A DNA stretch of 64,000 bases, taken from the NCBI GenBank assembly GCA_021324045.1, contig JAJPJV010000015.1:1-64000 (forward strand). Direction: 5' to 3'. Within the stretch, counting starts at the first letter, position 1. Every line of letters starts with the position of its first letter. Below are positions 1 through 64,000 of the stretch, piece after piece. Both the position numbers and the translations under genes were made by a program. Source of the DNA: Actinomycetota bacterium (GTDB lineage: Bacteria > Actinomycetota > Acidimicrobiia > Acidimicrobiales > RAAP-2). Below the pieces are notes generated by a model, which saw nothing but the letters and a program-made list of their open reading frames with translations, had not been told where the DNA came from and searched no databases.

Positions 1-99
1 CGCCTCGCGCAGTTTGCCCTCGCGGTTGTCTTCATCATCACTGCGAAGCTCATCGACTGGCGGAATCGGTGGTCACCGGGGTGCGTGCCTATCCGCTGA
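1..99 (+). CDS. C-terminal end of an unidentified gene, cut by the window edge
   Basis: The first frame is open from the window edge to a TGA and gives 32 residues. They contain one hydrophobic stretch (LAQFALAVVFIITAKLI) followed by a basic tail, which would suit the last membrane helix of a membrane protein. No family is recognisable from so short a piece. Another frame stays open to base 107, so even the frame is uncertain. ProB often precedes ProA, but this sequence does not look like the end of ProB. Confidence 0.25.
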   Translation, partial: RLAQFALAVVFIITAKLIDWRNRWSPGCVPIR

Positions 100-168
100 G
101 CCTCTAAATCTCGCGTCCTTCTGGTTGGCCTGGGGTCCCGGTGTGGCCGAGCCCCCGGGCCTCGGCGG

Positions 169-174
169 TACGAT
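169..174 (+). promoter_or_regulatory. -10 box (TACGAT) for leaderless proA
   Basis: TACGAT ends 6 bases before the proA GTG, so transcription should begin at or next to the start codon. No Shine-Dalgarno sequence and no clear -35 box are seen. It is one of at least fourteen such arrangements in the window. Confidence 0.5.
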
Positions 175-180
175 GGGTTA

Positions 181-1428
181 GTGACCACCACGGCTCTCGA
201 GGCCCTGGCGGGGCGCGCCCGAGAGGCCTCGCGCCGTCTCGCGGTCTCGTCGTCCGCTTTGAAGAACGAAGCATTGCGCGCGGCGGCAGAGCTGCTCGAG
301 ACTGATGCTGAGGCCATCCTTGCCGCCAACCAGGCTGATCTCGAGCAGGCACGCGCGGAATCGCTCGACGACCCAGCGCTGGACAGGCTGCGCCTGACCA
401 GTGCGCGGATCACCGCCATGGCGACCGCACTGCGGGACGTCGCCGCACTCGCGGACCCCGTCGGTGAGGTGATCGAGGGCTGGGTGCGCCCGAACGGACT
501 GTCGGTCCAGCGAGTTCGAGTTCCCCTTGGCGTGGTCGGCGTGATCTACGAGAACCGTCCGAACGTCACGAGTGACGCTGCCGGGCTCTGCGTGAAGGCC
601 GGGAACGCGGTCTTGCTGAGGGGTTCGTCGTCCGCCTTGCGCTCGAACCGGGTGATCGTCGAGGCCTTGCGCAAGGGGCTGGTCAAAGCTGGGCTACCCG
701 ATGACGGCGTCGCCCTCGTCGAGGACACCAGTCGGGAGTCGGCGATCGCGTTCATGCGGTTGCGAGGGTTCATCGATTGCCTGATCCCCCGTGGCGGCAG
801 AGCGCTGATCGATTCGCTGGTCGAGAATGCCACGGTTCCCTATGTTCTCGACGGCGACGGGAACTGTCACGTCTATGTCGACCAGGCGGCTGATCTCGCA
901 ATGGCCGAGGAGATCGTCGTCAACGCGAAGCTTTCCCGTCCGGGAGTCTGCAACGCTGCCGAGACCCTCTTGGTGCACCGCGCGGTCGCGGAGCGGTTCC
1001 TGCCGCGGATTGCCGCGTCGCTCGAAGGGGTGGAGCTGGTCGGCGACTCCGAGGTCCGAAGGATCTTGCCGCAGGTCGCCCCCGCAACCGAGGACGACTT
1101 TGCGCGGGAGTTCCTTGGGTTGAAACTGGCCGTGGGCATCGTCGACGATCTCGATGCGGCGCTCGCGCACATCGCCCGCTACGGCTCCGGACACTCCGAA
1201 GCCATCGTCACCACGGATGTGGCTACTGCAGAGCGATTCACGCGCGAAGTCGACGCTGCGGCGGTTCTGGTGAACGCGTCCACGCGTTTCGTCGATGGTG
1301 GTGAGTTCGGTCTGGGTGCCGAAGTGGGCATCTCGACCCAGAAGCTTCACGCTCGCGGACCGATGGGGGTGCGCGAACTGACGTGCGCCAAATGGGTGGT
1401 TCGAGGCAACGGGCAGGTACGACGATGA
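181..1428 (+). CDS. proA: Gamma-glutamyl phosphate reductase (ProA)
   Basis: ProA is the NADPH-dependent second enzyme of proline synthesis and turns glutamyl-5-phosphate into the semialdehyde. The 415 residues match the usual family length. The aldehyde-dehydrogenase fold shows the conserved VIYENRPNVTSDAAGLC block near residue 120. The catalytic cysteine is about residue 257 in SRPGVCNAAET, and the C-terminal FGLGAEVGISTQKLHARGP motif is intact. The GTG start is supported by a -10 box 6 bases upstream, implying a leaderless message. The stop overlaps the ATG of the next gene by four bases (ATGA). ProB is not in the window, although it is often the neighbour. Confidence 0.96.
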   Translation: MTTTALEALAGRAREASRRLAVSSSALKNEALRAAAELLETDAEAILAANQADLEQARAESLDDPALDRLRLTSARITAMATALRDVAALADPVGEVIEGWVRPNGLSVQRVRVPLGVVGVIYENRPNVTSDAAGLCVKAGNAVLLRGSSSALRSNRVIVEALRKGLVKAGLPDDGVALVEDTSRESAIAFMRLRGFIDCLIPRGGRALIDSLVENATVPYVLDGDGNCHVYVDQAADLAMAEEIVVNAKLSRPGVCNAAETLLVHRAVAERFLPRIAASLEGVELVGDSEVRRILPQVAPATEDDFAREFLGLKLAVGIVDDLDAALAHIARYGSGHSEAIVTTDVATAERFTREVDAAAVLVNASTRFVDGGEFGLGAEVGISTQKLHARGPMGVRELTCAKWVVRGNGQVRR

Positions 1429-2396
1429 GCCAGGTGAGTGCTGCCGATCTCGGACTCCCCGAAGGCGAAGCACCACGGTTCGCCTCCGCCCAGGAGGTCG
1501 CAGAGGGGCTCCAGCGGACGGGTTACCTTCCCAACACCGCGATTGCCAGCGTCGTCTACCTCGCAGACCGCCTCTCCAAGCCGGTATTGGTCGAGGGGCC
1601 AGCCGGAACCGGGAAGACCCAGCTCGCCAAATCGGTCGCCGAGCTCACAGGCAGCCGTCTGATCCGCCTGCAGTGCTACGAAGGCCTGGACGAGTCCAAG
1701 GCCCTCTACGAGTGGAACTATCGCAAGCAGCTGCTGCGGATCCAAGCAGGCGAGATCCTCGACGGATCGAGGGATTCCGAGGCGACGGCGACGTGGGAGG
1801 AGCTCGAGGAGAACATCTTCTCAGAAGAGTTCCTCCTGACACGGCCGTTGCTCGAGGCGATCCGCTCATCGGATCCGGTCGTCCTGCTCATCGACGAAGT
1901 CGATCGCGTGGAGCTCGAAACCGAGGCACTGCTCCTCGAGGTGCTCTCCGACTATCAAGTCTCGATTCCAGAGCTGGGCACCGTTCGAGCCACGAGACTG
2001 CCGTTGGTCTTCCTCACCTCGAACAACACCCGTGAGCTCTCCGAAGCCCTGAAGCGTCGCTGTCTCTACCTTTACATCGATTACCCGGACCTGGAGCGGG
2101 AGCAGGCAATCGTGCGAACTCGGGTGCCGGGAATCACCGGAGAACTCGCCGAGCAGGTTGCTCGCATCGTCCGGTCGGTGCGTGGGCTCGACCTCCGGAA
2201 ACTCCCTTCTGTGTCCGAGACGTTGGACTGGGCACGAACACTGGTGGTCTTGGGTGTCTCCTCGATCGACGCCACCGTTGCTGGCGAGACGTTGCACATC
2301 TTGCTCAAGTACCAAAGCGATATCGACAAGGCGGCAAAAGAGCTGCTGACGACCGCCAACGAGGCGTTCGCGAAGCAGCCCCTACAGAAGCACTAA
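1425..2396 (+). CDS. MoxR-family AAA+ ATPase (CoxD-like)
   Basis: This is a 323-residue AAA+ ATPase of the MoxR group, whose members act as chaperones that remodel or insert metals into partner proteins, usually with a von Willebrand A protein. Walker A (GPAGTGKT) is near residue 58 and Walker B (VVLLIDEVDR) near residue 155. The ECYEGLDE-type region after Walker A (here QCYEGLDESKALYEWNYRK) resembles CoxD of the carbon monoxide dehydrogenase maturation system. The ATG overlaps the proA stop. The next gene encodes the expected VWA partner. No CO dehydrogenase structural genes are present, so the client is unknown. Confidence 0.85.
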   Translation: MSQVSAADLGLPEGEAPRFASAQEVAEGLQRTGYLPNTAIASVVYLADRLSKPVLVEGPAGTGKTQLAKSVAELTGSRLIRLQCYEGLDESKALYEWNYRKQLLRIQAGEILDGSRDSEATATWEELEENIFSEEFLLTRPLLEAIRSSDPVVLLIDEVDRVELETEALLLEVLSDYQVSIPELGTVRATRLPLVFLTSNNTRELSEALKRRCLYLYIDYPDLEREQAIVRTRVPGITGELAEQVARIVRSVRGLDLRKLPSVSETLDWARTLVVLGVSSIDATVAGETLHILLKYQSDIDKAAKELLTTANEAFAKQPLQKH

Positions 2397-2405
2397 ATCG
2401 GTTCC

Positions 2406-3845
2406 GTGCTCGAGTTGCTCTCCGGGTTCGTCGAGGAGCTGCGAAGCGCCGGGTTGCCTGTTTCGACCACGGAGCACATCGACGCAGCCAGAGCGATCCA
2501 CCACGTGCCGATCGAGAACCGCGAGGAGCTGAAAGCGGCACTGGGCATCACCCTCGTGAAATCTGCGTGGCACTGGCCGACCTTTGAGACCGCGTTCGAC
2601 GTCTATTTCGCGAACCGGTTCAACAGTGCCGAGCCGAAGGAGACCGAGCACCTCGACGGAGCGGCCATTGAAGGCGACGGTGCCACGGGCAAGACGTGGC
2701 TGCGCTCGCACACATCGGCAATTGACGGAGGGCTCGATGTCCCCAGCAGCGAAGAGCTTGCAGCGCTGCTCTACGAAGCGCTGGTCTCTGGTGACGTCGG
2801 ACTCATGCGAACCGTAGCGCGTCACGCGGTGACGCGCTACGCGGGCGTCGAGCCTGGTCGACCCGTCGGTGGTACCTACTACCTCTATCGGACGCTGCGG
2901 AAGCTCGATCTTGATGCCGTTCTCGAACGGCTCATGCTCACGGCGCGTCCTTCGGGTCGACCGTGGACGGCTCTCGAGGAGCGGCTCGCGCGAGACGAGT
3001 ACCAGTTCCGCATCGACGAGCTTCGCAAGGTGATCGAAGCGGAAATTCGCCGACGCCTCGTGCTCGACCGTGGTGCCCGAGCACTCGCCAAGTCGATTCG
3101 CAAGCCCTCACCCGAGGACATAGAGGTCATGCACGCCACACGCGAGGAACTGGCGATGCTCCACCGCGCACTGCGGCCATTGTCACGGAAGTTGGCTGCC
3201 AAGCTGGTGCGTCGCCGCCGCCACGGTCACCGGGGGCATCTCGACTTTCGGGCGACGATCCGGCGTTCACTGTCCACCGGCGGAGCCCCCATCGATCCCC
3301 GTTTTCGTCATCCGCGACCGTCCAAGCCCGAGATCGTCGTGCTCGCCGACATCTCCGGGTCGGTTGCGTCGTTCGCCCGCTTCACGCTCCACCTCGTCTA
3401 CGCCATCAGCTCGCAGTTCACCCGGGTTCGGAGCTTTGCCTTCGTCGATGGGATCGATGAGGTGACGCGCCTGTTCGAGGAGTGCGACGATCCGGCGGAG
3501 TCGGTGGCACGCATCAGCACCGAGGCGGACGTGAGCTGGATCGACGGGCACTCCGACTATGGGCACATGCTCGTGGTCTTCTCGGAGCGATGGCGACGCT
3601 CGATCACCTCGAGGACGAGCCTGCTCATCCTGGGGGACGCCCGCAACAACTATCACGCGACGCACGCGGAGGTGCTCGCCGACCTCAAGCGCCGAGCACG
3701 TCATGTCTACTGGCTCAATCCGGAGCCGCGTGAGTACTGGGACTCGGGTGACTCAGCGATCTCGGCTTACGCGCCCTACTGCGACGCGGTGGTGGAATGT
3801 CGGAACCTGCGCCAACTCGAGCAGTTTGTGTCGGAGCTGGCATGA
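2406..3845 (+). CDS. VWA domain protein, CoxE-like partner of the MoxR ATPase
   Basis: A 479-residue protein with a C-terminal von Willebrand factor A domain. The MIDAS metal site is visible as DISGS near residues 315-319, followed by IDGHSDYG and ILGDARNN, both typical of CoxE-type VWA proteins. The N-terminal half is helical and charged, with no recognised domain. It starts with GTG nine bases after the MoxR-like gene, so the two are surely co-transcribed. MoxR/VWA pairs are known to work as metal-insertion or complex-remodelling chaperones; the target is not evident here. The stop overlaps an 8-codon frame (3842-3868) that leads into the next small frame. Confidence 0.85.
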   Translation: MLELLSGFVEELRSAGLPVSTTEHIDAARAIHHVPIENREELKAALGITLVKSAWHWPTFETAFDVYFANRFNSAEPKETEHLDGAAIEGDGATGKTWLRSHTSAIDGGLDVPSSEELAALLYEALVSGDVGLMRTVARHAVTRYAGVEPGRPVGGTYYLYRTLRKLDLDAVLERLMLTARPSGRPWTALEERLARDEYQFRIDELRKVIEAEIRRRLVLDRGARALAKSIRKPSPEDIEVMHATREELAMLHRALRPLSRKLAAKLVRRRRHGHRGHLDFRATIRRSLSTGGAPIDPRFRHPRPSKPEIVVLADISGSVASFARFTLHLVYAISSQFTRVRSFAFVDGIDEVTRLFEECDDPAESVARISTEADVSWIDGHSDYGHMLVVFSERWRRSITSRTSLLILGDARNNYHATHAEVLADLKRRARHVYWLNPEPREYWDSGDSAISAYAPYCDAVVECRNLRQLEQFVSELA

Positions 3846-3864
3846 ACATGGCAGGAGCCTCACG

Positions 3865-3981
3865 GTGAGCGAAGTGGACGATTCCCCAGGCACCGGAGTG
3901 GTGAGCGAGTGGACGAGGCCCGCGCTCGAGCGTCCGCAGTACCGGGTCTGGTCGCCTCCCGCGAGCGGCGACGCGTCGTGA
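3865..3981 (+). CDS. Candidate 38-residue small protein coupled to the phosphatase gene
   Basis: A GTG-started frame of 38 residues (beginning VSEVDDSPGTGVVSEW) has a good GCAGGAG ribosome-binding site 7 bases upstream. Its TGA overlaps the GTG of the next gene (GTGA at 3978). Upstream, an 8-codon frame links it to coxE by further 4-base overlaps (ATGA at 3842, GTGA at 3865). The peptide is hydrophilic, with no membrane segment or known motif. It could be a real small protein or only a reinitiation relay; conservation in relatives would decide. Confidence 0.4.
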   Translation: MSEVDDSPGTGVVSEWTRPALERPQYRVWSPPASGDAS

Positions 3982-4640
3982 CGGCCTTGGACGAGGTCCG
4001 CCCTACCCGGATGGTGCTGGTCCGTCATGGTGAGGCAGAGTGCAACGTGCGTGGCATCGTGGGCGGCGTGCGCGGGTGCACGGGGCTCACCCCGCGTGGG
4101 GTCGCGCAGGTGGAGGCACTCGCCAAGCGCCTGTTCCGGAGCGGGGAGCTTGCCGGGGTGACCCGCCTGTACTCGTCGGTGCTCGCCAGGGCGATCGAGA
4201 CCGCCGAGATCCTCGCTCCCGCGCTCGACCATTGGTGCGACGGTCCGCCGATCACGATCGAGACCGACGAGCAGCTCTCCGAGCTCCGCCCAGGAGAGGC
4301 CGATGGGCTGACCTGGGAGGAGTTCAGTGAGCGTTTCGGCGCGCCGGACTGGGACCGGGGTCCTGAGCGCCCCATCGCCCCCGGGGGGGAGAGCTGGAAC
4401 GGCTTCGTCGAGCGCGCCTCGAGGGCCGTCGAACGAATTGCCGTTGTCCACGCCGGAGAGCTGGTGGTGATCGCCTGCCATGCCGGCGTCATCGAAGCGA
4501 CGATGCTACGTTTCCTCCCCCTCGATCGGAGCGTTCGGCGGCTCCAGCTGCGCACGGAGCATGCTTCGATGACCGAGTGGGAGCGCGACGAAAGGGGCCG
4601 GTGGACGCTCCGTCGCTACAACGATGTCACGACCCGGTAG
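3978..4640 (+). CDS. Histidine phosphatase (phosphoglycerate mutase-like)
   Basis: A 220-residue member of the histidine phosphatase branch. The phosphohistidine motif RHGE is at residues 16-19, and the second catalytic histidine is in IACHAG near residue 168. The central GLTPRGVAQVEAL and LYSSVLARAIETAE segments are also typical. Substrate cannot be told from the sequence; relatives hydrolyse sugar phosphates, phosphoglycerate or cofactor precursors. The GTG start is chosen because it overlaps the stop of the upstream small frame and sits 11 codons before MVLVRHGE; a GTG at 3909 in the same frame is the alternative. The gene converges on the DAHP synthase gene with only 12 bases between stops. 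Confidence 0.88.
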   Translation: MTALDEVRPTRMVLVRHGEAECNVRGIVGGVRGCTGLTPRGVAQVEALAKRLFRSGELAGVTRLYSSVLARAIETAEILAPALDHWCDGPPITIETDEQLSELRPGEADGLTWEEFSERFGAPDWDRGPERPIAPGGESWNGFVERASRAVERIAVVHAGELVVIACHAGVIEATMLRFLPLDRSVRRLQLRTEHASMTEWERDERGRWTLRRYNDVTTR

Positions 4641-4652
4641 TGGCGAGGGGCC

Positions 4653-6086
4653 TCACGGTGCGTGCCCAGCCCCGGACGGGCGCAGGAGGTCGGAAATCCG
4701 AAATGCCAGATCGAGGGACTGACGGGCATTGAGCCTCGGGTCGCAGGTGGTCGTGTAGCGCTGGTGCAGGTCGCCCTCGGCGATCTCCTCCGTGCCCCCG
4801 AGGCACTCGGTCACGTCGTCGCCCGTGAGCTCGATGTGCACTCCGCCGGGCCAGGTCCCTTCTCGCCGGTGCACCGCGAAGAACCCACGGAGCTCCTCCA
4901 CGATGTCGTCGAACCGCCTGGTCTTGCGGCCACCCTCGCTGACGAAGGTGTTGCCGTGCATGGGGTCGCACGCCCAGACCACCGGATGCCCCGCCTCGCG
5001 AACCGCTCGGATCAGCATCGGAAGGCGCTCTTCCACGCGCCTGGCTCCCAATCGGGTGATGAGGGTCAGCCGTCCCGGGACGCGGTTCGGATCGAGACGC
5101 TCGCACAGTGCGACCACCTCGTCGGGGGTAGCCTCAGGTCCGATCTTGAACGCGACCGGATTGATTACGCCGGAGAGGAACTCTGCGTGGGCGCCGTCGG
5201 CTTGCCGGGTGCGCTCGCCGATCCACAGCAGGTGTCCCGAGCAATCCACCCACATCCCGGTGAGCGAGTCCCACCGCGTCAGCGCTTCTTCGTAGTGAAG
5301 GATGAGTGCCTCATGGCTGGTCCAGAAGTCGACTTGGTGCAGGACGACTTCTGCAGCCAGGTCGATCCCGCAGGCCGCCATGAAACGCAACGCGGCGTCG
5401 ATCTCGGCGGCGATGCGCTCGTAACGACGGCCCTCCGACAACGAAGCGACGAACTCCTGGTTCCAGGCGTGGACCTGTGCGAGATCGGCGAACCCACCCT
5501 TGGTGAACGCGCGAAGCAGGTTCAGCGTTGCTGCCGATTGGTGGTAGGCGGTGATCAGCCGTGACGGATCAGGCCTGCGAGCCTCTGGATTGAAGGCGTC
5601 GTCGTTGACCATGTGGCCCCGATAGGCCTCGAGTTCCTGGTCACCGATTCGTTCAGTTGGCGATGAGCGGGGCTTTGCGAACTGGCCAGCGATCCTGCCG
5701 ACCTTGACGACGGGAACCCCTGCCGCGTACGTGAGGATCACCGCCATCTGGAGAATCACCTTCAACTTGTCTCGGATGGAGTCGGCGGAGAATTCGGTGA
5801 ACGACTCCGCACAGTCCCCTGCCTGCAGCAGAAAGGCTCGGCCCGCGCTGACCTCGGCGAGTGCCGCGGTCAGCGCACGGACCTCTCCGGCGAAGACCAG
5901 CGGGGGGAGGGCAGCCAGCTGGGCCTCGACCTTCTTGCGGGCCTGCTCGTCGGGCCACACCGGTTGCTGCGCGGCCGGGAGGTCGCGCCACGACCCGGGA
6001 TGCCAGCCGGCGTTCTCGGCGATGAGAATGCCATCACGTGAGGCCGTTGGTCTCGATGGGGCTTGGGGTTCGGAGCGGCTGACCAC
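4653..6086 (-). CDS. aroG: Class II 3-deoxy-7-phosphoheptulonate (DAHP) synthase
   Basis: This enzyme condenses phosphoenolpyruvate and erythrose-4-phosphate in the first step of the shikimate pathway. At 477 residues it is close to mycobacterial AroG (about 460). Family motifs are plain: QAGDCAESF, VVKVGRIAGQFAKPRS, WIGERTRQADGAH, VWACDPMHGN and CLGGTEEI. The upstream frame stays open for another kilobase, but the GTG used here lies 6 bases after a TATGCT box on the same strand and gives a normal-length protein. The N-terminal 35 residues are not conserved. It stands alone on the minus strand, divergent from nadD. Confidence 0.93.
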   Translation of the reverse strand: MVSRSEPQAPSRPTASRDGILIAENAGWHPGSWRDLPAAQQPVWPDEQARKKVEAQLAALPPLVFAGEVRALTAALAEVSAGRAFLLQAGDCAESFTEFSADSIRDKLKVILQMAVILTYAAGVPVVKVGRIAGQFAKPRSSPTERIGDQELEAYRGHMVNDDAFNPEARRPDPSRLITAYHQSAATLNLLRAFTKGGFADLAQVHAWNQEFVASLSEGRRYERIAAEIDAALRFMAACGIDLAAEVVLHQVDFWTSHEALILHYEEALTRWDSLTGMWVDCSGHLLWIGERTRQADGAHAEFLSGVINPVAFKIGPEATPDEVVALCERLDPNRVPGRLTLITRLGARRVEERLPMLIRAVREAGHPVVWACDPMHGNTFVSEGGRKTRRFDDIVEELRGFFAVHRREGTWPGGVHIELTGDDVTECLGGTEEIAEGDLHQRYTTTCDPRLNARQSLDLAFRISDLLRPSGAGHAP

Positions 6087-6092
6087 CGAACA

Positions 6093-6098
6093 AGCATA
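6093..6098 (-). promoter_or_regulatory. -10 box (TATGCT) for leaderless DAHP synthase
   Basis: Read on the minus strand, TATGCT ends 6 bases before the GTG of the DAHP synthase gene. This fixes the start of a frame that otherwise remains open far upstream. Confidence 0.5.
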
Positions 6099-6204
6099 AG
6101 TGCCGCGATCGCTGCCGCAACCATCAACGGCCGCGCCCGGCTGCTGGCAGGTCGGGACTGGGCAGCTGGTTGAGTGATCGGCATGCGGAGCCGACGACGA
6201 CTCG

Positions 6205-6210
6205 TAGGCT
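6205..6210 (+). promoter_or_regulatory. -10 box (TAGGCT) for leaderless nadD
   Basis: TAGGCT ends 8 bases before the nadD ATG with no Shine-Dalgarno sequence between. It supports starting NadD shortly before its GGTFDPPHIGH motif rather than at an upstream ATG. Confidence 0.5.
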
Positions 6211-6218
6211 CCCGGCCC

Positions 6219-6836
6219 ATGGGCGTGCCAGCGGCTGAGCGTCTCGGGCTGTTGGGGGGGACCTTCGACCCACCCCACATCGGTCACCTCGCTGCAGCCA
6301 CTCGCTGTCGGGAGGTCCTGGAGTTGGACCGAGTGCTGCTGGTCGTCGCCTTCGAACCGTGGCAGAAGACTCCATGGCGACGGATCAGCCCTGCCGAGGA
6401 TCGCTTGGCCCTCGTCGAAGCCGCCGTTGACGCCGCCGAGGGGATCGAGGCGTGCCGAATCGAGATCGATCGCGGCGGCCCGAGCTACACCATCGAGACG
6501 GTGGAGGAGCTCGCGCGCCGGGCCGAAGCTGCCGGGCGCCCGGCACCGGAGCAGTTCCTCATCGTCGGGGCCGACCTGACCGCGAGCCTTTCGACCTGGC
6601 ACCGCTCCGAGGACCTCGCGCGCGCCGTGACGCTCGTCGTCGTCTCTCGCCCGAGTGCGCGGGCACCGCAGATCCCTGTTGGCTGGCGGGGGATCGTCGT
6701 CGATGGGCTCGAGATCGAGGTGTCGAGCTCCCAGGTGCGCTCCCTGCTGGCTGCGGGTGAGTCCATCGAGGGATTGGTTCCCCCGGCCGTGGAGCGTTGC
6801 ATTCGGGCTCGCGGTCTGTACGCTGGGGGCGCATGA
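6219..6836 (+). CDS. nadD: Nicotinate-nucleotide adenylyltransferase (NadD)
   Basis: NadD adenylylates nicotinic acid mononucleotide to deamido-NAD, the step common to de novo and salvage NAD synthesis. The 205-residue protein has the nucleotidyltransferase signature GGTFDPPHIGH near residue 12 and the C-terminal SSQVRSLL motif that stands for the family ISSTxIR. The ATG is preferred over one 45 bases upstream because it follows a leaderless-type -10 box and gives a normal N terminus. The stop overlaps a 14-codon frame (6833-6877), which overlaps the next small gene; nadD and rsfS are classical neighbours. Confidence 0.94.
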   Translation: MGVPAAERLGLLGGTFDPPHIGHLAAATRCREVLELDRVLLVVAFEPWQKTPWRRISPAEDRLALVEAAVDAAEGIEACRIEIDRGGPSYTIETVEELARRAEAAGRPAPEQFLIVGADLTASLSTWHRSEDLARAVTLVVVSRPSARAPQIPVGWRGIVVDGLEIEVSSSQVRSLLAAGESIEGLVPPAVERCIRARGLYAGGA

Positions 6837-6873
6837 CGGAGCAGAGCGACGACCGCCCGGAGCGCGATTGGCA

Positions 6874-7014
6874 TTGACGTTGCCGCGGCGGACGAACCTT
6901 CGGATCCAGCGACGGCTGGCGCGCCGCCAACGCCGTCTCTGCGCGGTGATGGGGCTCGGGATCCTTGCCGCAGCCCTCGGGTTGACGGTGAGCGTCCTGG
7001 ACGTGGTGCATTGA
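6874..7014 (+). CDS. Small basic single-pass membrane protein between nadD and rsfS
   Basis: A TTG-started frame of 46 residues carries a very basic N terminus (RRTNLRIQRRLARRQRRL) followed by one hydrophobic segment (GLGILAAALGLTVSVL). That is the layout of a small inner-membrane protein with its N terminus inside. A GGAG about 12 bases upstream could serve this TTG, or better an in-frame TTG at 6868. The frame is linked at both ends by 4-base TTGA overlaps: to a 14-codon frame that starts on the nadD stop, and to rsfS. No family is recognised. Confidence 0.5.
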   Translation: MTLPRRTNLRIQRRLARRQRRLCAVMGLGILAAALGLTVSVLDVVH

Positions 7015-7469
7015 CCTCCGTGCCCCGGACTGCACTCGTCGCCGCGAGGGCGGCCGACGACAAGCTCGGGAAGGACACCGTCGTCCTTGCGATGGGTGAC
7101 CTGATCGGAGGGGTGGCCGACGCGTTCGTCTTGACGAGTGGCCGCAACGAGCGCCAGGTCCGCACCCTCGTCGAAGAGGTCGAAGCGCGTGTCAAGCGCC
7201 AGGACGGTACGGCGCCGGTGAGCATCGAAGGGCTCAGCGATGCCACGTGGGTGTTGATGGACTACGGGGACGTCGTCGTGCATGTCTTCGCCGAAGAGAC
7301 TCGGGAGTACTACGACCTCGAGCACCTCTGGTCGGGCGCGCCACGGGTCCAGTGGAGAGAGGCTAGGACCGGCGAAGCGGAGCGAGCCGAAGACGGGACA
7401 GCAGAGGGGCTCTCGCTTGCCGGGCCCGGTGATCCATCGAGGCTCCCCGCCTCCGAGGGCAGCCGCTGA
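7011..7469 (+). CDS. rsfS: Ribosomal silencing factor RsfS
   Basis: RsfS binds ribosomal protein L14 and blocks joining of the 30S and 50S subunits when nutrients are scarce. The 152-residue protein shows the family signatures SGRNERQVRTLVEEVE and WVLMDYGDVVVHVF followed by YYDLEHLW. The C-terminal 40 residues are low-complexity and charged. TTG is chosen as start because it overlaps the upstream stop (TTGA); a GTG three codons later is possible. The gene converges on the lipoprotein gene, with 27 bases between the stops. Confidence 0.93.
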   Translation: MTSVPRTALVAARAADDKLGKDTVVLAMGDLIGGVADAFVLTSGRNERQVRTLVEEVEARVKRQDGTAPVSIEGLSDATWVLMDYGDVVVHVFAEETREYYDLEHLWSGAPRVQWREARTGEAERAEDGTAEGLSLAGPGDPSRLPASEGSR

Positions 7470-7496
7470 TCGCGCTTGCGCACGGGTCGGTGGCCC

Positions 7497-8180
7497 TCAG
7501 GAGCAGGTCGCAGTGGCTGGTGGCGCGGTCACGGGGCTGGCGGTTTCGTAGTTGGCGACGGTCACCGGCGTGGAGACTTGCGCGCCGGTTCCGATGGGCA
7601 CCGGTACAGGCTGGCCGTCGATCTGGAAGGCGACCGGGACCTGTGCGTCGAGTTGGCCCGGGAGTGCCAGCCAGGCTGCGATCGTGAACACCACCTGCTC
7701 GATGGCTTGGACCTCTGCCAACCCCGCCAGGACGTTGAAGCTGGAGGTGAAGTTGACGGTGATCGCCTTGGTGGGCATGGGAGGGACACCCTGCGGTGGA
7801 TTCGGGCTGACTGAGATCAGGGCCGTGCCCGGAGGGATCGCGCTGGTGAACCCGCTCGCGAAGTCTGAGGTGCTCGGCCCACCGAGGAGCTGATCGAGGA
7901 CGGTGTCAAGCCTGCGCGCTTGAGCGATCGGAAGGCAGCGCACGGGGGCCGGCGTCACTGCTCCGCTCGTGCTGGACACGAAGTAGAGGAAGACGGGCTT
8001 GCAGCCGCCGGGCGTGGATCCGCACGGCGGGGGGTTGACCGCCAGTGCCCCATTTGGGACCTGGTTCGCCGAGATGGCTCTCGGGGGTCCGCCCACCGGC
8101 ACCCCACACGCGGCGAGCGCGAGCGGGAGGGCGAGAAGGGGAGCTGCGAGCACGCCTCGTCTCGGATTCCGTCGCCTCAT
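7497..8180 (-). CDS. GerMN-domain lipoprotein, reduced LpqB-like member of the mtrAB operon
   Basis: A 227-residue exported lipoprotein. The signal peptide MRRRNPRRGVLAAPLLALPL leads to a lipobox, LAAC, near residue 25. A GerMN-like domain follows at about residues 80-200 (LDTVLDQLLGGPS, then ITVNFTSSFNVLAG and VFTIAAWLALPG). In other actinobacteria the third gene of the mtrA-mtrB operon encodes LpqB, which has the same N-terminal features plus a large C-terminal beta-propeller. Here the propeller is absent and the protein ends in a short Pro/Thr-rich tail. It starts seven bases after the mtrB stop. A role in tuning MtrB is inferred from position only. Confidence 0.75.
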   Translation of the reverse strand: MRRRNPRRGVLAAPLLALPLALAACGVPVGGPPRAISANQVPNGALAVNPPPCGSTPGGCKPVFLYFVSSTSGAVTPAPVRCLPIAQARRLDTVLDQLLGGPSTSDFASGFTSAIPPGTALISVSPNPPQGVPPMPTKAITVNFTSSFNVLAGLAEVQAIEQVVFTIAAWLALPGQLDAQVPVAFQIDGQPVPVPIGTGAQVSTPVTVANYETASPVTAPPATATCS

Positions 8181-8187
8181 GGGCGAC

Positions 8188-9741
8188 TCATCTCGCTGCA
8201 CCGTGGCGATCCGCAGCGATGCTGCGTCCTTGCTCGGGGAGATCACCATCTTCGAGCCCTCCACTGTCGGCGTCGTCGCCGGCTCGCGCGTCGGCGATCG
8301 GGAGCTCGATCACGAAGCGAGCTCCGCCCCCAGGGGCCTCCTCGACCCGGACACGGCCGCGCAGGAGGCGCACGTGCTCGGCGACCAGCGCCAGACCCAG
8401 CCCGGTCCCGGCCCCCGCGCCGCGTCGCCCGGCGGCTTGGCCGCGGTAGAAGCGTTCGAAGATCCGTTCGCGTTCGGCCTCCGGAACCCCGGGGCCCTGG
8501 TCTTCCACGGCGATGAGCACGCTCTGGTGGCCGTTGCGGCTCGGACCGGGCTCGGCGGTGACGCGGCGGGCACCCCCGCCGTAGTGGGCGGCGTTCTCGA
8601 GCAGGTTGGCCATGACCCGCTCGAAGCGCCGCTTGTCGACCTCGAGGTGGACGTCGGCCAGCGCTGGTGCGATCTCGATACTGGGCGCCCGAGCGTCCGG
8701 CAGGCTCCGCAGGCTCGCCGCGACCGCCCGTCGCACCAGTTCACCGGCTTCGACTTCTTCGAGTGCCACTTCGGCGGACCCCGCGTCGGAGCTCGAGATC
8801 TCGAGGAGGTCGGCGACCATGCGCTCGAAACGGCGAAGGTCGCCGGCGAGGAGGTCCAGCGCCTGGCGTGCTCGCGGCGAGAGCTCGTCCCGGTGGGCCT
8901 CGAGGACCTCGAGGGAGGTGGACAGGGTGGTTAGTGGCGACCGGAGCTCGTGGCTCACGTCCGAGGTGAAGCGGACCTCCCGGTGGATCCGTTCTTGGAG
9001 CTGATCGACCATGCGGTTGAACGACGTGGTGATGCCGACGAGGTCGGGGTCCGTCGTCGACGGCAGTCGCGTGTCGAGGCGACCGCCGGCGATCGCGACG
9101 GCCGCTTCGGAGACCGGCGCCAGGGGGTGCAGGGATCGTCCGCTCGCCCAGCGACCCAGGATTGCCCCGAGGGCGGTGGCGAGCAAAGCCGCGAGGACGA
9201 GTGCCAGGCCGAGGATGTGCAGGGTGTGGTTGACGTCGCTGAGGTTGAAGAGCGCGAAGTAGCGAGCTCGCAGGTAGGCGACGGGCTTGCCGACCCGGAT
9301 CGCGAATCCGACGACGACATATGGCGACCCAGCGATCTCGACGTTCTGGGTGGCCGCCGGCGTGCCGCTCTTGATGAGCGCGTCCAGGGAGGCAGGGACG
9401 TCGGAAGAGACCGACAGCGGCGAGGAGTACACGCTGTGCTTGTAGAAGAGGACCGATCCGGACCCAGAGGTCCGCTGGAGGACTGCCGGCAGGTCCGGAC
9501 CCTGGATGCCAGACAGCAGGGCGTCCTCCACCGGGACCACGTTGGCAGCGGCTTGGCGAACCGACGCGTTGTAGGCATCGCTGGTCAAGAAGTGGTGCAC
9601 CGCGTAGTAGGACGTGGCCCCGACTGCCAGGGAGAGCAGCAGCGCCCCGAGCGCGAAGACCCCGGTGACCCGGGCCCGCAGGCCGAAGCCCCTCCAGATC
9701 GTGACCGGGTTGGCGGTCCAGCCGGAGCGGCCGCGAGCCAT
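8188..9741 (-). CDS. mtrB: Sensor histidine kinase, MtrB-like
   Basis: A 517-residue membrane sensor kinase. A first transmembrane helix (about residues 25-47, VFALGALLLSLAVGATSYY) and a second (about 180-205, LGLALVLAALLATALGAILG) flank an extracytoplasmic domain. Next come a HAMP linker, the H box SDVSHELRSPLT, the N box MANLLENAAHYG, and ATP-binding boxes DQGPGVPE and GTGLGLALV. MtrB in related bacteria controls cell-wall and division genes through MtrA. It lies 8 bases after the response regulator gene and 7 bases before the lipoprotein gene, which matches the mtrA-mtrB-lpqB order and supports the name. Confidence 0.88.
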   Translation of the reverse strand: MARGRSGWTANPVTIWRGFGLRARVTGVFALGALLLSLAVGATSYYAVHHFLTSDAYNASVRQAAANVVPVEDALLSGIQGPDLPAVLQRTSGSGSVLFYKHSVYSSPLSVSSDVPASLDALIKSGTPAATQNVEIAGSPYVVVGFAIRVGKPVAYLRARYFALFNLSDVNHTLHILGLALVLAALLATALGAILGRWASGRSLHPLAPVSEAAVAIAGGRLDTRLPSTTDPDLVGITTSFNRMVDQLQERIHREVRFTSDVSHELRSPLTTLSTSLEVLEAHRDELSPRARQALDLLAGDLRRFERMVADLLEISSSDAGSAEVALEEVEAGELVRRAVAASLRSLPDARAPSIEIAPALADVHLEVDKRRFERVMANLLENAAHYGGGARRVTAEPGPSRNGHQSVLIAVEDQGPGVPEAERERIFERFYRGQAAGRRGAGAGTGLGLALVAEHVRLLRGRVRVEEAPGGGARFVIELPIADARAGDDADSGGLEDGDLPEQGRSIAADRHGAAR

Positions 9742-9749
9742 GGGATTCC

Positions 9750-10433
9750 TCAGGGGACGAGCTTGTAGCCCATGCCCCGCACGGTCAGGATGTGGCGCGG
9801 CAGAGCCGGGTCAGGCTCGACCTTGGTGCGCAACCGGCGAATATGGACGTCGACGAGTCTGCCGTCGCCGAAGTAGTCGTACCCCCACACTCGGTCGAGC
9901 AGTTGCTCCCTGCTGAGCACCTTGTTGGGGTTGGCGCCGAGCTCGCACAGGAGCCGGAACTCCGTTCGCGTGCAGTGGATCTCATCTCCGCCACGGCGGC
10001 GCAGCACCCCCTGCTCGGGCAGAAGCTCGAGGTCGCCGAAGGTGATCATCGTCGGCGTCTCCTCGGCTGGCCGGGCCCGGCGCAGCAGGGCCCGGATTCG
10101 GGCTGCCAGTTCCTTGGCCACGAAGGGTTTCGTGACGTAGTCGTCGGCACCAGCCTCAAGCCCTGCAACGACGTCATGGGTATCGGTTCGCGCCGTCACC
10201 ATGATGATGGGCACAGCACTCTGCCGCCGGATCGCGCGGCAGCACTCGAACCCGTCCATGCCGGGGAGCATGAGATCGATCAGGACGACATCGGGGGTCT
10301 GCGCGGCGAAGCGGTCGAGCGCTTCTTCGCCACTGTCGGCTTCGTGGACCTCGTACCCTTCGTCCTCGAGGGCGAGGCGCATCGAGGAGCGAATTCGCTC
10401 GTCATCCTCGACCACAAGGATCCTGCTGCTCAT
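9750..10433 (-). CDS. mtrA: OmpR/PhoB-type response regulator, MtrA-like
   Basis: A 227-residue two-component regulator. The receiver domain (1-120) shows the acidic pair VVEDDE, phospho-acceptor VVLIDLMLPGMDG near Asp54, VTART and the switch lysine in DDYVTKPF. The C-terminal half is a winged-helix DNA-binding domain ending RTKVEPDPALPRHILTVRGMGYKL. The upstream frame stays open for more than a kilobase, but ATG followed by SSRILVVEDD is the natural start. It is first in the operon with mtrB and the lipoprotein gene, and divergent from xerC. Confidence 0.92.
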   Translation of the reverse strand: MSSRILVVEDDERIRSSMRLALEDEGYEVHEADSGEEALDRFAAQTPDVVLIDLMLPGMDGFECCRAIRRQSAVPIIMVTARTDTHDVVAGLEAGADDYVTKPFVAKELAARIRALLRRARPAEETPTMITFGDLELLPEQGVLRRRGGDEIHCTRTEFRLLCELGANPNKVLSREQLLDRVWGYDYFGDGRLVDVHIRRLRTKVEPDPALPRHILTVRGMGYKLVP

Positions 10434-10514
10434 CGTCTCGTTCGGCTCGCTTCCTCGCCCCCTTGACGAGCCCTCGTCGTGGTGGGCATCACCGAAGGGA
10501 TCATGCCATGGCAC

Positions 10515-10520
10515 TACGGT
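10515..10520 (+). promoter_or_regulatory. -10 box (TACGGT) for leaderless xerC
   Basis: TACGGT ends 6 bases before a GTG in the xerC frame. That GTG is therefore preferred to an ATG eight codons upstream. Confidence 0.45.
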
Positions 10521-10526
10521 GAGCTC

Positions 10527-11480
10527 GTGTCGGCTGGCCCGTCGGGCTGGGAACTGGATCGCTTCGGTGAATGGTTGCGCGGGAAATCGTCCGCGACGGC
10601 CAAAGCGTACCTGTCCGATGTCGCTGCCTTCGCGCATTGGGCTTCCCGGAGCGCGACGAACACGCCGGGGGACGTGAGCCGGATCCTGCTCCGCCGCTAC
10701 CTCGCGTACCTCGCGACGCGCCGGTATGCCCGGGCTACCATCGCCCGGAAGGCGGCCGCGCTGCGGACGTATTTCGCCTGGTGCCGGCGTCGCGGGATCG
10801 TGACCGAGGACCCGTCGCGCCTGCTCTCGGCACCGCGGGCGACAAGCCGTCTGCCAAGAGTGCTGTCCCGTCGAGAAATCGGGACCCTCCTGGATGGCCC
10901 CGAGGTGCCGGGGAGCTCGAGGCGTGCAACCCACGGGAACGCCGTATTGAACCGCACGGCAGGCATGCGCGGGCGGCGCAGCGAGGCGCTCGAGCTCCGG
11001 GATCGAGCAGTCCTCGAGTTGCTCTACGCCGCTGGGCTTCGCGTCGGGGAGCTGTGCGGACTGGAGCGAGCCGGCGTCGACCTCCACGGCGCAACCGTCC
11101 GCGTGCTGGGAAAAGGGGACAAGGAGCGACGGATCCCCATTCACGAACGGGCAGTGGCGCTCCTCGGGCGATGGCTGTCCGAAGGCAGGCCCGTGCTCGA
11201 GACTGCTGCGAGCCCCCCCGGCGCGGTGTTCTTGAACCAGGTCGGCAGGCGACTCGGGCCGCGCGACGTGCGCCGCATCCTCGACCGACGTTCCCCGGTT
11301 CCCACGCATCCCCACGCGCTCCGTCACAGCTTTGCCACCCATCTCCTCGACGGAGGCGCCGACCTTCGAATTGTCCAGGAGCTGCTCGGCCATTCGAGCT
11401 TGCAGACGACGCAGGTGTACACCCATGTGAGCAAGGAACGCCTCCTGCGTGTCTACCGCGACAGCCATCCCCGAGCCTGA
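10527..11480 (+). CDS. xerC: Tyrosine recombinase XerC/XerD
   Basis: A 317-residue site-specific recombinase of the chromosome-dimer resolution type. The SAM-like N-terminal domain (about 1-95) is followed by the catalytic domain with Arg in [12 protein letters not shown], Lys in [31 protein letters not shown] and the nucleophile Tyr in QVYTHVS. The conserved position just upstream of rpsB, as in other actinobacteria, marks it as the housekeeping enzyme rather than an island integrase. An ATG at 10503 is an alternative start; the GTG is favoured by its -10 box. Confidence 0.9.
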
Positions 11481-11566
11481 GGCGGCCACCGACAATGCGA
11501 CCGATGACGCACGGACTCCCCGCTGGGTGGGGTGGCTCGACCAGGTCGGGCCGGGCGTCCTCCTGG

Positions 11567-11696
11567 TACGATCAGGCGGGCGCCGGTCCGGCGCTTCAGG
11601 AACAATGAAGGAAACGACGCACCCGAGCGCGGTCCACGGTCGCCTTCTGCCGAAGGTGTGGCGCTCGGGGAGGAACAACCGATTGGAGGAGACGCA
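11567..11696 (+). promoter_or_regulatory. Putative promoter and leader of rpsB-tsf
   Basis: TACGAT at 11567-11572 is a plausible -10 box with no start codon close behind, so this message should carry a leader of roughly 115 bases. A 15-base inverted repeat (GCGCCGG, one base, CCGGCGC; 11580-11594) lies at the predicted transcript start and could be an operator or a 5' hairpin. The leader ends in a strong GGAGGA ribosome-binding site 6 bases before the TTG. S2 often regulates its own synthesis, but no known S2-binding fold was confirmed here. Confidence 0.3.
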
Positions 11697-12689
11697 TTGG
11701 CGGTCGTGACGATGCGCCAGCTGCTGGAAGCCGGAGTGCACTTCGGCCACCAGACCCGGCGATGGAACCCCAAGATGCGGCGCTACATCCTCGAGGAGCG
11801 CAACGGCATCTACCTCATTGATCTGCGCAAGACGCTGGAAGGTATCGAAGCGGCGTACTCGTATGTACGCGATCTCGTCGCATCAGGGGGGACGTTGCTC
11901 TTCGTGGGGACGAAGAAGCAAACCCAAGGCCCGATTGCCGACTACGCGCAAGCCTGCGGGATGCCCTGGGTGAACCATCGCTGGCTCGGTGGGATGTTGA
12001 CCAATTTCGCAACGGTCTCCTCACGCGTTCGACGTCTGCAGGAGCTGCGAGCGATGCAGGCCGCCGGCGACTTCGATGGGATGCCCAAAAGAGAAGCCCT
12101 TCGGCACGTGCGCGAGCTCGAGAAGCTGGAGCGCAACCTCGGCGGCGTCAGCCGGTTGGAGCGCTTGCCGGATGCGATCTTTGTGATCGACACCAAGAAG
12201 GAGGCCATTGCGGTGACTGAAGCCAACAAGCTCGGCCTCCCGGTGATCGCGGTTGTCGACACGAACTGCGACCCTGATGTGATTACGTACGTGATCCCGG
12301 GGAACGACGACGCCATCAGGTCCGGAGCGCTGATGTGCCGAGTCATGGCGGACGCCGTCATGGAAGGCCGCTACATTGCCGACCATCGTCCCACCCCCAG
12401 CCCAGAGGCCACGGAGGCGGCGTCGCGGCCGCGGCGGCGAGCGCCAATGCCACCACCGGCGGACGGGGCTGGCGGCCCGGAGCCGGTGACGGTCCAGCCC
12501 GTCGCATCGGGGGTCGACGCCGCTCGCGCAGAATCGACATCGGCCTACTCAGGGGACCAAGCGCCGTCGTCGGCCGTCGACACGCCGATGCACGCGGTAC
12601 CGTCCCCACTGGACGAGGCGCCGGGGACCGAGGGCTCCGTGGGCGATGCGCAACGGCCGGAACAGGCCTCGGTGGTCTCGGAGGTGTGA
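11697..12689 (+). CDS. rpsB: 30S ribosomal protein S2 with C-terminal extension
   Basis: S2 is a 30S subunit protein needed for S1 and mRNA binding. Core motifs are clear: [17 protein letters not shown], the [15 protein letters not shown] block, WLGGMLTNF, and [10 protein letters not shown] before [10 protein letters not shown]. The protein has 330 residues. About 80 lie after the core (from about residue 225), are rich in Pro, Ala and Ser and look disordered; the usual bacterial length is 240-290. TTG is chosen because GGAGGA lies 6 bases upstream; a GTG three codons later is possible. tsf follows two bases after the stop. Confidence 0.95.
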
Positions 12690-12691
12690 AG

Positions 12692-13486
12692 GTGTCTCCC
12701 GTCACTGCACAAGAGGTCCAGGCGCTGCGCCGTGCCACTGGCGTGGGCATGATGGACGCCAAGCGAGCGCTCGAAGCGAGTAGTGGAGATTTCGACAAGG
12801 CCGTTCAGTGGCTTCGCGAACAGGGGCTCGCACGGGCTGCAGCGCGTGCGGACCGAGTGGCGACCGAGGGCGCGGTCGCCGTCGTGCGCGAGGGGCCTGT
12901 GGCCGCGATCGTCGAGTTGCGTTCTGAGACGGACTTCGTGGCCAAGTCCGCGGAGTTCGTCAACCTCGCCGACGAGCTGGCGGCGCTGGTTGCCGCCAGG
13001 GGCGAAGCTGCGCTTGCCGAGCGCCAGGACGAGATCGACCGACTGGGCGCGATCTTCAAGGAGAACATCTCCGTCGGTCGGGTGGCCCGCCTCGAAGCTG
13101 GCGAGGGGGAAGTCATCGACACCTACCTTCACCAGCAGGCCGGTCGCGGGGTCAACGGGGTCATCGTCGTCCTCGCCGGTGGCGATCAGGCGCTCGCGCA
13201 CGAGGTAGCCCTCAACGTCGCGTTCTCTCGCCCGGCGTACCTGCGACGCGAGGATGTGCCTCCCGACGAGGTCGAAGCCGAGCGCCAGACGATCGAAGCG
13301 ATCAGCCGGAAGGAAGGAAAGCCCGAGGCAGCGCTCCCGAAGATCATCGAGGGGCGTTTGAACGGTTGGTTCAGGGAGCGGGTGTTGCTCGAGCAGCCCT
13401 ACATCCACGACGAGAAGCGCAGCGTCGCTCAGCTGCTTGGCGACGCCACCGTCACCCGCTTCGCGCAAGTCGTGATCGGTCCATGA
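12692..13486 (+). CDS. tsf: Elongation factor Ts
   Basis: EF-Ts recycles EF-Tu from GDP to GTP. The 264-residue protein has the UBA-like N-terminal signature EVQALRRATGVGMMDAKRALE, the core motif ELRSETDFVAKSAEF, and the dimer-domain sequence ENISVGRVARLE. The second half of the core is complete up to LLGDATVTRFAQ. GTG is used as start, two bases after the rpsB stop, with GGAGG inside the end of rpsB. Co-transcription with rpsB is typical. Confidence 0.95.
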   Translation: MSPVTAQEVQALRRATGVGMMDAKRALEASSGDFDKAVQWLREQGLARAAARADRVATEGAVAVVREGPVAAIVELRSETDFVAKSAEFVNLADELAALVAARGEAALAERQDEIDRLGAIFKENISVGRVARLEAGEGEVIDTYLHQQAGRGVNGVIVVLAGGDQALAHEVALNVAFSRPAYLRREDVPPDEVEAERQTIEAISRKEGKPEAALPKIIEGRLNGWFRERVLLEQPYIHDEKRSVAQLLGDATVTRFAQVVIGP

Positions 13487-13548
13487 TGGAGTTGGTTCAC
13501 TGACCGGCGGGATCGACGATCACTGCATCGCCCTTCGGGAGGCGACCG

Positions 13549-14277
13549 ATGGCTGAGCGCAGGCGCGCGAAGCGTGTCGTGCTCAAGATGTCCGGTGAGG
13601 CGCTGGCGTCGCCGGAATCCGGTGAACCCATCGACGCGGCGATCGTCGAGCGCATCGCACGCGAGATCGTCGATGCTCGGGCCGAGCTCGACCTCGAGCT
13701 GGCGGTCATGATCGGTGGCGGGAACATCTGGCGCGGGTCCACCGGTGCGGGTGCGGGGATGGATCGCGCCACGTCGGACACGATGGGCATGCTCGGGACG
13801 GTGATCAACGCGCTGGCACTGCAGGACGCGCTCGAGCGGCAGTGCCAACCGACGCGGGTTTTGACGGCGATCCACATGGCCGAGGTTGCAGAGCCCTACA
13901 TCCGTCGCCGGGCGATCCGGCACCTCGAGAAGGGTCGTGTGGTCCTGTTCGCGGCCGGGATGGGGAACCCCTACTTCACCACGGACACCTCAGCGGCGCT
14001 TCGTGCGGCAGAGATCGAGGCGGACCTGCTGTACAAGGGGACCCACGGGGGTGTGGACGGCGTGTACAGCGCGGATCCCCGGGTCGACCCCACTGCCACG
14101 AGGTTCGAGGAAATTTCCTTCATGGACGTCGTCTCGAAGGACCTGAGGGCGCTCGACTTGACCGCGATCACCTTTTGCAAGGACAACGGGCTCCCGATTC
14201 TCGTCTTCGATCTCACCCCCCCGGGGAACCTGCGCCGTGCGCTCAGCGGCGAGCGGATCGGTACGCTGGTCAGATGA
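13549..14277 (+). CDS. pyrH: UMP kinase (PyrH)
   Basis: PyrH phosphorylates UMP to UDP for RNA, DNA and sugar-nucleotide synthesis. The 242-residue amino-acid-kinase fold shows KMSGEAL at the N terminus, IGGGNIWRG near residue 55, DTMGMLGTVINALALQDAL, and GTGNPYFTTDT-like AGMGNPYFTTDTSAALRA. The ATG has a GGGAGG site 7 bases upstream. The stop overlaps the frr start by four bases (ATGA), so the two are translationally coupled. Confidence 0.96.
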   Translation: MAERRRAKRVVLKMSGEALASPESGEPIDAAIVERIAREIVDARAELDLELAVMIGGGNIWRGSTGAGAGMDRATSDTMGMLGTVINALALQDALERQCQPTRVLTAIHMAEVAEPYIRRRAIRHLEKGRVVLFAAGMGNPYFTTDTSAALRAAEIEADLLYKGTHGGVDGVYSADPRVDPTATRFEEISFMDVVSKDLRALDLTAITFCKDNGLPILVFDLTPPGNLRRALSGERIGTLVR

Positions 14278-14843
14278 CTGAGGAGCTCGGCAGCCTGGTG
14301 GTTGAGGACATCCGGGAGCGGATGACCAAAGCCGTCGAGCACGTCCGGTCCGAGTTCGCCACCGTCAGAACTGGGCGAGCGACGCCGGCACTCGTCGAAT
14401 CGTTACCGGTGGACTATTACGGCACTCCCACGCCCTTGCGCCAGCTTGCGGGCTTCAGCGTTCCCGATGCGATGCTCTTGGTCATCTCCCCTTACGACAA
14501 ATCGGCGCTCGGGGCGATCGAGAAGGCGATCCAGTCCTCTGACCTGGGCATCAATCCGTCGAACGACGGCACGGTGATTCGTCTGGCATTCCCTCAGCTG
14601 ACCGAGGAGCGCCGGAAGGAACTGGTGAGGATCGTGCGCCACAAGGCCGAGGAGGGCCGAATTGCGGTCCGGAACCTCCGGCGAACCGGCCGCCACGAGT
14701 TAGAGGCATTGCACAAGGACGGGTCGTTGACGGCTGACGAGGTTGACCGCTTCGAGAAGGAGCTCGACCGGATCACCCACCAGCAGGTGGCGGGCATCGA
14801 CGACCTGCTCGCCCACAAAGAGCACGAGCTCCTCGAGCTTTGA
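14274..14843 (+). CDS. frr: Ribosome recycling factor
   Basis: RRF splits post-termination ribosomes together with EF-G. The 189-residue protein carries the hallmark sequences RTGRATPALVESLPVDYYGTPTPL, LGINPSNDGTVIRL and PQLTEERRKELVRIV. It is of standard length and complete. It starts on the pyrH stop (ATGA) and is followed 10 bases later by cdsA, continuing the actinobacterial order. Confidence 0.96.
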   Translation: MTEELGSLVVEDIRERMTKAVEHVRSEFATVRTGRATPALVESLPVDYYGTPTPLRQLAGFSVPDAMLLVISPYDKSALGAIEKAIQSSDLGINPSNDGTVIRLAFPQLTEERRKELVRIVRHKAEEGRIAVRNLRRTGRHELEALHKDGSLTADEVDRFEKELDRITHQQVAGIDDLLAHKEHELLEL

Positions 14844-14853
14844 GGGGGGTGAG

Positions 14854-16605
14854 ATGACCGACAAGGACGATGCTCGCGAGGCGAGCGATGCGGAGGCGGG
14901 CCTGGAGCCGACGGGGTACCGAACGGGGCAGGTTCGCATCGTGGGTGCCGAGCTCGCCGGAGATGTGCCGATCCCCGACGAGGAGACGACCATCGTCGAG
15001 CCGGTGCTGCCGCATTGGACCGAGGCGGCGACGGGCGAGGTCCCTGCGGTGGTCGCTCGGGGCGGTGACGATCCGGCAAATGACGACCCATGGGCAGCCC
15101 TTCCGCCACCGACTTGGCGCGAAGAGGAATCCGACTGGGGTGCCCATGAGGCCGAGTTCGAACCCTCGATGCTCGGAGAGGGACAGGTCCGCCTCGGTTC
15201 GCTGGACGACTCGGGGCAGACCGATCGGCAGCCGTGGGCCTTCGATCTTCCGGGGACGGCCGGCTACGAGGACGCCGAGGACCCTCTGGGGGCCTTCGAT
15301 GACACCCAGGACGCTGGCGTCGGCAGCTCCGACCAGGCGATGGACGATGACGAACTCTTCACTGGGAGCTCCCCAGAATTCGCCTTCCCCGGGTCCGCCG
15401 GGTCCGAGAGCGCGGCCTCTGGGCTCGGCGAGTCGTCGCTGCTGGGGGAGGTCGATGACCACCGGGCGACGACCGAACCGGCACCGCTGAGCGAAGCGTA
15501 CGACGAAGCCGAATGGCACCGATCCCACGCATCCTCCGACGCGCTGGACACCTCCTCGAGGTGGCCCTTCGACGAGGAGGAAGGAGCACCTCGCCGCCGG
15601 TCGCAGCATCGCAGGGCGGGGCGTCGAGGCCGAGGGACCGACTCGGCGTTCGACGAGGATCGCTCCGTGTTCGCTCCGCGGACGCGCGCCGAGCAACGGC
15701 TTGCTCGCCTCGAGGGAGAACCGCGACGGCGCCGACCAGCTCCTCACCAGGCTCCCGGAGCTCAGACCGGGCTCGTGCGAGAGCCTCCGAGCCGCAATGT
15801 TGGTGCTGCGGTGATCACCGGTCTCGTCCTCGGGGTGCTCACCTTGATCACCTTCAAGATCGGCTCCGTGGCCGCCATGGTGCTCGTGACCATCGTCATC
15901 AGCCTCGCCTCCGCGGAGGCGTTCGCGGCATTTCGCCGCGCCGGTTCGCATCCGGTCACGCTTCTTGGAGTGGTCGCGACAGTCTCAGTGATGATCGGGA
16001 CCTATAACAAGGGTCAGGCAGCCCTCCCTCTCGTCGTCATCCTCCTCGTGGCGTTCAGCTTCTTGTGGTTCCTCGCGGGGGTGGAACGTGGCGATGCGGT
16101 GCGCGGGACGCTCACCACGGTGTTCGTGTTCTGCTGGATCGGCGCGTTCGGGTCTTATGCGGCACTCTTGCTCAACCCGGCGCTGTTCCCCAACCGCCAT
16201 GGGATCGCGTTCGTGCTCGGTGCCATCATTGCCGGCATCGCCTACGACGTCGGTGCACTGCTCATTGGCGCATGGCTGGGGAAGCACCCCATGGCGCCCT
16301 CTGTGAGCCCCAACAAGACGTGGGAGGGTTTCATCGGCGGCGCGCTGGCAGCGATCGTGCTCGCCGTCGCCGTCGTCCATCTCATCCACCCATGGACGGT
16401 CGGCAAGGCCGCGGCCCTGGGGCTGATCGTGGCGATCGTCTCGCCGGTCGGCGACCTTTGCGAATCACTGGTCAAGCGCCACCTGGGCTTGAAGGACATG
16501 GGCCGGCTCCTGCCCGGGCACGGCGGGGTGCTCGATCGCATCGACGGTCTGCTGTTCGTGCTCCCGGCGACCTACTATCTCGTGAAGGCCTTCCATCTGG
16601 GCTGA
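14854..16605 (+). CDS. cdsA: Phosphatidate cytidylyltransferase (CdsA) with a long acidic N-terminal extension
   Basis: CdsA makes CDP-diacylglycerol, the precursor of all phospholipids, in the membrane. The enzyme occupies only the C-terminal 270 residues of this 583-residue protein: several membrane helices from about residue 316, SPNKTWEGFIGG near 486 and the family signature PVGDLCESLVKR plus PGHGGVLDRIDG near 530-563. Residues 1-310 have no helices of that kind and are acidic and Gly/Ser/Asp-rich, turning basic (RRRSQHRRAGRRGR) before the membrane. Standard enzymes have 260-310 residues. The ATG has a strong GAGGGGGGTGAG site; any shorter start would have to lie inside the extension. Confidence 0.9.
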   Translation: MTDKDDAREASDAEAGLEPTGYRTGQVRIVGAELAGDVPIPDEETTIVEPVLPHWTEAATGEVPAVVARGGDDPANDDPWAALPPPTWREEESDWGAHEAEFEPSMLGEGQVRLGSLDDSGQTDRQPWAFDLPGTAGYEDAEDPLGAFDDTQDAGVGSSDQAMDDDELFTGSSPEFAFPGSAGSESAASGLGESSLLGEVDDHRATTEPAPLSEAYDEAEWHRSHASSDALDTSSRWPFDEEEGAPRRRSQHRRAGRRGRGTDSAFDEDRSVFAPRTRAEQRLARLEGEPRRRRPAPHQAPGAQTGLVREPPSRNVGAAVITGLVLGVLTLITFKIGSVAAMVLVTIVISLASAEAFAAFRRAGSHPVTLLGVVATVSVMIGTYNKGQAALPLVVILLVAFSFLWFLAGVERGDAVRGTLTTVFVFCWIGAFGSYAALLLNPALFPNRHGIAFVLGAIIAGIAYDVGALLIGAWLGKHPMAPSVSPNKTWEGFIGGALAAIVLAVAVVHLIHPWTVGKAAALGLIVAIVSPVGDLCESLVKRHLGLKDMGRLLPGHGGVLDRIDGLLFVLPATYYLVKAFHLG

Positions 16606-16673
16606 GCCCCGCCTGGCGAGGCCGCTGCCCGAGGAGCATGCATCAGTGCTGAGAAGCCTTCCGGAGAGACGAC

Positions 16674-17840
16674 GTGGATGAGCGCAGGGTCAGCCTCGTA
16701 GGTTCCACCGGCTCGATCGGCACGCAGGCGGTCGAAGTGGTCAACGCCAGCGACGGCCGCTTCCGAGTCGTTGCTCTTGCCGCGCAGCGTTCGCTTGACC
16801 GCCTCGTCGAACAGGCTAGCCAACTGCGGCCGGAGCTGGTCGTGATCGGCGACGCCAGCTTGGCACCGGAGTTGGCCGCCCGCGTGCCGAAGGGAACCGA
16901 AGTGCAAGCCGGTCCGGAAGGGTTATTGGCAGCGGCGACGGCGGCGGAGGTGGTCGTCAACGGGGTGGTGGGGTTCGCCGGGCTGCCCGTCACGATGGCA
17001 GCGCTGTCAGCGGGGAAGCGCCTCGCGCTTGCGAACAAAGAGTCCTTGATCGCCGGTGGACCGGTCGTCCAAGCCGTCCGGCGCACCCCCGGTGCCGAGA
17101 TCGTGCCGGTGGACTCGGAGCATTGCGCCATCCATCAGTGCCTGTCGTCGGTCGGCGATCGGGCTCCGTTGGCGTGCCTGCGGATCACTGCGTCGGGTGG
17201 GCCCTTCCGGGGCAAGCGTCTTCACGAGTTGACCACGATCGGCATTGCCGATGCGTTGGCGCACCCGACATGGCAGATGGGCCCGAAGCTCACCATCGAC
17301 TCCTCGACCCTTATGAACAAGGGACTGGAGGTCATCGAGGCCCATGAGCTCTTCGGCGTTCCCTTCGACCAGATCGACGTGGTGATCCATCCCCAATCGG
17401 TGGTGCATTCGATGGTCGAGCTGGTGGACGGGTCGACCATCGCGCAGCTGTCACTGCCCGACATGCGCCTGCCGATCGGCTACGCGATGGGGTGGCCGGA
17501 GCGGCTTCCTGCGGCATTCGGTGCGATCGACTGGTCGGCGCCGTTCGCGTTGACCTTCGAGCCACCCGACCGCGAGGTGTTCCGCTGCCTGGACCTGGCC
17601 TACCAGGCAGGACGTGCGGGAGGCAGTGCTCCCGCGTGGCTCAACGCGGCGAACGAGGTAGCGGTCGCGGCATTCCTCGAAGGTGGAATCGGGTGGCTAG
17701 ACATCGGGGCCGTGGTCGAAGAGACGCTCGATTCCTGGCCCGATGAGCCGCTCGACTCGATCGAGGCGGTGCTTGAAGCCGACCGCTCGGCGCGCGAGCG
17801 GGCCGCCGCTGCAGTGCAACGCCGTCGCTTCGCGGCGTGA
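16674..17840 (+). CDS. dxr: 1-deoxy-D-xylulose 5-phosphate reductoisomerase
   Basis: Dxr (IspC) converts DXP to MEP, the committed step of the non-mevalonate isoprenoid pathway. The 388-residue protein has the NADPH-binding GSTGSIGTQAVEV near the start, LANKESLIAGG, the metal/substrate residues PVDSEHCAIHQCL, and SGGPFRG followed by MGPKLTIDSSTLMNKGLE. The GTG start has a GGAGAG site 6 bases upstream. The stop overlaps the rseP start (GTGA), and ispG of the same pathway comes next but one. Confidence 0.95.
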   Translation: MDERRVSLVGSTGSIGTQAVEVVNASDGRFRVVALAAQRSLDRLVEQASQLRPELVVIGDASLAPELAARVPKGTEVQAGPEGLLAAATAAEVVVNGVVGFAGLPVTMAALSAGKRLALANKESLIAGGPVVQAVRRTPGAEIVPVDSEHCAIHQCLSSVGDRAPLACLRITASGGPFRGKRLHELTTIGIADALAHPTWQMGPKLTIDSSTLMNKGLEVIEAHELFGVPFDQIDVVIHPQSVVHSMVELVDGSTIAQLSLPDMRLPIGYAMGWPERLPAAFGAIDWSAPFALTFEPPDREVFRCLDLAYQAGRAGGSAPAWLNAANEVAVAAFLEGGIGWLDIGAVVEETLDSWPDEPLDSIEAVLEADRSARERAAAAVQRRRFAA

Positions 17841-19129
17841 GCCCGCAGTCGCCGGCACCCGAGACCTCCTCGAGTCCATCCAGTGCCGGTGCGCTCGTTC
17901 GCCTCACCCTTGCGATCGCTGCGATCGTGACGGTGGCCCTCGTGCTCGGCGCCGGCGACCTGCTCATCGTCATCATCGCGATCCTCGCCATGGTGATGCT
18001 CCACGAGCTCGGTCACCTGCTCGCCGCGAAGTGGGCGCGGATGAAGGTCACCGAGTACTTCATCGGTTTCGGCCCCCGGCTGTGGTCGATCCGTCGAGGC
18101 GAAACCACTTACGGAGTCAAGGCCATCCCTGCCGGCGGGTACGTGAAGATCCCCGGGATGACCAACCTCGAGGAGGTGGATCCCGCCGACGAGCCACGGA
18201 CCTATCGCCAGCAGCCCTTCCGCAAGCGCCTCGTGGTCGCCTGTGCCGGATCGTTCATGCACTATCTGATGGCTTTCGTGCTCGCGTGGGGGGCACTGGT
18301 GTTCATCGGGGCACCGTCTGCGTCGGTCGTGCAGATCCAGGGCTTCACCCGGTTCCAGGGCATGACGGAGAACCCGGCCCAGCGGGCGGGATTGCGGATC
18401 GGCGACCGCGTGATCGCGGTCGACGGGCATGCGCTGCGTTCCTTGGACTCCTTGAGCAACGTGATCAGCCACGACGCCGGCAAAGTCGTCCACCTGCTCG
18501 TCGAGCGTGACGGGCACGAGCGGACGATCACGGTCATCCCGGTCAACGGCGTGTCGACGCACAACGGTCAGACGGTCCGCCCGGTCGCAGGGACCCAGCA
18601 CGGCTACATCGGCGTCGAGCTCACCGCAGCGGCAGTTCCGGAGAACCCCGTTGGCGCGTTGGGCGGCGCAGCCTCCGTCGTTGGCCACACGACGGTCAAC
18701 GCCGTCACCGGCCTGGCACACCTGTTCTCGCCGCATGGGATCTCGACCTACATCGCCGAGGTGACCAACCCCAGCGTCGCCGCCCAGGACCAGCGCAGCG
18801 GTGTCGCCCGCCCGGTCTCGATCGTCGGTGCCGTCCGGGAGGCGACGCAGGGAGCGCGAGCCGGCGCGGGGCCGCTCATCGAGGTGCTCATCGCCATCAA
18901 CATCTTCGTCGGGCTCCTCAATATGCTCCCGATGCTCCCCCTCGACGGCGGACATGTGGCGATCGCCCTCTACGAACGAGTCCGGACGCGCCGTGGTCGT
19001 CCCTACTACCAGGCGGACGCCGCGAAGCTCCTCCCTGTCGCCTACGCGTTCATGTTGGTGCTCGCGCTCCTTGTCTCCTCCTCGCTGTACCTCGACATCA
19101 CCCACCCGGTGCCGAACCCCTTCGGGTAG
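17837..19129 (+). CDS. rseP: Site-2 intramembrane metalloprotease (RseP/Rip1 family)
   Basis: An M50 zinc protease that cleaves membrane-bound anti-sigma factors or signal peptides within the membrane. The 430-residue protein has HELGH near residue 56 in the first conserved helix, a PDZ domain around residues 170-245 (NPAQRAGLRIGDRVIAVDG), and the second zinc motif NMLPMLPLDGGH near 361-372. Hydrophobic segments flank these sites. It begins on the dxr stop (GTGA) and sits between dxr and ispG exactly as Rip1 does in mycobacteria. Substrates are not identifiable. Confidence 0.93.
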   Translation: MSPQSPAPETSSSPSSAGALVRLTLAIAAIVTVALVLGAGDLLIVIIAILAMVMLHELGHLLAAKWARMKVTEYFIGFGPRLWSIRRGETTYGVKAIPAGGYVKIPGMTNLEEVDPADEPRTYRQQPFRKRLVVACAGSFMHYLMAFVLAWGALVFIGAPSASVVQIQGFTRFQGMTENPAQRAGLRIGDRVIAVDGHALRSLDSLSNVISHDAGKVVHLLVERDGHERTITVIPVNGVSTHNGQTVRPVAGTQHGYIGVELTAAAVPENPVGALGGAASVVGHTTVNAVTGLAHLFSPHGISTYIAEVTNPSVAAQDQRSGVARPVSIVGAVREATQGARAGAGPLIEVLIAINIFVGLLNMLPMLPLDGGHVAIALYERVRTRRGRPYYQADAAKLLPVAYAFMLVLALLVSSSLYLDITHPVPNPFG

Positions 19130-19152
19130 CGCTCGGGGCTGTCCCCGGCGGT

Positions 19153-19200
19153 GCCAGGACCCGTCGCGCCGGACACGTCGGACGTCAGGGGGGTCCTGGC
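19153..19200 (+). promoter_or_regulatory. Perfect 10-bp inverted repeat upstream of ispG
   Basis: GCCAGGACCC at 19153-19162 pairs exactly with GGGTCCTGGC at 19191-19200 around a 28-base GC-rich loop. It lies in the 106-base gap between rseP and ispG, with no T-run after it, so it is not a standard terminator. It could be a leader structure or an RNA-stability element. Confidence 0.35.
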
Positions 19201-19235
19201 GCACCGGTGCCGGCGGGAGGAGGCACAATGGGTGA

Positions 19236-20465
19236 GTGGACCCCTCTGCCAACCTGCTCTCCCCTCGGAAGAAGACCCGCCAGATCCACATCGGCGACGT
19301 GGCCATCGGCGGGGGCGCGCCGATCTCGGTGCAGTCGATGACGACGACCAAGACGAGCGACGTCGACGCAACGCTCGCCCAGATCTACGAGCTGGCTGCA
19401 GCAGGAGCCGACATCGTGCGGTGCACGTGCAACGATGCGGCCGCTGCGGAGGGCCTGGCCCAGATCGTCCCGCGCTCCCCGGTGCCGATCGTGGCCGACA
19501 TCCACTTCCATCATGAGATGGCCCTCGCCGCCCTCGAGGCGGGAGTCCATGGCCTTCGACTCAACCCCGGGAACCTGCGCAAGGAGTCCGAGATCAAGCT
19601 CGTGGCATCGGAGGCCAGGGATCGGGGCGTGCCGATCCGCATCGGCGTGAACGCAGGGTCCTTACATCCCGACATCGCCGCACGGTTCGGCGGGGCGACT
19701 CCTGAGGCCCTGGTCGAGTCGGCGCGCATCGAGCTCGCCTACTTCGAAGAGGTGGGCTTCTCCGATGTCAAGATCTCCGTCAAGGCCTCGTCGGTTGCGT
19801 TGATGATCGCTGCATACCGGCTTGCGTCTGAGTGCTTCGACCATCCCCTTCACCTCGGGGTCACCGAAGCCGGACCGCCTCCGGGTGGGTTGATCAAAGG
19901 AACCGTTGGCATCGGAACGTTGCTGGCGGAAGGCATCGGCGACACCATTCGCTACTCGCTGACGGCTGATCCGGTCGAAGAAGCGCGCGCCGGACGCCAG
20001 CTGCTCGAGGCCCTCGGCCTTCGCGAGCGCAAGGGGCTCGATCTCATCGCCTGTCCGTCGTGTGGTCGTGCGCAGGTCGATGTGATTGCGATCGCCAAGG
20101 AGGCGCAGGCCGCCCTCGAGGAGCGGAGCCTGCCGATCCAGGTGGCAGTCATGGGTTGCGTCGTGAACGGGCCGGGGGAGGCGCGCAGCGCTGATCTCGG
20201 GATCGCCGCGGGCAAGCACAAAGGGCACCTTTTCATCCGTGGCGAGATCGTACGGGTCGTTCCCGAGGACCAGATGGTCGAGGCCTTGGTCGAGGAGGCC
20301 GAACGACTGGTGGCCGAGGGTGTCGAAGCACGGCTCGCCGCCGCAGACTCGCGCGCGGCCGAAGAAGCCGAGGCTGATCGTCGTTCGTTGCTCGAAGAAA
20401 CCGGCACGGACCCCAATGCCGCAGCGGTGAAGATCTCCCACATCCGCAGTCGGTACGCGTCCTGA
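19236..20465 (+). CDS. ispG: 4-hydroxy-3-methylbut-2-enyl diphosphate synthase (IspG)
   Basis: IspG is the iron-sulfur enzyme that converts MEcPP to HMBPP late in the MEP pathway. The 409-residue protein shows PISVQSMTTTKTSDVDAT at the N-terminal barrel, GLRLNPGN, and three [4Fe-4S] ligands: CPSCGR at about residues 273 and 276 and GCVVNGPGE near 308. The last 40 residues are a charged tail beyond the usual end. The start is a GTG. A GGGAGGAGG lies rather far upstream, and a CACAAT sits 6 bases before the GTG, so either a leadered or a leaderless message is possible. Confidence 0.95.
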   Translation: MDPSANLLSPRKKTRQIHIGDVAIGGGAPISVQSMTTTKTSDVDATLAQIYELAAAGADIVRCTCNDAAAAEGLAQIVPRSPVPIVADIHFHHEMALAALEAGVHGLRLNPGNLRKESEIKLVASEARDRGVPIRIGVNAGSLHPDIAARFGGATPEALVESARIELAYFEEVGFSDVKISVKASSVALMIAAYRLASECFDHPLHLGVTEAGPPPGGLIKGTVGIGTLLAEGIGDTIRYSLTADPVEEARAGRQLLEALGLRERKGLDLIACPSCGRAQVDVIAIAKEAQAALEERSLPIQVAVMGCVVNGPGEARSADLGIAAGKHKGHLFIRGEIVRVVPEDQMVEALVEEAERLVAEGVEARLAAADSRAAEEAEADRRSLLEETGTDPNAAAVKISHIRSRYAS

Positions 20466-20514
20466 ACCGTTTCGGCGCGTCTTGGGCTGGAGCGGAGAGA
20501 AGAGATGGGAGCGG

Positions 20515-20532
20515 CCGTCGGAGGACCGACGG
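20515..20532 (+). other. Short hairpin between ispG and proS
   Basis: CCGTCGG and CCGACGG form a perfect 7-bp stem with a 4-base AGGA loop, 30 bases before the proS start. No T-run follows. No T-box elements were recognised, so tRNA-sensing control of proS is not indicated. Confidence 0.25.
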
Positions 20533-20562
20533 GGGCGAGCGGTCGTCGAGTGGGCAGGTAAC

Positions 20563-21987
20563 GTGACAGCTCTGTCCGGAGCTTCGACGACGCTGACCCC
20601 TCGCGCCACCGACTTCCCGCGCTGGTACCAAGAAGTGGTGGCGCGTGCCGAGCTGGCCGAGAACGGACCCGTTCGAGGGACCATGGTGATCCGTCCATGG
20701 GGGTACGCGATCTGGGAGCGGTTGCAGGCCGCTCTCGACGAGCGGATCAAGGCGACCGGGGCGCAGAACGCGTACTTCCCGCTGTTCATCCCGGAGTCCT
20801 ATCTCCGGCTCGAGGCCGAGCATGTCGAAGGCTTCAGTCCCGAGCTCGCCGTGGTGACCCACGGTGGCGGCCGGTTGCTCGAGGAGCCCGTGGTCATCCG
20901 GCCGACGAGCGAGACGGTCATCAACAGCTTCTTCGCCAAGTGGGTGCAGAGCTATCGGGACCTCCCGTTGCTCGTCAACCAGTGGGCGAACGTGGTGCGC
21001 TGGGAGCTTCGCACCCGGCTGTTCCTCCGGACGACGGAATTCCTCTGGCAGGAGGGCCACACCGCCCACGCGACCGAGGAAGAAGCACGCCACTACGCCC
21101 TACGCATCCTTCGCGAGGTGTACCAGTCCACCCTCGAGGAGGTGGCCGCGATCCCCGTGCTCATCGGGCGAAAGACCGAGCGGGAGCGCTTCGCGGGCGC
21201 CGTCCGTACGTGGACGTGCGAGGCGATGATGGGTGACGGCAAGGCCCTGCAGATGGGGACAAGTCATGAGCTCGGTCAGAACTTCGCGCGGGTGTTCGGC
21301 ATCCAGTTCAGTGACGAGTCCGGCGAGCTCCGCTTCGCGTGGCAGACCTCCTGGGGTGTGTCGTCACGCTTGATCGGTGCGTTGATCATGGTCCATGGCG
21401 ATGATTTCGGCCTGCGGCTCCCCCCTGCGCTCGCACCGGCGGAGGTCGTCGTACTCGTCGTCAGGGACGGCGAGGGCGTCGTCGAGGCGGCGGAGGCCGT
21501 GGTCGCGGAGCTCCACACCCGGGGCGTGCGAGCCCGCCTCGATCGCCGCAGTGACGTCTCCTTCGGCCGGCGCTCGGTCGACTGGGAGCTCAAAGGGGTT
21601 CCCGTTCGCGTCGAGATCGGGCCCCGGGACCTCGCGCAGGGTCGAGCCGTCCTCGTCCTCCGGCACCGGCGGACCAAGACCACCGTGCCCCTTGCGGGCG
21701 TGACGACCGAGGTGACCGCCGCGCTCGCGCGCGTTGCCGGGGAGCTCCACGCCGAAGCGGCCTCCTTCGCACGAGCGCGAACTCATGAGGTCGACGACGT
21801 CGAGGGGGCGCGTCAAGCCGGGGTGGAGGGCTTCGCCAGGGTGCCATGGCGTGCGATCGGCCCCAAGGGGGAAGACCAGCTGGCTGCCGATTCCCTCAGC
21901 GTCCGTTGCCTGCAGGCAACGGACGGGCGGCTGGCCGATCCCGGCGAGGAGGAAGACCTCGTCGCGATCGTGGGTCGCGCGTACTGA
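20563..21987 (+). CDS. proS: Prolyl-tRNA synthetase, archaeal/eukaryote-like short type
   Basis: ProRS charges tRNA-Pro. This 474-residue enzyme lacks the editing insertion of the usual bacterial type (about 570-590 residues). It instead matches the archaeal/eukaryotic-like form: GTMVIRPWGYAIWERLQ, FPLFIPESYL, VVIRPTSETVINSFF, LRTTEFLWQEGHTAHAT, MGTSHELGQNFA and a final Tyr (GRAY). The location between ispG and rimP is where actinobacteria keep their bacterial-type proS, suggesting replacement in place. The start is the GTG 17 codons before DFPRWYQEVV, with only a weak ribosome site. Confidence 0.92.
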   Translation: MTALSGASTTLTPRATDFPRWYQEVVARAELAENGPVRGTMVIRPWGYAIWERLQAALDERIKATGAQNAYFPLFIPESYLRLEAEHVEGFSPELAVVTHGGGRLLEEPVVIRPTSETVINSFFAKWVQSYRDLPLLVNQWANVVRWELRTRLFLRTTEFLWQEGHTAHATEEEARHYALRILREVYQSTLEEVAAIPVLIGRKTERERFAGAVRTWTCEAMMGDGKALQMGTSHELGQNFARVFGIQFSDESGELRFAWQTSWGVSSRLIGALIMVHGDDFGLRLPPALAPAEVVVLVVRDGEGVVEAAEAVVAELHTRGVRARLDRRSDVSFGRRSVDWELKGVPVRVEIGPRDLAQGRAVLVLRHRRTKTTVPLAGVTTEVTAALARVAGELHAEAASFARARTHEVDDVEGARQAGVEGFARVPWRAIGPKGEDQLAADSLSVRCLQATDGRLADPGEEEDLVAIVGRAY

Positions 21988-22032
21988 GGAGGACGTCGAG
22001 GACTTCGCGGACAGAAATCCAGGCGGGACTGG

Positions 22033-22038
22033 TATAGT
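22033..22038 (+). promoter_or_regulatory. Putative -10 box (TATAGT) of the rimP-nusA-infB operon
   Basis: TATAGT is a close match to the consensus and lies 45 bases after proS. A weak GGACA-like -35 sits about 19 bases upstream. Transcription would begin near 22045 and would meet the hairpin at 22075-22100 almost at once. Confidence 0.4.
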
Positions 22039-22074
22039 CGCATCGCTATCCGGTCCAGTCTCAAGGATCTCGGT

Positions 22075-22105
22075 AAAGCGTGGGCCGCCGCCCACGCTTT
22101 CCTTT
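22075..22105 (+). terminator. Rho-independent terminator or attenuator between proS and rimP
   Basis: AAAGCGTGGGC (22075-22085) and GCCCACGCTTT (22090-22100) form a perfect 11-bp stem with a CGCC loop, followed by CCTTTT. It is the clearest intrinsic terminator in the window. It may end proS transcription, but it lies downstream of a good -10 box and so could also attenuate rimP-nusA-infB. Confidence 0.65.
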
Positions 22106-22207
22106 TGCCGGGGTCGCAGGGTTGGGCGGGGAGCGAGGTCGTCGAAGGGCGCCGGGGCGATCCGGCGGAAGGGATGCGACGAGTCCGAAGTTCGAGAGGA
22201 GGTGGCG

Positions 22208-22789
22208 ATGCAGGAGGACCTGGAGACGGCACTGTCTCCCGTGCTCGCCGCCTCAGGGCTCGAGCTGGTCGACGTGCACCGTGGTCCCCGCCAGGTCAAA
22301 GTGGTCGTCGACCGCGTCGGCGGTGTCGACATCGACGCGCTGGCTGAGGTCACGAGCAGGGTCTCGCGGGTGCTCGACGGGCTCGACTTGTTCCCCGGGC
22401 GCTACACCCTCGAGGTGACGAGTCCGGGTCTCGAGCGACCCTTGAGGACCCCGGACCACTTCGCGCGGGCGATCGGCGAGACCATCTCGGTGCGCGCACG
22501 CGCGGACGGCGGTGCGGTCGTCAAGGTGCGTGGCCGCCTCGTGGCCAGCGACGACCGGAAGTTCGTCGTGGAGGGTCCAGAAGTTCCCGGCGGTTCCCAG
22601 GCCATTTTGTTCGAGGCGCTGGACCGAGCGCGCACTGTGTTCGAGTGGGCGCCGGCACCCAAGCCCTCGCGGCGTCCGTCAGCGAAGGCATCACATCAGG
22701 CGTCGCAGGAGCCCTCGCGATCCATTTCGCCGGGGGCGACGCGGCCGCGCCGTTCGGGCACGCACGCGCTTGGCTCGGGGGTGAGATGA
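22208..22789 (+). CDS. rimP: Ribosome maturation factor RimP
   Basis: RimP is needed for late maturation of the 30S subunit. The 193-residue protein has the family motifs GLELVDVHRG, VDIDALAEVTSRVSRVLD, YTLEVTSPGLERPL and the C-terminal SH3-like half up to about residue 150. The last 40 residues are a Ser/Pro/Arg-rich tail. The ATG follows a strong GAGAGGAGGT site by 5 bases; the GTG two codons earlier lies inside that site. The stop overlaps the nusA start (ATGA). Confidence 0.92.
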   Translation: MQEDLETALSPVLAASGLELVDVHRGPRQVKVVVDRVGGVDIDALAEVTSRVSRVLDGLDLFPGRYTLEVTSPGLERPLRTPDHFARAIGETISVRARADGGAVVKVRGRLVASDDRKFVVEGPEVPGGSQAILFEALDRARTVFEWAPAPKPSRRPSAKASHQASQEPSRSISPGATRPRRSGTHALGSGVR

Positions 22790-23946
22790 GCAAGACGAAC
22801 TTCGAGTTCCTCGACGCGTTGTCCCAGATCGCTCGCGACAAGGGCATCAAGGTCGAGACGTTGCTGGACGCGCTGGCCAACGCCCTGGTGGCAGCGTACA
22901 AGCGGCGTCCTGACGCGGCCGAGGAGGCAGTCGTCACCATCGACCCCGACTCTGGCGAGATCAGGGTCTACGGCCAGGAGCTCGACGACGAGGGCAACGT
23001 CATTCGCGAGTGGGACGACACCCCCGAGGATTTCGGGCGCATCGCTGCCCAGACGGCCAAGCAGGTGATCCTGCAACGGATCCGCGAGGTCGAGCGGGAC
23101 ATGAAGTACGAGGAGTACGCCGGTCGCGAGGGAGACATCGTCACCGGCATCGTGCAGCAAACCGACAATCGCTACACCCTGCTCGACCTCGGGAAGGTAG
23201 AAGCGCTCCTCCCGCAGGCCGAACAGGTTCCCCACGAACGCTACGACCACGGCGCCCGCTTGAAGGCATACATCGTGGAGGTCCGAAAGACCACGAAGGG
23301 TCCCCAGATCGTCGTCAGCCGCACGCATCCGGGATTGATCAAGCGCCTCTTCGAGCTGGAGGTCCCGGAGATCTCCTCTGGGATCGTCGAGCTGAAGGCC
23401 GTCGCCCGGGAGCCGGGACATCGGACGAAGATCGCCGTGTGGTCCAACGACCCCAACGTCGATCCGGTCGGCGCGTGCGTCGGGGCCCGAGGCTCGCGCG
23501 TCCGCATGGTGACCAACGAGCTCCGCGGGGAGCGCATCGACGTGGTGCCTTTCTCCGATGACCCCGTCGAGCTCATCCAGAACGCGCTCGCACCCGCGAG
23601 GGTGCGCGAGGTCCGGCTCGACGAGGAGACGGGGACAGCGACGGTCATCGTCAGTGACTACCAGTTGTCCCTCGCGATTGGGAAGGAGGGCCAGAACGCT
23701 CGGCTCGCGGCTCGGCTGACGGGTTGGCGCATCGACATCAAGAGCGAGTCGCAGCTCCACGAAGAGGAGTCGTACTCGGGCACTGATTGGGCCGAAGGCG
23801 AGTGGGTCGAGGACGAGTCCGGTGAGATGGTGTGGCGCCCGGCGGAGGGTGGCGAAGCGATCTCTGCGCAGGAGTGGTCCGAGGCGCCCGAGGAGCCTGC
23901 AGCGCAGGCGGAACCCCTCACCGAACAGCCCGCAGATCCCGGATAG
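22786..23946 (+). CDS. nusA: Transcription termination/antitermination factor NusA
   Basis: NusA binds RNA polymerase and RNA to control pausing, termination and antitermination. In 386 residues it has the N-terminal RNAP-binding domain (1-125), an S1 domain (about 130-200, [19 protein letters not shown]), and two KH domains ([21 protein letters not shown] and [19 protein letters not shown]). The end is an acidic, Glu/Trp-rich tail of about 55 residues in place of the C-terminal AR domains of enterobacteria. The ATG overlaps the rimP stop; ylxR and infB follow. Confidence 0.95.
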
Positions 23947-23968
23947 ACGAAGACAGGAGCGTTCCTCC

Positions 23969-24253
23969 GTTCAACCCCTCCACGCGGTTCGAACCTGCGT
24001 TGGTTGCCGCCGTCGCGGCAGTGCCGCGGGAATGGTCCGACTCGTCCTCACACCCGAGGGGGCGCTGGCCCTCGGGCCGGGACCTGGGCGAGGAGCATGG
24101 GTCTGCTCGATCGGCTGCTTCGAGCGTGCGGCAGCCCGGCGAGCCCTCGACCGTGCGTTCCGGCGCCGTGTCGTGGAGTCGTCGGTCGGCGTGATGATCG
24201 ACCAGCTTCGTCGTGCGTTCTCGGAGCTGGGAACCCCCGGGGAACGGGATTGA
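23969..24253 (+). CDS. ylxR: YlxR family protein (RnpM-like) with no standard start codon in place
   Basis: YlxR is a small nucleic-acid-binding protein encoded between nusA and infB; in Bacillus it has been reported to modulate RNase P. The core [17 protein letters not shown] and [17 protein letters not shown] is intact. The coordinates start at a GTT because an AGGAG site lies 9 bases upstream and the conserved region begins six codons later. No ATG, GTG or TTG exists in this frame nearer than GTG 23849, about 100 bases inside nusA. A start there would add some 45 basic residues. Either an unusual start, an overlapping gene or a sequence error is implied. Confidence 0.75.
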
Positions 24254-24321
24254 GCGCATGCCGGTGCCAGGGGAGTCAGGATGCCCGGCGGTGACGTGCA
24301 ATATGGGAGAATAGGAAGCCG

Positions 24322-24327
24322 TTGACA
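24322..24327 (+). promoter_or_regulatory. Possible -35 box (TTGACA) upstream of infB
   Basis: A perfect TTGACA lies 72 bases before the infB start. The expected -10 region reads CAGTGT, a poor match, so a separate infB promoter is only a possibility. Confidence 0.2.
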
Positions 24328-24398
24328 GAGGTCGACGACCGGCGCAGTGTCGGAGCGGCTGACCCCTGAACCACCACACCGAAGGATTCGATCGAGCG

Positions 24399-27158
24399 TT
24401 GCCAAAAAAAATCCGCGTCTACGAGCTGGCTCGAGAGCTGGGCCTGACGAACAAAGAGGCCTTGGACCTCGCCTTGTCCCTCGGGATCGGGGTGAAGAGC
24501 CACTCGTCGTCCATCGAGGACGCGCAGGCGGACCGTGTGCGGCGCAAGGCCGACGCCGAAGGCCTGCGCCGCGTGGCACAGCCGACGGAAGTGGCCGCCA
24601 AGGCACCAGTGGCCCGGGCGCCGGAGGTCGTCGAACGTGCGCCGACGCCGCGCCCTGAGGGCGGGGAGCGTCCACGTGTGGTCACGAGCACAAGGCACGT
24701 CGGAGAGGAGCCCGTGGCGGCATCGCCGGCTCCGGTCGACACGGAACGGCCCGCGCCCTCCACGATGCCGGGGCAAGCCGGGGCACCTCCCCACGTCGAG
24801 CAGGCGCCGCCAGTGCCCCCGTCCCCGCGACCCGTTCAGCGTCCTGCAACCTCCCCTGGTGCACCGCCGCCGCCTCCGACGCGACCAGGGCGTCCGGCGG
24901 CGCCGCCCCCATCACCCCAGTCCCGCGGTCCCAGCGGTCCGCCGAGACCCCCCCTCAGCGCGTCTGGCCGACCGATCCCTCCGCCACCGGCCCGCCGGCC
25001 CCCCCTCAGCGCGTCTGGCCGACCGATCCCTCCGCCACCGGCCCGCCGGCCCCCGGCGGGGGGTGGCCGCGCGCCAGCGCCAGGCGGGCGCGGGCCTGCT
25101 CCTGGTGGCCGCGCGCCGGCGCCAGGCGGGCGTGCCCCGGGGGCTTCGGGTTTGCCCGGCCGTTCCGGCCGGCCATCGGGAGGGCTCGGGCGCCCGGGCG
25201 GGTTTGGCGGGCGCGCTGGTGGGGGGGTCCCGATGGGTGGCCAGCCGGGCGGGCGCGGTGGGCTCGCTGGTCGTGGTCGGCCGCCGCAGCGGCGGACGCG
25301 TCGGCGCCGGCGCAGCAATGTCGAGGAGCTCGAACCGACGCAACTGACGACGGCGTACACGCCCTCGAACGCCCCGGTGCCCGAGGGGGAGATCATTGTC
25401 GAACGTGGCTCGACCGCACGAGACCTCGGACCCAAGCTCAATCGTTCGGCGGGCGACGTCGTTCGGTTCCTGTTGCTCCAGGGCGAGATGGTGACGGCGA
25501 CCCAGTCGCTGACCGACGACATGATCGAGCTGTTCGCTGCAGAGCTCGGGGCGAACGTGCGACTCGTCGACCCTGGCGAGGAGGCCGAAGCCGAGCTCCT
25601 GGCGAAGTTCTTCGAAGAGGATCAGGAAGAGGACGAGGCGACGCTGAGGCCCCGCCCGCCGGTGGTCACCGTCATGGGCCATGTCGACCATGGCAAGACC
25701 TTGCTCCTCGATCGCATTCGCTCCACCAATGTCGTTGCCGGTGAGGCCGGCGGGATCACCCAGCACATTGGCGCGTACCAGGTCGAGTGGAACGGTCATC
25801 TCATCACCTTCATCGACACGCCGGGGCACGAGGCCTTCACGGCGATGCGCGCGCGGGGTGCACGGGTCACTGACATCGTCGTGCTCGTGGTCGCTGCTGA
25901 TGACGGGGTCATGCCCCAGACCATCGAGGCCATCGACCACGCACGTGCCGCCCAGGTGCCAATCATCGTCGCGATCAACAAGATCGATCGTGCAGACGCC
26001 GATCCCGAGCGCGTTCGGCAGCAGATCGCCGAGCGTGGGCTCGTTCCCGAGCAGTGGGGCGGGGACACCATCGTCGTGGAGATGTCCGCGCTCCAGGGCA
26101 TCGGGATCGAGGACCTCCTCGAACACATCGTGCTGCTCGCAGAGCTCGAAGAGCTGCGTGCCAGTCCGGAAGGGCGGGCACGCGGGACGGTGCTCGAGGC
26201 GAACCTCGAGGTGGGCCGGGGACCGGTGGCCACGGTCATCGTCCAGCACGGCACGCTCCGGGTCGGCGATGCAATCGTCGCAGGGCCGGCATGGGGAAAG
26301 GTCAAGGCTCTCATCGACGACCGCGGTGATCAGGTCAAAGAGGCCCTGCCCTCGACGCCGGTGCAAGTCCTCGGGTTCTCGGAGCCTCCGCAGGCCGGCG
26401 ACGAGTTCCGCCAGGCCGATTCGCTGAGCACGGCACGCACGATCGCCGAGAGCCGAGCGAGGCGCGCTCGGCTCTCTGGGCATCTTCCCACCCCAACGAC
26501 CGGGGCGCGTCTCGAGGACCTCTTCGAGCAGATCCAGCGGGGGGAGACGGCCACGCTCAATCTCGTCCTGAAGGCCGACATGCAGGGTTCCCTCGAGGCG
26601 GTGACCGAGAGCCTCCGCAAGCTCGAGCGTGAGGACGTCAGGATCGGCTTCGTCCGCCGGGGCGTTGGCGGCATTTCCGAGAGCGACGTCCAGCTGGCCC
26701 AGGCGTCGAATGCCACGATCATCGGCTTCAACGTGCGCCCCGACCGCCGTGCCCGAGAGATGGCTGAGGCTGCTCGTGTCGAGATCCGGACCTACGAGAT
26801 CATCTACAAGCTCCTCGAGGACATCGAGGCGGCCGTCGTCGGCATGCTCAACCCAGAATTCGAAGAGGTCGTGACCGGCGAAGCGGAGGTTCGACAGGTA
26901 TTCCGCATCCCTCGCGTCGGTGCGATCGCTGGGTGTTACGTCCGTGAGGGGGTCATCACGCGCGGCTCGAAGGTCCGTTTCCTGCGCGACGGCGTGATCA
27001 TCTGGCGGGGCACCATCACGTCCCTACGCCGGTTCCGTGACGACGTTCGCGAGGTGCAAGCAGGCTTCGAGTGCGGCGTAGGCCTCTCGGACTATCAAGA
27101 CCTCAAGGAAGGGGACGTCATCGAGACCTTCGAGGAACGCGAGATTCCCCGCGCCTGA
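24399..27158 (+). CDS. infB: Translation initiation factor IF-2
   Basis: IF-2 brings initiator tRNA to the ribosome and hydrolyses GTP. The 919-residue protein has the N-terminal [22 protein letters not shown] domain, a long Pro/Arg/Gly-rich linker (about 60-310), the IF2N motif near 330-390, then the G domain with [16 protein letters not shown] and NKID, and domains II-IV with [14 protein letters not shown] near the end. The start is TTG followed by an unusual run of eight A bases. The linker holds two exact copies of a 51-base unit. It belongs to the rimP-nusA-ylxR-infB-rbfA-truB operon. Confidence 0.95.
24948..25049 (+). repeat. Two exact tandem copies of a 51-bp unit inside infB
   Basis: The unit encodes [17 protein letters not shown] and occurs twice without a mismatch (24948-24998 and 24999-25049). 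It lies in the disordered linker between the IF-2 N-terminal domain and the G domain and keeps the frame. Perfect identity suggests a recent duplication or ongoing copy-number change. Confidence 0.9.
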
Positions 27159-27187
27159 CGATCGATCGGACTGGCAGGGTGGATCGT

Positions 27188-27604
27188 ATGAGCACCGGCC
27201 GTCGTCACCATGCGCACCCCCCGAGCGGGCGTTACCCCCGGACGCTTCGAGTGAACGAAGTGCTGCGGGAGGTGCTCGCCGAAGAGCTCGAACGGCTGGC
27301 CGATGCCGACGAACGCCTCCGCCTCGTCACCATTACCGGCGTCGAGGTGGCAGCGGATCTCAAGACTGCGATGGTTTACTTCAGCACCCTGTCCGAGGAT
27401 GCCGCCGCGGTGCTCGAGGAACGTCGGTCTCAGTTGCAGCACACGGTCAGCCGCCAGGTCCGCATGAAGCGCACGCCGCGACTTCGCTTCAGTGCCGACC
27501 CGGCGATCACCGCGGGGCTCCGGGTGGACGAGCTGCTGCGGCGCGTGCAACAGGCGCGCCAAGGGCAAACCCACCCGGCTGACTCCGCAGACGAGGGTGG
27601 GTGA
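27188..27604 (+). CDS. rbfA: Ribosome-binding factor A
   Basis: RbfA binds the 30S subunit during 16S 5'-end maturation and cold adaptation. The 138-residue KH-like protein has RVNEVLREVLAEELERL, ITGVEVAADLKTAMVYFS and RMKRTPRLRFSAD, all typical. The ATG 29 bases after infB is used; a GTG three codons earlier is possible. The stop overlaps the truB start (GTGA). Confidence 0.93.
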   Translation: MSTGRRHHAHPPSGRYPRTLRVNEVLREVLAEELERLADADERLRLVTITGVEVAADLKTAMVYFSTLSEDAAAVLEERRSQLQHTVSRQVRMKRTPRLRFSADPAITAGLRVDELLRRVQQARQGQTHPADSADEGG

Positions 27605-28614
27605 GCGGGGAGGCGGCCGTGGATGCAGCTCGCGGCGCCCATGGCGTCAACGGGATCGTGGTGGTGGACAAAGAAGCCGGTTGGACCTCCCACGACGTCG
27701 TGGCTCGGTGTCGACAGATCTTCGGACAGCGGCGGGTGGGCCACGGTGGAACGCTCGATCCGGACGCCACCGGCGTCCTGGTTGTCGCCTTGGGATCGGC
27801 GACGCGCCTGCTGCGGTTCATGGCCTCCTTGCACAAGGTCTATCGCGCCGAGATCGTGCTGGGCTCCACGACCTCGACACTCGATCGGTCGGGGGTGACC
27901 ATCGAACACTGGGACATGTCCGGCATCACCCTTGCCGATGTCCGCAAGGCTGCGGCGCGCTTCGTCGGGGAGATCGATCAGGTTCCTCCCATGGTCTCGG
28001 CCCTCAAAGTCGGCGGTCAACCGTTGCATCGGCTCGCCCGTCAGGGGCTCGAGGTGCCGAGGGCTCCTCGCCGGGTGGTGGTCTACCGCTTCGAGATCCT
28101 GGGCCATGCAGGGGAGTGCGGGGTCTTCGAGGCGGAGATCGAGTGCTCGTCGGGGACCTACGTCCGGGCGCTCGCCGATGATCTCGGACGGGCGCTCGGC
28201 GGTGGTGCGCACCTCGGATGGCTCCGTCGCACCGCAGTCGGAAGGTTCGGTGAAGCGCAGGCCTGGCGGCTCGGTGCGCTCGCGGAGGCCGTCGCGAGGC
28301 TGGATGCGGGACAGGAGCGGTCGTCACTCGATGGCGTCCAGCCCTCCGATGGGCTGCGGTCGGCCAGGGGCGCCGGACCGAGCTCGAGCCCCGAGGCTTT
28401 GGTGCTCCCGCCGTTGGATGCGGTGGCGCACCTCCCGCAGCTGCCGGTGGAGCCCGGCCTTCGTGCTCGCATCGCTCACGGTGCGTTGCTCGATCGTGCA
28501 GCCGTCCGGGCGGACGGAGCGGGTCCCTGGGCACTGGTCGCCGATGGTCGGCTCGTCGCGGTCTACGAGGCCGCTGCGGAGAACCGCCTGCGGCCCGCGG
28601 TCGTGCTGGCGTGA
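27601..28614 (+). CDS. truB: tRNA pseudouridine-55 synthase TruB
   Basis: TruB makes the conserved pseudouridine in the T-loop of tRNAs. The 337-residue protein shows GIVVVDKEAGWTSHDVV, the catalytic aspartate in GGTLDPDATGVL, and the ECSSGTYVRALADDLG motif. The C-terminal 90 residues, beyond a variable Gly/Ser-rich stretch, form a PUA-like end. It starts on the rbfA stop (GTGA); a GTG six codons later is the alternative. Confidence 0.94.
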   Translation: MSGEAAVDAARGAHGVNGIVVVDKEAGWTSHDVVARCRQIFGQRRVGHGGTLDPDATGVLVVALGSATRLLRFMASLHKVYRAEIVLGSTTSTLDRSGVTIEHWDMSGITLADVRKAAARFVGEIDQVPPMVSALKVGGQPLHRLARQGLEVPRAPRRVVVYRFEILGHAGECGVFEAEIECSSGTYVRALADDLGRALGGGAHLGWLRRTAVGRFGEAQAWRLGALAEAVARLDAGQERSSLDGVQPSDGLRSARGAGPSSSPEALVLPPLDAVAHLPQLPVEPGLRARIAHGALLDRAAVRADGAGPWALVADGRLVAVYEAAAENRLRPAVVLA

Positions 28615-28627
28615 GACTCGACGAAAC

Positions 28628-28633
28628 TAACCT
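28628..28633 (+). promoter_or_regulatory. -10 box (TAACCT) for leaderless ribF
   Basis: TAACCT ends 9 bases before the ribF GTG, and no Shine-Dalgarno sequence is present. ribF may thus have its own leaderless transcript although it sits only 28 bases after truB. Confidence 0.45.
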
Positions 28634-28642
28634 CGTTCCCTG

Positions 28643-29608
28643 GTGAAGGTCGTCAGCCTGGAGGACTCCGAACAACCGACCCGGGGATCGGCGGTGACCA
28701 TCGGCGCCTACGACGGCGTTCACCTCGGTCACCGCCAGCTGATTGCCCAGCTCCGGAGGCTTGCCGGCGAACGAAACCTCGTCTCGGTCGTCGTCACCTT
28801 CGATCGCCATCCGGCAACGGTCCTCCGACCTGGCTCTGCACCTCCGCTGCTGACGGATCTCGACCAGAAGCTCGAGCTGCTCGAGCACTGCGGGGTCGAC
28901 GAGGTCCTCGTCATCCACTTCGACCGGGCCCGTTCAGAGGAGTCCGCCGAGGACTTCGTCAACGAAGTGCTCGTTCGGCGTCTCAACGCTCGGCTCGTCG
29001 TCGTGGGGGAGAACTTTCATTTCGGACACGACCGCCGCGGCGACGTGGCTCTCCTCGAGGCAATGGGAGGATCCCTGGGCTTCGAAGTGATCAGCTTGGA
29101 GATGGTCGACGTGGAGGGCCACGGTGCGGTGTCTTCGACCGTCGTCCGGCGGCTGATCGCCGCAGGGGACGTCGCCGGTGCGGCGCGGCTCCTTGGCCGC
29201 GCCCACGAGGTGCGGGGGGTCGTGGTCTCCGGCGATCGACGCGGCTCGAGGGTGCTGGGCTTCCCCACGGCCAACGTGGCGGTGGATGCCTCGATCGCGC
29301 TGCCTGCCGAAGGTGTGTACGCAGGGTGGTATGTCCGCGCCGGTACCGGGCCGTTCTCCCAGGCAACGCTGCATCCGGCAGCCATCTCGGTTGGCCGGAG
29401 GCCCACCTTCTACCGGGATCGTCCCGACGCGCAACTCGTGCTCGAAGCCCATCTCTTGGACTTCGACGACGAGCTCTACGGAGAGCGAGCGGGAGTGCGC
29501 TTCGAGGCGTGGCTGCATCCCCAGCGAGAGTTCGCCCAGGTCGACGAGCTGGTCGAGCAGATGCGCATCGACGTCGCGGCCGCGCGGGCCACCGTCGAGG
29601 CGACCTAG
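28643..29608 (+). CDS. ribF: Bifunctional riboflavin kinase / FAD synthetase
   Basis: RibF phosphorylates riboflavin to FMN and adenylylates FMN to FAD. The 321-residue protein has the nucleotidyltransferase half with TIGAYDGVHLGHRQLI and GENFHFGHDRRGD, then the kinase half with RRGSRVLGFPTANV and the VYAGWYV and YGERAGVRFEAWLHPQREF blocks. The GTG start is backed by a -10 box 9 bases upstream. No FMN riboswitch precedes it; there is no room for one. Confidence 0.95.
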   Translation: MKVVSLEDSEQPTRGSAVTIGAYDGVHLGHRQLIAQLRRLAGERNLVSVVVTFDRHPATVLRPGSAPPLLTDLDQKLELLEHCGVDEVLVIHFDRARSEESAEDFVNEVLVRRLNARLVVVGENFHFGHDRRGDVALLEAMGGSLGFEVISLEMVDVEGHGAVSSTVVRRLIAAGDVAGAARLLGRAHEVRGVVVSGDRRGSRVLGFPTANVAVDASIALPAEGVYAGWYVRAGTGPFSQATLHPAAISVGRRPTFYRDRPDAQLVLEAHLLDFDDELYGERAGVRFEAWLHPQREFAQVDELVEQMRIDVAAARATVEAT

Positions 29609-29714
29609 CGAGCCATGCCTCGCTACCCGGTGGCCTTGCGCTTCGACCGATCGCTCCGGGGCGACGGCTCGCGGGTGGTCCGCCCGTTGTGGGGGGTCGC
29701 GCGCTGGAGAGTGG

Positions 29715-29821
29715 TAGCGTAAGGGGGACGGAACTGTGGTTGCCGGTCGGATCGGCAGGTAAGGGCCTGCCCGAATCGGGACCCGCCAGCGTCAGAGGCC
29801 GGAAGGTTTCCGCACGACATC
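29715..29821 (+). promoter_or_regulatory. Putative promoter and structured leader of rpsO
   Basis: TAGCGT at 29715-29720 is a possible -10 box and would give a leader of about 95 bases. The leader holds the hairpin GGCAGG/CCTGCC (29754-29759 with 29766-29771). Its right arm overlaps a competing small stem, CCCG/CGGG (29770-29780). Alternative hairpins just before rpsO recall the S15 autoregulatory leaders known in other bacteria, though the fold matches none that I can name. Confidence 0.4.
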
Positions 29822-30079
29822 ATGACCGACAAGCGCCAGATCATCGCTGAGCACCGGTTGCACGAGACTGATACCGGGTCTCCCGAAGTGCAGATCGCGT
29901 TGTTCACCGATCGCATCAATCAGCTGACCGAGCACTTGAAGGTGCACAAGGGCGATCATCACACCCGGAGAGGGTTGATGAAGCTCATTGGCCGGCGACG
30001 TCGGCTGCTCGACTATGTCGCGGCCAACGACGTCGAGCGGTACCGTACGATCATCGGACGTCTGGGTATCCGTCGCTGA
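29822..30079 (+). CDS. rpsO: 30S ribosomal protein S15
   Basis: S15 binds the central domain of 16S rRNA and nucleates platform assembly. The 85-residue protein is full length, with [34 protein letters not shown] and the final [23 protein letters not shown]. rpsO followed by pnp is one of the most conserved bacterial gene pairs. The 213 bases before it contain a candidate leader structure. Confidence 0.97.
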
Positions 30080-30127
30080 AACCGAAGGCGCACGTTCCTA
30101 TTGTTGGGGCGGGCGAAGAGATAGATG

Positions 30128-30223
30128 GGTACCGGCAACCGGCTGCCAGTCGCCGGTCACCTCGACGTTGGTAGGTCGTGCCGACCGGAGGTGATCGACG
30201 ACTGGGAACCGGCCACGGGGACC
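30128..30223 (+). ncRNA. Long imperfect hairpin between rpsO and pnp (candidate RNase III-type pnp leader)
   Basis: The 36-base arms 30128-30163 and 30188-30223 can pair at 27 positions plus one G-U, including a run of seven and two runs of seven or more near the top. The 24-base loop folds further into a perfect GGTCG/CGACC stem (30174-30178 with 30182-30186). No T-run follows, so it is not a simple terminator. Its place matches the pnp leader stem of Escherichia coli, which RNase III cuts and PNPase then uses to repress itself. The same role here is inferred. Confidence 0.6.
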
Positions 30224-30241
30224 CACGACACAAGGAGCGCC

Positions 30242-32652
<2,411 letters not shown>

Positions 32653-32656
<4 letters not shown>

Positions 32657-33972
32657 CACAAGGCTTCCTGCCGCCACCGGCTGTCACCGTCGGGGGTCGC
32701 ACCAGCATCGAGGTCGCGACCCTGCCGTGCGGCATTCGGCTGGTGACCGAGCGCATGGCCGACGTGCGCTCCGTTGCCATCGGCTTTTGGGTTGGCACGG
32801 GATCGCGGGACGAGCCAGTTGCCCACCGCGGGGCGTCCCACTTCCTCGAGCACCTGCTCTTCAAGGGCACCCCTCGTCGCTCGGCCAGCGCCATCGCCGA
32901 GGCGTTCGACGAGGTCGGTGGAGACTCCAACGCCTATACGACCAAGGAGTACACGGTCTTTTACTGCCGACTGCTCGCTGAGCACGTGATGCTCGCGCTC
33001 GACATCCTGAGCGACATCATCTGGGATCCCGCCCTTCGCCCCGACGATGTCGATTCGGAACGGTCGGTCATTCTCGACGAGATCCTCATGCACGCCGACG
33101 AACCAGCCGACGTCGTGGTGGAGCGATGGAACGCGGCCTTGTTCCCGGGTCATCCCCTCGGGCGCGACGTGCTCGGGTCTGCAGAGACGGTCGCGGCGCT
33201 GACTGCGTCGGAGATCCGGAGCTTTTTCGAGGCTCACTACCGAGCGCGCAACATCGTGGTCAGTGCGGCCGGCGATTGCGACCACGACGCGCTGGCTCGC
33301 GCGATCGAGGAACGGTTCACGGGGCGATCGGACGGGGGGCCGGCGGAGCGCACGCCACCTGAGCGTGAGCCCGAACCCCTCGTGGTGGTCCGGCGGCCGA
33401 CCGAGCAGGCCCATCTGGCCCTGGGGGCCCGGTCGGTCTCTCGCTTCGACGAGCGCCGGTGGGCGTATGCGGTGCTCAATCACGTCCTTGGCGGCGGGCT
33501 GTCCAGCAGGCTCTTCCAGAAGGTGCGCGAGCAGCGGGGCTTGGCGTACTCGATCTTCTCAGAGCGTGCGAGCTACGCAGACACAGGATCGATGGGTGTG
33601 CTTGCCGGGACTGCCCCCGAGCACATCAACGAGGTCCTCCGGATCATCTCCGCGGAGATCGAGCTACTTGCCGAAGAGGGGATCAGTGCCCGGGAGTTGG
33701 CGATCGCCAAGGGCAACCTGCGGGCCGAGACCCTCCTCGCCAGCGAGGACTCCGGCGCCCGGATGAGCCGCATCGGTGCAGCGCTGCTGCTCCACGGCGA
33801 GGTGCTCGCGATCGACGAGGTGCTGGCTCGAATCGACGGGGTCGGTCTCGACGACGTGCGAGAAGCTGCACGAGCGTTCGCAACGACCCCGCGTACGTTG
33901 GCCGTGGTCGGGCCCTTCGACGTCGAAGCGTTGGATCTGGCACCGCTCGGCCTCGTCGGTCACGCGTCGTAA
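32653..33972 (+). CDS. M16-family zinc metallopeptidase
   Basis: A 439-residue peptidase of the insulinase/processing-peptidase group. The inverted zinc motif HFLEH lies near residue 64, with the downstream glutamate in the DDVDSERSVILDEI region. The second, inactive half carries the usual GGGLSSRLFQKVREQRGLAYSI. It starts with TTG on the pnp stop (TTGA). Pairing of pnp with an M16 peptidase gene is common in Gram-positive bacteria, but the substrate is not known. Location is presumably cytoplasmic, since no signal peptide is seen. Confidence 0.9.
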
Positions 33973-34011
33973 CGTCGCGTTCGGCATCCCGGGTCGGTCG
34001 CCACCTCAAAG

Positions 34012-34017
34012 TAAGGT
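34012..34017 (+). promoter_or_regulatory. -10 box (TAAGGT) for leaderless dapB
   Basis: TAAGGT ends 8 bases before the dapB GTG and no ribosome-binding site is visible, so dapB is predicted to be leaderless. Confidence 0.5.
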
Positions 34018-34025
34018 TGCGAGTC

Positions 34026-34832
34026 GTGCGGGTCGGAGTGGTCGGTGCTGCAGGCCGCATGGGGCGACAAGTGTGCGAGGCGCTGGCCGCGACCGACGAT
34101 CTCGAATTGGTGGCGGCGGTCGATCCGGCTGTCGAGGGTGCAGACCTGCATTCCATCGTCGGCGGCGCGGTGCCCTCGATCCGGGTCGCGAAGGGCCACG
34201 GGGCGCTTTCCGATGCGAGAGCTGAGGTCGTGGTGGATTTCAGCCGGGCCGACGTGGCGGTCCAGACCCTAAAGTGGTGCGCCGCCAACGGGGTGCATGC
34301 CGTGGTCGGCACGACCGGGTTGAGCGAGGCAGACCTCGCCTTCGCCGCGGAGCTCTTCGATGGCGCCGCCTGTAATGCCGTGGTTGCACCGAACTTCGCG
34401 ATCGGTGCCGCGTTGCTCGTGGCTTTCTGCGAGCTTGCGGCACCGGTCATGTCCGGGGTCGAGATCATCGAGCTGCACCATGACCAAAAGCGCGATGCGC
34501 CTTCAGGAACGGCCCTGTACACCGCGCAGCGGATTCACGCTGCCCGTGAACGGGAGGGGAGCGAGCCGCTCCCCTCTGACCCCACGAAGGACCTCGGCCT
34601 CGAAGGGGTTCGTGGTGGCGTGGCTCCGGGCGGCGTCCGGATTCACGCCGTTCGCCTTCCGGGCCTCATCGCGCACCAAGAGGTCGTGTTCGGTGCGCCC
34701 GGCCAGAGTTTGTCGATCCGTCACGATTCCTATGACCGCAGCTCGTTCATGCCCGGGGTGCTCCTGGCGATCCGGGCCGTCCCCGGGCGGCCGGGTCTGA
34801 CCATCGGGTTGGGTCCGCTCCTGGGCCTCTGA
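34026..34832 (+). CDS. dapB: 4-hydroxy-tetrahydrodipicolinate reductase (DapB)
   Basis: DapB makes tetrahydrodipicolinate for lysine and peptidoglycan synthesis. The 268-residue protein has the NAD(P)H-binding VGVVGAAGRMGRQVCEAL, VVGTTGLSEADL, the NFAIGAAL segment and the catalytic block ELHHDQKRDAPSGTAL. The C-terminal HDSYDRSSFMPGVLLAIR is complete. The GTG start follows a leaderless-type -10 box. dapA lies about 5 kb downstream; the signalling genes between them are foreign to the pathway. Confidence 0.95.
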   Translation: MRVGVVGAAGRMGRQVCEALAATDDLELVAAVDPAVEGADLHSIVGGAVPSIRVAKGHGALSDARAEVVVDFSRADVAVQTLKWCAANGVHAVVGTTGLSEADLAFAAELFDGAACNAVVAPNFAIGAALLVAFCELAAPVMSGVEIIELHHDQKRDAPSGTALYTAQRIHAAREREGSEPLPSDPTKDLGLEGVRGGVAPGGVRIHAVRLPGLIAHQEVVFGAPGQSLSIRHDSYDRSSFMPGVLLAIRAVPGRPGLTIGLGPLLGL

Positions 34833-34994
34833 GTCCGCGAGCCAGCCCGCGACGGCCCCGGGAATGGCGGTCTCGACACGATGGAGGCCCCGCCACTGGT
34901 CGCGGGCACGGTGCCGGTCGCGCGCGACGCTCGGCGTGAGCCGTCGGCGCAGGGGAGCAAGGCACGATCCCCGAATCGAGGTTCCGCGCGTGCC

Positions 34995-35000
34995 GATAAT
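34995..35000 (+). promoter_or_regulatory. -10 box (GATAAT) for a leaderless GGDEF-EAL gene
   Basis: GATAAT matches the TATAAT consensus at five of six bases and ends 9 bases before an ATG in frame with the GGDEF-EAL protein. It decides against a longer start at 34881. Confidence 0.5.
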
Positions 35001-35009
35001 TGCGCGTAC

Positions 35010-37373
35010 ATGCAACCACCATCGACGAGGCGGCCGGTGAGTGTCGCACGCCCGGCATCGATCGGCCACCCGAGCGGGCTCGCACTCCTCGTCGCGGTCA
35101 TCGGAGTGGCTACGGCGGTCGTCTCGGTGACCGGCCAGGGGCCCGGGTCCCGCGCGGGCGTGCTCGCCGGCACGGCGTTGCTCGTGGTTCCGCTCGTGCT
35201 CGCCGGCGTTGCGATCCACCGACCCTCGGCCACCGGTGGGTGGGTGACCATCGTCACTGGCAGCGGACTCCTCGTGGCTGCGTGGGCGACGCGAGTGGCA
35301 ACGGGCGCCTTCGGTCCCGCCGCGCCTGACCACTCGGTTGCCCCCGATGTCCTCGCCGTGGTCGGTGAAGCGTTGTTGATGCTGGGCGCGACGTGGCTCG
35401 TCCGAGTCCCTGGTGAGCGCGCGCTGTTCGACCCGGACCTGGTGATCGATGCAGTGATCGTCGGGCTGGTCGTGTCGAGCGCCGTGTGGGCCTTCGCCAT
35501 CGGAGCCGCCGGGTGGCCCGCTTCGGTGCCGGTGCTGACGCGTGTCGTGGAAGTGGCCGTGCCCGCAGCCGATGCCTACATGGTGGCCGTGATCGGGATG
35601 GGTCTCGGCCGAGCACTCAGGCGGGCGCCAGCGGGCCAGCTCCTGGTCGTTTCGTTCCTGATGCTCCTGGGGGCTGACGTCGTTTCTCTCCTCGACGAGA
35701 TCGGCACGCTGAGGGGCGATCGATTCGTTGCGCTCCCCTATGTGGCTGCCGCCGTCGCACTGGCCCTGGCTGCCGTGCACCCCGGGATGGCAAGGACGCT
35801 TCGCCAGGCTCGCACGATCGGTGCTGGCTCTCCGGGTGGACGCCTGGTGGTCGCAGCCGGTGCGGCCGCAGTGCTCGTGGCGCTGATCGACGTCGACGGC
35901 TCGACGGGCCAACGAGTGGGTGTCGGAGCGATCGCACTCGCCGCGGTCGTGCTGGCCACCTGGAGGGTGGTGCGGGTGCTGCGCTCGAGCGGGAGCACCA
36001 GTGCCAGCCTGGCCCATCTCTCCACCCATGATCCGTTGACCGGCCTACCCAACCGAACGATGCTCGAAGACTGGTTGGCAGCACGAGCCGCGCAAGGACG
36101 GGGAAGGCCCGCGCCGCTTGCGGTCATCTTCTTGGACATCGATCGCTTCAAGCTGGTGAACGACACGCTCGGTTATGCCTACGGGGATCGGCTGCTGGTC
36201 GCGGTCGGTGAGCGGTTGCAAGCCGCGGTCGGCGGGGCGGGCCTCGTGGCACGCATCGGCGGTGATGAGTTCGTCGTGGCGATCTCCAAGGTGAAAAGCG
36301 TCGAGTCCGCACGTCGCGAGGCTGAGCGCCTTCGGGAGTGCCTCCGGCCGCGCTTCGCCCTTGGGGACTCCGAGGTCCTCGTCGTTGCAAGCGCTGGAGT
36401 GGCGATCAGCGAGAGCGCTTCGTGGAATGGCCTCGCTCGCAACGACCGGTCAGCCGGTCCTGCCGAGCTGATCAGCGACGCCGACATGGCCATGAACCGG
36501 GCCAAGGAAGCCGGTGGGGACACCGTGACCGTCTACGACCCGGCGATGCGCGAACGGATCGCGGATCGACTTGCCCTCGAGCACGACCTGCGACGTGCGC
36601 TCGAGCGCGAGGAGTTCGTGGTGATGTACCAGCCCGTTGTTCGGCTTGCCGATTCGGCAACCCCAGTCGTCGGGCTCGAAGCGCTGTTGCGGTGGGACCA
36701 GCCGACGCGGGGCCTGGTTCCCGCGTCGCTCTTCGTTGCCACCGCCGAGGCTGCTGGCCTCATGGTCGAGATCGGCGATTGGGTCATTCGTCACGCCTGC
36801 CGATCGCTGGTCGCGTTGCGTGCCGGCGGTGTGGCTGAGGACGTGTTCGTCTCGGTGAACGTTTCGGCGCTTCAGCTGAGGAGCGACTCGTTGCTCTCGA
36901 GGGTTCGTGGCGCCCTGGCCGAGAGCGGGCTCGATCCACAGTCGCTGTGCATCGAGCTCTCGGAGCCGACCTTGCTGTCCAACCCGGCAGAGGGCGCCGC
37001 CTTGCTCCTGCGCCTGCGGAGCCTGGGCATCCGGGTCGCCATCGACGACTTCGGGACTGGCTACTCGTCCCTTGCCTACCTGCGACAGTTTCCCGTCGAC
37101 TACGTCAAGATCGAACGCAGCTTCGTCCAGGCCCTCACCGCCGGGGATCCTGCAGCCGAGACCTTCGTCGCAGCGATCGCCTCGATGGCCCAAGCGCTCG
37201 ACGCGGTCACCGTCGCCGAAGGCGTCGAGCACGAGCACCAGGAGCGCTTCCTGCGTTCGATCGGCGTCGAGCTTGCCCAGGGATACCGCTACGCACGCGC
37301 CGTTCCCGAAGATGCCGTGCTCGAGACGATCAGGCGCCTTGCGCCGCGCAGAGGGCTTCGCTTGCTGACCTGA
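35010..37373 (+). CDS. Membrane GGDEF-EAL protein (c-di-GMP cyclase/phosphodiesterase)
   Basis: A 787-residue membrane protein. About eight hydrophobic segments fill residues 20-325 with no known sensor domain. The GGDEF domain has an intact active site (RIGGDEF near residue 417) but no RxxD inhibitory site. The EAL domain is also intact: EALLRW near 556, VNVSALQL, IELSEPTLL, DDFGTGYSSL, KIERSF and AEGVE. It could therefore make or break c-di-GMP according to the signal. The ATG follows a consensus-like -10 box by 9 bases. It converges on the GNAT-like gene, with an inverted repeat between the stops. Confidence 0.9.
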   Translation: MQPPSTRRPVSVARPASIGHPSGLALLVAVIGVATAVVSVTGQGPGSRAGVLAGTALLVVPLVLAGVAIHRPSATGGWVTIVTGSGLLVAAWATRVATGAFGPAAPDHSVAPDVLAVVGEALLMLGATWLVRVPGERALFDPDLVIDAVIVGLVVSSAVWAFAIGAAGWPASVPVLTRVVEVAVPAADAYMVAVIGMGLGRALRRAPAGQLLVVSFLMLLGADVVSLLDEIGTLRGDRFVALPYVAAAVALALAAVHPGMARTLRQARTIGAGSPGGRLVVAAGAAAVLVALIDVDGSTGQRVGVGAIALAAVVLATWRVVRVLRSSGSTSASLAHLSTHDPLTGLPNRTMLEDWLAARAAQGRGRPAPLAVIFLDIDRFKLVNDTLGYAYGDRLLVAVGERLQAAVGGAGLVARIGGDEFVVAISKVKSVESARREAERLRECLRPRFALGDSEVLVVASAGVAISESASWNGLARNDRSAGPAELISDADMAMNRAKEAGGDTVTVYDPAMRERIADRLALEHDLRRALEREEFVVMYQPVVRLADSATPVVGLEALLRWDQPTRGLVPASLFVATAEAAGLMVEIGDWVIRHACRSLVALRAGGVAEDVFVSVNVSALQLRSDSLLSRVRGALAESGLDPQSLCIELSEPTLLSNPAEGAALLLRLRSLGIRVAIDDFGTGYSSLAYLRQFPVDYVKIERSFVQALTAGDPAAETFVAAIASMAQALDAVTVAEGVEHEHQERFLRSIGVELAQGYRYARAVPEDAVLETIRRLAPRRGLRLLT

Positions 37374-37449
37374 CCCCGCCCGGGGAAGCCGCCGATCGGC
37401 CATCGGCCCGCCCCCCGCCCCGTGGCGCTGCTTCGGACTCGGGTCAGGT
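37368..37449. other. Inverted repeat across the convergent GGDEF-EAL / GNAT gene ends
   Basis: ACCTGACCC (37368-37376) pairs exactly with GGGTCAGGT (37441-37449), so the stem spans the whole 70-base gap and both stop codons. Inside lies a second 6-bp hairpin, GCCGAT/ATCGGC (37391-37396 with 37402-37407). No T-run is present on either strand. It may be a bidirectional transcript-end structure. Confidence 0.35.
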
Positions 37450-38346
37450 TCGAGCGTGCGTTGTCGGTTGCACCCGGCGTGCGCCAGTGGCCACCGCATC
37501 GACGAGTTCTGCAGCGACCGACCAGTCCGGCGGCCGCAGCACGGGATCGAGTCCTTTCCCGACGGTCATGAGCTCGTGGAGCACCGGATCCCGCTGGGCG
37601 AGCCGCGCGTGCCAGCCCTGGAGGTCCATGCAGACCGGAAGGCTCGCTGGCGATTCGAGGTACCCGCGAGGCTCGACGTCGGGGAACTCCGAGAACGGCC
37701 GATGCAGCTTCCACTGGAGCATCCGCAGGACCGGGACGTGCAGGATCGCCACGGAGGTCGTGAAGCCGCATCGAGCGCCGACGATCGAGATGACCTGGCA
37801 CAACCCCATCGTGACGAGCCCCTGGAAGGCCGCCGCGCGGTACTCAGGGGCAATGGCGAGGGTGGCGATGTCCCAGGTCTGGCCGGACTCGTTCGTGCAG
37901 CCGGCTGCGCGATAGCGCTCTCGGATCTCTTCGCCCCAGTTGGCCGCGGCGTCATCGAGGCTCTTCAGACCGGCGGCAGAAGGGAGGATGAGGCGCATCA
38001 TGGCAGCAGGCACCCGACGGCGGTGGTCCATCACGCACACGAGCACGCTGGCCGCGCGATAGGGCCCGTACTGAGTCGCCAGGAACGACTCGGGCTCGGC
38101 GACCGTCTCAGCGAACACGTTGCGCTCGACATGGAGCGCGAGCTCGGCTCCCTCGTGCTCGGATGCGAAGAGGTACAGACCCATCGCCTGGGGAGCGTCG
38201 ACGTCGATCACTTCCTCGGCCAGCCGGTGCAGCGCTGTCAGTGCTGCCTCCTCGGCCGTCGCGTGCAGCTCCGCCGGCGGCTCACCCCTGCGTCGAGTGG
38301 CGAGGGCCGACAGGGCACGCAGCGGGGTGCGCCTGACGTCGTGCAC
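37444..38346 (-). CDS. GNAT-like protein, possibly N-acyl amino acid or autoinducer synthase-like
   Basis: A 300-residue protein without a signal peptide. The sequence ESFLATQYGPYRAASVLVCVMDH followed by RRRVPAAMMRLILPSAAGLKSLDD resembles the core of the acyltransferase fold shared by N-acyl amino acid synthases and LuxI-type enzymes. WDIATLAIAPEYRAA suits the next GNAT strand and helix. No catalytic assignment is possible. The GTG start follows TAACTT by 8 bases. It is divergent from the diiron protein and convergent with a c-di-GMP enzyme, which hints at a signalling or secondary-metabolite role. Confidence 0.55.
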   Translation of the reverse strand: MHDVRRTPLRALSALATRRRGEPPAELHATAEEAALTALHRLAEEVIDVDAPQAMGLYLFASEHEGAELALHVERNVFAETVAEPESFLATQYGPYRAASVLVCVMDHRRRVPAAMMRLILPSAAGLKSLDDAAANWGEEIRERYRAAGCTNESGQTWDIATLAIAPEYRAAAFQGLVTMGLCQVISIVGARCGFTTSVAILHVPVLRMLQWKLHRPFSEFPDVEPRGYLESPASLPVCMDLQGWHARLAQRDPVLHELMTVGKGLDPVLRPPDWSVAAELVDAVATGARRVQPTTHART

Positions 38347-38354
38347 GGGACCAG

Positions 38355-38360
38355 AAGTTA
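38355..38360 (-). promoter_or_regulatory. -10 box (TAACTT) for the leaderless GNAT-like gene
   Basis: On the minus strand TAACTT ends 8 bases before the GTG. The frame upstream stays open to 38637, so this box decides the start. Confidence 0.45.
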
Positions 38361-38532
38361 CCGGAGGGCGTCGCGCAAGTGGTGGTTCTGCCGCGCTCGC
38401 GGCGCTGCGACGCGATGTGCGTGCGCAACGAGCGCTGGCCGTGGGTTCGTCACCCCCGAGCGTGGCTCGATGAGCCCACGGTGCTGGGGCTGGCACGATG
38501 GCCACGAAGCCGTTGCTGGCACAGCGGCGAAG

Positions 38533-38538
38533 TAGTCT
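38533..38538 (+). promoter_or_regulatory. -10 box (TAGTCT) for the leaderless diiron gene
   Basis: TAGTCT ends 7 bases before a GTG in frame with the ferritin-like protein. Together with the divergent TAACTT box it makes the 199-base gap a two-way promoter region. Confidence 0.45.
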
Positions 38539-38545
38539 GGGATCG

Positions 38546-39607
38546 GTGCCTGACCTCGAAGCCATCCTGTCGACGGTGGGAAGCGAGGAGCCGACAGGGG
38601 TCCATCGCGTCAGCAATCCCGCCGTGACGGAGTTCACATGGGACTATCGCAAGGGCGCCAGGCCCCAGCTCGACGCGCTCTACGAGAAGGCCAAACGCGC
38701 GCAGTGGAACGCGCAGACCGATCTGCCCTGGGACACCCCTGTCGATCAGGAGGCGGTCGTTGCCGCCAATTCGGCTGCGAATCCTCACCTCGATCTCCGC
38801 AACAGCGATCTGTCGGGAACGACGTTTCGCCACTGGTCCGACGCCGATTGGCTCCGCTTCGGCATCGAGTACCAGAACTGGATGCTCTCGCAGTTCATGC
38901 ACGGCGAGCAGGGTGCGCTGGTGTGCACTGCGAAGATCGTCGAAACGGTGCCCTGGATCGATGCGAAGTACTATGCCGCGACGCAGGTGCTCGACGAGGC
39001 GCGTCACGTCGAAGTGTTCTCCCGGTACCTCGACGAGAAGCTGTCGGGCCATTACCCGATCAATGCGCACCTGTCGTCGCTGCTCGACGACATCATCGCT
39101 GACCCCCGTTGGGACATCACCTACCTGGGGATGCAGATCATGGTCGAGGGCCTCGCACTTGCGGCGTTCGGTCTCATCCACCAGACGACGCAAGAGCCCT
39201 TGCTAAAGCAGATCGTGCGTTCGATCATGGCCGACGAGGCGCGTCACGTCGCTTTCGGGGTGTTGAGCCTGGAGGAGTTCTATGCCGGGCTGTCCGCAGC
39301 GGAGCTGCGGGAACGCCAGGAGTTCGCCTACGAGGCCGCGGTGCGAATGCGGGAGCGCCTCGCCATGCAAGAGGTATGGGAGCGCCTCGAGGTTCCCATC
39401 GCTGATGCCATGACCGTCCTGTCGTTGGAGCGCCCCGAGCGGCGCCTCTTCCACTCGCTGCTGTTCTCCAGGCTCGTTCCGAGCTTGAAGCGCCTCGGAT
39501 TGCTCGATGCCGCAGATGGCTGGTTGCGGGCACGCTTCACCGAGATGGGGGTCATCGCGTACGAGTCGGTCGAGGACCCCCTGACCCTCCCGAATACCGG
39601 CTGGTAG
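38546..39607 (+). CDS. Ferritin-like diiron protein, possible oxygenase
   Basis: A 353-residue helical protein with the metal-ligand pattern of ferritin-like diiron enzymes. HGEQGALVCTAK supplies the first Glu, DEARHVEVF the first ExxH-type pair, MVEGLALAAFG another Glu, and MADEARHVAFG the second pair. Such folds include AurF-type N-oxygenases, fatty-acid desaturases and R2-like oxidases; the substrate cannot be told. The GTG start follows a -10 box by 7 bases, and an ATG at 38498 is the alternative. The stop TAG is itself part of the -10 box of dapA. Confidence 0.8.
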   Translation: MPDLEAILSTVGSEEPTGVHRVSNPAVTEFTWDYRKGARPQLDALYEKAKRAQWNAQTDLPWDTPVDQEAVVAANSAANPHLDLRNSDLSGTTFRHWSDADWLRFGIEYQNWMLSQFMHGEQGALVCTAKIVETVPWIDAKYYAATQVLDEARHVEVFSRYLDEKLSGHYPINAHLSSLLDDIIADPRWDITYLGMQIMVEGLALAAFGLIHQTTQEPLLKQIVRSIMADEARHVAFGVLSLEEFYAGLSAAELRERQEFAYEAAVRMRERLAMQEVWERLEVPIADAMTVLSLERPERRLFHSLLFSRLVPSLKRLGLLDAADGWLRARFTEMGVIAYESVEDPLTLPNTGW

Positions 39608-39610
39608 CCT
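39605..39610 (+). promoter_or_regulatory. -10 box (TAGCCT) for leaderless dapA
   Basis: TAGCCT ends 6 bases before the dapA ATG. Its TAG doubles as the stop codon of the upstream diiron gene. Confidence 0.5.
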
Positions 39611-39616
39611 GGCCGC

Positions 39617-40525
39617 ATGGCGCGCCTGGACCACCCGCCACGATTCGGGAGGGTCATCACAGCCATGGTCACCCCGTTCGACGAGGCCGGTGCGGTCGAC
39701 CTGGATGCAGCCTCCGAGCTCGCTCGTTGGCTGGTCGCGCACGGCAGTGACGGGTTGGTCGTCGCCGGCACCACCGGAGAGGTGCCCGTGCTGAGCGACG
39801 AGGAGCGGATCGAGCTCTGGCGTGCGGTCGCGGAGTCGGTGACGGTGCCGGTGATCGGTGGATCCGGCAGTAACGACACCCGCCATTCCGTCGAGCTCAC
39901 CAAGGCCGCCGCCGCGGCCGGGCTTGCCGGGGTGCTCGTCGTGACGCCCTATTACAACCGGCCTTCGCAACAGGGGATCTTCGAGCACTTCGCGGCGGTT
40001 GCCGCGGCAACGAGCCTCCCGGTCATGTTGTACGACATCCCGGCTCGTACCGGGCGCCGGATCGCCCTCGAGACCTACCGGCGCGTCGTGAGCGAGCTGC
40101 CCAACGTGGTCGCGGTGAAAGACGCAACGGGCGATCCCGCTGGCGCCGCGCGCTTGGCGGCAGCAACGCCAGCGGCCTTCGAGCTCTACAGCGGGGACGA
40201 CGCCTTGACGCTGCCCCTGCTGGCGGTCGGGGCTGTGGGCTTGGTGAGCGTGGCCTCCCATTGGATCGGCAGCGAGCTCGGCGAGACCATCGCTGCGTTC
40301 GTCAAGGGCGATGTCGGTGGTGCGTGCGCGATGAACGCTCGGCTGATCCCTTCCTATGAGTTCGAGTCCACGGAGCAGTTCCCGAACCCGTTGCCTGCGA
40401 AGGCAGTCTGCCGTGCGCTCGGTTTGCGGGTGGGGCAGTGCCGCCTTCCGCTCGGTGCGGCGCCGCCGGAGCTCGACCTGCAGGCCCGGAGGCTCCTCGA
40501 GGAGTTGGGCCGGCCACTTGGCTAG
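39617..40525 (+). CDS. dapA: 4-hydroxy-tetrahydrodipicolinate synthase (DapA)
   Basis: DapA condenses pyruvate and aspartate semialdehyde, the first step of the lysine branch. The 302-residue TIM barrel has AMVTPFDEAGAVD, the GTTGEVPVLSDEER motif, catalytic Tyr in VTPYYNRPSQQG and the Schiff-base lysine in VAVKDATGD. The length is normal. No lysine riboswitch precedes it; the -10 box leaves no room for one. The RNase J frame begins within its last codons. Confidence 0.95.
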   Translation: MARLDHPPRFGRVITAMVTPFDEAGAVDLDAASELARWLVAHGSDGLVVAGTTGEVPVLSDEERIELWRAVAESVTVPVIGGSGSNDTRHSVELTKAAAAAGLAGVLVVTPYYNRPSQQGIFEHFAAVAAATSLPVMLYDIPARTGRRIALETYRRVVSELPNVVAVKDATGDPAGAARLAAATPAAFELYSGDDALTLPLLAVGAVGLVSVASHWIGSELGETIAAFVKGDVGGACAMNARLIPSYEFESTEQFPNPLPAKAVCRALGLRVGQCRLPLGAAPPELDLQARRLLEELGRPLG

Positions 40526-42188
40526 GAGGTCGTTTCCCGTCAGGATCGTCTTCCTCGGCGGGTTGGGCGAGATCGGGCGAAATTGCGCCTGCCTGGAGGT
40601 CGGCAGTCGGATCGTCGTCCTGGACTGCGGGGTCATGTTCCCCGATCCCGACATGCCCGGCGTCGATCTCGTCTTGCCCGACTTCTCCTACCTCCAAGAC
40701 CGTGCCGATCGGGTCGACGCCATCGTGTTGACACACGGTCACGAGGATCACACCGGAGGACTTCCCTACCTGTTGCGGCAGGTGGAAGCGCCGATCTATG
40801 GCTCGGAGCTGACCGTCGGTCTCGCACGCAACCGAGTCGAGGAAGCGGGATTGGGCGACCGAGCACGCTTCGTCGTCGTCGACGACGGTGAACGCCGCAA
40901 CGTCGGTCCCATCGACGTCGAGTTCATCCCGGTGACGCATTCGGTTCCGAATGCCTTCGCGATCGCCTTCCATACCCCCCAAGGCGTCATCTTGCACTCG
41001 GGCGATTTCAAGATCGATCTCCAACCCGTCGATGGCCGGCGGACCGACCTGGCGAGGATGGGGGCGCTGGCGGAGGGTCCTGGCATCGCGCTCCTGCTCT
41101 CGGACTCGACCAATGCCGAAGAACCGGGGTTCACCGCGTCCGAGACAAGCGTCGGGCTCACGTTGCGTCGGCTCTTCGCGTCCAAGCCGGGACGGCGGAT
41201 CATCGTTGCGTGCTTCGCCAGCCATATCCATCGGGTGCAGCAAGTGATCGACGCAGCCGTGGCGAACGGCCGCAAGGTGGCCACGCTGGGTCGCTCAATG
41301 CGGAAGAATGTCGATCTCGCTCGCCAACTCGGCGTGCTCTCGGTTCCCGCGGAGGCGTTGGTCGAGGTCGAGGAGATCGATCGGCTTCCGGCCGGGGAAG
41401 TCTGTGTGATCTCCACTGGCTCTCAGGGCGAACCCATGTCCGCGCTGGCGCTGATGGCCAGCGGAGAGAACCCGCGCCTCCAGGTCAGTCAGGACGACGT
41501 GGTGGTGATCTCCGCACACCCCATTCCCGGCAACGAGTGGTCGGTGGCTCGGGTGATCGACGACCTCCATCGTCGTGGTGCCGAAGTGATCCACGCCAAG
41601 TCGGCCGGCGTGCACGTCAGTGGCCATGCCTGCCAGGGCGAGCTCCAGACGCTCCTGGCGGTCACCAAACCCCGGGCGTTCATCCCCGTGCACGGCGAGT
41701 ACCGGCATCTGGTCCACCACGCCGCACTGGCGCGTGCAATGGGGGTGCCTTCCGACCAGGTCCTGTTGTGCGAGGACGGGGACGCCGTGCGCCTGGACGC
41801 AAGGGGCGTTCGCCGCGACGGCAGCGTGCCCGCGGGATACCTCTACGTGGACGGCACCGTGGGTGACGTCGAGCATGGCGTCCTGCGCGATCGACGACTA
41901 CTTGCCGAGGAGGGGGTGGTCATGGTCGTCGCCACGGTCGACCTACGCCGGGGTCAACTGGTCAGCCCACCCCAGATCGCGACGCGGGGCTGGGTCCATG
42001 CCCCGGAAGCCGAGGCGCTCCTCGGGGAGGCCAGCCAGACGGTGGGCAAGGCCCTCGAGACCGCAATGGCCGACGGTGCTCGTGAGCTCGAGGTCCTCAG
42101 CCGGCACGCTCGCCGATCGCTCGGCCGCTTCGTGGGCGAGCGGACCCGCCGACGCCCGATGGTGATCCCAGTGGTGGTCGGGGTCTGA
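40518..42188 (+). CDS. rnj: Ribonuclease J
   Basis: RNase J is a metallo-beta-lactamase/beta-CASP nuclease with endo- and 5'-exonuclease activity in RNA decay. The 556-residue protein has FLGGLGEIGRNC, LTHGHEDHTGGLPYL, the beta-CASP residues SDSTNAEEPG and SGHACQGELQTLL, and PVHGEYRHL. The TTG used here is the only standard start near, but a very strong AGGAGGT (40524-40530) lies after it. Eight bases beyond that is GTC at 40539, exactly where homologues begin with MRIVFLGG. The neighbour order dapA-rnj is common in actinobacteria. Confidence 0.92.
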   Translation: MARRSFPVRIVFLGGLGEIGRNCACLEVGSRIVVLDCGVMFPDPDMPGVDLVLPDFSYLQDRADRVDAIVLTHGHEDHTGGLPYLLRQVEAPIYGSELTVGLARNRVEEAGLGDRARFVVVDDGERRNVGPIDVEFIPVTHSVPNAFAIAFHTPQGVILHSGDFKIDLQPVDGRRTDLARMGALAEGPGIALLLSDSTNAEEPGFTASETSVGLTLRRLFASKPGRRIIVACFASHIHRVQQVIDAAVANGRKVATLGRSMRKNVDLARQLGVLSVPAEALVEVEEIDRLPAGEVCVISTGSQGEPMSALALMASGENPRLQVSQDDVVVISAHPIPGNEWSVARVIDDLHRRGAEVIHAKSAGVHVSGHACQGELQTLLAVTKPRAFIPVHGEYRHLVHHAALARAMGVPSDQVLLCEDGDAVRLDARGVRRDGSVPAGYLYVDGTVGDVEHGVLRDRRLLAEEGVVMVVATVDLRRGQLVSPPQIATRGWVHAPEAEALLGEASQTVGKALETAMADGARELEVLSRHARRSLGRFVGERTRRRPMVIPVVVGV

Positions 42189-42228
42189 GCCGACGGGCGG
42201 TGGCGAAGCCGGCGATCGCCTCCGGCGC

Positions 42229-44721
42229 TCAGATTCGGGCGAGGTCGATCCCTCCGCGCCACAACATGCGCTCGAGGGAAGCGGCCGGTTGCGGCTTGGC
42301 CAACAAGAACCCCTGCGCTCGCGTGCACCCCAGGTGGATCAGCTCGTCCATGTCCTCTTGGCTCTCGACGCCCTCGGCGACCACGTCGAGCCCGAACGCC
42401 TTGCCCAGGTTGACCAATGACTGCACGATGGCCTGGTCTGCGGGATCCCGGGCGACTCCGATGACGAAGCTCGTGTCGATCTTGAGGGCGTGAATCGGAA
42501 GGCGCTTAAGCTGGCCCATCGAACTGAAGCCCGTGCCGAAATCGTCGAGCGCAAGGCGAACGCCGAGCGCGCGGAACTTTTCGAGGATCTTGAGCGCGCG
42601 GTCGATGTCGCGCATCACCGCATGCTCGGTGATCTCCAGGCACAACGCGCTGCCGGGCAGGCCTGCACGGCGAAGGGCGGAGCTCACGTGCTCGACGATC
42701 CCAGGGCTGGCCAGTTGCGCCGGGGACATGTTCACCCGCACGACGAGGTCACGTGCCGGATAGCGCTCACGCCAGGCAGCCATCTGACGGCAGGCTTCCT
42801 CGAGCACCCAGCGCCCAAGGTCGACGATCAGGCCGCTTTCTTCGGCGACGCCGATGAACTGGTTCGCAGGGATGAGGCCACGCACGGGGGACTCGCACCG
42901 CACGAGGGCCTCGACGCCGAGCATGCGACCATTGGTCAAGTCGAACTCGGGTTGGTAGAAGAGTCGAAGGCCGCCGTGCTCGAGGGCCTCACGCAGCATG
43001 AGCTCGGTATCGGAGCGCTCGTCGACCTCGAGACGGAGCACGTCGTCGAAGATGATCGCCCGGTTCTTCCCCTGGGTCTTCGCGGCATACAAGGCGACAT
43101 CGGCATGGCCGAGCAGCTCCACACCGCTCATCTGCCTCGGCTCGCCGAGCGCGATCCCGATGCTCGCGGTGTGGGTGACGTACTGCCCGTTGACCTCGAC
43201 GGGTTCCTCGACGAGCGCCAGCAGGCGATTGGCCGTTGCCGTTGCGCCGAGCTCGCCCTCGGCTGCGTCCATGACGACGACGAACTCGTCCCCACCCAAG
43301 CGGGCCACGAAATCCGAGGGTCGAACCGACGTCCGCAGGCGGTCGGCGATCGTCACCAGCACGCGGTCACCGGCGATGTGGCCGAGGTAGTCGTTCATGA
43401 ACTTGAAGCGGTCCAGGTCGATGAAGAGCAGCGCGATGCGCTTCGTCCCGTTCCGCAAGCGCTCGTCAATCTCGTTGAGGAGCGCCCGCCGGTTGGCCAA
43501 GCCAGTGAGGTCATCGTGGAGGGCCTGGTAGACGAGGCGGGATTCGGCCTCGACACGCGCGTTCAACTGCACCAGCATCGCGGCGACCGCCTCGAGGGCG
43601 TTGATCTCAGGGGTCGTCCATTGGACGTCGCGAAAGCGCAGGAACCCCAGCGCCCCTTCGGTCACTTCACCGTTGAGCAGTGGCACGGCTGCCCCGCTGA
43701 ACGAGTCGAACCCGGTTCCCGCTTCCAGGCGCTTGACGTAGGCCTCACCCTCCTCGTCGAGGAGGGATCGCTGGGTTGCGAGGGGCTGCTTGAGGTCCTT
43801 GAGGGCACCGAAGATCGGGTCCGCATCGAATGGGACGACGGCCAGAGGGTCAGGATCGGGGATCTCGGTCCTGGGTGGGTAGTCCGCGACGAGGATGCTT
43901 ACTCCGGCAGCGTGGTCGTTTCGCCGCAGGAAGGCGACGTCGGCGGCCAAGAATCGCGCCAACGTCTCGACCGTCCAGTCGAGCGTCTCCTGCAGGGTCG
44001 CCACGTCGGTCCGCATCAATCGGCGCGCGACGTTCACGACGAGCTCATCGAGCCTCCTGCGGTACTCGGGCGAGGACTTCGTCCATGACGACCTCCACAT
44101 CGAGGCGAAGACGCGCATGGCCGTACCCTGCTCGTCGGTCCACTCTGTGTTGCCCCGGCGGGCAACACAGAGTGCTCCCACTGCTCGGCCTGATTCGGCG
44201 AGGATCGGTTCGGCCCATGCGGTCAGCTCCTCGTCGGTCCCCAGCCCCCGCATGAACCCGAACGGACCTTCTCGCTCCATGCGAGCGGAGACGACCTCCG
44301 CCAGACGCTCCGCGGTTGCCTCGGGTGCCTCAACGGCTTGCCAGCGGTACGTCGTTGCAGCGTCTGGAGCTCGATCCGGCCATGGGAGAACGACCACGGC
44401 GACCGTGTGGGGCACGAGCTCCCGCAGGGCCCGCACCAGGTCGTTCGGCTCCTCGGTTCCGTGGCGCATGGGGCCAGCCTCGCCTGCCGGTGGATCCGAG
44501 GCCGCAGGTCCTGCGCTCAGAGAGCTCGAAGGCCCAGCCTGCTCGAGCGTGGCACGGGTCTCGACGGGAGGGAGATGATCCACCGGGTCCTGAACCTTCG
44601 GCCGCCCGGCAGCTGCAGAGATCGCGGTCAAAGCGTTTGCCCTAGCCCCCGACAACCGGCCCCTCGGTGACGGCGCCACCGAGAACGAAGGGACCATCGG
44701 ATTTTCGAGAGGATCGCTCAT
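42229..44721 (-). CDS. GAF-GGDEF-EAL protein (c-di-GMP signalling)
   Basis: A cytoplasmic 830-residue protein. After a variable N terminus, one or two GAF-like sensor modules fill about residues 90-390. The GGDEF domain is active by sequence (ARLGGDEF near 473) and has an RxxD inhibitory site (RPSD five residues before it). The EAL domain is complete: VEALVR near 600, VNMSPAQL, LEITEHAVM, DDFGTGFSSM, KIDTSF and AEGVES. It resembles mycobacterial Rv1354c, which as I recall also lies next to a ThiF/nitroreductase gene. The ATG is uncertain; a GTG eleven codons upstream is possible. Confidence 0.88.
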   Translation of the reverse strand: MSDPLENPMVPSFSVAPSPRGRLSGARANALTAISAAAGRPKVQDPVDHLPPVETRATLEQAGPSSSLSAGPAASDPPAGEAGPMRHGTEEPNDLVRALRELVPHTVAVVVLPWPDRAPDAATTYRWQAVEAPEATAERLAEVVSARMEREGPFGFMRGLGTDEELTAWAEPILAESGRAVGALCVARRGNTEWTDEQGTAMRVFASMWRSSWTKSSPEYRRRLDELVVNVARRLMRTDVATLQETLDWTVETLARFLAADVAFLRRNDHAAGVSILVADYPPRTEIPDPDPLAVVPFDADPIFGALKDLKQPLATQRSLLDEEGEAYVKRLEAGTGFDSFSGAAVPLLNGEVTEGALGFLRFRDVQWTTPEINALEAVAAMLVQLNARVEAESRLVYQALHDDLTGLANRRALLNEIDERLRNGTKRIALLFIDLDRFKFMNDYLGHIAGDRVLVTIADRLRTSVRPSDFVARLGGDEFVVVMDAAEGELGATATANRLLALVEEPVEVNGQYVTHTASIGIALGEPRQMSGVELLGHADVALYAAKTQGKNRAIIFDDVLRLEVDERSDTELMLREALEHGGLRLFYQPEFDLTNGRMLGVEALVRCESPVRGLIPANQFIGVAEESGLIVDLGRWVLEEACRQMAAWRERYPARDLVVRVNMSPAQLASPGIVEHVSSALRRAGLPGSALCLEITEHAVMRDIDRALKILEKFRALGVRLALDDFGTGFSSMGQLKRLPIHALKIDTSFVIGVARDPADQAIVQSLVNLGKAFGLDVVAEGVESQEDMDELIHLGCTRAQGFLLAKPQPAASLERMLWRGGIDLARI

Positions 44722-44771
44722 TCCTGTGTACCGGGCCTGGGTGCCGACGCCCACGCGTCCGCTCGACGCGG

Positions 44772-44794
44772 AGTGTAGGGGTTGCGCAGCGCAA
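44772..44794 (-). promoter_or_regulatory. -10 box and palindromic operator upstream of the GAF-GGDEF-EAL gene
   Basis: On the minus strand TACACT (44777-44772) is a plausible -10 box. Four bases upstream, at 44782-44794, lies the perfect 13-base palindrome TTGCGC-A-GCGCAA. A palindrome in the -10/-35 spacer is a typical repressor position. The regulator is not known. Confidence 0.4.
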
Positions 44795-44899
44795 AATCGT
44801 GGATAGTTTGTGCCGCCCTGCGTCGATCACCGTTGGCGCACAGGAAAATCCCTGGCCAGAGGGCAGTGAGAGGGATCAGGAGCGGCGAGGGCGACCCGC

Positions 44900-47830
44900 T
44901 CAGCGATCACACAGGGTGGTGGTCCGTTGCTCGACCCTGCGGCGGAAGCTTCGAACGGACGGCGGCGGCGTATGGGTGCTCAACCGCAGGACGATCGCCA
45001 GCACGGCGTCGGGGCCCAGTCCGGCCGCTGACCGGAACTGTCGGTCCATCTCGCGGAGCGGCCGAGCGAAGCCTTCTCCGCCGAGCACCACGAAGTCCTC
45101 GTCGTCGAGCGCCCACGCGGACGCGGGGGAGTAGGGCTGGACCGAGAGGTCTGCGCGCTGCGCTTCGATCCAGAGTCGTTCGACAGCCATCCCACCACTG
45201 ACGTAGGAGGCCAGGCGGCTGTCTCGGATCGTCACCACCGCGAGGGCCGAGCACGTGCGGATTGCAGCCTTTGCCCGGTTCGTCAGGAGTCCGCCGCCAT
45301 CCCATTCGGCGAGGAGCTTCATGACCTCCGGTCGGGCGATGATCGAGAGGCTGGCAAGCTCATGAGGGGGCAGCTCGAGCGAGCGGACGTCGATGCCGTC
45401 CTCGAGCGGGTCCCGCCCTGGCCATCGGAGCTCGCGCATCATGGAGCGATGGAGCACCGGGGAGAGGAAGCGGAGGCGATCGGATTCCGCCAGGACGTTC
45501 GCGCATCGATCGAGTTGCTCGCGGTCGGTGATCAGCTGGAGCTGAGCCCCCTCGGCGCTGACCGCGTGCACGAGTCGGCGAACGAGGTCCGGATGAAGCG
45601 GGGACCCGTCGCCATTCTTGCGGTTCGCACCGCGCTCGAGCATGGCGCGATAGAGGGAGGCAAGCTGGCGCTCGTCCGCTCCACCTGCCGAGTAGCGAAG
45701 GACCCCGACGGGACCGTCGGGCCCTTCGGGGAACAGCTCGACGACACCGGGGCGTCCTTGTGCGGCCGCGGCAACCCGGGCATTGAATAGCGCGGCACCG
45801 ATGGCGACGTGGCTCGCCCGATAGTGCACGTCCATGGCGTTCGTTTCTTCGATGTCGAGGTAGACGTACAGCGCTCCGGGACGGAGCTCGAAACGCCATG
45901 GCTGCGCGTTGCCTCCCGATGGGGCGCGGTTAGCGGCATAGGCCACGGCAAGGTCGGGGTGCTCTGGAACCGGCGGTTCCCCTTCCTCGGTTAACACTTG
46001 CTGGGCACGCTGCTCCGAGGGACCCGCGAGCGTGCGATGGGCCAGCGCGGCCGGTGCGGGGTCGTCGCTCTGGGGCGGTGGGGCCATCCCGCTTCCCAAC
46101 AGCTCGTCGAGGTCGATCCGGATCTGTCCGGAAGGCAGGGGCTGGCCGAGGCCGAAGCGTCGGACTGCAGCCGCGACCGTCGCTGCGCCGAGCGTGACGT
46201 CCCCCCCGAGCTGGGGCCAGGTGGAAAGGGTCGCACCGATCTCGAGGAGCGAGGCGGCGCCTCGGGCGGTAGCCTTCTCCGCCCCGACGACCCGCAACAG
46301 GTAGGGGATCGTCTCCTCGATGGTCAGCTTTGCCAACTCTGAGGAGGTCAGCGCGCCGAGCAAGCCGTGGAAGGGTTGGTGCTCGGGCTCAACGTCGTAG
46401 CGCTCCACGTCGAAGAGGCCCCGATCGCTGGTCTCCATGATGACCGGGATCCGGCGCTTCTTCGCTGCCTCTCGCACCAGGAGCTTGACGTCGAAGGAAT
46501 CGCATTCCTCCACGACGAGATCGAGGCCGTCGAGGAAGTCCTCGACGTTGGAGCGATCGACTCCTGCCGGGTACAGCCGAACCGGGAGATAGGGGTCGAT
46601 CTCTGCGATGCGGCGCGCGGCAGCCACGGCCTTGTTGACCCCGAGGTCGAACACTCCGTCGGGGATGCGGTTGAGGTTGGAGAGCTCGATCCGGTCCATA
46701 TCGGCGAGACGCAGCTCTCCGCACAGCCCCTCGAGCGCAAGGGTGTGCGCGATGACGTGGCCGACGCTGAGCCCGACGATACCGATGCGGAGACTGCGGA
46801 ACCGCGCCTGCTCCTCCAGGGTCACCTTGTTCCGGTTGCGGTCGAGGCGGAGACGTTCGAACCCCGTGGGGCCGAGCATCTTGACGAGCGTCGAGCGCCA
46901 CGGGAAGTACACGTACCGGGGCGTTTCTCCTTGAATTTCGTGGCCAATGCGCGGAACGAGGCGCTCGAGCTCCGCACGCTGGTCGGCGAGCCGGTCGATG
47001 ACGACGGTCTGGGGGTCGCTGGAAAGGGTACGGATGATTTGGCGCTGGGCGCGTGTTCGCTCGTCGAGCACGATGCACCGCCAGCTGTTCGAGGCCGGCG
47101 CCGCTGGCGACGACCAACCCGAGGTCGAGCTGTCAAGCTGGGAGCGGAGCTGGTCGGCCTCGATACGCGACCGCCGGGCTTGGTCGGGGTCGCAGAGCTT
47201 CGCTGTTCTGGGCCGGCGGCCCCACATGAGAATGGCCCGGAGCTCATCGGTTGGGAACGGAACGCTCTGGGTGCTGAGTTCGCGAGCACCCGTCGCTGCG
47301 ATGATGGCCCGGTTCCGTTCGTTGACGACTCCGAGCAGCACCTCGGATTCGGTCCAGGCGAGTGCCTGGTGCCAGCAGCGCATGAGCGTTTGCATCACCG
47401 AGTGGAGCCCCGCTCCCTTCTTGCGGCCCCAAGCCCCCTTTCCCTCGATCACCCCGTAGGGGATGTAGCGGGCGACGATCCTCCGGAGTCGATCGATCTC
47501 GGGAGAGCGGGACATCTCTTGGAGGGTCGAAGCTTGATCGACGCTGTCGAGCGGCCCGTGAATTCGGATCCCGGCGACGACGTCGTCGTTTTGGTCCAGA
47601 CCCACAAAGAACATGGACACACCCGAGCCGTCGAGCAACTGGTCGCGGTCGACGATCTCGCCAAACCCGTGCTTCGCGAAGCGCTTGTGGAGCCCATCGA
47701 GGTAGCGGATCCACAGGTCGGGCCGCTCCTGAGGATGGTGTGCTTCGAAGCGAATGCCGGTGCGGTCGTCGAAGAACGCTGCTCCGTAACGAAAGGTGGG
47801 AGTGGGGCGCTTCACTGGGGCAACGGTCAT
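44900..47830 (-). CDS. GNAT / E1-like (ThiF) / nitroreductase three-domain fusion (MoeY-like)
   Basis: A 976-residue protein with three parts. Residues 1-215 look like an N-acyl amino acid synthase-type GNAT domain (FVGLDQNDDVVAGIRIHGPL, ARYIPYGVIEGKGAWG, LLGVVNERNRAIIAATGA). Residues about 340-560 are an E1/ThiF adenylating domain (RIGIVGLSVGHVIAH, ADMDRIELSNLNRI, VVEECDSFDVK) without the zinc CxxC pairs of MoeB. Residues about 630-960 are a nitroreductase domain (APSGGNAQPWRF for FMN). The last two domains match MoeY (Rv1355c) of Mycobacterium; I infer the GNAT part is an extra fusion. Substrate unknown. AAGGA precedes the ATG by 9 bases. Confidence 0.8.
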   Translation of the reverse strand: MTVAPVKRPTPTFRYGAAFFDDRTGIRFEAHHPQERPDLWIRYLDGLHKRFAKHGFGEIVDRDQLLDGSGVSMFFVGLDQNDDVVAGIRIHGPLDSVDQASTLQEMSRSPEIDRLRRIVARYIPYGVIEGKGAWGRKKGAGLHSVMQTLMRCWHQALAWTESEVLLGVVNERNRAIIAATGARELSTQSVPFPTDELRAILMWGRRPRTAKLCDPDQARRSRIEADQLRSQLDSSTSGWSSPAAPASNSWRCIVLDERTRAQRQIIRTLSSDPQTVVIDRLADQRAELERLVPRIGHEIQGETPRYVYFPWRSTLVKMLGPTGFERLRLDRNRNKVTLEEQARFRSLRIGIVGLSVGHVIAHTLALEGLCGELRLADMDRIELSNLNRIPDGVFDLGVNKAVAAARRIAEIDPYLPVRLYPAGVDRSNVEDFLDGLDLVVEECDSFDVKLLVREAAKKRRIPVIMETSDRGLFDVERYDVEPEHQPFHGLLGALTSSELAKLTIEETIPYLLRVVGAEKATARGAASLLEIGATLSTWPQLGGDVTLGAATVAAAVRRFGLGQPLPSGQIRIDLDELLGSGMAPPPQSDDPAPAALAHRTLAGPSEQRAQQVLTEEGEPPVPEHPDLAVAYAANRAPSGGNAQPWRFELRPGALYVYLDIEETNAMDVHYRASHVAIGAALFNARVAAAAQGRPGVVELFPEGPDGPVGVLRYSAGGADERQLASLYRAMLERGANRKNGDGSPLHPDLVRRLVHAVSAEGAQLQLITDREQLDRCANVLAESDRLRFLSPVLHRSMMRELRWPGRDPLEDGIDVRSLELPPHELASLSIIARPEVMKLLAEWDGGGLLTNRAKAAIRTCSALAVVTIRDSRLASYVSGGMAVERLWIEAQRADLSVQPYSPASAWALDDEDFVVLGGEGFARPLREMDRQFRSAAGLGPDAVLAIVLRLSTHTPPPSVRSFRRRVEQRTTTLCDR

Positions 47831-47921
47831 GGCGAGACGGTCCTTCCCTCAGAACGTACGATCCGAACGGGCACGACGACGGAAAGGGGTACGGGGCGCC
47901 CCATGCGCACCCCGACGGTGA

Positions 47922-49661
47922 TCAGTCACTGGCCTCGCAGGGCTCCGGCGTACCGCTGGTCTCGACGTACTGGTTGAGTGCGCTCAAGGTGGCGCGGCTC
48001 GCCGATTCCGTGGGCAAGCCGGTCTGGGCGATCCCGATGAACCGAGGTCCGGAACCGGTTGTGGAGGCCTGTCGCAGAATGACTCGAACCGGGGTGTCGG
48101 CCGAACGATGCAGCGTGCTGACCGAGTCGAGGTAGAGCGGGACCGCTGCCCCGAGATCAGCGACTGCTCTCAGGGTAGCCTCGGCGGAGCCGACGAGTGG
48201 TCCCAGTTCGGATCGCCCACAGCCCACCTTGTCGCCGCGCCGCACGCTGACTGAGGTCGTGCCCGTTTCGGGAACGAACTCGGCGACGAGGAGCGCGATC
48301 CGTTCGTCGCCATCGGACGTCCTGGTGGTGCTCGTGCCGTGGTGGGTTGCGCGTGGCGGGGCGTCATCGGTGTTGGCTTGGGGTTCCGAGCCGGTCTGGC
48401 CGATGGTCAGCACGTCCACCACCGTTCCCTCGAAACCGCGAAGCGCGGCGATCCGGGTTGCCCGTTGTGCCGTGGTGGGATCTGGGTCGAGGACGACCAA
48501 CGTGACCGCGAGCGGGCGAGAACGATCAGGATCCGAACCTGTCAGTCCGACGTTGACCACGCCGGGGAGGAGCCGAAGCTCGAGCTCGAGCTCCCCGAGA
48601 CGGCTCGAAGGCCGATCGAGACCCGCCGTTGTCGTCCCCGCGCTGGCTGCGGAGCTCTCTTCTGGCGTCCCTTGCTCCAACTTCGCTCTGCTGTGGGTCC
48701 GGGCATCGGGCGCCGCGACGTGCTCATCGCGTTGGTGGGAGAGGTCCGCACTCGCCAATCGGAGGAGCTCGACGGGGTCCACGGACTCAGCTGGTACGTC
48801 GGCTGCACCGGCGAACACGCGGATGGCGTGCGAGCGTTGGGCGACGTGGTGGCGTAGGCGATGGACGAACGCCATTGCCGATTCCCGCTGTGCATTGTGC
48901 AAAAGGACCGCGAAGCGGTGGCCATAGATGCGGGTGGCAACGTCGCCGGTGCGGGCAGTCGACCGGATTGCATCGCCTGCCAATCGGGCAAGGGCGCGGT
49001 TGGCAGGATCTGATTCTGCGTCCGTGGAAACGAACTCCACCAGCACAAGGGTGAATATCCAACCGTAACGGCCGCCGCGCGCTGCAGCCGCTCGCAGGGC
49101 CTCGTTGAAGATCGAGAGGGAGGGGAGACCGCTCGCCGGGTCGCGGGTCACCGCATGTCGCCCAACGTGGAGCGACAGAGCGAGCTGGCACAGGTTGGCG
49201 ATGCCGCTGGCCACGGTGCCAGGCACGCTTGCTGGTGTGGTGACCAGTTGGGTCCCCGAGCCGAGGAGCGATGCCGCGTCATGTGCCTCGATCGGACGCC
49301 TCCCGAGCCGGAAGGCTTGTGGACCGAGCGCGTCGTCGTTGACGACAACGGTGGCGTTCGCCAGCGCATAGGCAGACGCCACTTCCTCGAGCGTCTCGTA
49401 GATGGAGTCGATGCCTGATGTCGACTCCGAAAGACGGCGGACCAACGACACGAGAAGCTGAGTCTCGTGGCGCGAGCTGTGATCGGACTCGGCTTCCTCG
49501 GCGACGGGTGGGAACAGGCTTGCAGACCAAGTGCCTGGGATCGGGGGCGCGAAGCCGCCCACATGATCGGAACGCCTGGGGAACCCGTGACCGTTGCTTC
49601 GGCTCAGCCGCGCACCGTGGACCATGCCGTTGCCATGTCCGTTGGAGGGGTTGGGAATCAC
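47922..49661 (-). CDS. Degenerate GGDEF-domain protein with a LeuA-like C-terminal region
   Basis: A 579-residue cytoplasmic protein. A GAF-like region (about 60-160) precedes a GGDEF fold whose active site is lost: RIYGHRF stands where RxGGDEF should be, near residue 238. After a Ser/Thr-rich linker, ELELRLLPGVVNVGL starts a small ACT/BON-like unit. The end (RRGDKVGCGRSELGPLVGSAEATLRAVADL and RATLSALNQY) resembles the allosteric domain of isopropylmalate synthase. It is probably a nucleotide or metabolite sensor, not a cyclase. The start is uncertain: GTG follows a TTGGAT-16-TACAGT promoter, but TTG 49700 and ATG 49625 are in frame. Confidence 0.6.
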   Translation of the reverse strand: MIPNPSNGHGNGMVHGARLSRSNGHGFPRRSDHVGGFAPPIPGTWSASLFPPVAEEAESDHSSRHETQLLVSLVRRLSESTSGIDSIYETLEEVASAYALANATVVVNDDALGPQAFRLGRRPIEAHDAASLLGSGTQLVTTPASVPGTVASGIANLCQLALSLHVGRHAVTRDPASGLPSLSIFNEALRAAAARGGRYGWIFTLVLVEFVSTDAESDPANRALARLAGDAIRSTARTGDVATRIYGHRFAVLLHNAQRESAMAFVHRLRHHVAQRSHAIRVFAGAADVPAESVDPVELLRLASADLSHQRDEHVAAPDARTHSRAKLEQGTPEESSAASAGTTTAGLDRPSSRLGELELELRLLPGVVNVGLTGSDPDRSRPLAVTLVVLDPDPTTAQRATRIAALRGFEGTVVDVLTIGQTGSEPQANTDDAPPRATHHGTSTTRTSDGDERIALLVAEFVPETGTTSVSVRRGDKVGCGRSELGPLVGSAEATLRAVADLGAAVPLYLDSVSTLHRSADTPVRVILRQASTTGSGPRFIGIAQTGLPTESASRATLSALNQYVETSGTPEPCEASD

Positions 49662-49690
49662 ACGGAGATGGTTCTCGCTAATGGGTGCCC

Positions 49691-49718
49691 ACTGTAGCAA
49701 TAACGGTCAGGAATCCAA
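49691..49718 (-). promoter_or_regulatory. Promoter (TTGGAT-16 bp-TACAGT) of the degenerate GGDEF gene
   Basis: On the minus strand TTGGAT, a 16-base spacer and TACAGT form the most complete -35/-10 pair seen in the window. It would start transcription about 20-25 bases before the chosen GTG. Confidence 0.4.
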
Positions 49719-51704
49719 GGATTTTGCTCGGCCTGTTGCTCGGGCACAGCTGGTGACGAGGGTTGTCAAGCGCGCCGTCGTGGTTGCCGGTTGGTAGGAG
49801 CTCCGGGCGAAGAGTCGGCGGTAGAGGGGGAGAAGCTCGGGCCGATGGGTGGCGATCCAGGAGAGGAAGTGTGGCCGGATCCCTGGCCGAAGGTGGAGGG
49901 CGATCGGAGCAACAGAAACGGCTCCCGCCTCGAGGGCGGCTTGCGCCACGGCACGAATCTGTTCGTCGTCATCGGAGAGTCCGGGGATCACGGGTGCGAT
50001 GAGCACTCCGCAGCGGACCCCGGCATCGTTCAACCGGCGTACGGCTTCTATCCGCTTCTCCGGCGGAGGCGTGCCTGGCTCGGTCAGCTTCCAGACCTCC
50101 CGGTCGAGCGTTCCGATGGACAGGTTGAGCCGCACCTCGGTCCTGCTTGCGGCCTCGACGAGGAGCGGCAGGTCTCGAAGGACCAGCGTGGATTTGGTCA
50201 GGATGCTGAAGGGGTTCCGTGCCTCGGCCAAGAGCCTCACGATGCCCCTGGTCAGGTGGTACTTGCCTTCGGCGTGTTGGTAAGGGTCGGTGTTGGTCCC
50301 CATGGCGATGTGGTCGCCGTGCCACTTCGGTGAACGAAGCTCGGCGCGTAGGCGTTCGACGGCGTTGACCTTGACGACGATCTTTCGTTCGAAATCCTCG
50401 CCGATCCCAAGACCCAAGTACTCGTGCGTCGGTCGAGCGAAACAGTTGTGCGAGATGACGCCGTTGGCGACGAAGTCCCCCGTCCCCGTTGTGAGGTCGT
50501 ACATGGGCAGGTCGACGTCGAGTGACTCGATCGAGACCACACGGAGGTTCGCGCCGAGTTCGAGCGTGTCGACGTCAATGGATGGCTCTCGGGCGCTTGC
50601 CGGGTCGATGACGTCGAAGGAGCGAAGCTTGCCCCTCATGTCGCCGCGGAGCGCCACCATCGTGGCATCAGCGGACAGGTGGACCACGGCTTCGGGGCCA
50701 AGGCGGCGCAAGCTGCGCATGATCCCCGCGGGCAGGAGGGGATTGCGGCTCGAGAACCGCAGGACTCCGCCGTCGCCGCATCCATGCGTATCGAAGATGC
50801 CGGCTAAAAAACCCTTGACCCAGGCGTGGGAAGGGACGTGAGATCGCCTGGCCAGCTCCGCTCGTGCCATCGTGACGGTTTGAGGGCAGCCCCTGGGCAC
50901 CGCTCCTCGCTCATGGGCCGGGCAGGGCCGAACGGAGCGGGGCGCAGCGGTGGTAGTGCCCGTCGGGGCGACCGCTTCGCTCGTTCGCGGTGGGCATTCG
51001 CGGTCGACGGTGGTCGCCAAGAAGGGAGCGGTGTCGCCTTGGTCGCTCGGCAGTTGCCTCGAGGACGAGCTCGGACCACCGCTCTGGATCACCCCGCTGA
51101 GGTCGCCACGTCGATACTCGACGCCGCGCCTCGGGGGGCCGGCGAAGCGGCGGAAGCCGATTAGGCGGTCATTGACGCTCAGCAACGGGTGCTGTCTCGG
51201 ACCCAGCGCCACGTGCGCGACCTGCCTCCAGCCCTGGTCACTCAGGAAGCGGTGGTCGCCGCTTGTGATGAGCTCGGTGCCGTCCTCGAGGATCGTGCGG
51301 AACGCGGGCTTGACCGTGGACCATTGGTCGAGGACCGGGGTGATGACGTGGCGCCGCTCGCTGCCGTCCAGGAGCGTCCCGTAGACCAGGTCGCCGATGC
51401 GCACATCGGCGATGGGTTTCCAACGCCCGTCGGCCATCAAGATGGGTGTGTCACCCGCCATGCAGTACGCGCACGCATGGGAACATCCCCGATACGCGTT
51501 GATTGTGTAACGAAACGGCACTCGGCTCGAAGCCGGCACCTTGTTGATGATCGAGCGCGCATTGACGTGGAGGAACTCCAGGCCCCGAAACTCACCCGTT
51601 CCGATGTGACGTTCGACGAGCCATTCATCAGGGAACAGCGTTCCCTCGCTGTCCTCGTCGGCGAGTCGCCATCGGAACCCCGAGGGCCGGCTGGAAGGAC
51701 TCAC
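49707..51704 (-). CDS. Rv2578c-family radical SAM protein, intein-containing precursor
   Basis: The 665-residue precursor has an 80-residue N-extein, a 340-residue intein and a 245-residue C-extein, giving a 325-residue mature protein. The radical SAM [4Fe-4S] motif is split: Cys74 and Cys78 (CSHACAY) lie before the intein, and the third ligand is the first residue after it (CFARPTHEYLG). After the motif come NTDPYQ, LTKSTLVLRDLPLL and IAPVIPGLSDDD, as in spore photoproduct lyase-like proteins. The GTG start follows a perfect TATAAT by 6 bases, and a LexA-type box abuts that -10. DNA-damage induction is therefore expected. The exact reaction is unknown. Confidence 0.9.
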   Translation of the reverse strand: MSPSSRPSGFRWRLADEDSEGTLFPDEWLVERHIGTGEFRGLEFLHVNARSIINKVPASSRVPFRYTINAYRGCSHACAYCMAGDTPILMADGRWKPIADVRIGDLVYGTLLDGSERRHVITPVLDQWSTVKPAFRTILEDGTELITSGDHRFLSDQGWRQVAHVALGPRQHPLLSVNDRLIGFRRFAGPPRRGVEYRRGDLSGVIQSGGPSSSSRQLPSDQGDTAPFLATTVDRECPPRTSEAVAPTGTTTAAPRSVRPCPAHERGAVPRGCPQTVTMARAELARRSHVPSHAWVKGFLAGIFDTHGCGDGGVLRFSSRNPLLPAGIMRSLRRLGPEAVVHLSADATMVALRGDMRGKLRSFDVIDPASAREPSIDVDTLELGANLRVVSIESLDVDLPMYDLTTGTGDFVANGVISHNCFARPTHEYLGLGIGEDFERKIVVKVNAVERLRAELRSPKWHGDHIAMGTNTDPYQHAEGKYHLTRGIVRLLAEARNPFSILTKSTLVLRDLPLLVEAASRTEVRLNLSIGTLDREVWKLTEPGTPPPEKRIEAVRRLNDAGVRCGVLIAPVIPGLSDDDEQIRAVAQAALEAGAVSVAPIALHLRPGIRPHFLSWIATHRPELLPLYRRLFARSSYQPATTTARLTTLVTSCARATGRAKSLDS
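50445..51464 (-). mobile_element. Intein in the radical SAM gene
   Basis: The 340-residue intein starts with CMAGDTPIL (block A, Cys1). It has a TxxH block B (ITSGDHRF), and ends with YDLTTGTGDFVANGVISHN (blocks F and G, penultimate His and terminal Asn), followed by Cys+1. A LAGLIDADG-like motif, FLAGIFDTHG, lies near intein residue 220. No clear second motif is visible and the region before it is low-complexity, so the homing endonuclease may be decayed. The insertion point lies between the second and third cluster cysteines. All splicing residues look intact. Confidence 0.92.
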
Positions 51705-51710
51705 GCACGA

Positions 51711-51732
51711 ATTATAGCGAACATATGTTCGC
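51711..51732 (-). promoter_or_regulatory. LexA (SOS) box abutting a TATAAT -10 box of the radical SAM gene
   Basis: GCGAACATATGTTCGC (51717-51732) is a perfect 16-base palindrome fitting the CGAAC-N4-GTTCG consensus of LexA in Gram-positive and actinobacterial species. The minus-strand TATAAT (51716-51711) touches it directly, so LexA bound here would block RNA polymerase. The nearest plus-strand promoter, for ftsK, is 58 bases away. Confidence 0.8.
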
Positions 51733-51789
51733 ACCCCTGTGGGCTCGACGCGGCCCGTGATGGTCCCCCGATTCCTCCGAGGTCGGCGA

Positions 51790-51795
51790 TAGCGT
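51790..51795 (+). promoter_or_regulatory. -10 box (TAGCGT) for leaderless ftsK
   Basis: TAGCGT ends 9 bases before the ftsK GTG and no ribosome-binding site is seen. Confidence 0.45.
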
Positions 51796-51804
51796 CCACA
51801 TACC

Positions 51805-54324
51805 GTGGTGGCCACCAGGAGCCGAGTGGTTCGAGCGAGATCGCACCCTCGATCGAGGAGGCGGGCGAGGCGTCGGAAGGCGGCGCGGAATCCACCGCGC
51901 CAGGCGCGCCTTGGGGTATGGCTTGGACGCTTGGCCGGGGACCACGGCGCAGATCTATGGGCGATCGGCCTTGGGACTGTCGGTGTCCTGTTGGCCCTCG
52001 CCCTGTACGGCAGCGGCGCCGGGATCGTGGGGACCGAGATCGGCAAGGGACTGGGAGCGGTGGTGGGATGGGCGCGTTACCTGCTCCCGCCGACTTGTGT
52101 GGTCGCTGGCGTAGCCGTAGTGGTCGGTCGCCGGCGACCCGATGCTTGGCGCGCGGCAATGGGTACCGCCGGAGCGCTCCTTTCGATCTGCGGCCTTGCG
52201 GACCTGGCTTCGGGATCACCTGGACTGGGTGCGAGCACGCATCAGTTAGCGGCCGCTGGTGGCTACCTGGGGATCCTCTCGGGCCGTGGATTGCAGCTTG
52301 GGGTCGGGACTGCCGGAGCGGCGGTCCTGCTGGCGGGGCTCCTCGCTGTGGCGCTGGTCGTGTCCACGGGGATCACGCTCCGCACACTCGGGGCGCGCCT
52401 CGCCCTGATCGCCGCCGCCGTCGCCTCCGGAACAGATCGGTTCCGGAGGCTGCTCCGCTCTTTGGTCGTCCGACCGGGTGCCGAAGGCGACAGCTCGAGC
52501 GACGATGCGCAGTTGAGCGCGTCGACCATCGGCGAAGCGTCAGTGCCGGTAGACGATCATCCTCGGGCGTTCCCCGCCGAGGACATCAGCGCGCGCACCC
52601 CTGCAGCGGATTCCATGGAGGCCATCGAGGCCGAGGGGAATCAGCCAGCAGCCGACGAGGACGGCATCGCCCGATCCGTGAAAGCCCCGACGATCGAACG
52701 CCCTCGTCGCCCGGCTCCGGGGAACTGGCGGCTTCCGCCAGCCACGCTGCTCTCGCGCTCGAGGGCTCAGCGGTTCGACGAGCGTCAGCTCGAAGCGACG
52801 GGCCGGGCATTGCTCGCGGCGCTTGCAGCACACGGTGTCGAGACAAGGCTCTTGGGGTTCACCGTAGGACCCACGGTCACTCGCTTCGAGCTTGAGCTCG
52901 CCTCGGGCGTCAAGGTCAGCCGGGTGACGAGCCTGTCTCGGGACATTGCCTATGCAATGGCTTCTCCCGACGTCCGGATCCTTGCCCCAATCCCTGGAAT
53001 GTCAGCAATCGGCGTCGAGGTTCCCAACCGTTCGCGCCAACTCGTGTGCCTGGGCGACATTCTCGCATCAGAGGAGGCGAAGCGATCGACTCATCCGCTC
53101 GAGGTCGCCTTGGGAAAGGACATTTCGGGTCGACCGGTGATGGTGAACCTCGCGGAGATGCCTCACGTGCTCATCTCGGGGGCGACCGGAGCGGGGAAGT
53201 CCTCGTGCATCAACTCGCTCATCACCTCCGTGCTGATGCGCGCCACCCCTGACGACGTCCGGCTCATCCTCGTGGACCCAAAGCGCGTGGAGCTCGGTCA
53301 GTACAACGGTCTGCCCCATCTCCTCACCGAAGTCGTGGTCGACCCCAAACGCGCGGCGAACGCGCTGGCGTGGGCGGTGAAGGAGATGGAACGTCGCTAC
53401 GACCTTCTGGCTGAGTTCGGCATGCGCGACATCACCAGTTACAACGAAGCAGTCGACCGAGGCGAGCTGAATCCAGGCCACGATGATGCAGCCGAGACCA
53501 GGCGACGGATTGCAGCGGTTGCCGATCGAGCGCGGGCGAGAGCTGCCGAGCATCGTGCCAGTGGTAGGGACTGCTCGGATGAAGACCGTGCAGTCGATGT
53601 GGTACCGGCGGTCCCTGTTCCCGATGAGCAGGCGCCGACAGCCGAGCGGCTGCCTTTCGTCCTGGTCGTGGTCGACGAGCTGAACGATTTGATGATGGTG
53701 GCGGCCCGAGACGTCGAGGAGTCGGTCGTCAGGATCGCCCAGATGGCGAGAGCCGTCGGAATCCACCTCGTGTTGGCCACCCAGCGCCCCTCTGTCGACG
53801 TCATCACCGGATTGATCAAGGCGAACATTCCCAGTCGGATGGCCTTCTCGGTGTCTTCGCTTGCCGACAGTCGCGTGATCCTGGATCAACCTGGAGCCGA
53901 ACGCCTGATCGGTAAGGGAGACATGCTGCTCCTCACCTCCTCCTCCAACATTCCTCGACGGATCCAGGCACCATGGGTGTCGGAGTCCGAAGTGCGCCGC
54001 GTGGTCGCGCACTGGCGTCGGCAGGGGGGTGTGACCGAACCAGTCGTTGCCGTCAGTGACCTCGACGACCGCAAGTCCGGACGGGGCGCAAGCCTTGACG
54101 ACGATGACGATGAGCTCCTCGAAGCTGCGCTGGAGCTAGTAGTGCGTTCGCAGTTGGGATCGACGTCGATGCTCCAGCGCAAGCTCCGCGTCGGCTTTGC
54201 ACGGGCGGGCCGGCTGATGGACCTACTGGAGCGCCGGGGCGTCGTCGGGCCCTCGGAGGGCTCGAAGGCACGAGCGGTCCTCATGACGCCCGAGGAGCTC
54301 TCGGAGATGAGTGCCAAGTCATAG
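51805..54324 (+). CDS. ftsK: DNA translocase FtsK/SpoIIIE
   Basis: FtsK pumps DNA through the division septum and activates Xer recombination. The 839-residue protein has a basic N terminus and four membrane helices (about residues 50-190). An acidic linker follows, then the motor domain with Walker A SGATGAGKSS near 455 and Walker B VLVVVDELNDLMM near 620; most homologues read DELADLMM. Between the Walker motifs an extra charged stretch of roughly 60 residues (from about 555) is inserted. The C-terminal gamma winged helix (STSMLQRKLRVGFARAGRLMD) is present. xerC lies 40 kb away in the same window. Confidence 0.93.
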   Translation: MVATRSRVVRARSHPRSRRRARRRKAARNPPRQARLGVWLGRLAGDHGADLWAIGLGTVGVLLALALYGSGAGIVGTEIGKGLGAVVGWARYLLPPTCVVAGVAVVVGRRRPDAWRAAMGTAGALLSICGLADLASGSPGLGASTHQLAAAGGYLGILSGRGLQLGVGTAGAAVLLAGLLAVALVVSTGITLRTLGARLALIAAAVASGTDRFRRLLRSLVVRPGAEGDSSSDDAQLSASTIGEASVPVDDHPRAFPAEDISARTPAADSMEAIEAEGNQPAADEDGIARSVKAPTIERPRRPAPGNWRLPPATLLSRSRAQRFDERQLEATGRALLAALAAHGVETRLLGFTVGPTVTRFELELASGVKVSRVTSLSRDIAYAMASPDVRILAPIPGMSAIGVEVPNRSRQLVCLGDILASEEAKRSTHPLEVALGKDISGRPVMVNLAEMPHVLISGATGAGKSSCINSLITSVLMRATPDDVRLILVDPKRVELGQYNGLPHLLTEVVVDPKRAANALAWAVKEMERRYDLLAEFGMRDITSYNEAVDRGELNPGHDDAAETRRRIAAVADRARARAAEHRASGRDCSDEDRAVDVVPAVPVPDEQAPTAERLPFVLVVVDELNDLMMVAARDVEESVVRIAQMARAVGIHLVLATQRPSVDVITGLIKANIPSRMAFSVSSLADSRVILDQPGAERLIGKGDMLLLTSSSNIPRRIQAPWVSESEVRRVVAHWRRQGGVTEPVVAVSDLDDRKSGRGASLDDDDDELLEAALELVVRSQLGSTSMLQRKLRVGFARAGRLMDLLERRGVVGPSEGSKARAVLMTPEELSEMSAKS

Positions 54325-54401
54325 GGACGCGCAGCGCCCAACCGGATCGGCACGCAAGTCTGCAGGCGCCGAGTGGCGGGGCCTGCCTGCCCGCCGACCG
54401 G

Positions 54402-54407
54402 TACTGT
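54402..54407 (+). promoter_or_regulatory. -10 box (TACTGT) of the D,D-carboxypeptidase gene
   Basis: TACTGT lies 31 bases before the chosen TTG start. The short leader contains GGGGGAGGG as ribosome-binding site, so this gene, unlike its neighbours, appears to be leadered. Confidence 0.35.
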
Positions 54408-54438
54408 CGACCCATACGAGTTGCTGGGGGAGGGAGCG

Positions 54439-55872
54439 TTGGAATCGACGGGTGCGTCCGAGCCAGTTGGCCTTCCGGAGCCAGCCCCCGCCTCCGCGCC
54501 GCCTGCGTCACCGCCAGATCAGGATCGACGAGCTGATCCCTCCGGGCCCTCCACCGGCGCGGGACCCTCGGAACTGCCAGAGGTCACCTCGTCGGCGGGA
54601 CCGGTCGGGGCTCCTGGGTCACTGCAGGCAACCGAGGTTCCCTCCGCCACCCATCGCTACGGACACCGTGCTCGGCGGAGTTTGTGGCGATGGTCGGTGT
54701 CGGCGATGGCAGGAGTGGTAGTCGCTGGAGCCGTTTCGGTCGGGATCGTTCGTGCGCGCGCGGGGCCGCCGTTGGCGACCATCGACCCGAAGCCTCATCC
54801 GGTGCGAACGCTCGGTGAGCCAGTGCCGGATCTGCCGTGGCCCATCGGAGCAGAAGCTGCGGTGGCCATCCCGGCGATCGGGCTCGTGCAGACGTCACCT
54901 CGACGGAGTCCAGCCCCGATCGCGAGCCTGACGAAGATCATGACGGCGTATGTCATCTTGCGCGATCACCCAATCGCCGACGATGCGAACGGCCCGGATA
55001 TCACGGTGACATACCAAGATGTCGCTGACTACGACCACTTTGCGGGCGACGATGTCACGATTCCCGTGGTGTTGGGGGAGGTGCTCACCGAGCGCCAGCT
55101 CCTCGAAGGATTGCTCGTTCGCTCTGCGAACAACTTCGGCGATGTCCTCGCGAACTGGGACGCTGGGAGCGTGTCGTCTTTCGTCAATGAGATGAACCGC
55201 ACGGCCAATGGGTTGGGGTTGTCTTCGACGCATTTCGTCGACACGGATGGGCTCGATACCCGGTCGATGAGCACGCCCGAAGACCTGGTGATGCTGACCG
55301 CGAAAGCAATGTCGATCCCGGCGTTCTCTCAGATCGTCGCCATGACGAGCGTGAGTCTGCCGATCGAGGGCACTCTCGACAGCTATACACCGCTCGTGGG
55401 CCAGTTCGGTGTGATCGGCGTCAAGTCGGGATTCACCGATGCTGCAGGGGGGTGTGACGTGCTCGCGCTCTCCGAGCGAGTCCACCACCACTTGCTCATT
55501 GCCCTCGCCGCAGTCATCGGGGTGAACGGAAGCAACGGGATCGCACTCGCAGCTGATTTCGCCGACTCCCTGGCTGAAAAGGCACTTGGTGCTGTCTATC
55601 CGTTCCGAGTTCCGGGTCGCACTGTCGTGGCGGTCGCGTCCGTCCCCGGGGCGGGCACCAGCACAGTCGTGACCGAGCGGCCGGCAACGCTCCTCGTTTG
55701 GCCCGGGCAGCGGATCGATGCATCGGTTGCCGCCTCTCGACCGCACGCGGGTGCTCCCGCTGGCACGCGTGTGGGACGGGCGCTCTTCCGGAACGGGCCC
55801 GAGCTGGTGACCGTACCGATTCGGACCGACCAACGCCTCCCGTCACCCAGCTTCTTCCAACGCCTATTCTGA
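54439..55872 (+). CDS. Membrane-anchored D-alanyl-D-alanine carboxypeptidase (S11, PBP5-like)
   Basis: Enzymes of this family trim the last D-Ala from peptidoglycan stem peptides. The 477-residue protein has a Pro/Ser-rich cytoplasmic N terminus of about 80 residues and one membrane anchor (VSAMAGVVVAGAVSVGIV). The penicillin-binding fold has the three catalytic motifs: SLTK (near residue 172), SANN (near 232) and KSG (VKSGFTDAAGG) in place of KTG. The C-terminal 100 residues may be a beta-rich domain. The TTG start is favoured by its GGGGGAGGG site; GTG 54373 and TTG 54421 are in frame. It precedes thrB by 7 bases. Confidence 0.86.
   Translation: MESTGASEPVGLPEPAPASAPPASPPDQDRRADPSGPSTGAGPSELPEVTSSAGPVGAPGSLQATEVPSATHRYGHRARRSLWRWSVSAMAGVVVAGAVSVGIVRARAGPPLATIDPKPHPVRTLGEPVPDLPWPIGAEAAVAIPAIGLVQTSPRRSPAPIASLTKIMTAYVILRDHPIADDANGPDITVTYQDVADYDHFAGDDVTIPVVLGEVLTERQLLEGLLVRSANNFGDVLANWDAGSVSSFVNEMNRTANGLGLSSTHFVDTDGLDTRSMSTPEDLVMLTAKAMSIPAFSQIVAMTSVSLPIEGTLDSYTPLVGQFGVIGVKSGFTDAAGGCDVLALSERVHHHLLIALAAVIGVNGSNGIALAADFADSLAEKALGAVYPFRVPGRTVVAVASVPGAGTSTVVTERPATLLVWPGQRIDASVAASRPHAGAPAGTRVGRALFRNGPELVTVPIRTDQRLPSPSFFQRLF
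55865..55870 (+). promoter_or_regulatory. -10 box (TATTCT) for leaderless thrB
   Basis: TATTCT overlaps the last codons of the carboxypeptidase gene and ends 9 bases before the thrB ATG. Confidence 0.45.
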
Positions 55873-55879
55873 TCATTCG

Positions 55880-56869
55880 ATGCGAGCGCGCGCTCCTGCT
55901 TCTGCGGCAAATTTGGGCCCGGGGTTCGACACCCTCGCGCTGGCGCTCGACCGCTACGTCGAGGTCGAAATCGAGCCTGCCCACCGCTTGAGCGTGCACA
56001 GCGAGGGTGAAGGCGCCGGACTCTCCGACGACGCGGGCCACCTGGCGGCTCGGGTGGCGATTGATGTCATCGGGCACGATCGCCTCGCCATCACTGTTCG
56101 CTCGCAAATTCCGATGGCGCGTGGCCTCGGGTCCTCTGCGGCGCTGGCGGTCGCAGCGGCTGCGGCAGCCGGAGCACGGGATCCACTGGCGGTTGCTGCC
56201 TCATTGGACGGTCACCCCGAGAACGCGACGGCGAGCGTGCTCGGAGGGCTCGTGGCAGCTGCCATGGTCAAAGGAGAGGTGCGCGCGGTCCGCATGCCTC
56301 TTGACCCGGAGCTCGTGGTGGTGGCGGTCGTTCCCGATCGATTGCTTTCGACGGCCAGGGCCCGTCAGGTGTTGCCCCACCAGGTGGGGTTGTCGGATGC
56401 CACGTTTAACCTCGGCCGGATGGGTCTGCTGCTCGCCGGGCTGGCCGATCATCGCTCTTTGGTTCGCGAGGCAGGAGAGGATCGCCTCCACCAGGACTAC
56501 CGCAGCCCGCTGTTCCCAGAGGCACCGATGATCCTGGCGGCCCTGGTCGCGGCCGGATCGCTGATGAGCTGCTGGTCTGGGGCGGGACCGACACTGCTCG
56601 GCTTTTGTACCCGGGAACGTGCTGGTCGGATCCGGCGTGCGGGGATTGCCGCGATGGAAGATGCAGGTGTTTCCGGAGCGGTACATATCCTTCGCCCCGA
56701 CAATGCGGGATTAGTCACTGGTGAGTCGGCACGCATCCCACATTTTGGAGGTGGCGAAACCTCCCTCGAGGGAGAAAGTTCCCTTGAGGGAGGCGACCTT
56801 CATCGGGAAACCGTCGAGGTCGCCGAGGATCGCGCTGGGGAGGTTTATGACTTCGACGAGCACAAGTGA
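55880..56869 (+). CDS. thrB: Homoserine kinase
   Basis: ThrB phosphorylates homoserine for threonine synthesis. The 329-residue GHMP kinase has APASAANLGPGFDTLALAL at the N terminus, the ATP loop PMARGLGSSAALAVAA near residue 76 and the C-terminal motif SWSGAGPTLLGF. About 40 residues at the end, after HILRPDNAGLVTG, exceed the usual length and are partly encoded by a palindromic DNA segment (SLEGESSLEGG). Its last 23 bases overlap the chosen miaB start. thrA and thrC are not in the window. Confidence 0.92.
   Translation: MRARAPASAANLGPGFDTLALALDRYVEVEIEPAHRLSVHSEGEGAGLSDDAGHLAARVAIDVIGHDRLAITVRSQIPMARGLGSSAALAVAAAAAAGARDPLAVAASLDGHPENATASVLGGLVAAAMVKGEVRAVRMPLDPELVVVAVVPDRLLSTARARQVLPHQVGLSDATFNLGRMGLLLAGLADHRSLVREAGEDRLHQDYRSPLFPEAPMILAALVAAGSLMSCWSGAGPTLLGFCTRERAGRIRRAGIAAMEDAGVSGAVHILRPDNAGLVTGESARIPHFGGGETSLEGESSLEGGDLHRETVEVAEDRAGEVYDFDEHK
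56759..56792 (+). repeat. Imperfect 34-base palindrome in the 3' end of thrB
   Basis: CCTCCCTCGAGGGAG and the near-reverse copy CCCTTGAGGGAGG face each other, matching at 15 of 17 positions per arm, and each half contains a smaller palindrome. It encodes the SLEG repeat in the tail of ThrB. It may act as an RNA hairpin between thrB and miaB, or be remnant repeat DNA. Confidence 0.5.
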
Positions 56870-58268
56870 GGTTGTGAAGCCCAAGTTCGCCGTCCGCACT
56901 TTCGGGTGTCAGATGAACGAACATGATTCCGAACGCCTGTCTGCGCTCCTTGTTGCTGATGGGATGCAACCTACCGATGATCTCGCCGACGCCGACGTGA
57001 TCGTGTTCAACACCTGTTGCATTCGAGAGAACGCGGACAACCGGCTCTACGGCAATCTCGGGCGATTGAAAGCGCTTCGGGCGGCCAAGCCACACCTCAA
57101 GATCGCGGTGGGTGGCTGCCTGGCGCAAAAGGACAGAGAGCGGATCGTTGAGCGCGCTCCGCACGTAGACGTGGTGTTCGGTACCCATAATCTCGGGCGA
57201 GCTCCTCAGTTACTTCGGCAGGCCGCGCTGGCAGGTGGCGGCCCCATCGTCGAAATCATGGATGCGCCAGACCCGCAAGGAGCTCCCGCGGAACCTCCCG
57301 CCCTTCGCCAAACACCGTACGCAGCGTGGGTGACGATCCAGACGGGGTGTAACAACTCCTGTGCGTTTTGCATCGTTCCATCGGTTCGCGGGCCGGAGAT
57401 CAGCCGCCCGTTTTCCGAGATCGTCAAGGAAGTTCAGAGCCTGGCGCGCCGCGGCGTGGTCGAGGTGACGCTCTTGGGACAGAACGTCAACTCTTACGGC
57501 CGGGATCTCACAAAGCGTCGACCGTTGTTCGCCGACCTGCTCCGCGCGGTCGGATCGGTCGAGGGCATCTCCCGCGTCCGTTTCACGAGCCCGCACCCAA
57601 AGGACTTGCGACCGGAGACGATCGCCGCAATGGCCGAGACCCCTGCGGTGTGCGAGCAGCTGCATCTCCCCCTCCAGTCCGGAAGCGACAGAGTGCTCGC
57701 GCGCATGCGGCGCGGGTACACGGCGGCGCGATACCTCGAACGCCTGGAAGCCGCGCGACGCGCGATCGAGGACCTCTCCGTGACGACCGACATCATCGTG
57801 GGTTTCCCCGGCGAGACCGAGGAAGACTTTGCCGCAACCTTGGACGTCGTCAGCCTCGCCGGCTACGACAGCGCCTACACCTTCGTGTTCTCCCCGCGAC
57901 CTGGAACACGAGCAGCGGCGATGGAGGACCAGTTCATCGACCCAGAGGTAGTGGCAGACCGTTTCGAACGGTTGCGCGTCGTGGTTGAGCGCTGTGCCCT
58001 CAGCCGTCACCAGCAGCGAGTCGGCAAGGTGGAGGAAGTGCTCGTCGAAGGTCCGAGTCGGAGAGATGCGACGGTGCTTTGTGGAAGGACTCGCCAGGGA
58101 AAGATCGTCCACTTCGTTCCGGATGGCGATATGAGTGCGATCATTCCAGGCACGCTGGCATTGGTACGAGTGACCTCGGCCGCGCCTCATTACCTGCGAG
58201 GGAATCTCGAGTGCATCGTGGAGCTGCCGAGGTACCGGCGTCGGATCCCCGTTGCAGCCGCAGGATGA
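56847..58268 (+). CDS. miaB: tRNA-2-methylthio-N6-dimethylallyladenosine synthase MiaB
   Basis: MiaB adds the methylthio group to i6A37 of tRNAs using two iron-sulfur clusters. The 473-residue protein has the N-terminal UPF0004 domain with its three cysteines (TFGCQMNEHDSE, NTCCIREN, GGCLAQ). The radical SAM motif is CNNSCAFCIVPSVRG, and GQNVNSYG, LPLQSGSDRVLARMRRGY and a C-terminal TRAM domain (about 400-465) follow. The ATG with GGGGAGG is used although it overlaps thrB; a GTG nine codons later is an alternative. miaA, whose product MiaB modifies further, is next. Confidence 0.95.
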   Translation: MTSTSTSEVVKPKFAVRTFGCQMNEHDSERLSALLVADGMQPTDDLADADVIVFNTCCIRENADNRLYGNLGRLKALRAAKPHLKIAVGGCLAQKDRERIVERAPHVDVVFGTHNLGRAPQLLRQAALAGGGPIVEIMDAPDPQGAPAEPPALRQTPYAAWVTIQTGCNNSCAFCIVPSVRGPEISRPFSEIVKEVQSLARRGVVEVTLLGQNVNSYGRDLTKRRPLFADLLRAVGSVEGISRVRFTSPHPKDLRPETIAAMAETPAVCEQLHLPLQSGSDRVLARMRRGYTAARYLERLEAARRAIEDLSVTTDIIVGFPGETEEDFAATLDVVSLAGYDSAYTFVFSPRPGTRAAAMEDQFIDPEVVADRFERLRVVVERCALSRHQQRVGKVEEVLVEGPSRRDATVLCGRTRQGKIVHFVPDGDMSAIIPGTLALVRVTSAAPHYLRGNLECIVELPRYRRRIPVAAAG

Positions 58269-58354
58269 GCGTCGCTGCCGGGGAGCGGACTGCTTCGAGC
58301 CTGCTCGAGTGGGTTGTCGTCACCACGAGCTGGACGGTCTGCGCTCGCGGTTGA
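58265..58354 (+). CDS. Candidate 29-residue peptide between miaB and miaA
   Basis: An ATG on the miaB stop (ATGA) opens a 29-codon frame with a short hydrophobic stretch (SLLEWVVVTTSW). It ends 8 bases before miaA, inside that gene's ribosome-binding region. It has no own ribosome site, and no homologue is recognised. Reinitiation from miaB to miaA is a likely role; a functional peptide is possible. Confidence 0.3.
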   Translation: MSVAAGERTASSLLEWVVVTTSWTVCARG

Positions 58355-58362
58355 GGCAGGGA

Positions 58363-59313
58363 ATGTCCCCACCCCGCGGGCAGCGCCTTGTTGCGTTGGT
58401 CGGGACGACGGCTTCCGGGAAGTCCCAGATCGCGCTCGAGGTGGCCCGTGACCTGGGGGATGTCGAGATCGTCTCGGTTGACTCCATGGCTGTCTACCGC
58501 GGCATGGACATCGCGACAGCGAAGCCCAGGCCCGCGGAGCGCCAGCTCGTGCCGCATCACGTCATCGACGTGGTGGAGCCCTCGGACGAGTTCACTGTTG
58601 CGGATTTCAAGCGGCTCGCGTGCCGAGCACTTGAAGAGATCGCCGCCCGTCGACGACGGCCGCTTCTTGTCGGCGGCACCGGCCTGTACCTCCGAGCCAT
58701 TGTGGACGACCTGCAGTTCCCTGGTCGCTGGCCAGGGATCGCCGCTGAGCTCGAAGCAATCGCTGATCGATGCGGAGGCGTGACGCATCTGTACGCGCGG
58801 CTCGCCGCGCTCGATCCGCTGGCAGCCTCCCGGATCACCCCGACGAACCGTCGCAGGATCGTGCGGGCGCTCGAGGTGACGATCGGGTCGGGCAGGCCAT
58901 TCTCCTCGTTCGGACCGGGCCTTGGGCAGTACCCGGCGACCGATTGCATCATGATCGGTTTGCCCTTCGAACCGGCAATCGTGGACCGCCGGATCGAGGA
59001 GCGATTTCGCACGTGGCTCCAAAATGGCTTGCTTGCAGAGGTTCAAGCACTCGCCCGGCGCAGGGAAGGGATCTCGCGTACCGCTCGGCAGGCCCTGGGG
59101 TACCGTGAGCTGCTGGCGCACGTCGAGATGGACATCCCTCTCGAGGCTGCGGTCGAGGTAGCGGTGCGGCGGACGAAGATCTACGCGCGGCGCCAGTGGG
59201 CGTGGTTCAAACGGGATCCCAGGATTCATTGGGCGCTACCTCCGGAGGACCCCGCGGCCTTGCTCCGATCGGCTTTGGAGCAGGTCGAGCACTCGCAGCC
59301 GCTTCGTTCGTGA
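58363..59313 (+). CDS. miaA: tRNA dimethylallyltransferase MiaA
   Basis: MiaA attaches the isoprenyl group of DMAPP to A37 of tRNAs. The 316-residue protein has the P-loop GTTASGKSQIAL, the substrate motif SVDSMAVYRGMDIATAKP, HHVIDVVEP, GGTGLYLRA and ARRQWAWFKRD. The ATG follows a GAGGCAGGGA site. It works directly before MiaB. Its substrate DMAPP comes from the MEP pathway represented by dxr and ispG. Confidence 0.94.
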   Translation: MSPPRGQRLVALVGTTASGKSQIALEVARDLGDVEIVSVDSMAVYRGMDIATAKPRPAERQLVPHHVIDVVEPSDEFTVADFKRLACRALEEIAARRRRPLLVGGTGLYLRAIVDDLQFPGRWPGIAAELEAIADRCGGVTHLYARLAALDPLAASRITPTNRRRIVRALEVTIGSGRPFSSFGPGLGQYPATDCIMIGLPFEPAIVDRRIEERFRTWLQNGLLAEVQALARRREGISRTARQALGYRELLAHVEMDIPLEAAVEVAVRRTKIYARRQWAWFKRDPRIHWALPPEDPAALLRSALEQVEHSQPLRS

Positions 59314-59381
59314 AACCGCCATGCCTGATAGTTCCCGCATCCCTTGGCGCATGGCGCGGTCTCGAAGGCCGGAGTGCGTGA
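59310..59381 (+). CDS. Candidate 23-residue frame between miaA and dapF
   Basis: GTG on the miaA stop (GTGA) opens a frame of 23 residues (VKPPCLIVPASLGAWRGLEG...) that ends in TGATG. A second frame from that junction runs over the dapF start region. Without a ribosome-binding site or recognisable product this is weak, but it follows the pattern of other gaps in this stretch. Confidence 0.2.
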   Translation: MKPPCLIVPASLGAWRGLEGRSA

Positions 59382-59405
59382 TGTTGGGCGTCGAGGCGCG
59401 AGACT

Positions 59406-60290
59406 GTGCAGGTGTTTACCCTCCCGCCGTTCCTCGACGGCCAGGATCAGGCGCACCCGAACCCCCGACGGCTCGTGCTGAGCAAGTATGAGGCCACGGG
59501 CAACGACTTTTTGGTGATGATCGATGCCCGCAGCGCGGTGTCCCTCGGTCCTGAGGAGGTGCGAGCGCTGTGTGATCGCCGGCGGGGTGTGGGTGCAGAC
59601 GGGTTCATCACGGTGCGGGGCGGTCGGGGGAAGCCGCTGTCCATGCACTTGCGCAATGCTGATGGCGGAGTCGCCGAGATGACCGGTAACGGGATCCGCT
59701 GTGTTGCCCATGCAGCGGTTGAAGCGGGACTGGTGACCGAGGGGAGGTTCGCGATCGAGACGGCAGCAGGTTCACGAGTGGTCGAGCTCCGAAGACAAGG
59801 GGATGGCGAGGCGTTCGCCAGCGTGGAGATGGGGGTTGCCCGCATTACCAGCGACCTGGGTCCTTACGGGCCAGCGCTTTCCGGACGCCAAGCCTGCCGC
59901 GTTGACGTTGGCAACCCGCACCTGGTCGTTCTGGCCGATGGCACCCTTGACGAACTCCCAGAACTTGGATCTCGCCTGCAGGAGATCGAGACCGGGATCA
60001 ACGTCGAGCTCGTCCGGCCTGGGCCGGGTCCTGACGCGCTCACACTACGCGTATGGGAGCGCGGGGTCGGGGAAACCCTTGCCTGCGGGACGGGGAGCGT
60101 GGCGGCAGCAGCCGTCGCGCATGGCTGGGGATTGGTCAGGCGAAGCGTGTCAGTGCACAACCCTGGCGGTCGGCTCGAGGTGCGGCTTCCTGCCGACCCC
60201 GCATACCCGATCGTTCTGGTGGGTCCGGTTCACAAGGTTGCCGATGTGATCGTCGATGTCGGGTCCCTCGTATCCTATTGCCCGGCATGA
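59406..60290 (+). CDS. dapF: Diaminopimelate epimerase
   Basis: DapF converts LL- to meso-diaminopimelate without cofactor. The 294-residue protein shows YEATGNDFLVM, the first catalytic cysteine in MTGNGIRCVAHA (near residue 99) and the second in GETLACGTGSVA (near 227). VDVGNPHLV and the HNPGGRLEVRLP end are present. Homologues normally begin at KYxATGNDF, so GTG 59475 (one codon before LSKYEATG) is a serious alternative. The present GTG has a poor GAGGCG site and adds 23 residues without conservation. Confidence 0.92.
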   Translation: MQVFTLPPFLDGQDQAHPNPRRLVLSKYEATGNDFLVMIDARSAVSLGPEEVRALCDRRRGVGADGFITVRGGRGKPLSMHLRNADGGVAEMTGNGIRCVAHAAVEAGLVTEGRFAIETAAGSRVVELRRQGDGEAFASVEMGVARITSDLGPYGPALSGRQACRVDVGNPHLVVLADGTLDELPELGSRLQEIETGINVELVRPGPGPDALTLRVWERGVGETLACGTGSVAAAAVAHGWGLVRRSVSVHNPGGRLEVRLPADPAYPIVLVGPVHKVADVIVDVGSLVSYCPA

Positions 60291-60328
60291 CGTTCCTCGA
60301 GGGTCCAGGCAGTCCGAGGAACACGTGA
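60287..60328 (+). CDS. Candidate 13-codon upstream frame bridging dapF and hflX
   Basis: ATG on the dapF stop (ATGA) opens MTFLEGPGSPRNT, whose TGA overlaps the hflX GTG (GTGA). A TATCCT box ends 10 bases before this ATG, so the frame could also be the leaderless start of a separate hflX transcript. It is too short to name a product. Confidence 0.3.
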   Translation: MTFLEGPGSPRNT

Positions 60329-61605
60329 CGAACATCGTTCCGAGGACCCTCATCGAGCGCTCTATTCGGGAGCGGATTGTTCTCGTTGGGGTCGTGCTGG
60401 GCGGTGCGAGCACTGAGGAGGTCGAGGCGGGGCTCGATGAGCTTGCCCAGCTCATCGACACTGCAGGCGCCGATGTCGTAGCGCGAACGCTGCAGCGACG
60501 GGACCGACCCGATCCGGCCACCTTCCTTGGGCGCGGAAAGGTCGCCGAACTGGCCCAGCTCTCCGAGGCGGTAGACGCCGACACCGTGGTATTCGATGAG
60601 GAGCTGAGCCCAGCGCAGCAGCGCAACCTGCAGCGGTTGCTGGGTCGGACGGCCATCGATCGCACGGCGGTCATTCTGGACATCTTTGCCCAGAATGCGC
60701 GAAGCCCCGAGGGGAAGGCCCAGGTGGAGCTGGCGCTCCTGCGATATCGGCTGCCTCGTCTGCGCGGCCGGGGAGTAGCGCTCAGCCAGCAGGCTGGCGG
60801 GATCGGGACCCGCGGCCCGGGCGAGACCCAGCTCGAGGTCGATCGGCGGCGCCTGCTCCGTCGCATGCATCGGCTTGAGAGTGACCTCCGAGAGCTCGAA
60901 CGGAACCGCTCGGTACAGCGACGATCGCGCACCCGAAGTCGACTGCGTGAAGTCGCGCTCGTTGGCTACACCAATGCCGGGAAGTCGACGTTGCTCAACC
61001 AACTCACCAATGCCGGCGTGCTCACCGAGAACCGTTTGTTCTCGACGCTCGATCCGCGGACCCGCAAGCTCTTTCTTCCGGGAGGGGAAACGGTGCTCAT
61101 AACCGACACGGTCGGTTTCGTGCGAAAGCTGCCGCACCAGCTGATCGAGGCATTTCGCTCGACGCTGCAATCCGTCACCGAGGCGGACCTGTTGCTCCAC
61201 GTCGTCGACGGTTCCGCAGCGGACCCGGAGGGCCAGATCGCAGCGGTGCGCGCGGTCCTGGCCGAGATCGGTGCAGCACAGCTCCCCGAGCTCATGGTGA
61301 TCAACAAGGCTGACCGCTCCGAGGACGCGGCGCGTTTGGCTGCGAAGCATGAAGGGGCTGCGTGCATTTCGGCGATGACCGGTGAAGGCATCGACACCTT
61401 GCTTCGAGCGATCGGCGATCGCCTTCGCTCGGCTGATCGAGTGGTGCGCCTGGAGATCCCCTGGGATCGAGGCGATGTCCTCGCCGCGGTGCACCGCGAA
61501 GGCGAGGTACTTGAGCAACTGGTCGGCAATGATGGCGCGACGGTGCTCGTGGCCTTGGACGGCCCGGCTCGGGCGCGCTTCGCTCGATTCGTGGCGGCCT
61601 CGTGA
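60325..61605 (+). CDS. hflX: Ribosome-associated GTPase HflX
   Basis: HflX is a GTPase that rescues or splits stalled ribosomes under stress. The 426-residue protein has the N-terminal HflX domain with RPDPATFLGRGKVAEL and VFDEELSPAQQRNLQ, the GGIGTRGPGETQLE linker, and the G domain with GYTNAGKSTLLN (near 214), DTVGFVRKLPHQLIEAF and NKAD. The GTG start has GAGGA four bases upstream and overlaps the short frame before it. The stop overlaps dapC. Confidence 0.94.
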   Translation: MTNIVPRTLIERSIRERIVLVGVVLGGASTEEVEAGLDELAQLIDTAGADVVARTLQRRDRPDPATFLGRGKVAELAQLSEAVDADTVVFDEELSPAQQRNLQRLLGRTAIDRTAVILDIFAQNARSPEGKAQVELALLRYRLPRLRGRGVALSQQAGGIGTRGPGETQLEVDRRRLLRRMHRLESDLRELERNRSVQRRSRTRSRLREVALVGYTNAGKSTLLNQLTNAGVLTENRLFSTLDPRTRKLFLPGGETVLITDTVGFVRKLPHQLIEAFRSTLQSVTEADLLLHVVDGSAADPEGQIAAVRAVLAEIGAAQLPELMVINKADRSEDAARLAAKHEGAACISAMTGEGIDTLLRAIGDRLRSADRVVRLEIPWDRGDVLAAVHREGEVLEQLVGNDGATVLVALDGPARARFARFVAAS

Positions 61606-62744
61606 TGGTCGAGCCGTTTAACCCGCCCCCATACCCGTACCACAGGCTCGGAGCGCTTCGCTCAGCCGCCGAAACGTTGCCCGGGGGCCTGGTCGATTGC
61701 TCCGTAGGCACGCCGTGCGATCCGCCACCGGAAACCGTCATGCGCGCACTAGCGGCCTCTGATACGGCGCGCGGTTACCCCGAGTCTGCTGGCAGTACGG
61801 AGTTTCGCAGCGCCGCTGCCCGGTGGCTCGAGCGCCGATTCGGCGTGTCGGTGGAGCTTGACGGCATCACCGCCTGCATCGGGACGAAGGAGCTCGTTGC
61901 GTCGCTTCCCCAGCACCTGGCTTTGCGACATCCTGGGCGCGATGTCGTGCTCTATCCCGCGGTGTCCTATCCGACCTACGCAATGGGTGCGATGCTCGCT
62001 CGCTGCCGAGCGGTTCCGGTTCCACCGCTGACACCCCAAGGAGACGGGCTCGATCTTCAGCGCGTCGCGCCCGGGGACATTGATCGCGCGCTGTTGCTAT
62101 GGGTGAATTCCCCATCGAACCCCAGCGGCGGGCTCACGGATCTCGATGCGGCGGCGGAGTTCGGACGTGCCCACGGGGTCCCGGTGTTCTCTGACGAATG
62201 CTACAGCGAGTTCACTTGGGAAGGCGATCCTCAGTCGATCCTTCAGTTCCAGACGACCGGCGTCGTCGCAGTGCATTCGCTGTCGAAGCGTTCAAACCTT
62301 GCCGGTCTTCGCGTGGGCTTCATTGCTGGTGACGTCGACCTGGTTACCTATCTCACTGAGATCCGTCGACACGCTGGCTTGATGGTCCCAGGACCTGCCC
62401 AGGCGGGTGCCATCGCTGCGCTCGAAGATGACGACCACGTGAGGGAGCAACGAGAACGCTATCGCGATCGCCTCCAGTACCTCGCTGATCTCCTCGGAGC
62501 TGTCGGTTGCTCAGTTCGCTTGCCCGCCGGTGGCTTCTACCTGTGGGTTGCTGCCGCTCCGAGGTGGTCGGATTCGTGGGCGATGACTGCCGACCTCGCA
62601 CAGGTTGGCGGGCTCCTCGTCAGTCCTGGCGAGTTTTATGGCGATGCCGGGGCTGGTTTCGTCCGCATCGCGGCGGTACAGCCGATGGATCGTCTCGAGC
62701 TCGTCGGACGTCGCTTGAAAGACGCCGGTTGGATCTCGGGGTGA
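61605..62744 (+). CDS. dapC: Succinyldiaminopimelate aminotransferase (DapC)
   Basis: DapC is a PLP enzyme that transaminates N-succinyl-2-amino-6-ketopimelate in the succinylase branch of lysine synthesis. The 379-residue fold type I protein has VNSPSNPSGG, DECYSEFTWEG and the PLP lysine in HSLSKRSNLAGLRVGF. The function is supported by dapD and dapE next door. The ATG shares its A with the hflX stop (TGATG); the GTG one codon earlier (GTGA) is equally possible. Confidence 0.92.
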   Translation: MVEPFNPPPYPYHRLGALRSAAETLPGGLVDCSVGTPCDPPPETVMRALAASDTARGYPESAGSTEFRSAAARWLERRFGVSVELDGITACIGTKELVASLPQHLALRHPGRDVVLYPAVSYPTYAMGAMLARCRAVPVPPLTPQGDGLDLQRVAPGDIDRALLLWVNSPSNPSGGLTDLDAAAEFGRAHGVPVFSDECYSEFTWEGDPQSILQFQTTGVVAVHSLSKRSNLAGLRVGFIAGDVDLVTYLTEIRRHAGLMVPGPAQAGAIAALEDDDHVREQRERYRDRLQYLADLLGAVGCSVRLPAGGFYLWVAAAPRWSDSWAMTADLAQVGGLLVSPGEFYGDAGAGFVRIAAVQPMDRLELVGRRLKDAGWISG

Positions 62745-62794
62745 ACGTTACAGCTCCCACCTGGCTGGTCGGTACAGTCACGGTCGATGGCTGA
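62741..62794 (+). CDS. Candidate 17-residue frame bridging dapC and dapD
   Basis: GTG on the dapC stop (GTGA) opens MNVTAPTWLVGTVTVDG, which ends 8 bases inside dapD. It could let ribosomes leaving dapC reach the dapD start, although dapD also has a leaderless-type promoter of its own. No product is recognised. Confidence 0.25.
   Translation: MNVTAPTWLVGTVTVDG
62773..62778 (+). promoter_or_regulatory. -10 box (TACAGT) for leaderless dapD
   Basis: TACAGT ends 8 bases before the dapD ATG, without a ribosome-binding site between. Confidence 0.5.
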
Positions 62795-63632
62795 ATCACA
62801 ATCGACGATCGATCTGCGCGAGCGGGTCGAAGAGCTCTGGAAACGGGTTGCGGAACTGTCGCCAGAGGAAACCGATGGGATCGCCGTGGTCGAAGCGGTG
62901 ATTGATGGACTCGATCGAGGAGAGCTTCGGGTAGCCGAGGTCGATCGGGTGAGCAACGAGGTCGTGGTCCATGAGTGGCTGCGCAAGGCGATCCTCTTGC
63001 TCTTCCGCCTCCGCGCCATTGAGACGATCGAGCACGGGCCTTTCGAGTTCGCCGATCGGCTGCCACTCAAGCGCGGTTTTGCTGCCATGGGCGTGCGAGC
63101 GGTGCCTGGGGCCTCGGCTCGCTGGGGTGCGTACCTCGGGCGTGGAGTCGTGCTGATGCCGAGTTACGTGAACATCGGTGCCTACGTGGGGGACGACACG
63201 ATGGTGGACACCTGGGCAACCGTGGGCTCGTGCGCGCAGGTCGGTGCCCGGGTGCACCTCTCTGGTGGCGTGGGGATCGGAGGGGTGCTGGAGCCGCCGA
63301 ACGCGGTACCCGTGGTCATCGAGGACGACGTCATGGTCGGGAGTCGTTCGATGATTACCCAGGGGGCCCGGATCGGCAGAGGTGCCGTGGTCGCCGAGGG
63401 CACAATCCTCAACCCTTCGATTCCGGTTATCGACGCTGAGACCGGGGAGGAGATCAGCAGGGGCTACGTCCCTCCCTGGAGCGTGGCAATCTCCGCCAGC
63501 CGGCGCCGTCGCTACCCGGGTGGGGAGTTCTTCGTCCCCTGCGTGTTGGTGATCAAGCACCTTGACGAAGGGGTGCGTCACGACAAGGCTCGTTTGAACG
63601 AGCTGTTGCGGGAGCACGGGGTGAGCATGTGA
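62787..63632 (+). CDS. dapD: Tetrahydrodipicolinate N-succinyltransferase (DapD)
   Basis: DapD succinylates tetrahydrodipicolinate with succinyl-CoA. The 281-residue protein has an alpha-helical N-terminal domain, then a left-handed beta-helix of hexapeptide repeats (GRGVVLMPSYVNIGAYVGDDTMVDTWATVGSC, GVGIGGVLEP, VIEDDVMVGSRSMITQGARIGRGAVVAEGT). The length is close to the proteobacterial type (about 275) rather than the longer mycobacterial one. The ATG follows a leaderless -10 box. The stop overlaps a small frame leading to dapE. Confidence 0.95.
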   Translation: MAESQSTIDLRERVEELWKRVAELSPEETDGIAVVEAVIDGLDRGELRVAEVDRVSNEVVVHEWLRKAILLLFRLRAIETIEHGPFEFADRLPLKRGFAAMGVRAVPGASARWGAYLGRGVVLMPSYVNIGAYVGDDTMVDTWATVGSCAQVGARVHLSGGVGIGGVLEPPNAVPVVIEDDVMVGSRSMITQGARIGRGAVVAEGTILNPSIPVIDAETGEEISRGYVPPWSVAISASRRRRYPGGEFFVPCVLVIKHLDEGVRHDKARLNELLREHGVSM

Positions 63633-63709
63633 TCGACTTCGGCCGGTTCCATGCCCTCGCAGGTACCCAGATCGCGGCAGATCCTTTGGTGGCGACGGTG
63701 AAGGCGTGA
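63629..63709 (+). CDS. Candidate 26-residue frame bridging dapD and dapE
   Basis: GTG on the dapD stop (GTGA) opens a frame encoding MIDFGRFHALAGTQIAADPL plus six residues, and its TGA overlaps the dapE GTG (GTGA). Both ends are thus joined by 4-base overlaps. No ribosome-binding site is obvious at its start. It may be a reinitiation relay or a small protein. Confidence 0.35.
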   Translation: MIDFGRFHALAGTQIAADPLVATVKA

Positions 63710-64000
63710 CCGAGACCGACCTCCTCATGCTTGCCGCCGAGCTGGTTTCGATCCCGTCGGTCAGCCGTCATGAGGATGCCTTGAGCGATCGGATCGAGTC
63801 AGAACTTCGAGCACGGCCATGGCTCGAAGTCGAGCGACTCGGCAACAACGTGGTCGCCAAGACCAGCCTTGGCCGCTCCATGCGCGTCATTTTGGCCGGT
63901 CACCTCGATACCGTTCCTCCCGCCGGGAATGCTGACGCGACGATCGAGGCCGACACGTTGTGGGGAGTTGGGTCGGCAGACATGAAGGGCGGTCTGGCGG
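63706..64000 (+). CDS. dapE: Succinyl-diaminopimelate desuccinylase (DapE), N-terminal part
   Basis: DapE is an M20 zinc hydrolase that removes succinate to give LL-diaminopimelate. The 98 residues present include LVSIPSVSRHEDALSD, the first metal-ligand motif AGHLDTVPP and the second region WGVGSADMKGGLA, which supplies the bridging Asp. The gene runs off the right edge. The GTG is chosen because it overlaps the stop of the small upstream frame and has GAAGG nearby. Position after dapC and dapD supports DapE over other M20 peptidases. Confidence 0.9.
   Translation, partial: MTETDLLMLAAELVSIPSVSRHEDALSDRIESELRARPWLEVERLGNNVVAKTSLGRSMRVILAGHLDTVPPAGNADATIEADTLWGVGSADMKGGLA

Follow-up and report, generated by a model that had tools for sequence, protein, structure and literature searches.

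What kind of element is the long hairpin that lies between the rpsO and pnp genes in the 64,000-nucleotide stretch of DNA analyzed here (the "window"), and on which of its two neighbors might it act? The first-pass annotation, made from the sequence letters, had placed it between these genes, just upstream of the pnp ribosome site, and had likened it in position and shape to the RNase III-controlled pnp leader of Escherichia coli. That placement is correct. The upstream neighbor (29822–30079) is rpsO, the gene for ribosomal protein S15 (NCBIfam TIGR00952, 126.8 bits), the downstream neighbor (30242–32656) is pnp, which encodes polynucleotide phosphorylase with its S1 domain (TIGR03591, 850 bits), and the 162-nt gap between them contains the hairpin, followed by a pnp Shine-Dalgarno AAGGAG at 30232–30237 that was recognized from the sequence and from leader alignment A1; these genes and all of the features described below are on the plus strand. 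An RNase III gene is present in the same genome (234 bits).

The start of pnp was taken as 30242, and the equivalent codon is the start in nearly all relatives. The ATG at 30125 shares the pnp reading frame, which stays open from there into the gene; a start at this codon, which a gene finder could call, would give an 843-aa PNPase whose residues 1–39 are encoded by the hairpin, but relatives, which use the codon equivalent to 30242, do not support this placement of the hairpin inside the gene. The gap 5′ of rpsO is 213 nt long (29609–29821); the rpsO leader (29690–29830) folds no better than its shuffled versions (z −0.28), and consensus searches for promoters and terminators in 29550–30300 found neither.

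The Hairpin in the Window

The two 36-base arms were recounted at 30128–30163 and 30188–30223, and the originally claimed 27 Watson-Crick pairs plus one G-U wobble proved exact. This is the best hairpin in the window: four places in the 64 kb have at least 25 of 36 pairs, the rpsO-pnp hairpin tops that list with 27, and the maximum in five first-order Markov random sequences of the same length was 25 of 36. The RNA from 30120 to 30230 (111 nt) folds with a predicted −61.3 kcal/mol, compared with −43.5 (sd 3.5) for shuffled sequences (z −5.2), and none of 200 shuffles was as stable as the native fold.

The hairpin can be divided into the following parts. An outer closing stem, P1, has its 5′ side at 30126–30134 (30126–30130 plus 30132–30134) and its 3′ side at 30216–30225 (30216–30218 plus 30221–30225); both sides are supported by the fold and the flank-swap test (below), and the 3′ side by a shuffle test as well. 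The conserved hairpin proper has a 5′ arm at 30139–30163, where covariance models R1 and R3 (below) match, and a 3′ arm at 30188–30212 that contains GACGACUGGGAACCGG; fold, alignment, covariation and pairing scan all mark these two arms, whose register is i + j = 60351 with C30146 as x = 0. Within the arms is a lower internal loop, defined from the relatives' sequences, in which CUG (30143–30145) is opposite GAA (30206–30208) and which consists of a C-A mismatch, a U-A pair and a G-G mismatch (G30145/G30206). An upper conserved mismatch, C30153/A30198, lies 8 positions above the lower G-G mismatch. The loop holds an apical stem-loop (30167–30185) that varies in length among relatives; the stem claimed earlier is indeed there, but the fold gives it 7 bp (30167–30173 with 30179–30185) rather than 5 bp.

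Conservation and Covariation in Relatives

A search of 120 related genomes for the S15 protein was positive in 116, and 80 further loci were taken from named records, mostly MAGs titled Acidimicrobiaceae, Acidimicrobiales or Actinomycetes, with PNPase identity up to 83%; these titles and this identity suggest an Acidimicrobiia bacterium as the source of the window. Both genes were present in 191 of 199 loci, which gave 151 distinct rpsO-pnp gaps, and 148 of these were used for motif analysis (gaps shorter than 50 nt were excluded). In 129 of the 148 both motif anchors of the hairpin are present, and their pattern is GUCRGCUGCCAGUNGCCG ... CGACNACUGGGAACYGGC. Covariance models were built from 50 (R1), 35 (R2) and 41 leaders (R3, to which bridging lineages were added and from which members of Rfam family RF01688, discussed below, were excluded); training leaders match these models by construction.

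The first-pass annotation had named covariation analysis as the check on its reading and a lack of covariation in relatives as the outcome that would tell against it; such a lack is not what was found, because the stem pairs do covary. We used a G-test in a gapless register with a null simulated along the PNPase protein tree (our own script, R-scape-style but not R-scape itself) on 98 non-redundant leaders drawn from 115, with 26 of the 27 pairs reported. All six column pairs at the top of the score ranking belong to the stem, and five of them have E <0.05. Two-sided changes are present in 14 of 21 pairs in alignment A2 (35 leaders), a count that none of 500 shuffles equalled. In alignment A3 (41 leaders) the corresponding count is 13 of 21; 26 of 500 shuffles equalled it, whereas none of 500 equalled the covariation score, which is therefore the stronger measure there. 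These scores are 0.45 for A2 and 0.49 for A3, versus 0.19 and 0.21 for shuffles and ≤0.14 for slid versions.

Stem cells of the 98 leaders hold G-U 221 times versus 51 times for A-C, an excess that indicates the pnp sense strand. Model R3 scores 55.1 bits on the sense strand of the window and also matches its opposite strand (40.0 bits), so the strand call rests on the G-U count and the gene context. The hairpin is near-palindromic (30137–30214 on the minus strand), and an antisense RNA would fold alike. At the mismatched sites, the lower internal loop is CUG/GAA in 63 and UCA/GAA in 15 of the 98 non-redundant relatives, and the upper site is C-A in 77 and a non-standard pair of some kind in 93 of the 98. 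There was no sign that pairing at the upper mismatch is actively avoided beyond what its column make-up gives (34 of 41 unpaired, shuffle mean 35.3). The rpsO-pnp hairpin is a real, conserved RNA structure.

Known pnp Leaders and the Role of the Hairpin

The E. coli pnp leader is said, in work by Portier, Robert-Le Meur and Jarrige, to have an RNase III site and to take part in PNPase autoregulation. It and the window both have a long stem between rpsO and pnp, and the reading of the window hairpin as such a leader is supported in part: by its position and shape, by the conservation and covariation of the RNA, by the RNase III gene of the genome and by RNase III control of the counterpart hairpin in another actinobacterium (below). 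By sequence they are separate hairpins: no similarity to the E. coli element had been claimed and none is detectable with R3, which has no match up to E 10 in E. coli NC_000913.3 3308500–3312500. (The E. coli K-12 annotation also has an antisense-strand RNA, SraG, inside its own rpsO-pnp gap.)

The first-pass annotation knew of no actinobacterial counterpart, but counterparts exist. Rfam holds the Actino-pnp RNA (RF01688; Weinberg et al. 2010), whose published taxon is Actinomycetales (PMC2864571) and which has been annotated in the pnp leader of S. lividans and mycobacteria (PMC8079986, PMC9569102). According to PMC10126417, which cites Chang 2005 and Gatewood 2011 for the hairpin work, the S. 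coelicolor rpsO-pnp hairpin has a [4/4] internal loop that RNase III cleaves on both its sides, and in an rnc null PNPase activity is 2–4 times higher and the transcripts are longer-lived. RNA-seq maps RNase III cuts upstream of pnp in S. coelicolor (PMC4681348), and the Propionibacterium acnes pnp leader has staggered cuts that the authors of that study read as of the same kind (PMC3848588). Our literature search found no paper on a pnp RNA motif or on RNase III control of pnp in Acidimicrobiia.

The S. coelicolor hairpin and that of the window are alike in place, in shape, in having mismatches or an internal loop within a long stem, and in the presence of RNase III in the genome; cleavage and regulation have been demonstrated for the former, whereas for the latter we infer cleavage, PNPase attack and autoregulation. 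RNase III control of the S. coelicolor leader and the P. acnes cuts therefore make the same role the best reading for the window, and by this analogy its hairpin is quite probably a cis-acting structured leader of the pnp mRNA that is processed by RNase III and through which PNPase autoregulates. The rpsO-pnp transcript would fold into a hairpin of ~25 bp with an outer closing stem and two conserved mismatch sites 8 positions apart, and RNase III would bind and cut this near-continuous helix. The cut would probably be at the upper mismatch, at ~30151–30154 and 30197–30200, positions guessed from the analogous internal-loop cuts in S. coelicolor. PNPase would then remove the 5′ strand released by the cut, and pnp mRNA processed in this way would be lost faster, so that PNPase would limit its own synthesis.

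Could the hairpin instead be an operator that is bound and left uncut? The 98 leaders hardly vary in CCAGU, in the G-C pair next above it or in most of CUGGGAAC, a conservation of sequence beyond pairing that such an operator would account for; its mismatches would bind PNPase (which carries an S1 RNA-binding domain), S15 or another RNA-binding protein, and translation would be blocked or the mRNA stabilized. Mismatches within a helix can also inhibit RNase III. However, the best-studied actinobacterial hairpin at the equivalent place is cut by RNase III, and the length and near-continuous pairing of the window hairpin fit that enzyme, and we consider a bound, uncut operator unlikely.

The Hairpin Flanks and the pnp Ribosome Site

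Pairing of the flanks was analyzed in 86 non-redundant leaders (from 127). Native P1 flanks bind each other better than swapped 5′/3′ partners do (z −11.3, 0 of 5000 permutations) and better than shuffled flanks (z −14.8). The sequences of relatives such as L012, L015 and L024 suggested that P1 might be part of a riboregulatory switch: once released by cutting, its 3′ strand would base-pair with the pnp Shine-Dalgarno and shut off translation. Pairing between the Shine-Dalgarno and the stretch that precedes it is indeed stronger than with swapped partners (z −3.5, 3 of 5000, 86 leaders) and stronger than with shuffled versions of that stretch (z −7.8), but the predicted accessibility of the Shine-Dalgarno in these 86 leaders is 0.43 when the hairpin is intact versus 0.44 when it is cut, and 0.64 in both states in the window. 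The pairing is above chance, but as accessibility is unchanged on cutting, the switch is very improbable and was not adopted. Separately, among the folds listed, the post-hairpin stretch of L015, L024 and L071 pairs strongly with the pnp Shine-Dalgarno in a small hairpin of its own.

Distribution and Association with pnp

In the window's own genome R1 finds one real site, at 30117–30244 in the rpsO-pnp gap (84.3 bits), and the antisense image of that site (32.3 bits); a third match (L217, E 0.94) was judged to be chance. R1 finds the element in 65 of 70 genomes of the family and in 97 of the 115 genomes of the order with an rpsO locus, some of whose leaders belong to the training set, and has no match in the remaining 18; these 115 are the 116 rpsO-positive genomes less G028, which has an rpsO fragment and was left out. 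Among the match loci that the searches of the own genome, the class and the phylum together supplied, three sets were checked for context, and 55 of 56, 30 of 30 and 18 of 20 loci in these sets are at pnp, where the set of 56 counts the window's own site twice (once antisense), the set of 30 also includes it, and these two sets overlap in some genomes. One locus in the set of 56 (L239) is on a short contig and is without rpsO. Two R2 matches (L308 and L313, of the 20 context-checked) that are not at pnp were taken as false. R3 matches 115 of 396 phylum genomes at E 0.001, and the contexts were checked for part of them.

The distance from the hairpin to pnp varies little (median 36 nt, quartiles 34–37, n = 106), whereas that from rpsO to the hairpin varies widely (median 82.5, quartiles 66.5–128.75, n = 106); the inner length of the hairpin ranges from 22 to 142 nt in 106 relatives. 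The element is tied to pnp rather than to rpsO. Long hairpins protect 3′ ends, and a hairpin located after rpsO might on that ground be thought to form the end of the rpsO mRNA, as a terminator or a barrier to 3′-5′ exonucleases with no control of pnp. This is very unlikely in light of the spacing, which is fixed relative to pnp and not to rpsO; in addition, no terminator-like site with hairpin and U run is present in 29550–30300, such a role needs no conserved internal mismatches, and many relatives, among the folds listed, have a separate GC-rich stem just past the rpsO stop. That stem, CCGCCCGGCC..GGCCGGGCGG (for example in L004, L012, L018 and L020), is perhaps the rpsO terminator of these relatives; in the window there is a weaker stem only, at 30089–30115.

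Relation to Actino-pnp RNA

Does the leader of the window belong to the Actino-pnp family? Rfam 15 finds no family at threshold in the window, RF01688 being below its gathering score of 47.7 bits there, and RF01688 has no match up to E 10 around the hairpin (29600–30400) and none in the window's own genome. Low Rfam matches in the same interval (MIR1883, sR53, VA, EAV_LTH and others) are far under their thresholds and were judged to be chance. By Rfam score the window element is no member of RF01688. Across the phylum RF01688 is over threshold in 14 of 198 genomes, and all 14 of these loci are in rpsO-pnp gaps; an RF01688 match in genome G055, at a locus (L002) where tblastn finds neither rpsO nor pnp, was judged to be chance.

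Both elements nonetheless follow rpsO and lie in the 5′ leader of pnp, and when compared side by side RF01688 and the wider family seem to have a common layout with the same spacing, namely a lower mismatch, a 5-bp helix UCRGU/AYYGA, a variable pair, an invariant G-C and an upper mismatch. The consensus itself differs, CCAGUNG / CNACUGGGAAC in the window family versus UCGGUAGUGG / UUCGAUCGAAGACC in RF01688. R3 matches 8 of the 14 RF01688 loci at exact coordinates on the pnp strand (E ≤0.002), 2 others weakly and 4 not at all, and its antisense matches on these loci are about as strong as the sense ones because the hairpins are near-palindromic. The position pattern, compared with pair-permuted hairpins, gives z values of 3.3–4.3 for sense and 3.7–4.8 for antisense. 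R1 finds none of the RF01688 elements, R2 has six matches on their loci, all on the opposite strand, and RF01688 scores 27–36 bits (below threshold) in L248, L250 and L251 on the strand opposite to pnp; these opposite-strand matches are evidence against a simple statement of homology. Taken together, the results provide moderate evidence of a common origin of the window family and RF01688, and no evidence that the window element is a member of RF01688. The leaders of L302 and L305 have an Actino-pnp-like 5′ arm, GUCCUCGGU, and a wider-family 3′ arm, CCACUGAGAACUG, and are possible bridging forms.

Significance

The function proposed here is a known one; what is new is the sequence variant, a family that the Rfam model fails to reach. 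Acidimicrobiia and other lineages of the phylum (the 115/396 genomes above) now join Actinomycetales as carriers of a covariation-supported pnp leader; the alignment and model can seed an RNA family, and the predicted cut positions are testable. We give about even chances to a broader view, in which a single pnp leader RNA would run through much of Actinomycetota with Actino-pnp as one diverged branch, the mismatches 8 apart around a fixed YCAGUNG helix would serve as a ruler for the RNase III cut, and PNPase self-control would be ancestral to the phylum. The findings suggest that actinobacteria have long used a double-stranded leader for PNPase autocontrol, with a hairpin whose sequence is unlike that of E. 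coli.

Follow-up and report, generated by a model that had tools for sequence, protein, structure and literature searches.

A fused TrzA-TrzS-type gene, probably encoding a single-chain N-acyl oxazolone synthase, and its conserved association with c-di-GMP genes in actinobacteria

The gene considered in this study occupies positions 44900-47830 (minus strand) of the window, by which I mean the whole stretch of 64,000 nucleotides that was analysed. It begins with ATG and encodes 976 amino acids without an internal stop. This is not a chance open reading frame, because full-length homologues (44-55% identity) occur in dozens of genomes and because AlphaFold2 gives a confident model of the protein, with a mean pLDDT of 85.5 and low values at the N-terminus, in a linker (residues 233-245), at the junction of the ThiF and flavin domains (residues 581-616), and in two short loops.

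A first-pass annotation, made from the DNA alone, saw three modules in this one chain, and all three hold up: an acyltransferase-type N-terminus, a ThiF/E1 domain, and a flavin domain. The ThiF/E1 adenylating cyclase domain (residues 321-585; 46076-46870, minus strand) matches Pfam PF00899 with an E-value of 8e-25. The E1 fold that had been expected of it is present in the predicted structure, which resembles AclA (9egb, Z of 24.7; the second-best structural match, for which no paper was found in the literature) and E. coli ThiF (Z about 22.5). Two features of the ThiF part noted at first reading were found again in the sequence: its glycine loop reads GLSVGH, and the zinc cysteines of MoeB are missing, since there is no CxxC zinc site and no cysteine besides C370 and C443. 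The Acg-type flavin-dependent oxidase (FDO) domain (residues 622-975; 44906-45967, minus strand) matches Acg of Mycobacterium smegmatis (2ymv) with a Z of 31.6 over 301 residues and NCBIfam NF047509 with an E-value of 2e-39; its match to the Pfam nitroreductase family falls marginally under the cut-off. A ThiF domain followed by an FDO domain in one chain is the arrangement found in TrzS (Rv1355c family), and residues 246-970 score 872 bits against the model of that family (NCBIfam NF005901), where 476 is the cut-off. The earlier calculation that the protein is the sum of a GNAT part and the length of MoeY is sound.

The N-terminal domain (residues 1-232; 47135-47830, minus strand), a TrzA-like N-acyltransferase domain as judged by tblastn matches and alignment to separate genes in the trzA position, is harder to place. 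Residues 1-230 have no match in Pfam and no sequence match in the PDB, even in a profile search. The Pfam family Acetyltransf_1 gave a weak match (E-value 0.009) in only two of 28 family members, and a profile comparison with a Streptomyces GNAT encoded beside a ThiF gene yielded nothing significant. The order of helices and strands in the predicted model is compatible with a GNAT fold. The same domain is found as a separate gene at the trzS loci of family f57 (E-values from 1e-18 to 1e-28 by tblastn), probably the Mycobacteriaceae, judging from matches to named Mycolicibacterium, Rhodococcus and Nocardia. There the gene often immediately precedes trzS in the same orientation, which is the published position of trzA, and homology to TrzA is judged here against genes in this position. 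The domain has apparently been split off in Jiangella and Phytoactinopolyspora as well, since the joint match crosses stops. Acidimicrobiaceae and Nitriliruptoria-like genomes (L100, L102, L150, L155, L156) carry the fused form.

The chemistry of the split system is known. Rv1356c and Rv1355c are TrzA and TrzS, the enzymes of N-acyl tryptazolone synthesis (PMC12856293, December 2025), so the first-pass description of Rv1355c as a protein of unknown function is outdated, and the idea of a new kind of enzyme was dropped for the same reason. TrzA acylates L-tryptophan with acyl-CoA as the donor, and TrzS carries out an ATP-dependent cyclisation and then an O2-dependent desaturation to N-acyl tryptazolone, in obligate order (PMC12856293). 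The closest solved homologue of the TrzS flavin domain reported by those authors, Acg 2ymv (PMC12856293), is also the top match found here.

Three residues of M. smegmatis TrzS, 323 and 111 positions apart, were mutated in the published work: D217, R540 and Q651 (PMC12856293). All three have counterparts in the 976-residue protein, namely D444 for the catalytic D217 (codon at 46499-46501), R787 for R540 (45470-45472) and Q898 for Q651 (45137-45139), all on the minus strand. These were assigned from their spacing in aligned relatives (322-323 and 111), from among the conserved candidates tried. A search of genomes for M. smegmatis TrzS itself by its residue numbers gave no exact match. Across 42 homologues D444 and R787 never vary, and the position of Q898 is taken by His or Arg in some relatives. 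Given the score in the Rv1355c family, the retention of the TrzS residues, and the homology of the N-terminus to genes in the trzA position of split systems, the protein is a natural TrzA-TrzS fusion, probably a single-chain N-acyl oxazolone synthase that would acylate, cyclise and desaturate.

The gene does not stand alone. It is followed on the same strand by a partner gene (42229-44754) encoding a GAF-GGDEF-EAL protein, in which the GGDEF motif, the RxxD I-site and the EAL motifs are intact, and it is preceded, again on the same strand, by a gene (47922-49700) for a degenerate GGDEF protein fused to a domain resembling the regulatory domain of LeuA. In this third member of the cassette inspection of motifs shows YGHRF (48912-48926, minus strand) in place of GGDEF, with loss of the cyclase site; the motif is intact in 47 of 62 related loci. 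Its C-terminal domain (47943-48305, minus strand) is modelled with the amino-acid-binding regulatory fold of LeuA and citramalate synthase (3f6h, Z of 10.3 over 116 residues; 3fig, E-value 6e-5). In most relatives the two genes after the partner encode instead a GGDEF protein with an intact motif and a separate protein of about 200 amino acids. This free-standing homologue of the LeuA-like domain matches no Pfam family above the cut-off (LeuA_dimer comes nearest, with an E-value of 9e-4). In other families of the order (L158-L160) the pair of GGDEF and LeuA-like genes turns up unaccompanied by trzAS and is therefore a more general module. At two of these loci (L158 and L159) it adjoins HD-domain genes, possibly HD-GYP, and L158 also encodes a related-looking small protein at 10595-11296.

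The surroundings hold other genes. A radical SAM gene (49707-52046, minus strand; Pfam Radical_SAM) stops 7 bp short of where the first cassette gene begins and carries an intein within the region of its iron-sulfur cysteine motif (Intein_splicing and Hint both fall below the cut-off). A second GGDEF-EAL gene lies at 36585-37298 on the plus strand, and a homologue is retained at a comparable distance (8-9 kb) in the nearest relatives (L037, L048, L057). Within 39617-54324, dapA-rnj and ftsK flank the cassette and the radical SAM gene, an arrangement limited to the window group, the cassette lying elsewhere in other Acidimicrobiaceae.

The first-pass annotation likened the locus to Rv1354c-Rv1355c, and had set recurrent linkage to GGDEF-EAL genes beforehand as the test of its reading. 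The comparison proved apt: an Rv1355c-family synthase beside a GAF-GGDEF-EAL gene is a pattern found across actinobacteria. I surveyed 98 trzS loci (94 distinct, four contigs having been counted twice). An EAL domain is encoded no more than 4.2 kb from trzS in 87 of the 98, on the same strand in 86 and downstream in 79. Where at least 4.5 kb is available on both sides, the partner lies within 4.2 kb in 63 of 67 loci. In two of the four exceptions it lies farther off (6.2 and 6.8 kb) and comes immediately after trzA; the other two are plasmid-borne copies of trzS without a partner. One of these (L171, from Mycolicibacterium) has neither trzA nor a GGDEF-EAL gene alongside, and in the other (L172, from Rhodococcus qingshengii) trzA runs opposite to trzS and a GGDEF-only gene is present. 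Seven loci are truncated by the end of the contig, and in these the start of the partner is visible in four and most of it in one. The genomes in question contain from one to 21 EAL genes, and in two genomes of 5.5-6 Mb the single one is beside trzS. By a simple estimate, the chance of an EAL gene falling that close to a random gene would be roughly 0.2 to a few percent.

The linkage extends over Acidimicrobiaceae, Jiangellaceae, Nitriliruptoria-like genomes and Mycobacteriales. A contig titled Candidatus Saccharibacteria (L051) is the same as one from the family of the window (G403, L152) and probably represents a mislabelled or contaminated assembly, and four contigs titled Acidobacteria (L074, L077, L090, L093) may be similar cases.

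The partner is also a particular enzyme. When 92 GGDEF-EAL sequences were placed in a tree, a single clade (support 99/93) took in 38 of 39 representative partners. Its eight other members are two copies adjacent to trzA, one duplicate, and five mycobacterial paralogues away from trzAS. The motifs are well kept in partners: GGDEF-like in 84 of 86, the RxxD I-site in 73 and DDFGxG in 85. In 61 genomes from the family and order of the window, a gene or fragment of the partner type (at least 700 bits; the next best protein scores 384) is present in all 12 with trzAS and in only one of the 49 without (Fisher p of 7e-12, a value that overstates independence, since the genomes are related). The gene in the single exception is 64% complete. 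Genome G019 has its partner and its trzAS on different contigs.

It might be supposed that the protein is indeed an oxazolone synthase and that the c-di-GMP genes are mere passengers, an old neighbourhood without functional coupling. Near neighbours may persist by descent, some copies of trzS have no partner, and the mycobacterial paralogues of the same clade lie away from trzAS. The plasmid copies (L171, L172) and G019, with its separated partner, do count against coupling, and neighbourhood is not proof of control. However, the partner has been kept through differing gene order (downstream in most loci, upstream in Nitriliruptoria-like ones), at differing sites, and in both fused and split forms, and it is missing from 48 of the 49 genomes without trzAS. 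Only the window and its nearest relatives have the cassette between rnj and ftsK; in other lineages it lies at other sites, and partner and synthase have therefore moved together. On this evidence I regard the passenger explanation as rather unlikely. The genomics supports a coupling of oxazolone synthesis with c-di-GMP, for which possible directions and mechanisms are taken up below.

Experiments on relatives touch on the same question. Rv1354c was shown in vitro to be bifunctional, synthesising c-di-GMP as well as breaking it down (PMC2994820). The sole expression data found come from BCG without the adjacent phosphodiesterase gene, where the trzA transcript is up about two-fold (PMC6005825, PMC11126594). 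I rejected this rise as evidence of c-di-GMP control, since the genes flanking the deletion on both sides rise as well, and a local effect of the deletion accounts for it equally well.

As to the enzyme itself, homology and the conserved residues suggest the following course, with acylation, ring closure and desaturation in one chain. The N-terminal TrzA-like domain would acylate an amino acid. The ThiF domain would then adenylate the carboxylate with ATP, whereupon the amide oxygen would close the ring with loss of AMP, and the Acg-type flavin domain would desaturate the ring product with O2. All three steps of N-acyl oxazolone synthesis would then probably be performed by a single polypeptide. 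N-acyl oxazolones, small cyclic compounds built from a fatty acyl chain and an amino acid, are lipids of a class known from M. tuberculosis. Homology to TrzA-TrzS agrees with the product class first proposed for the locus, a modified acyl-amino acid. It does not agree with the reductase activity proposed for the flavin domain, which is expected to oxidise instead.

The final product could conceivably be a ring-opened N-acyl dehydroamino acid, formed when water attacks a short-lived cyclic intermediate. The clusters for thalassotalic/kyonggic acid and stieleriacine, which encode the same three activities, give dehydro-N-acyl tyrosines, no oxazolone having been seen to date (PMC12479983), and oxazolones are readily hydrolysed in acid. 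But TrzS, the closest characterised relative, gives the ring both in vitro and in gently quenched cells (PMC12856293), and an open final product is improbable here. That the protein is an E1-like enzyme acting on a protein modifier or in the molybdopterin pathway, as the old MoeY/MoeB annotation would have it, is suggested by the ThiF/MoeB fold but scarcely credible, as neither a protein-conjugation nor a molybdopterin role fits the scores and motifs: all MoeB and ThiF equivalog scores are far below their cut-offs (MoeB 52 bits of 266) and that of Rv1355c far above, the CxxC zinc site is missing, acyltransferase and flavin domains are fused to the E1 part, and TyzB, the related MoeW, has been shown to be an oxazolone cyclase (PMC10404671).

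Taking synthase and neighbourhood together, it is quite likely that the fused gene encodes a single-chain N-acyl oxazolone synthase within a conserved cassette, most probably kept together because the making of the oxazolone and the local turnover of c-di-GMP are parts of a single circuit. The cassette brings together the synthase, a specific bifunctional c-di-GMP synthase/phosphodiesterase, a further GGDEF gene and a domain like the regulatory one of LeuA. Either the pathway would be controlled by c-di-GMP, or its product or precursor would be sensed by the GAF or the LeuA-like domain. A LeuA-like domain on a GGDEF protein would be a natural place to sense an amino acid or an acyl-amino acid. 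A bolder version, in which the cassette is a self-contained signalling circuit, in which the GAF or the LeuA-like domain binds the N-acyl oxazolone, or else the N-acyl amino acid from which it is made, I put forward only tentatively and think somewhat doubtful. If it is true, c-di-GMP levels in several actinobacterial classes would depend on a lipid that acts like an autoinducer.

The chemistry was known before, as was the fact that c-di-GMP genes adjoin the locus in M. tuberculosis. The discoverers of the tryptazolone pathway regard the physiological role of oxazolones as an important question still to be solved, and note only in passing that one locus has c-di-GMP neighbours (PMC12856293). 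No earlier description was found in the literature of the single-chain TrzAS form, of how widespread and how specific the partnership with the c-di-GMP enzyme is, or of the LeuA-like component. The link to c-di-GMP is now general, specific and testable: one orthologous enzyme goes with TrzAS in no fewer than four groups of actinobacteria and, in the order of the window, is almost never found without it. The partnership thus offers a testable lead on why bacteria make oxazolones, and the fused form would allow the whole pathway to be assayed at once in one polypeptide.

Among known systems the nearest is TrzA-TrzS (Rv1356c-Rv1355c; PMC12856293), which shares with the window a ThiF-FDO protein of the Rv1355c family, the three tested residues, a TrzA-like acyltransferase and a c-di-GMP neighbour (Rv1354c). 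It differs in that the acyltransferase of the window is fused N-terminally, the organism lies outside the mycolic-acid bacteria, and there is an extra gene of the degenerate-GGDEF/LeuA-like type. The partner of the window has the GAF-GGDEF-EAL architecture common to Rv1354c and MSDGC-1 type enzymes. OxzA-OxzB of Pseudoalteromonas rubra and TyzACB of M. tuberculosis, systems of tyrazolone synthesis (PMC10404671), have the same three activities but split in two or three genes, with a ThiF domain in another similarity subcluster (PMC12856293).

The same order of acyltransferase, ThiF and FDO in one chain is found in PRK14852 (NF011425), for example in a 974-residue protein of Nitratidesulfovibrio, for which type of triple fusion no published function was found in the literature. 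Its N-terminal domain, however, is a FeeM N-acyl amino acid synthase (PF21926, E-value 5e-44) with no detectable similarity to the TrzA type. The protein of the window scores 92 bits against NF011425, where 1337 is required, and has no FeeM match in its N-terminus; the FeeM triple fusion was rejected as a close relative of that part. On Nitratidesulfovibrio plasmids the FeeM-ThiF-FDO fusion (L175:6147-9071) lies near PEP-CTERM/exopolysaccharide genes and a gene for PilZ, a c-di-GMP receptor family. The Nitratidesulfovibrio fusion probably arose independently, and such a repeated joining of the three activities, in two separate events, supports the view that they belong to one shared pathway.
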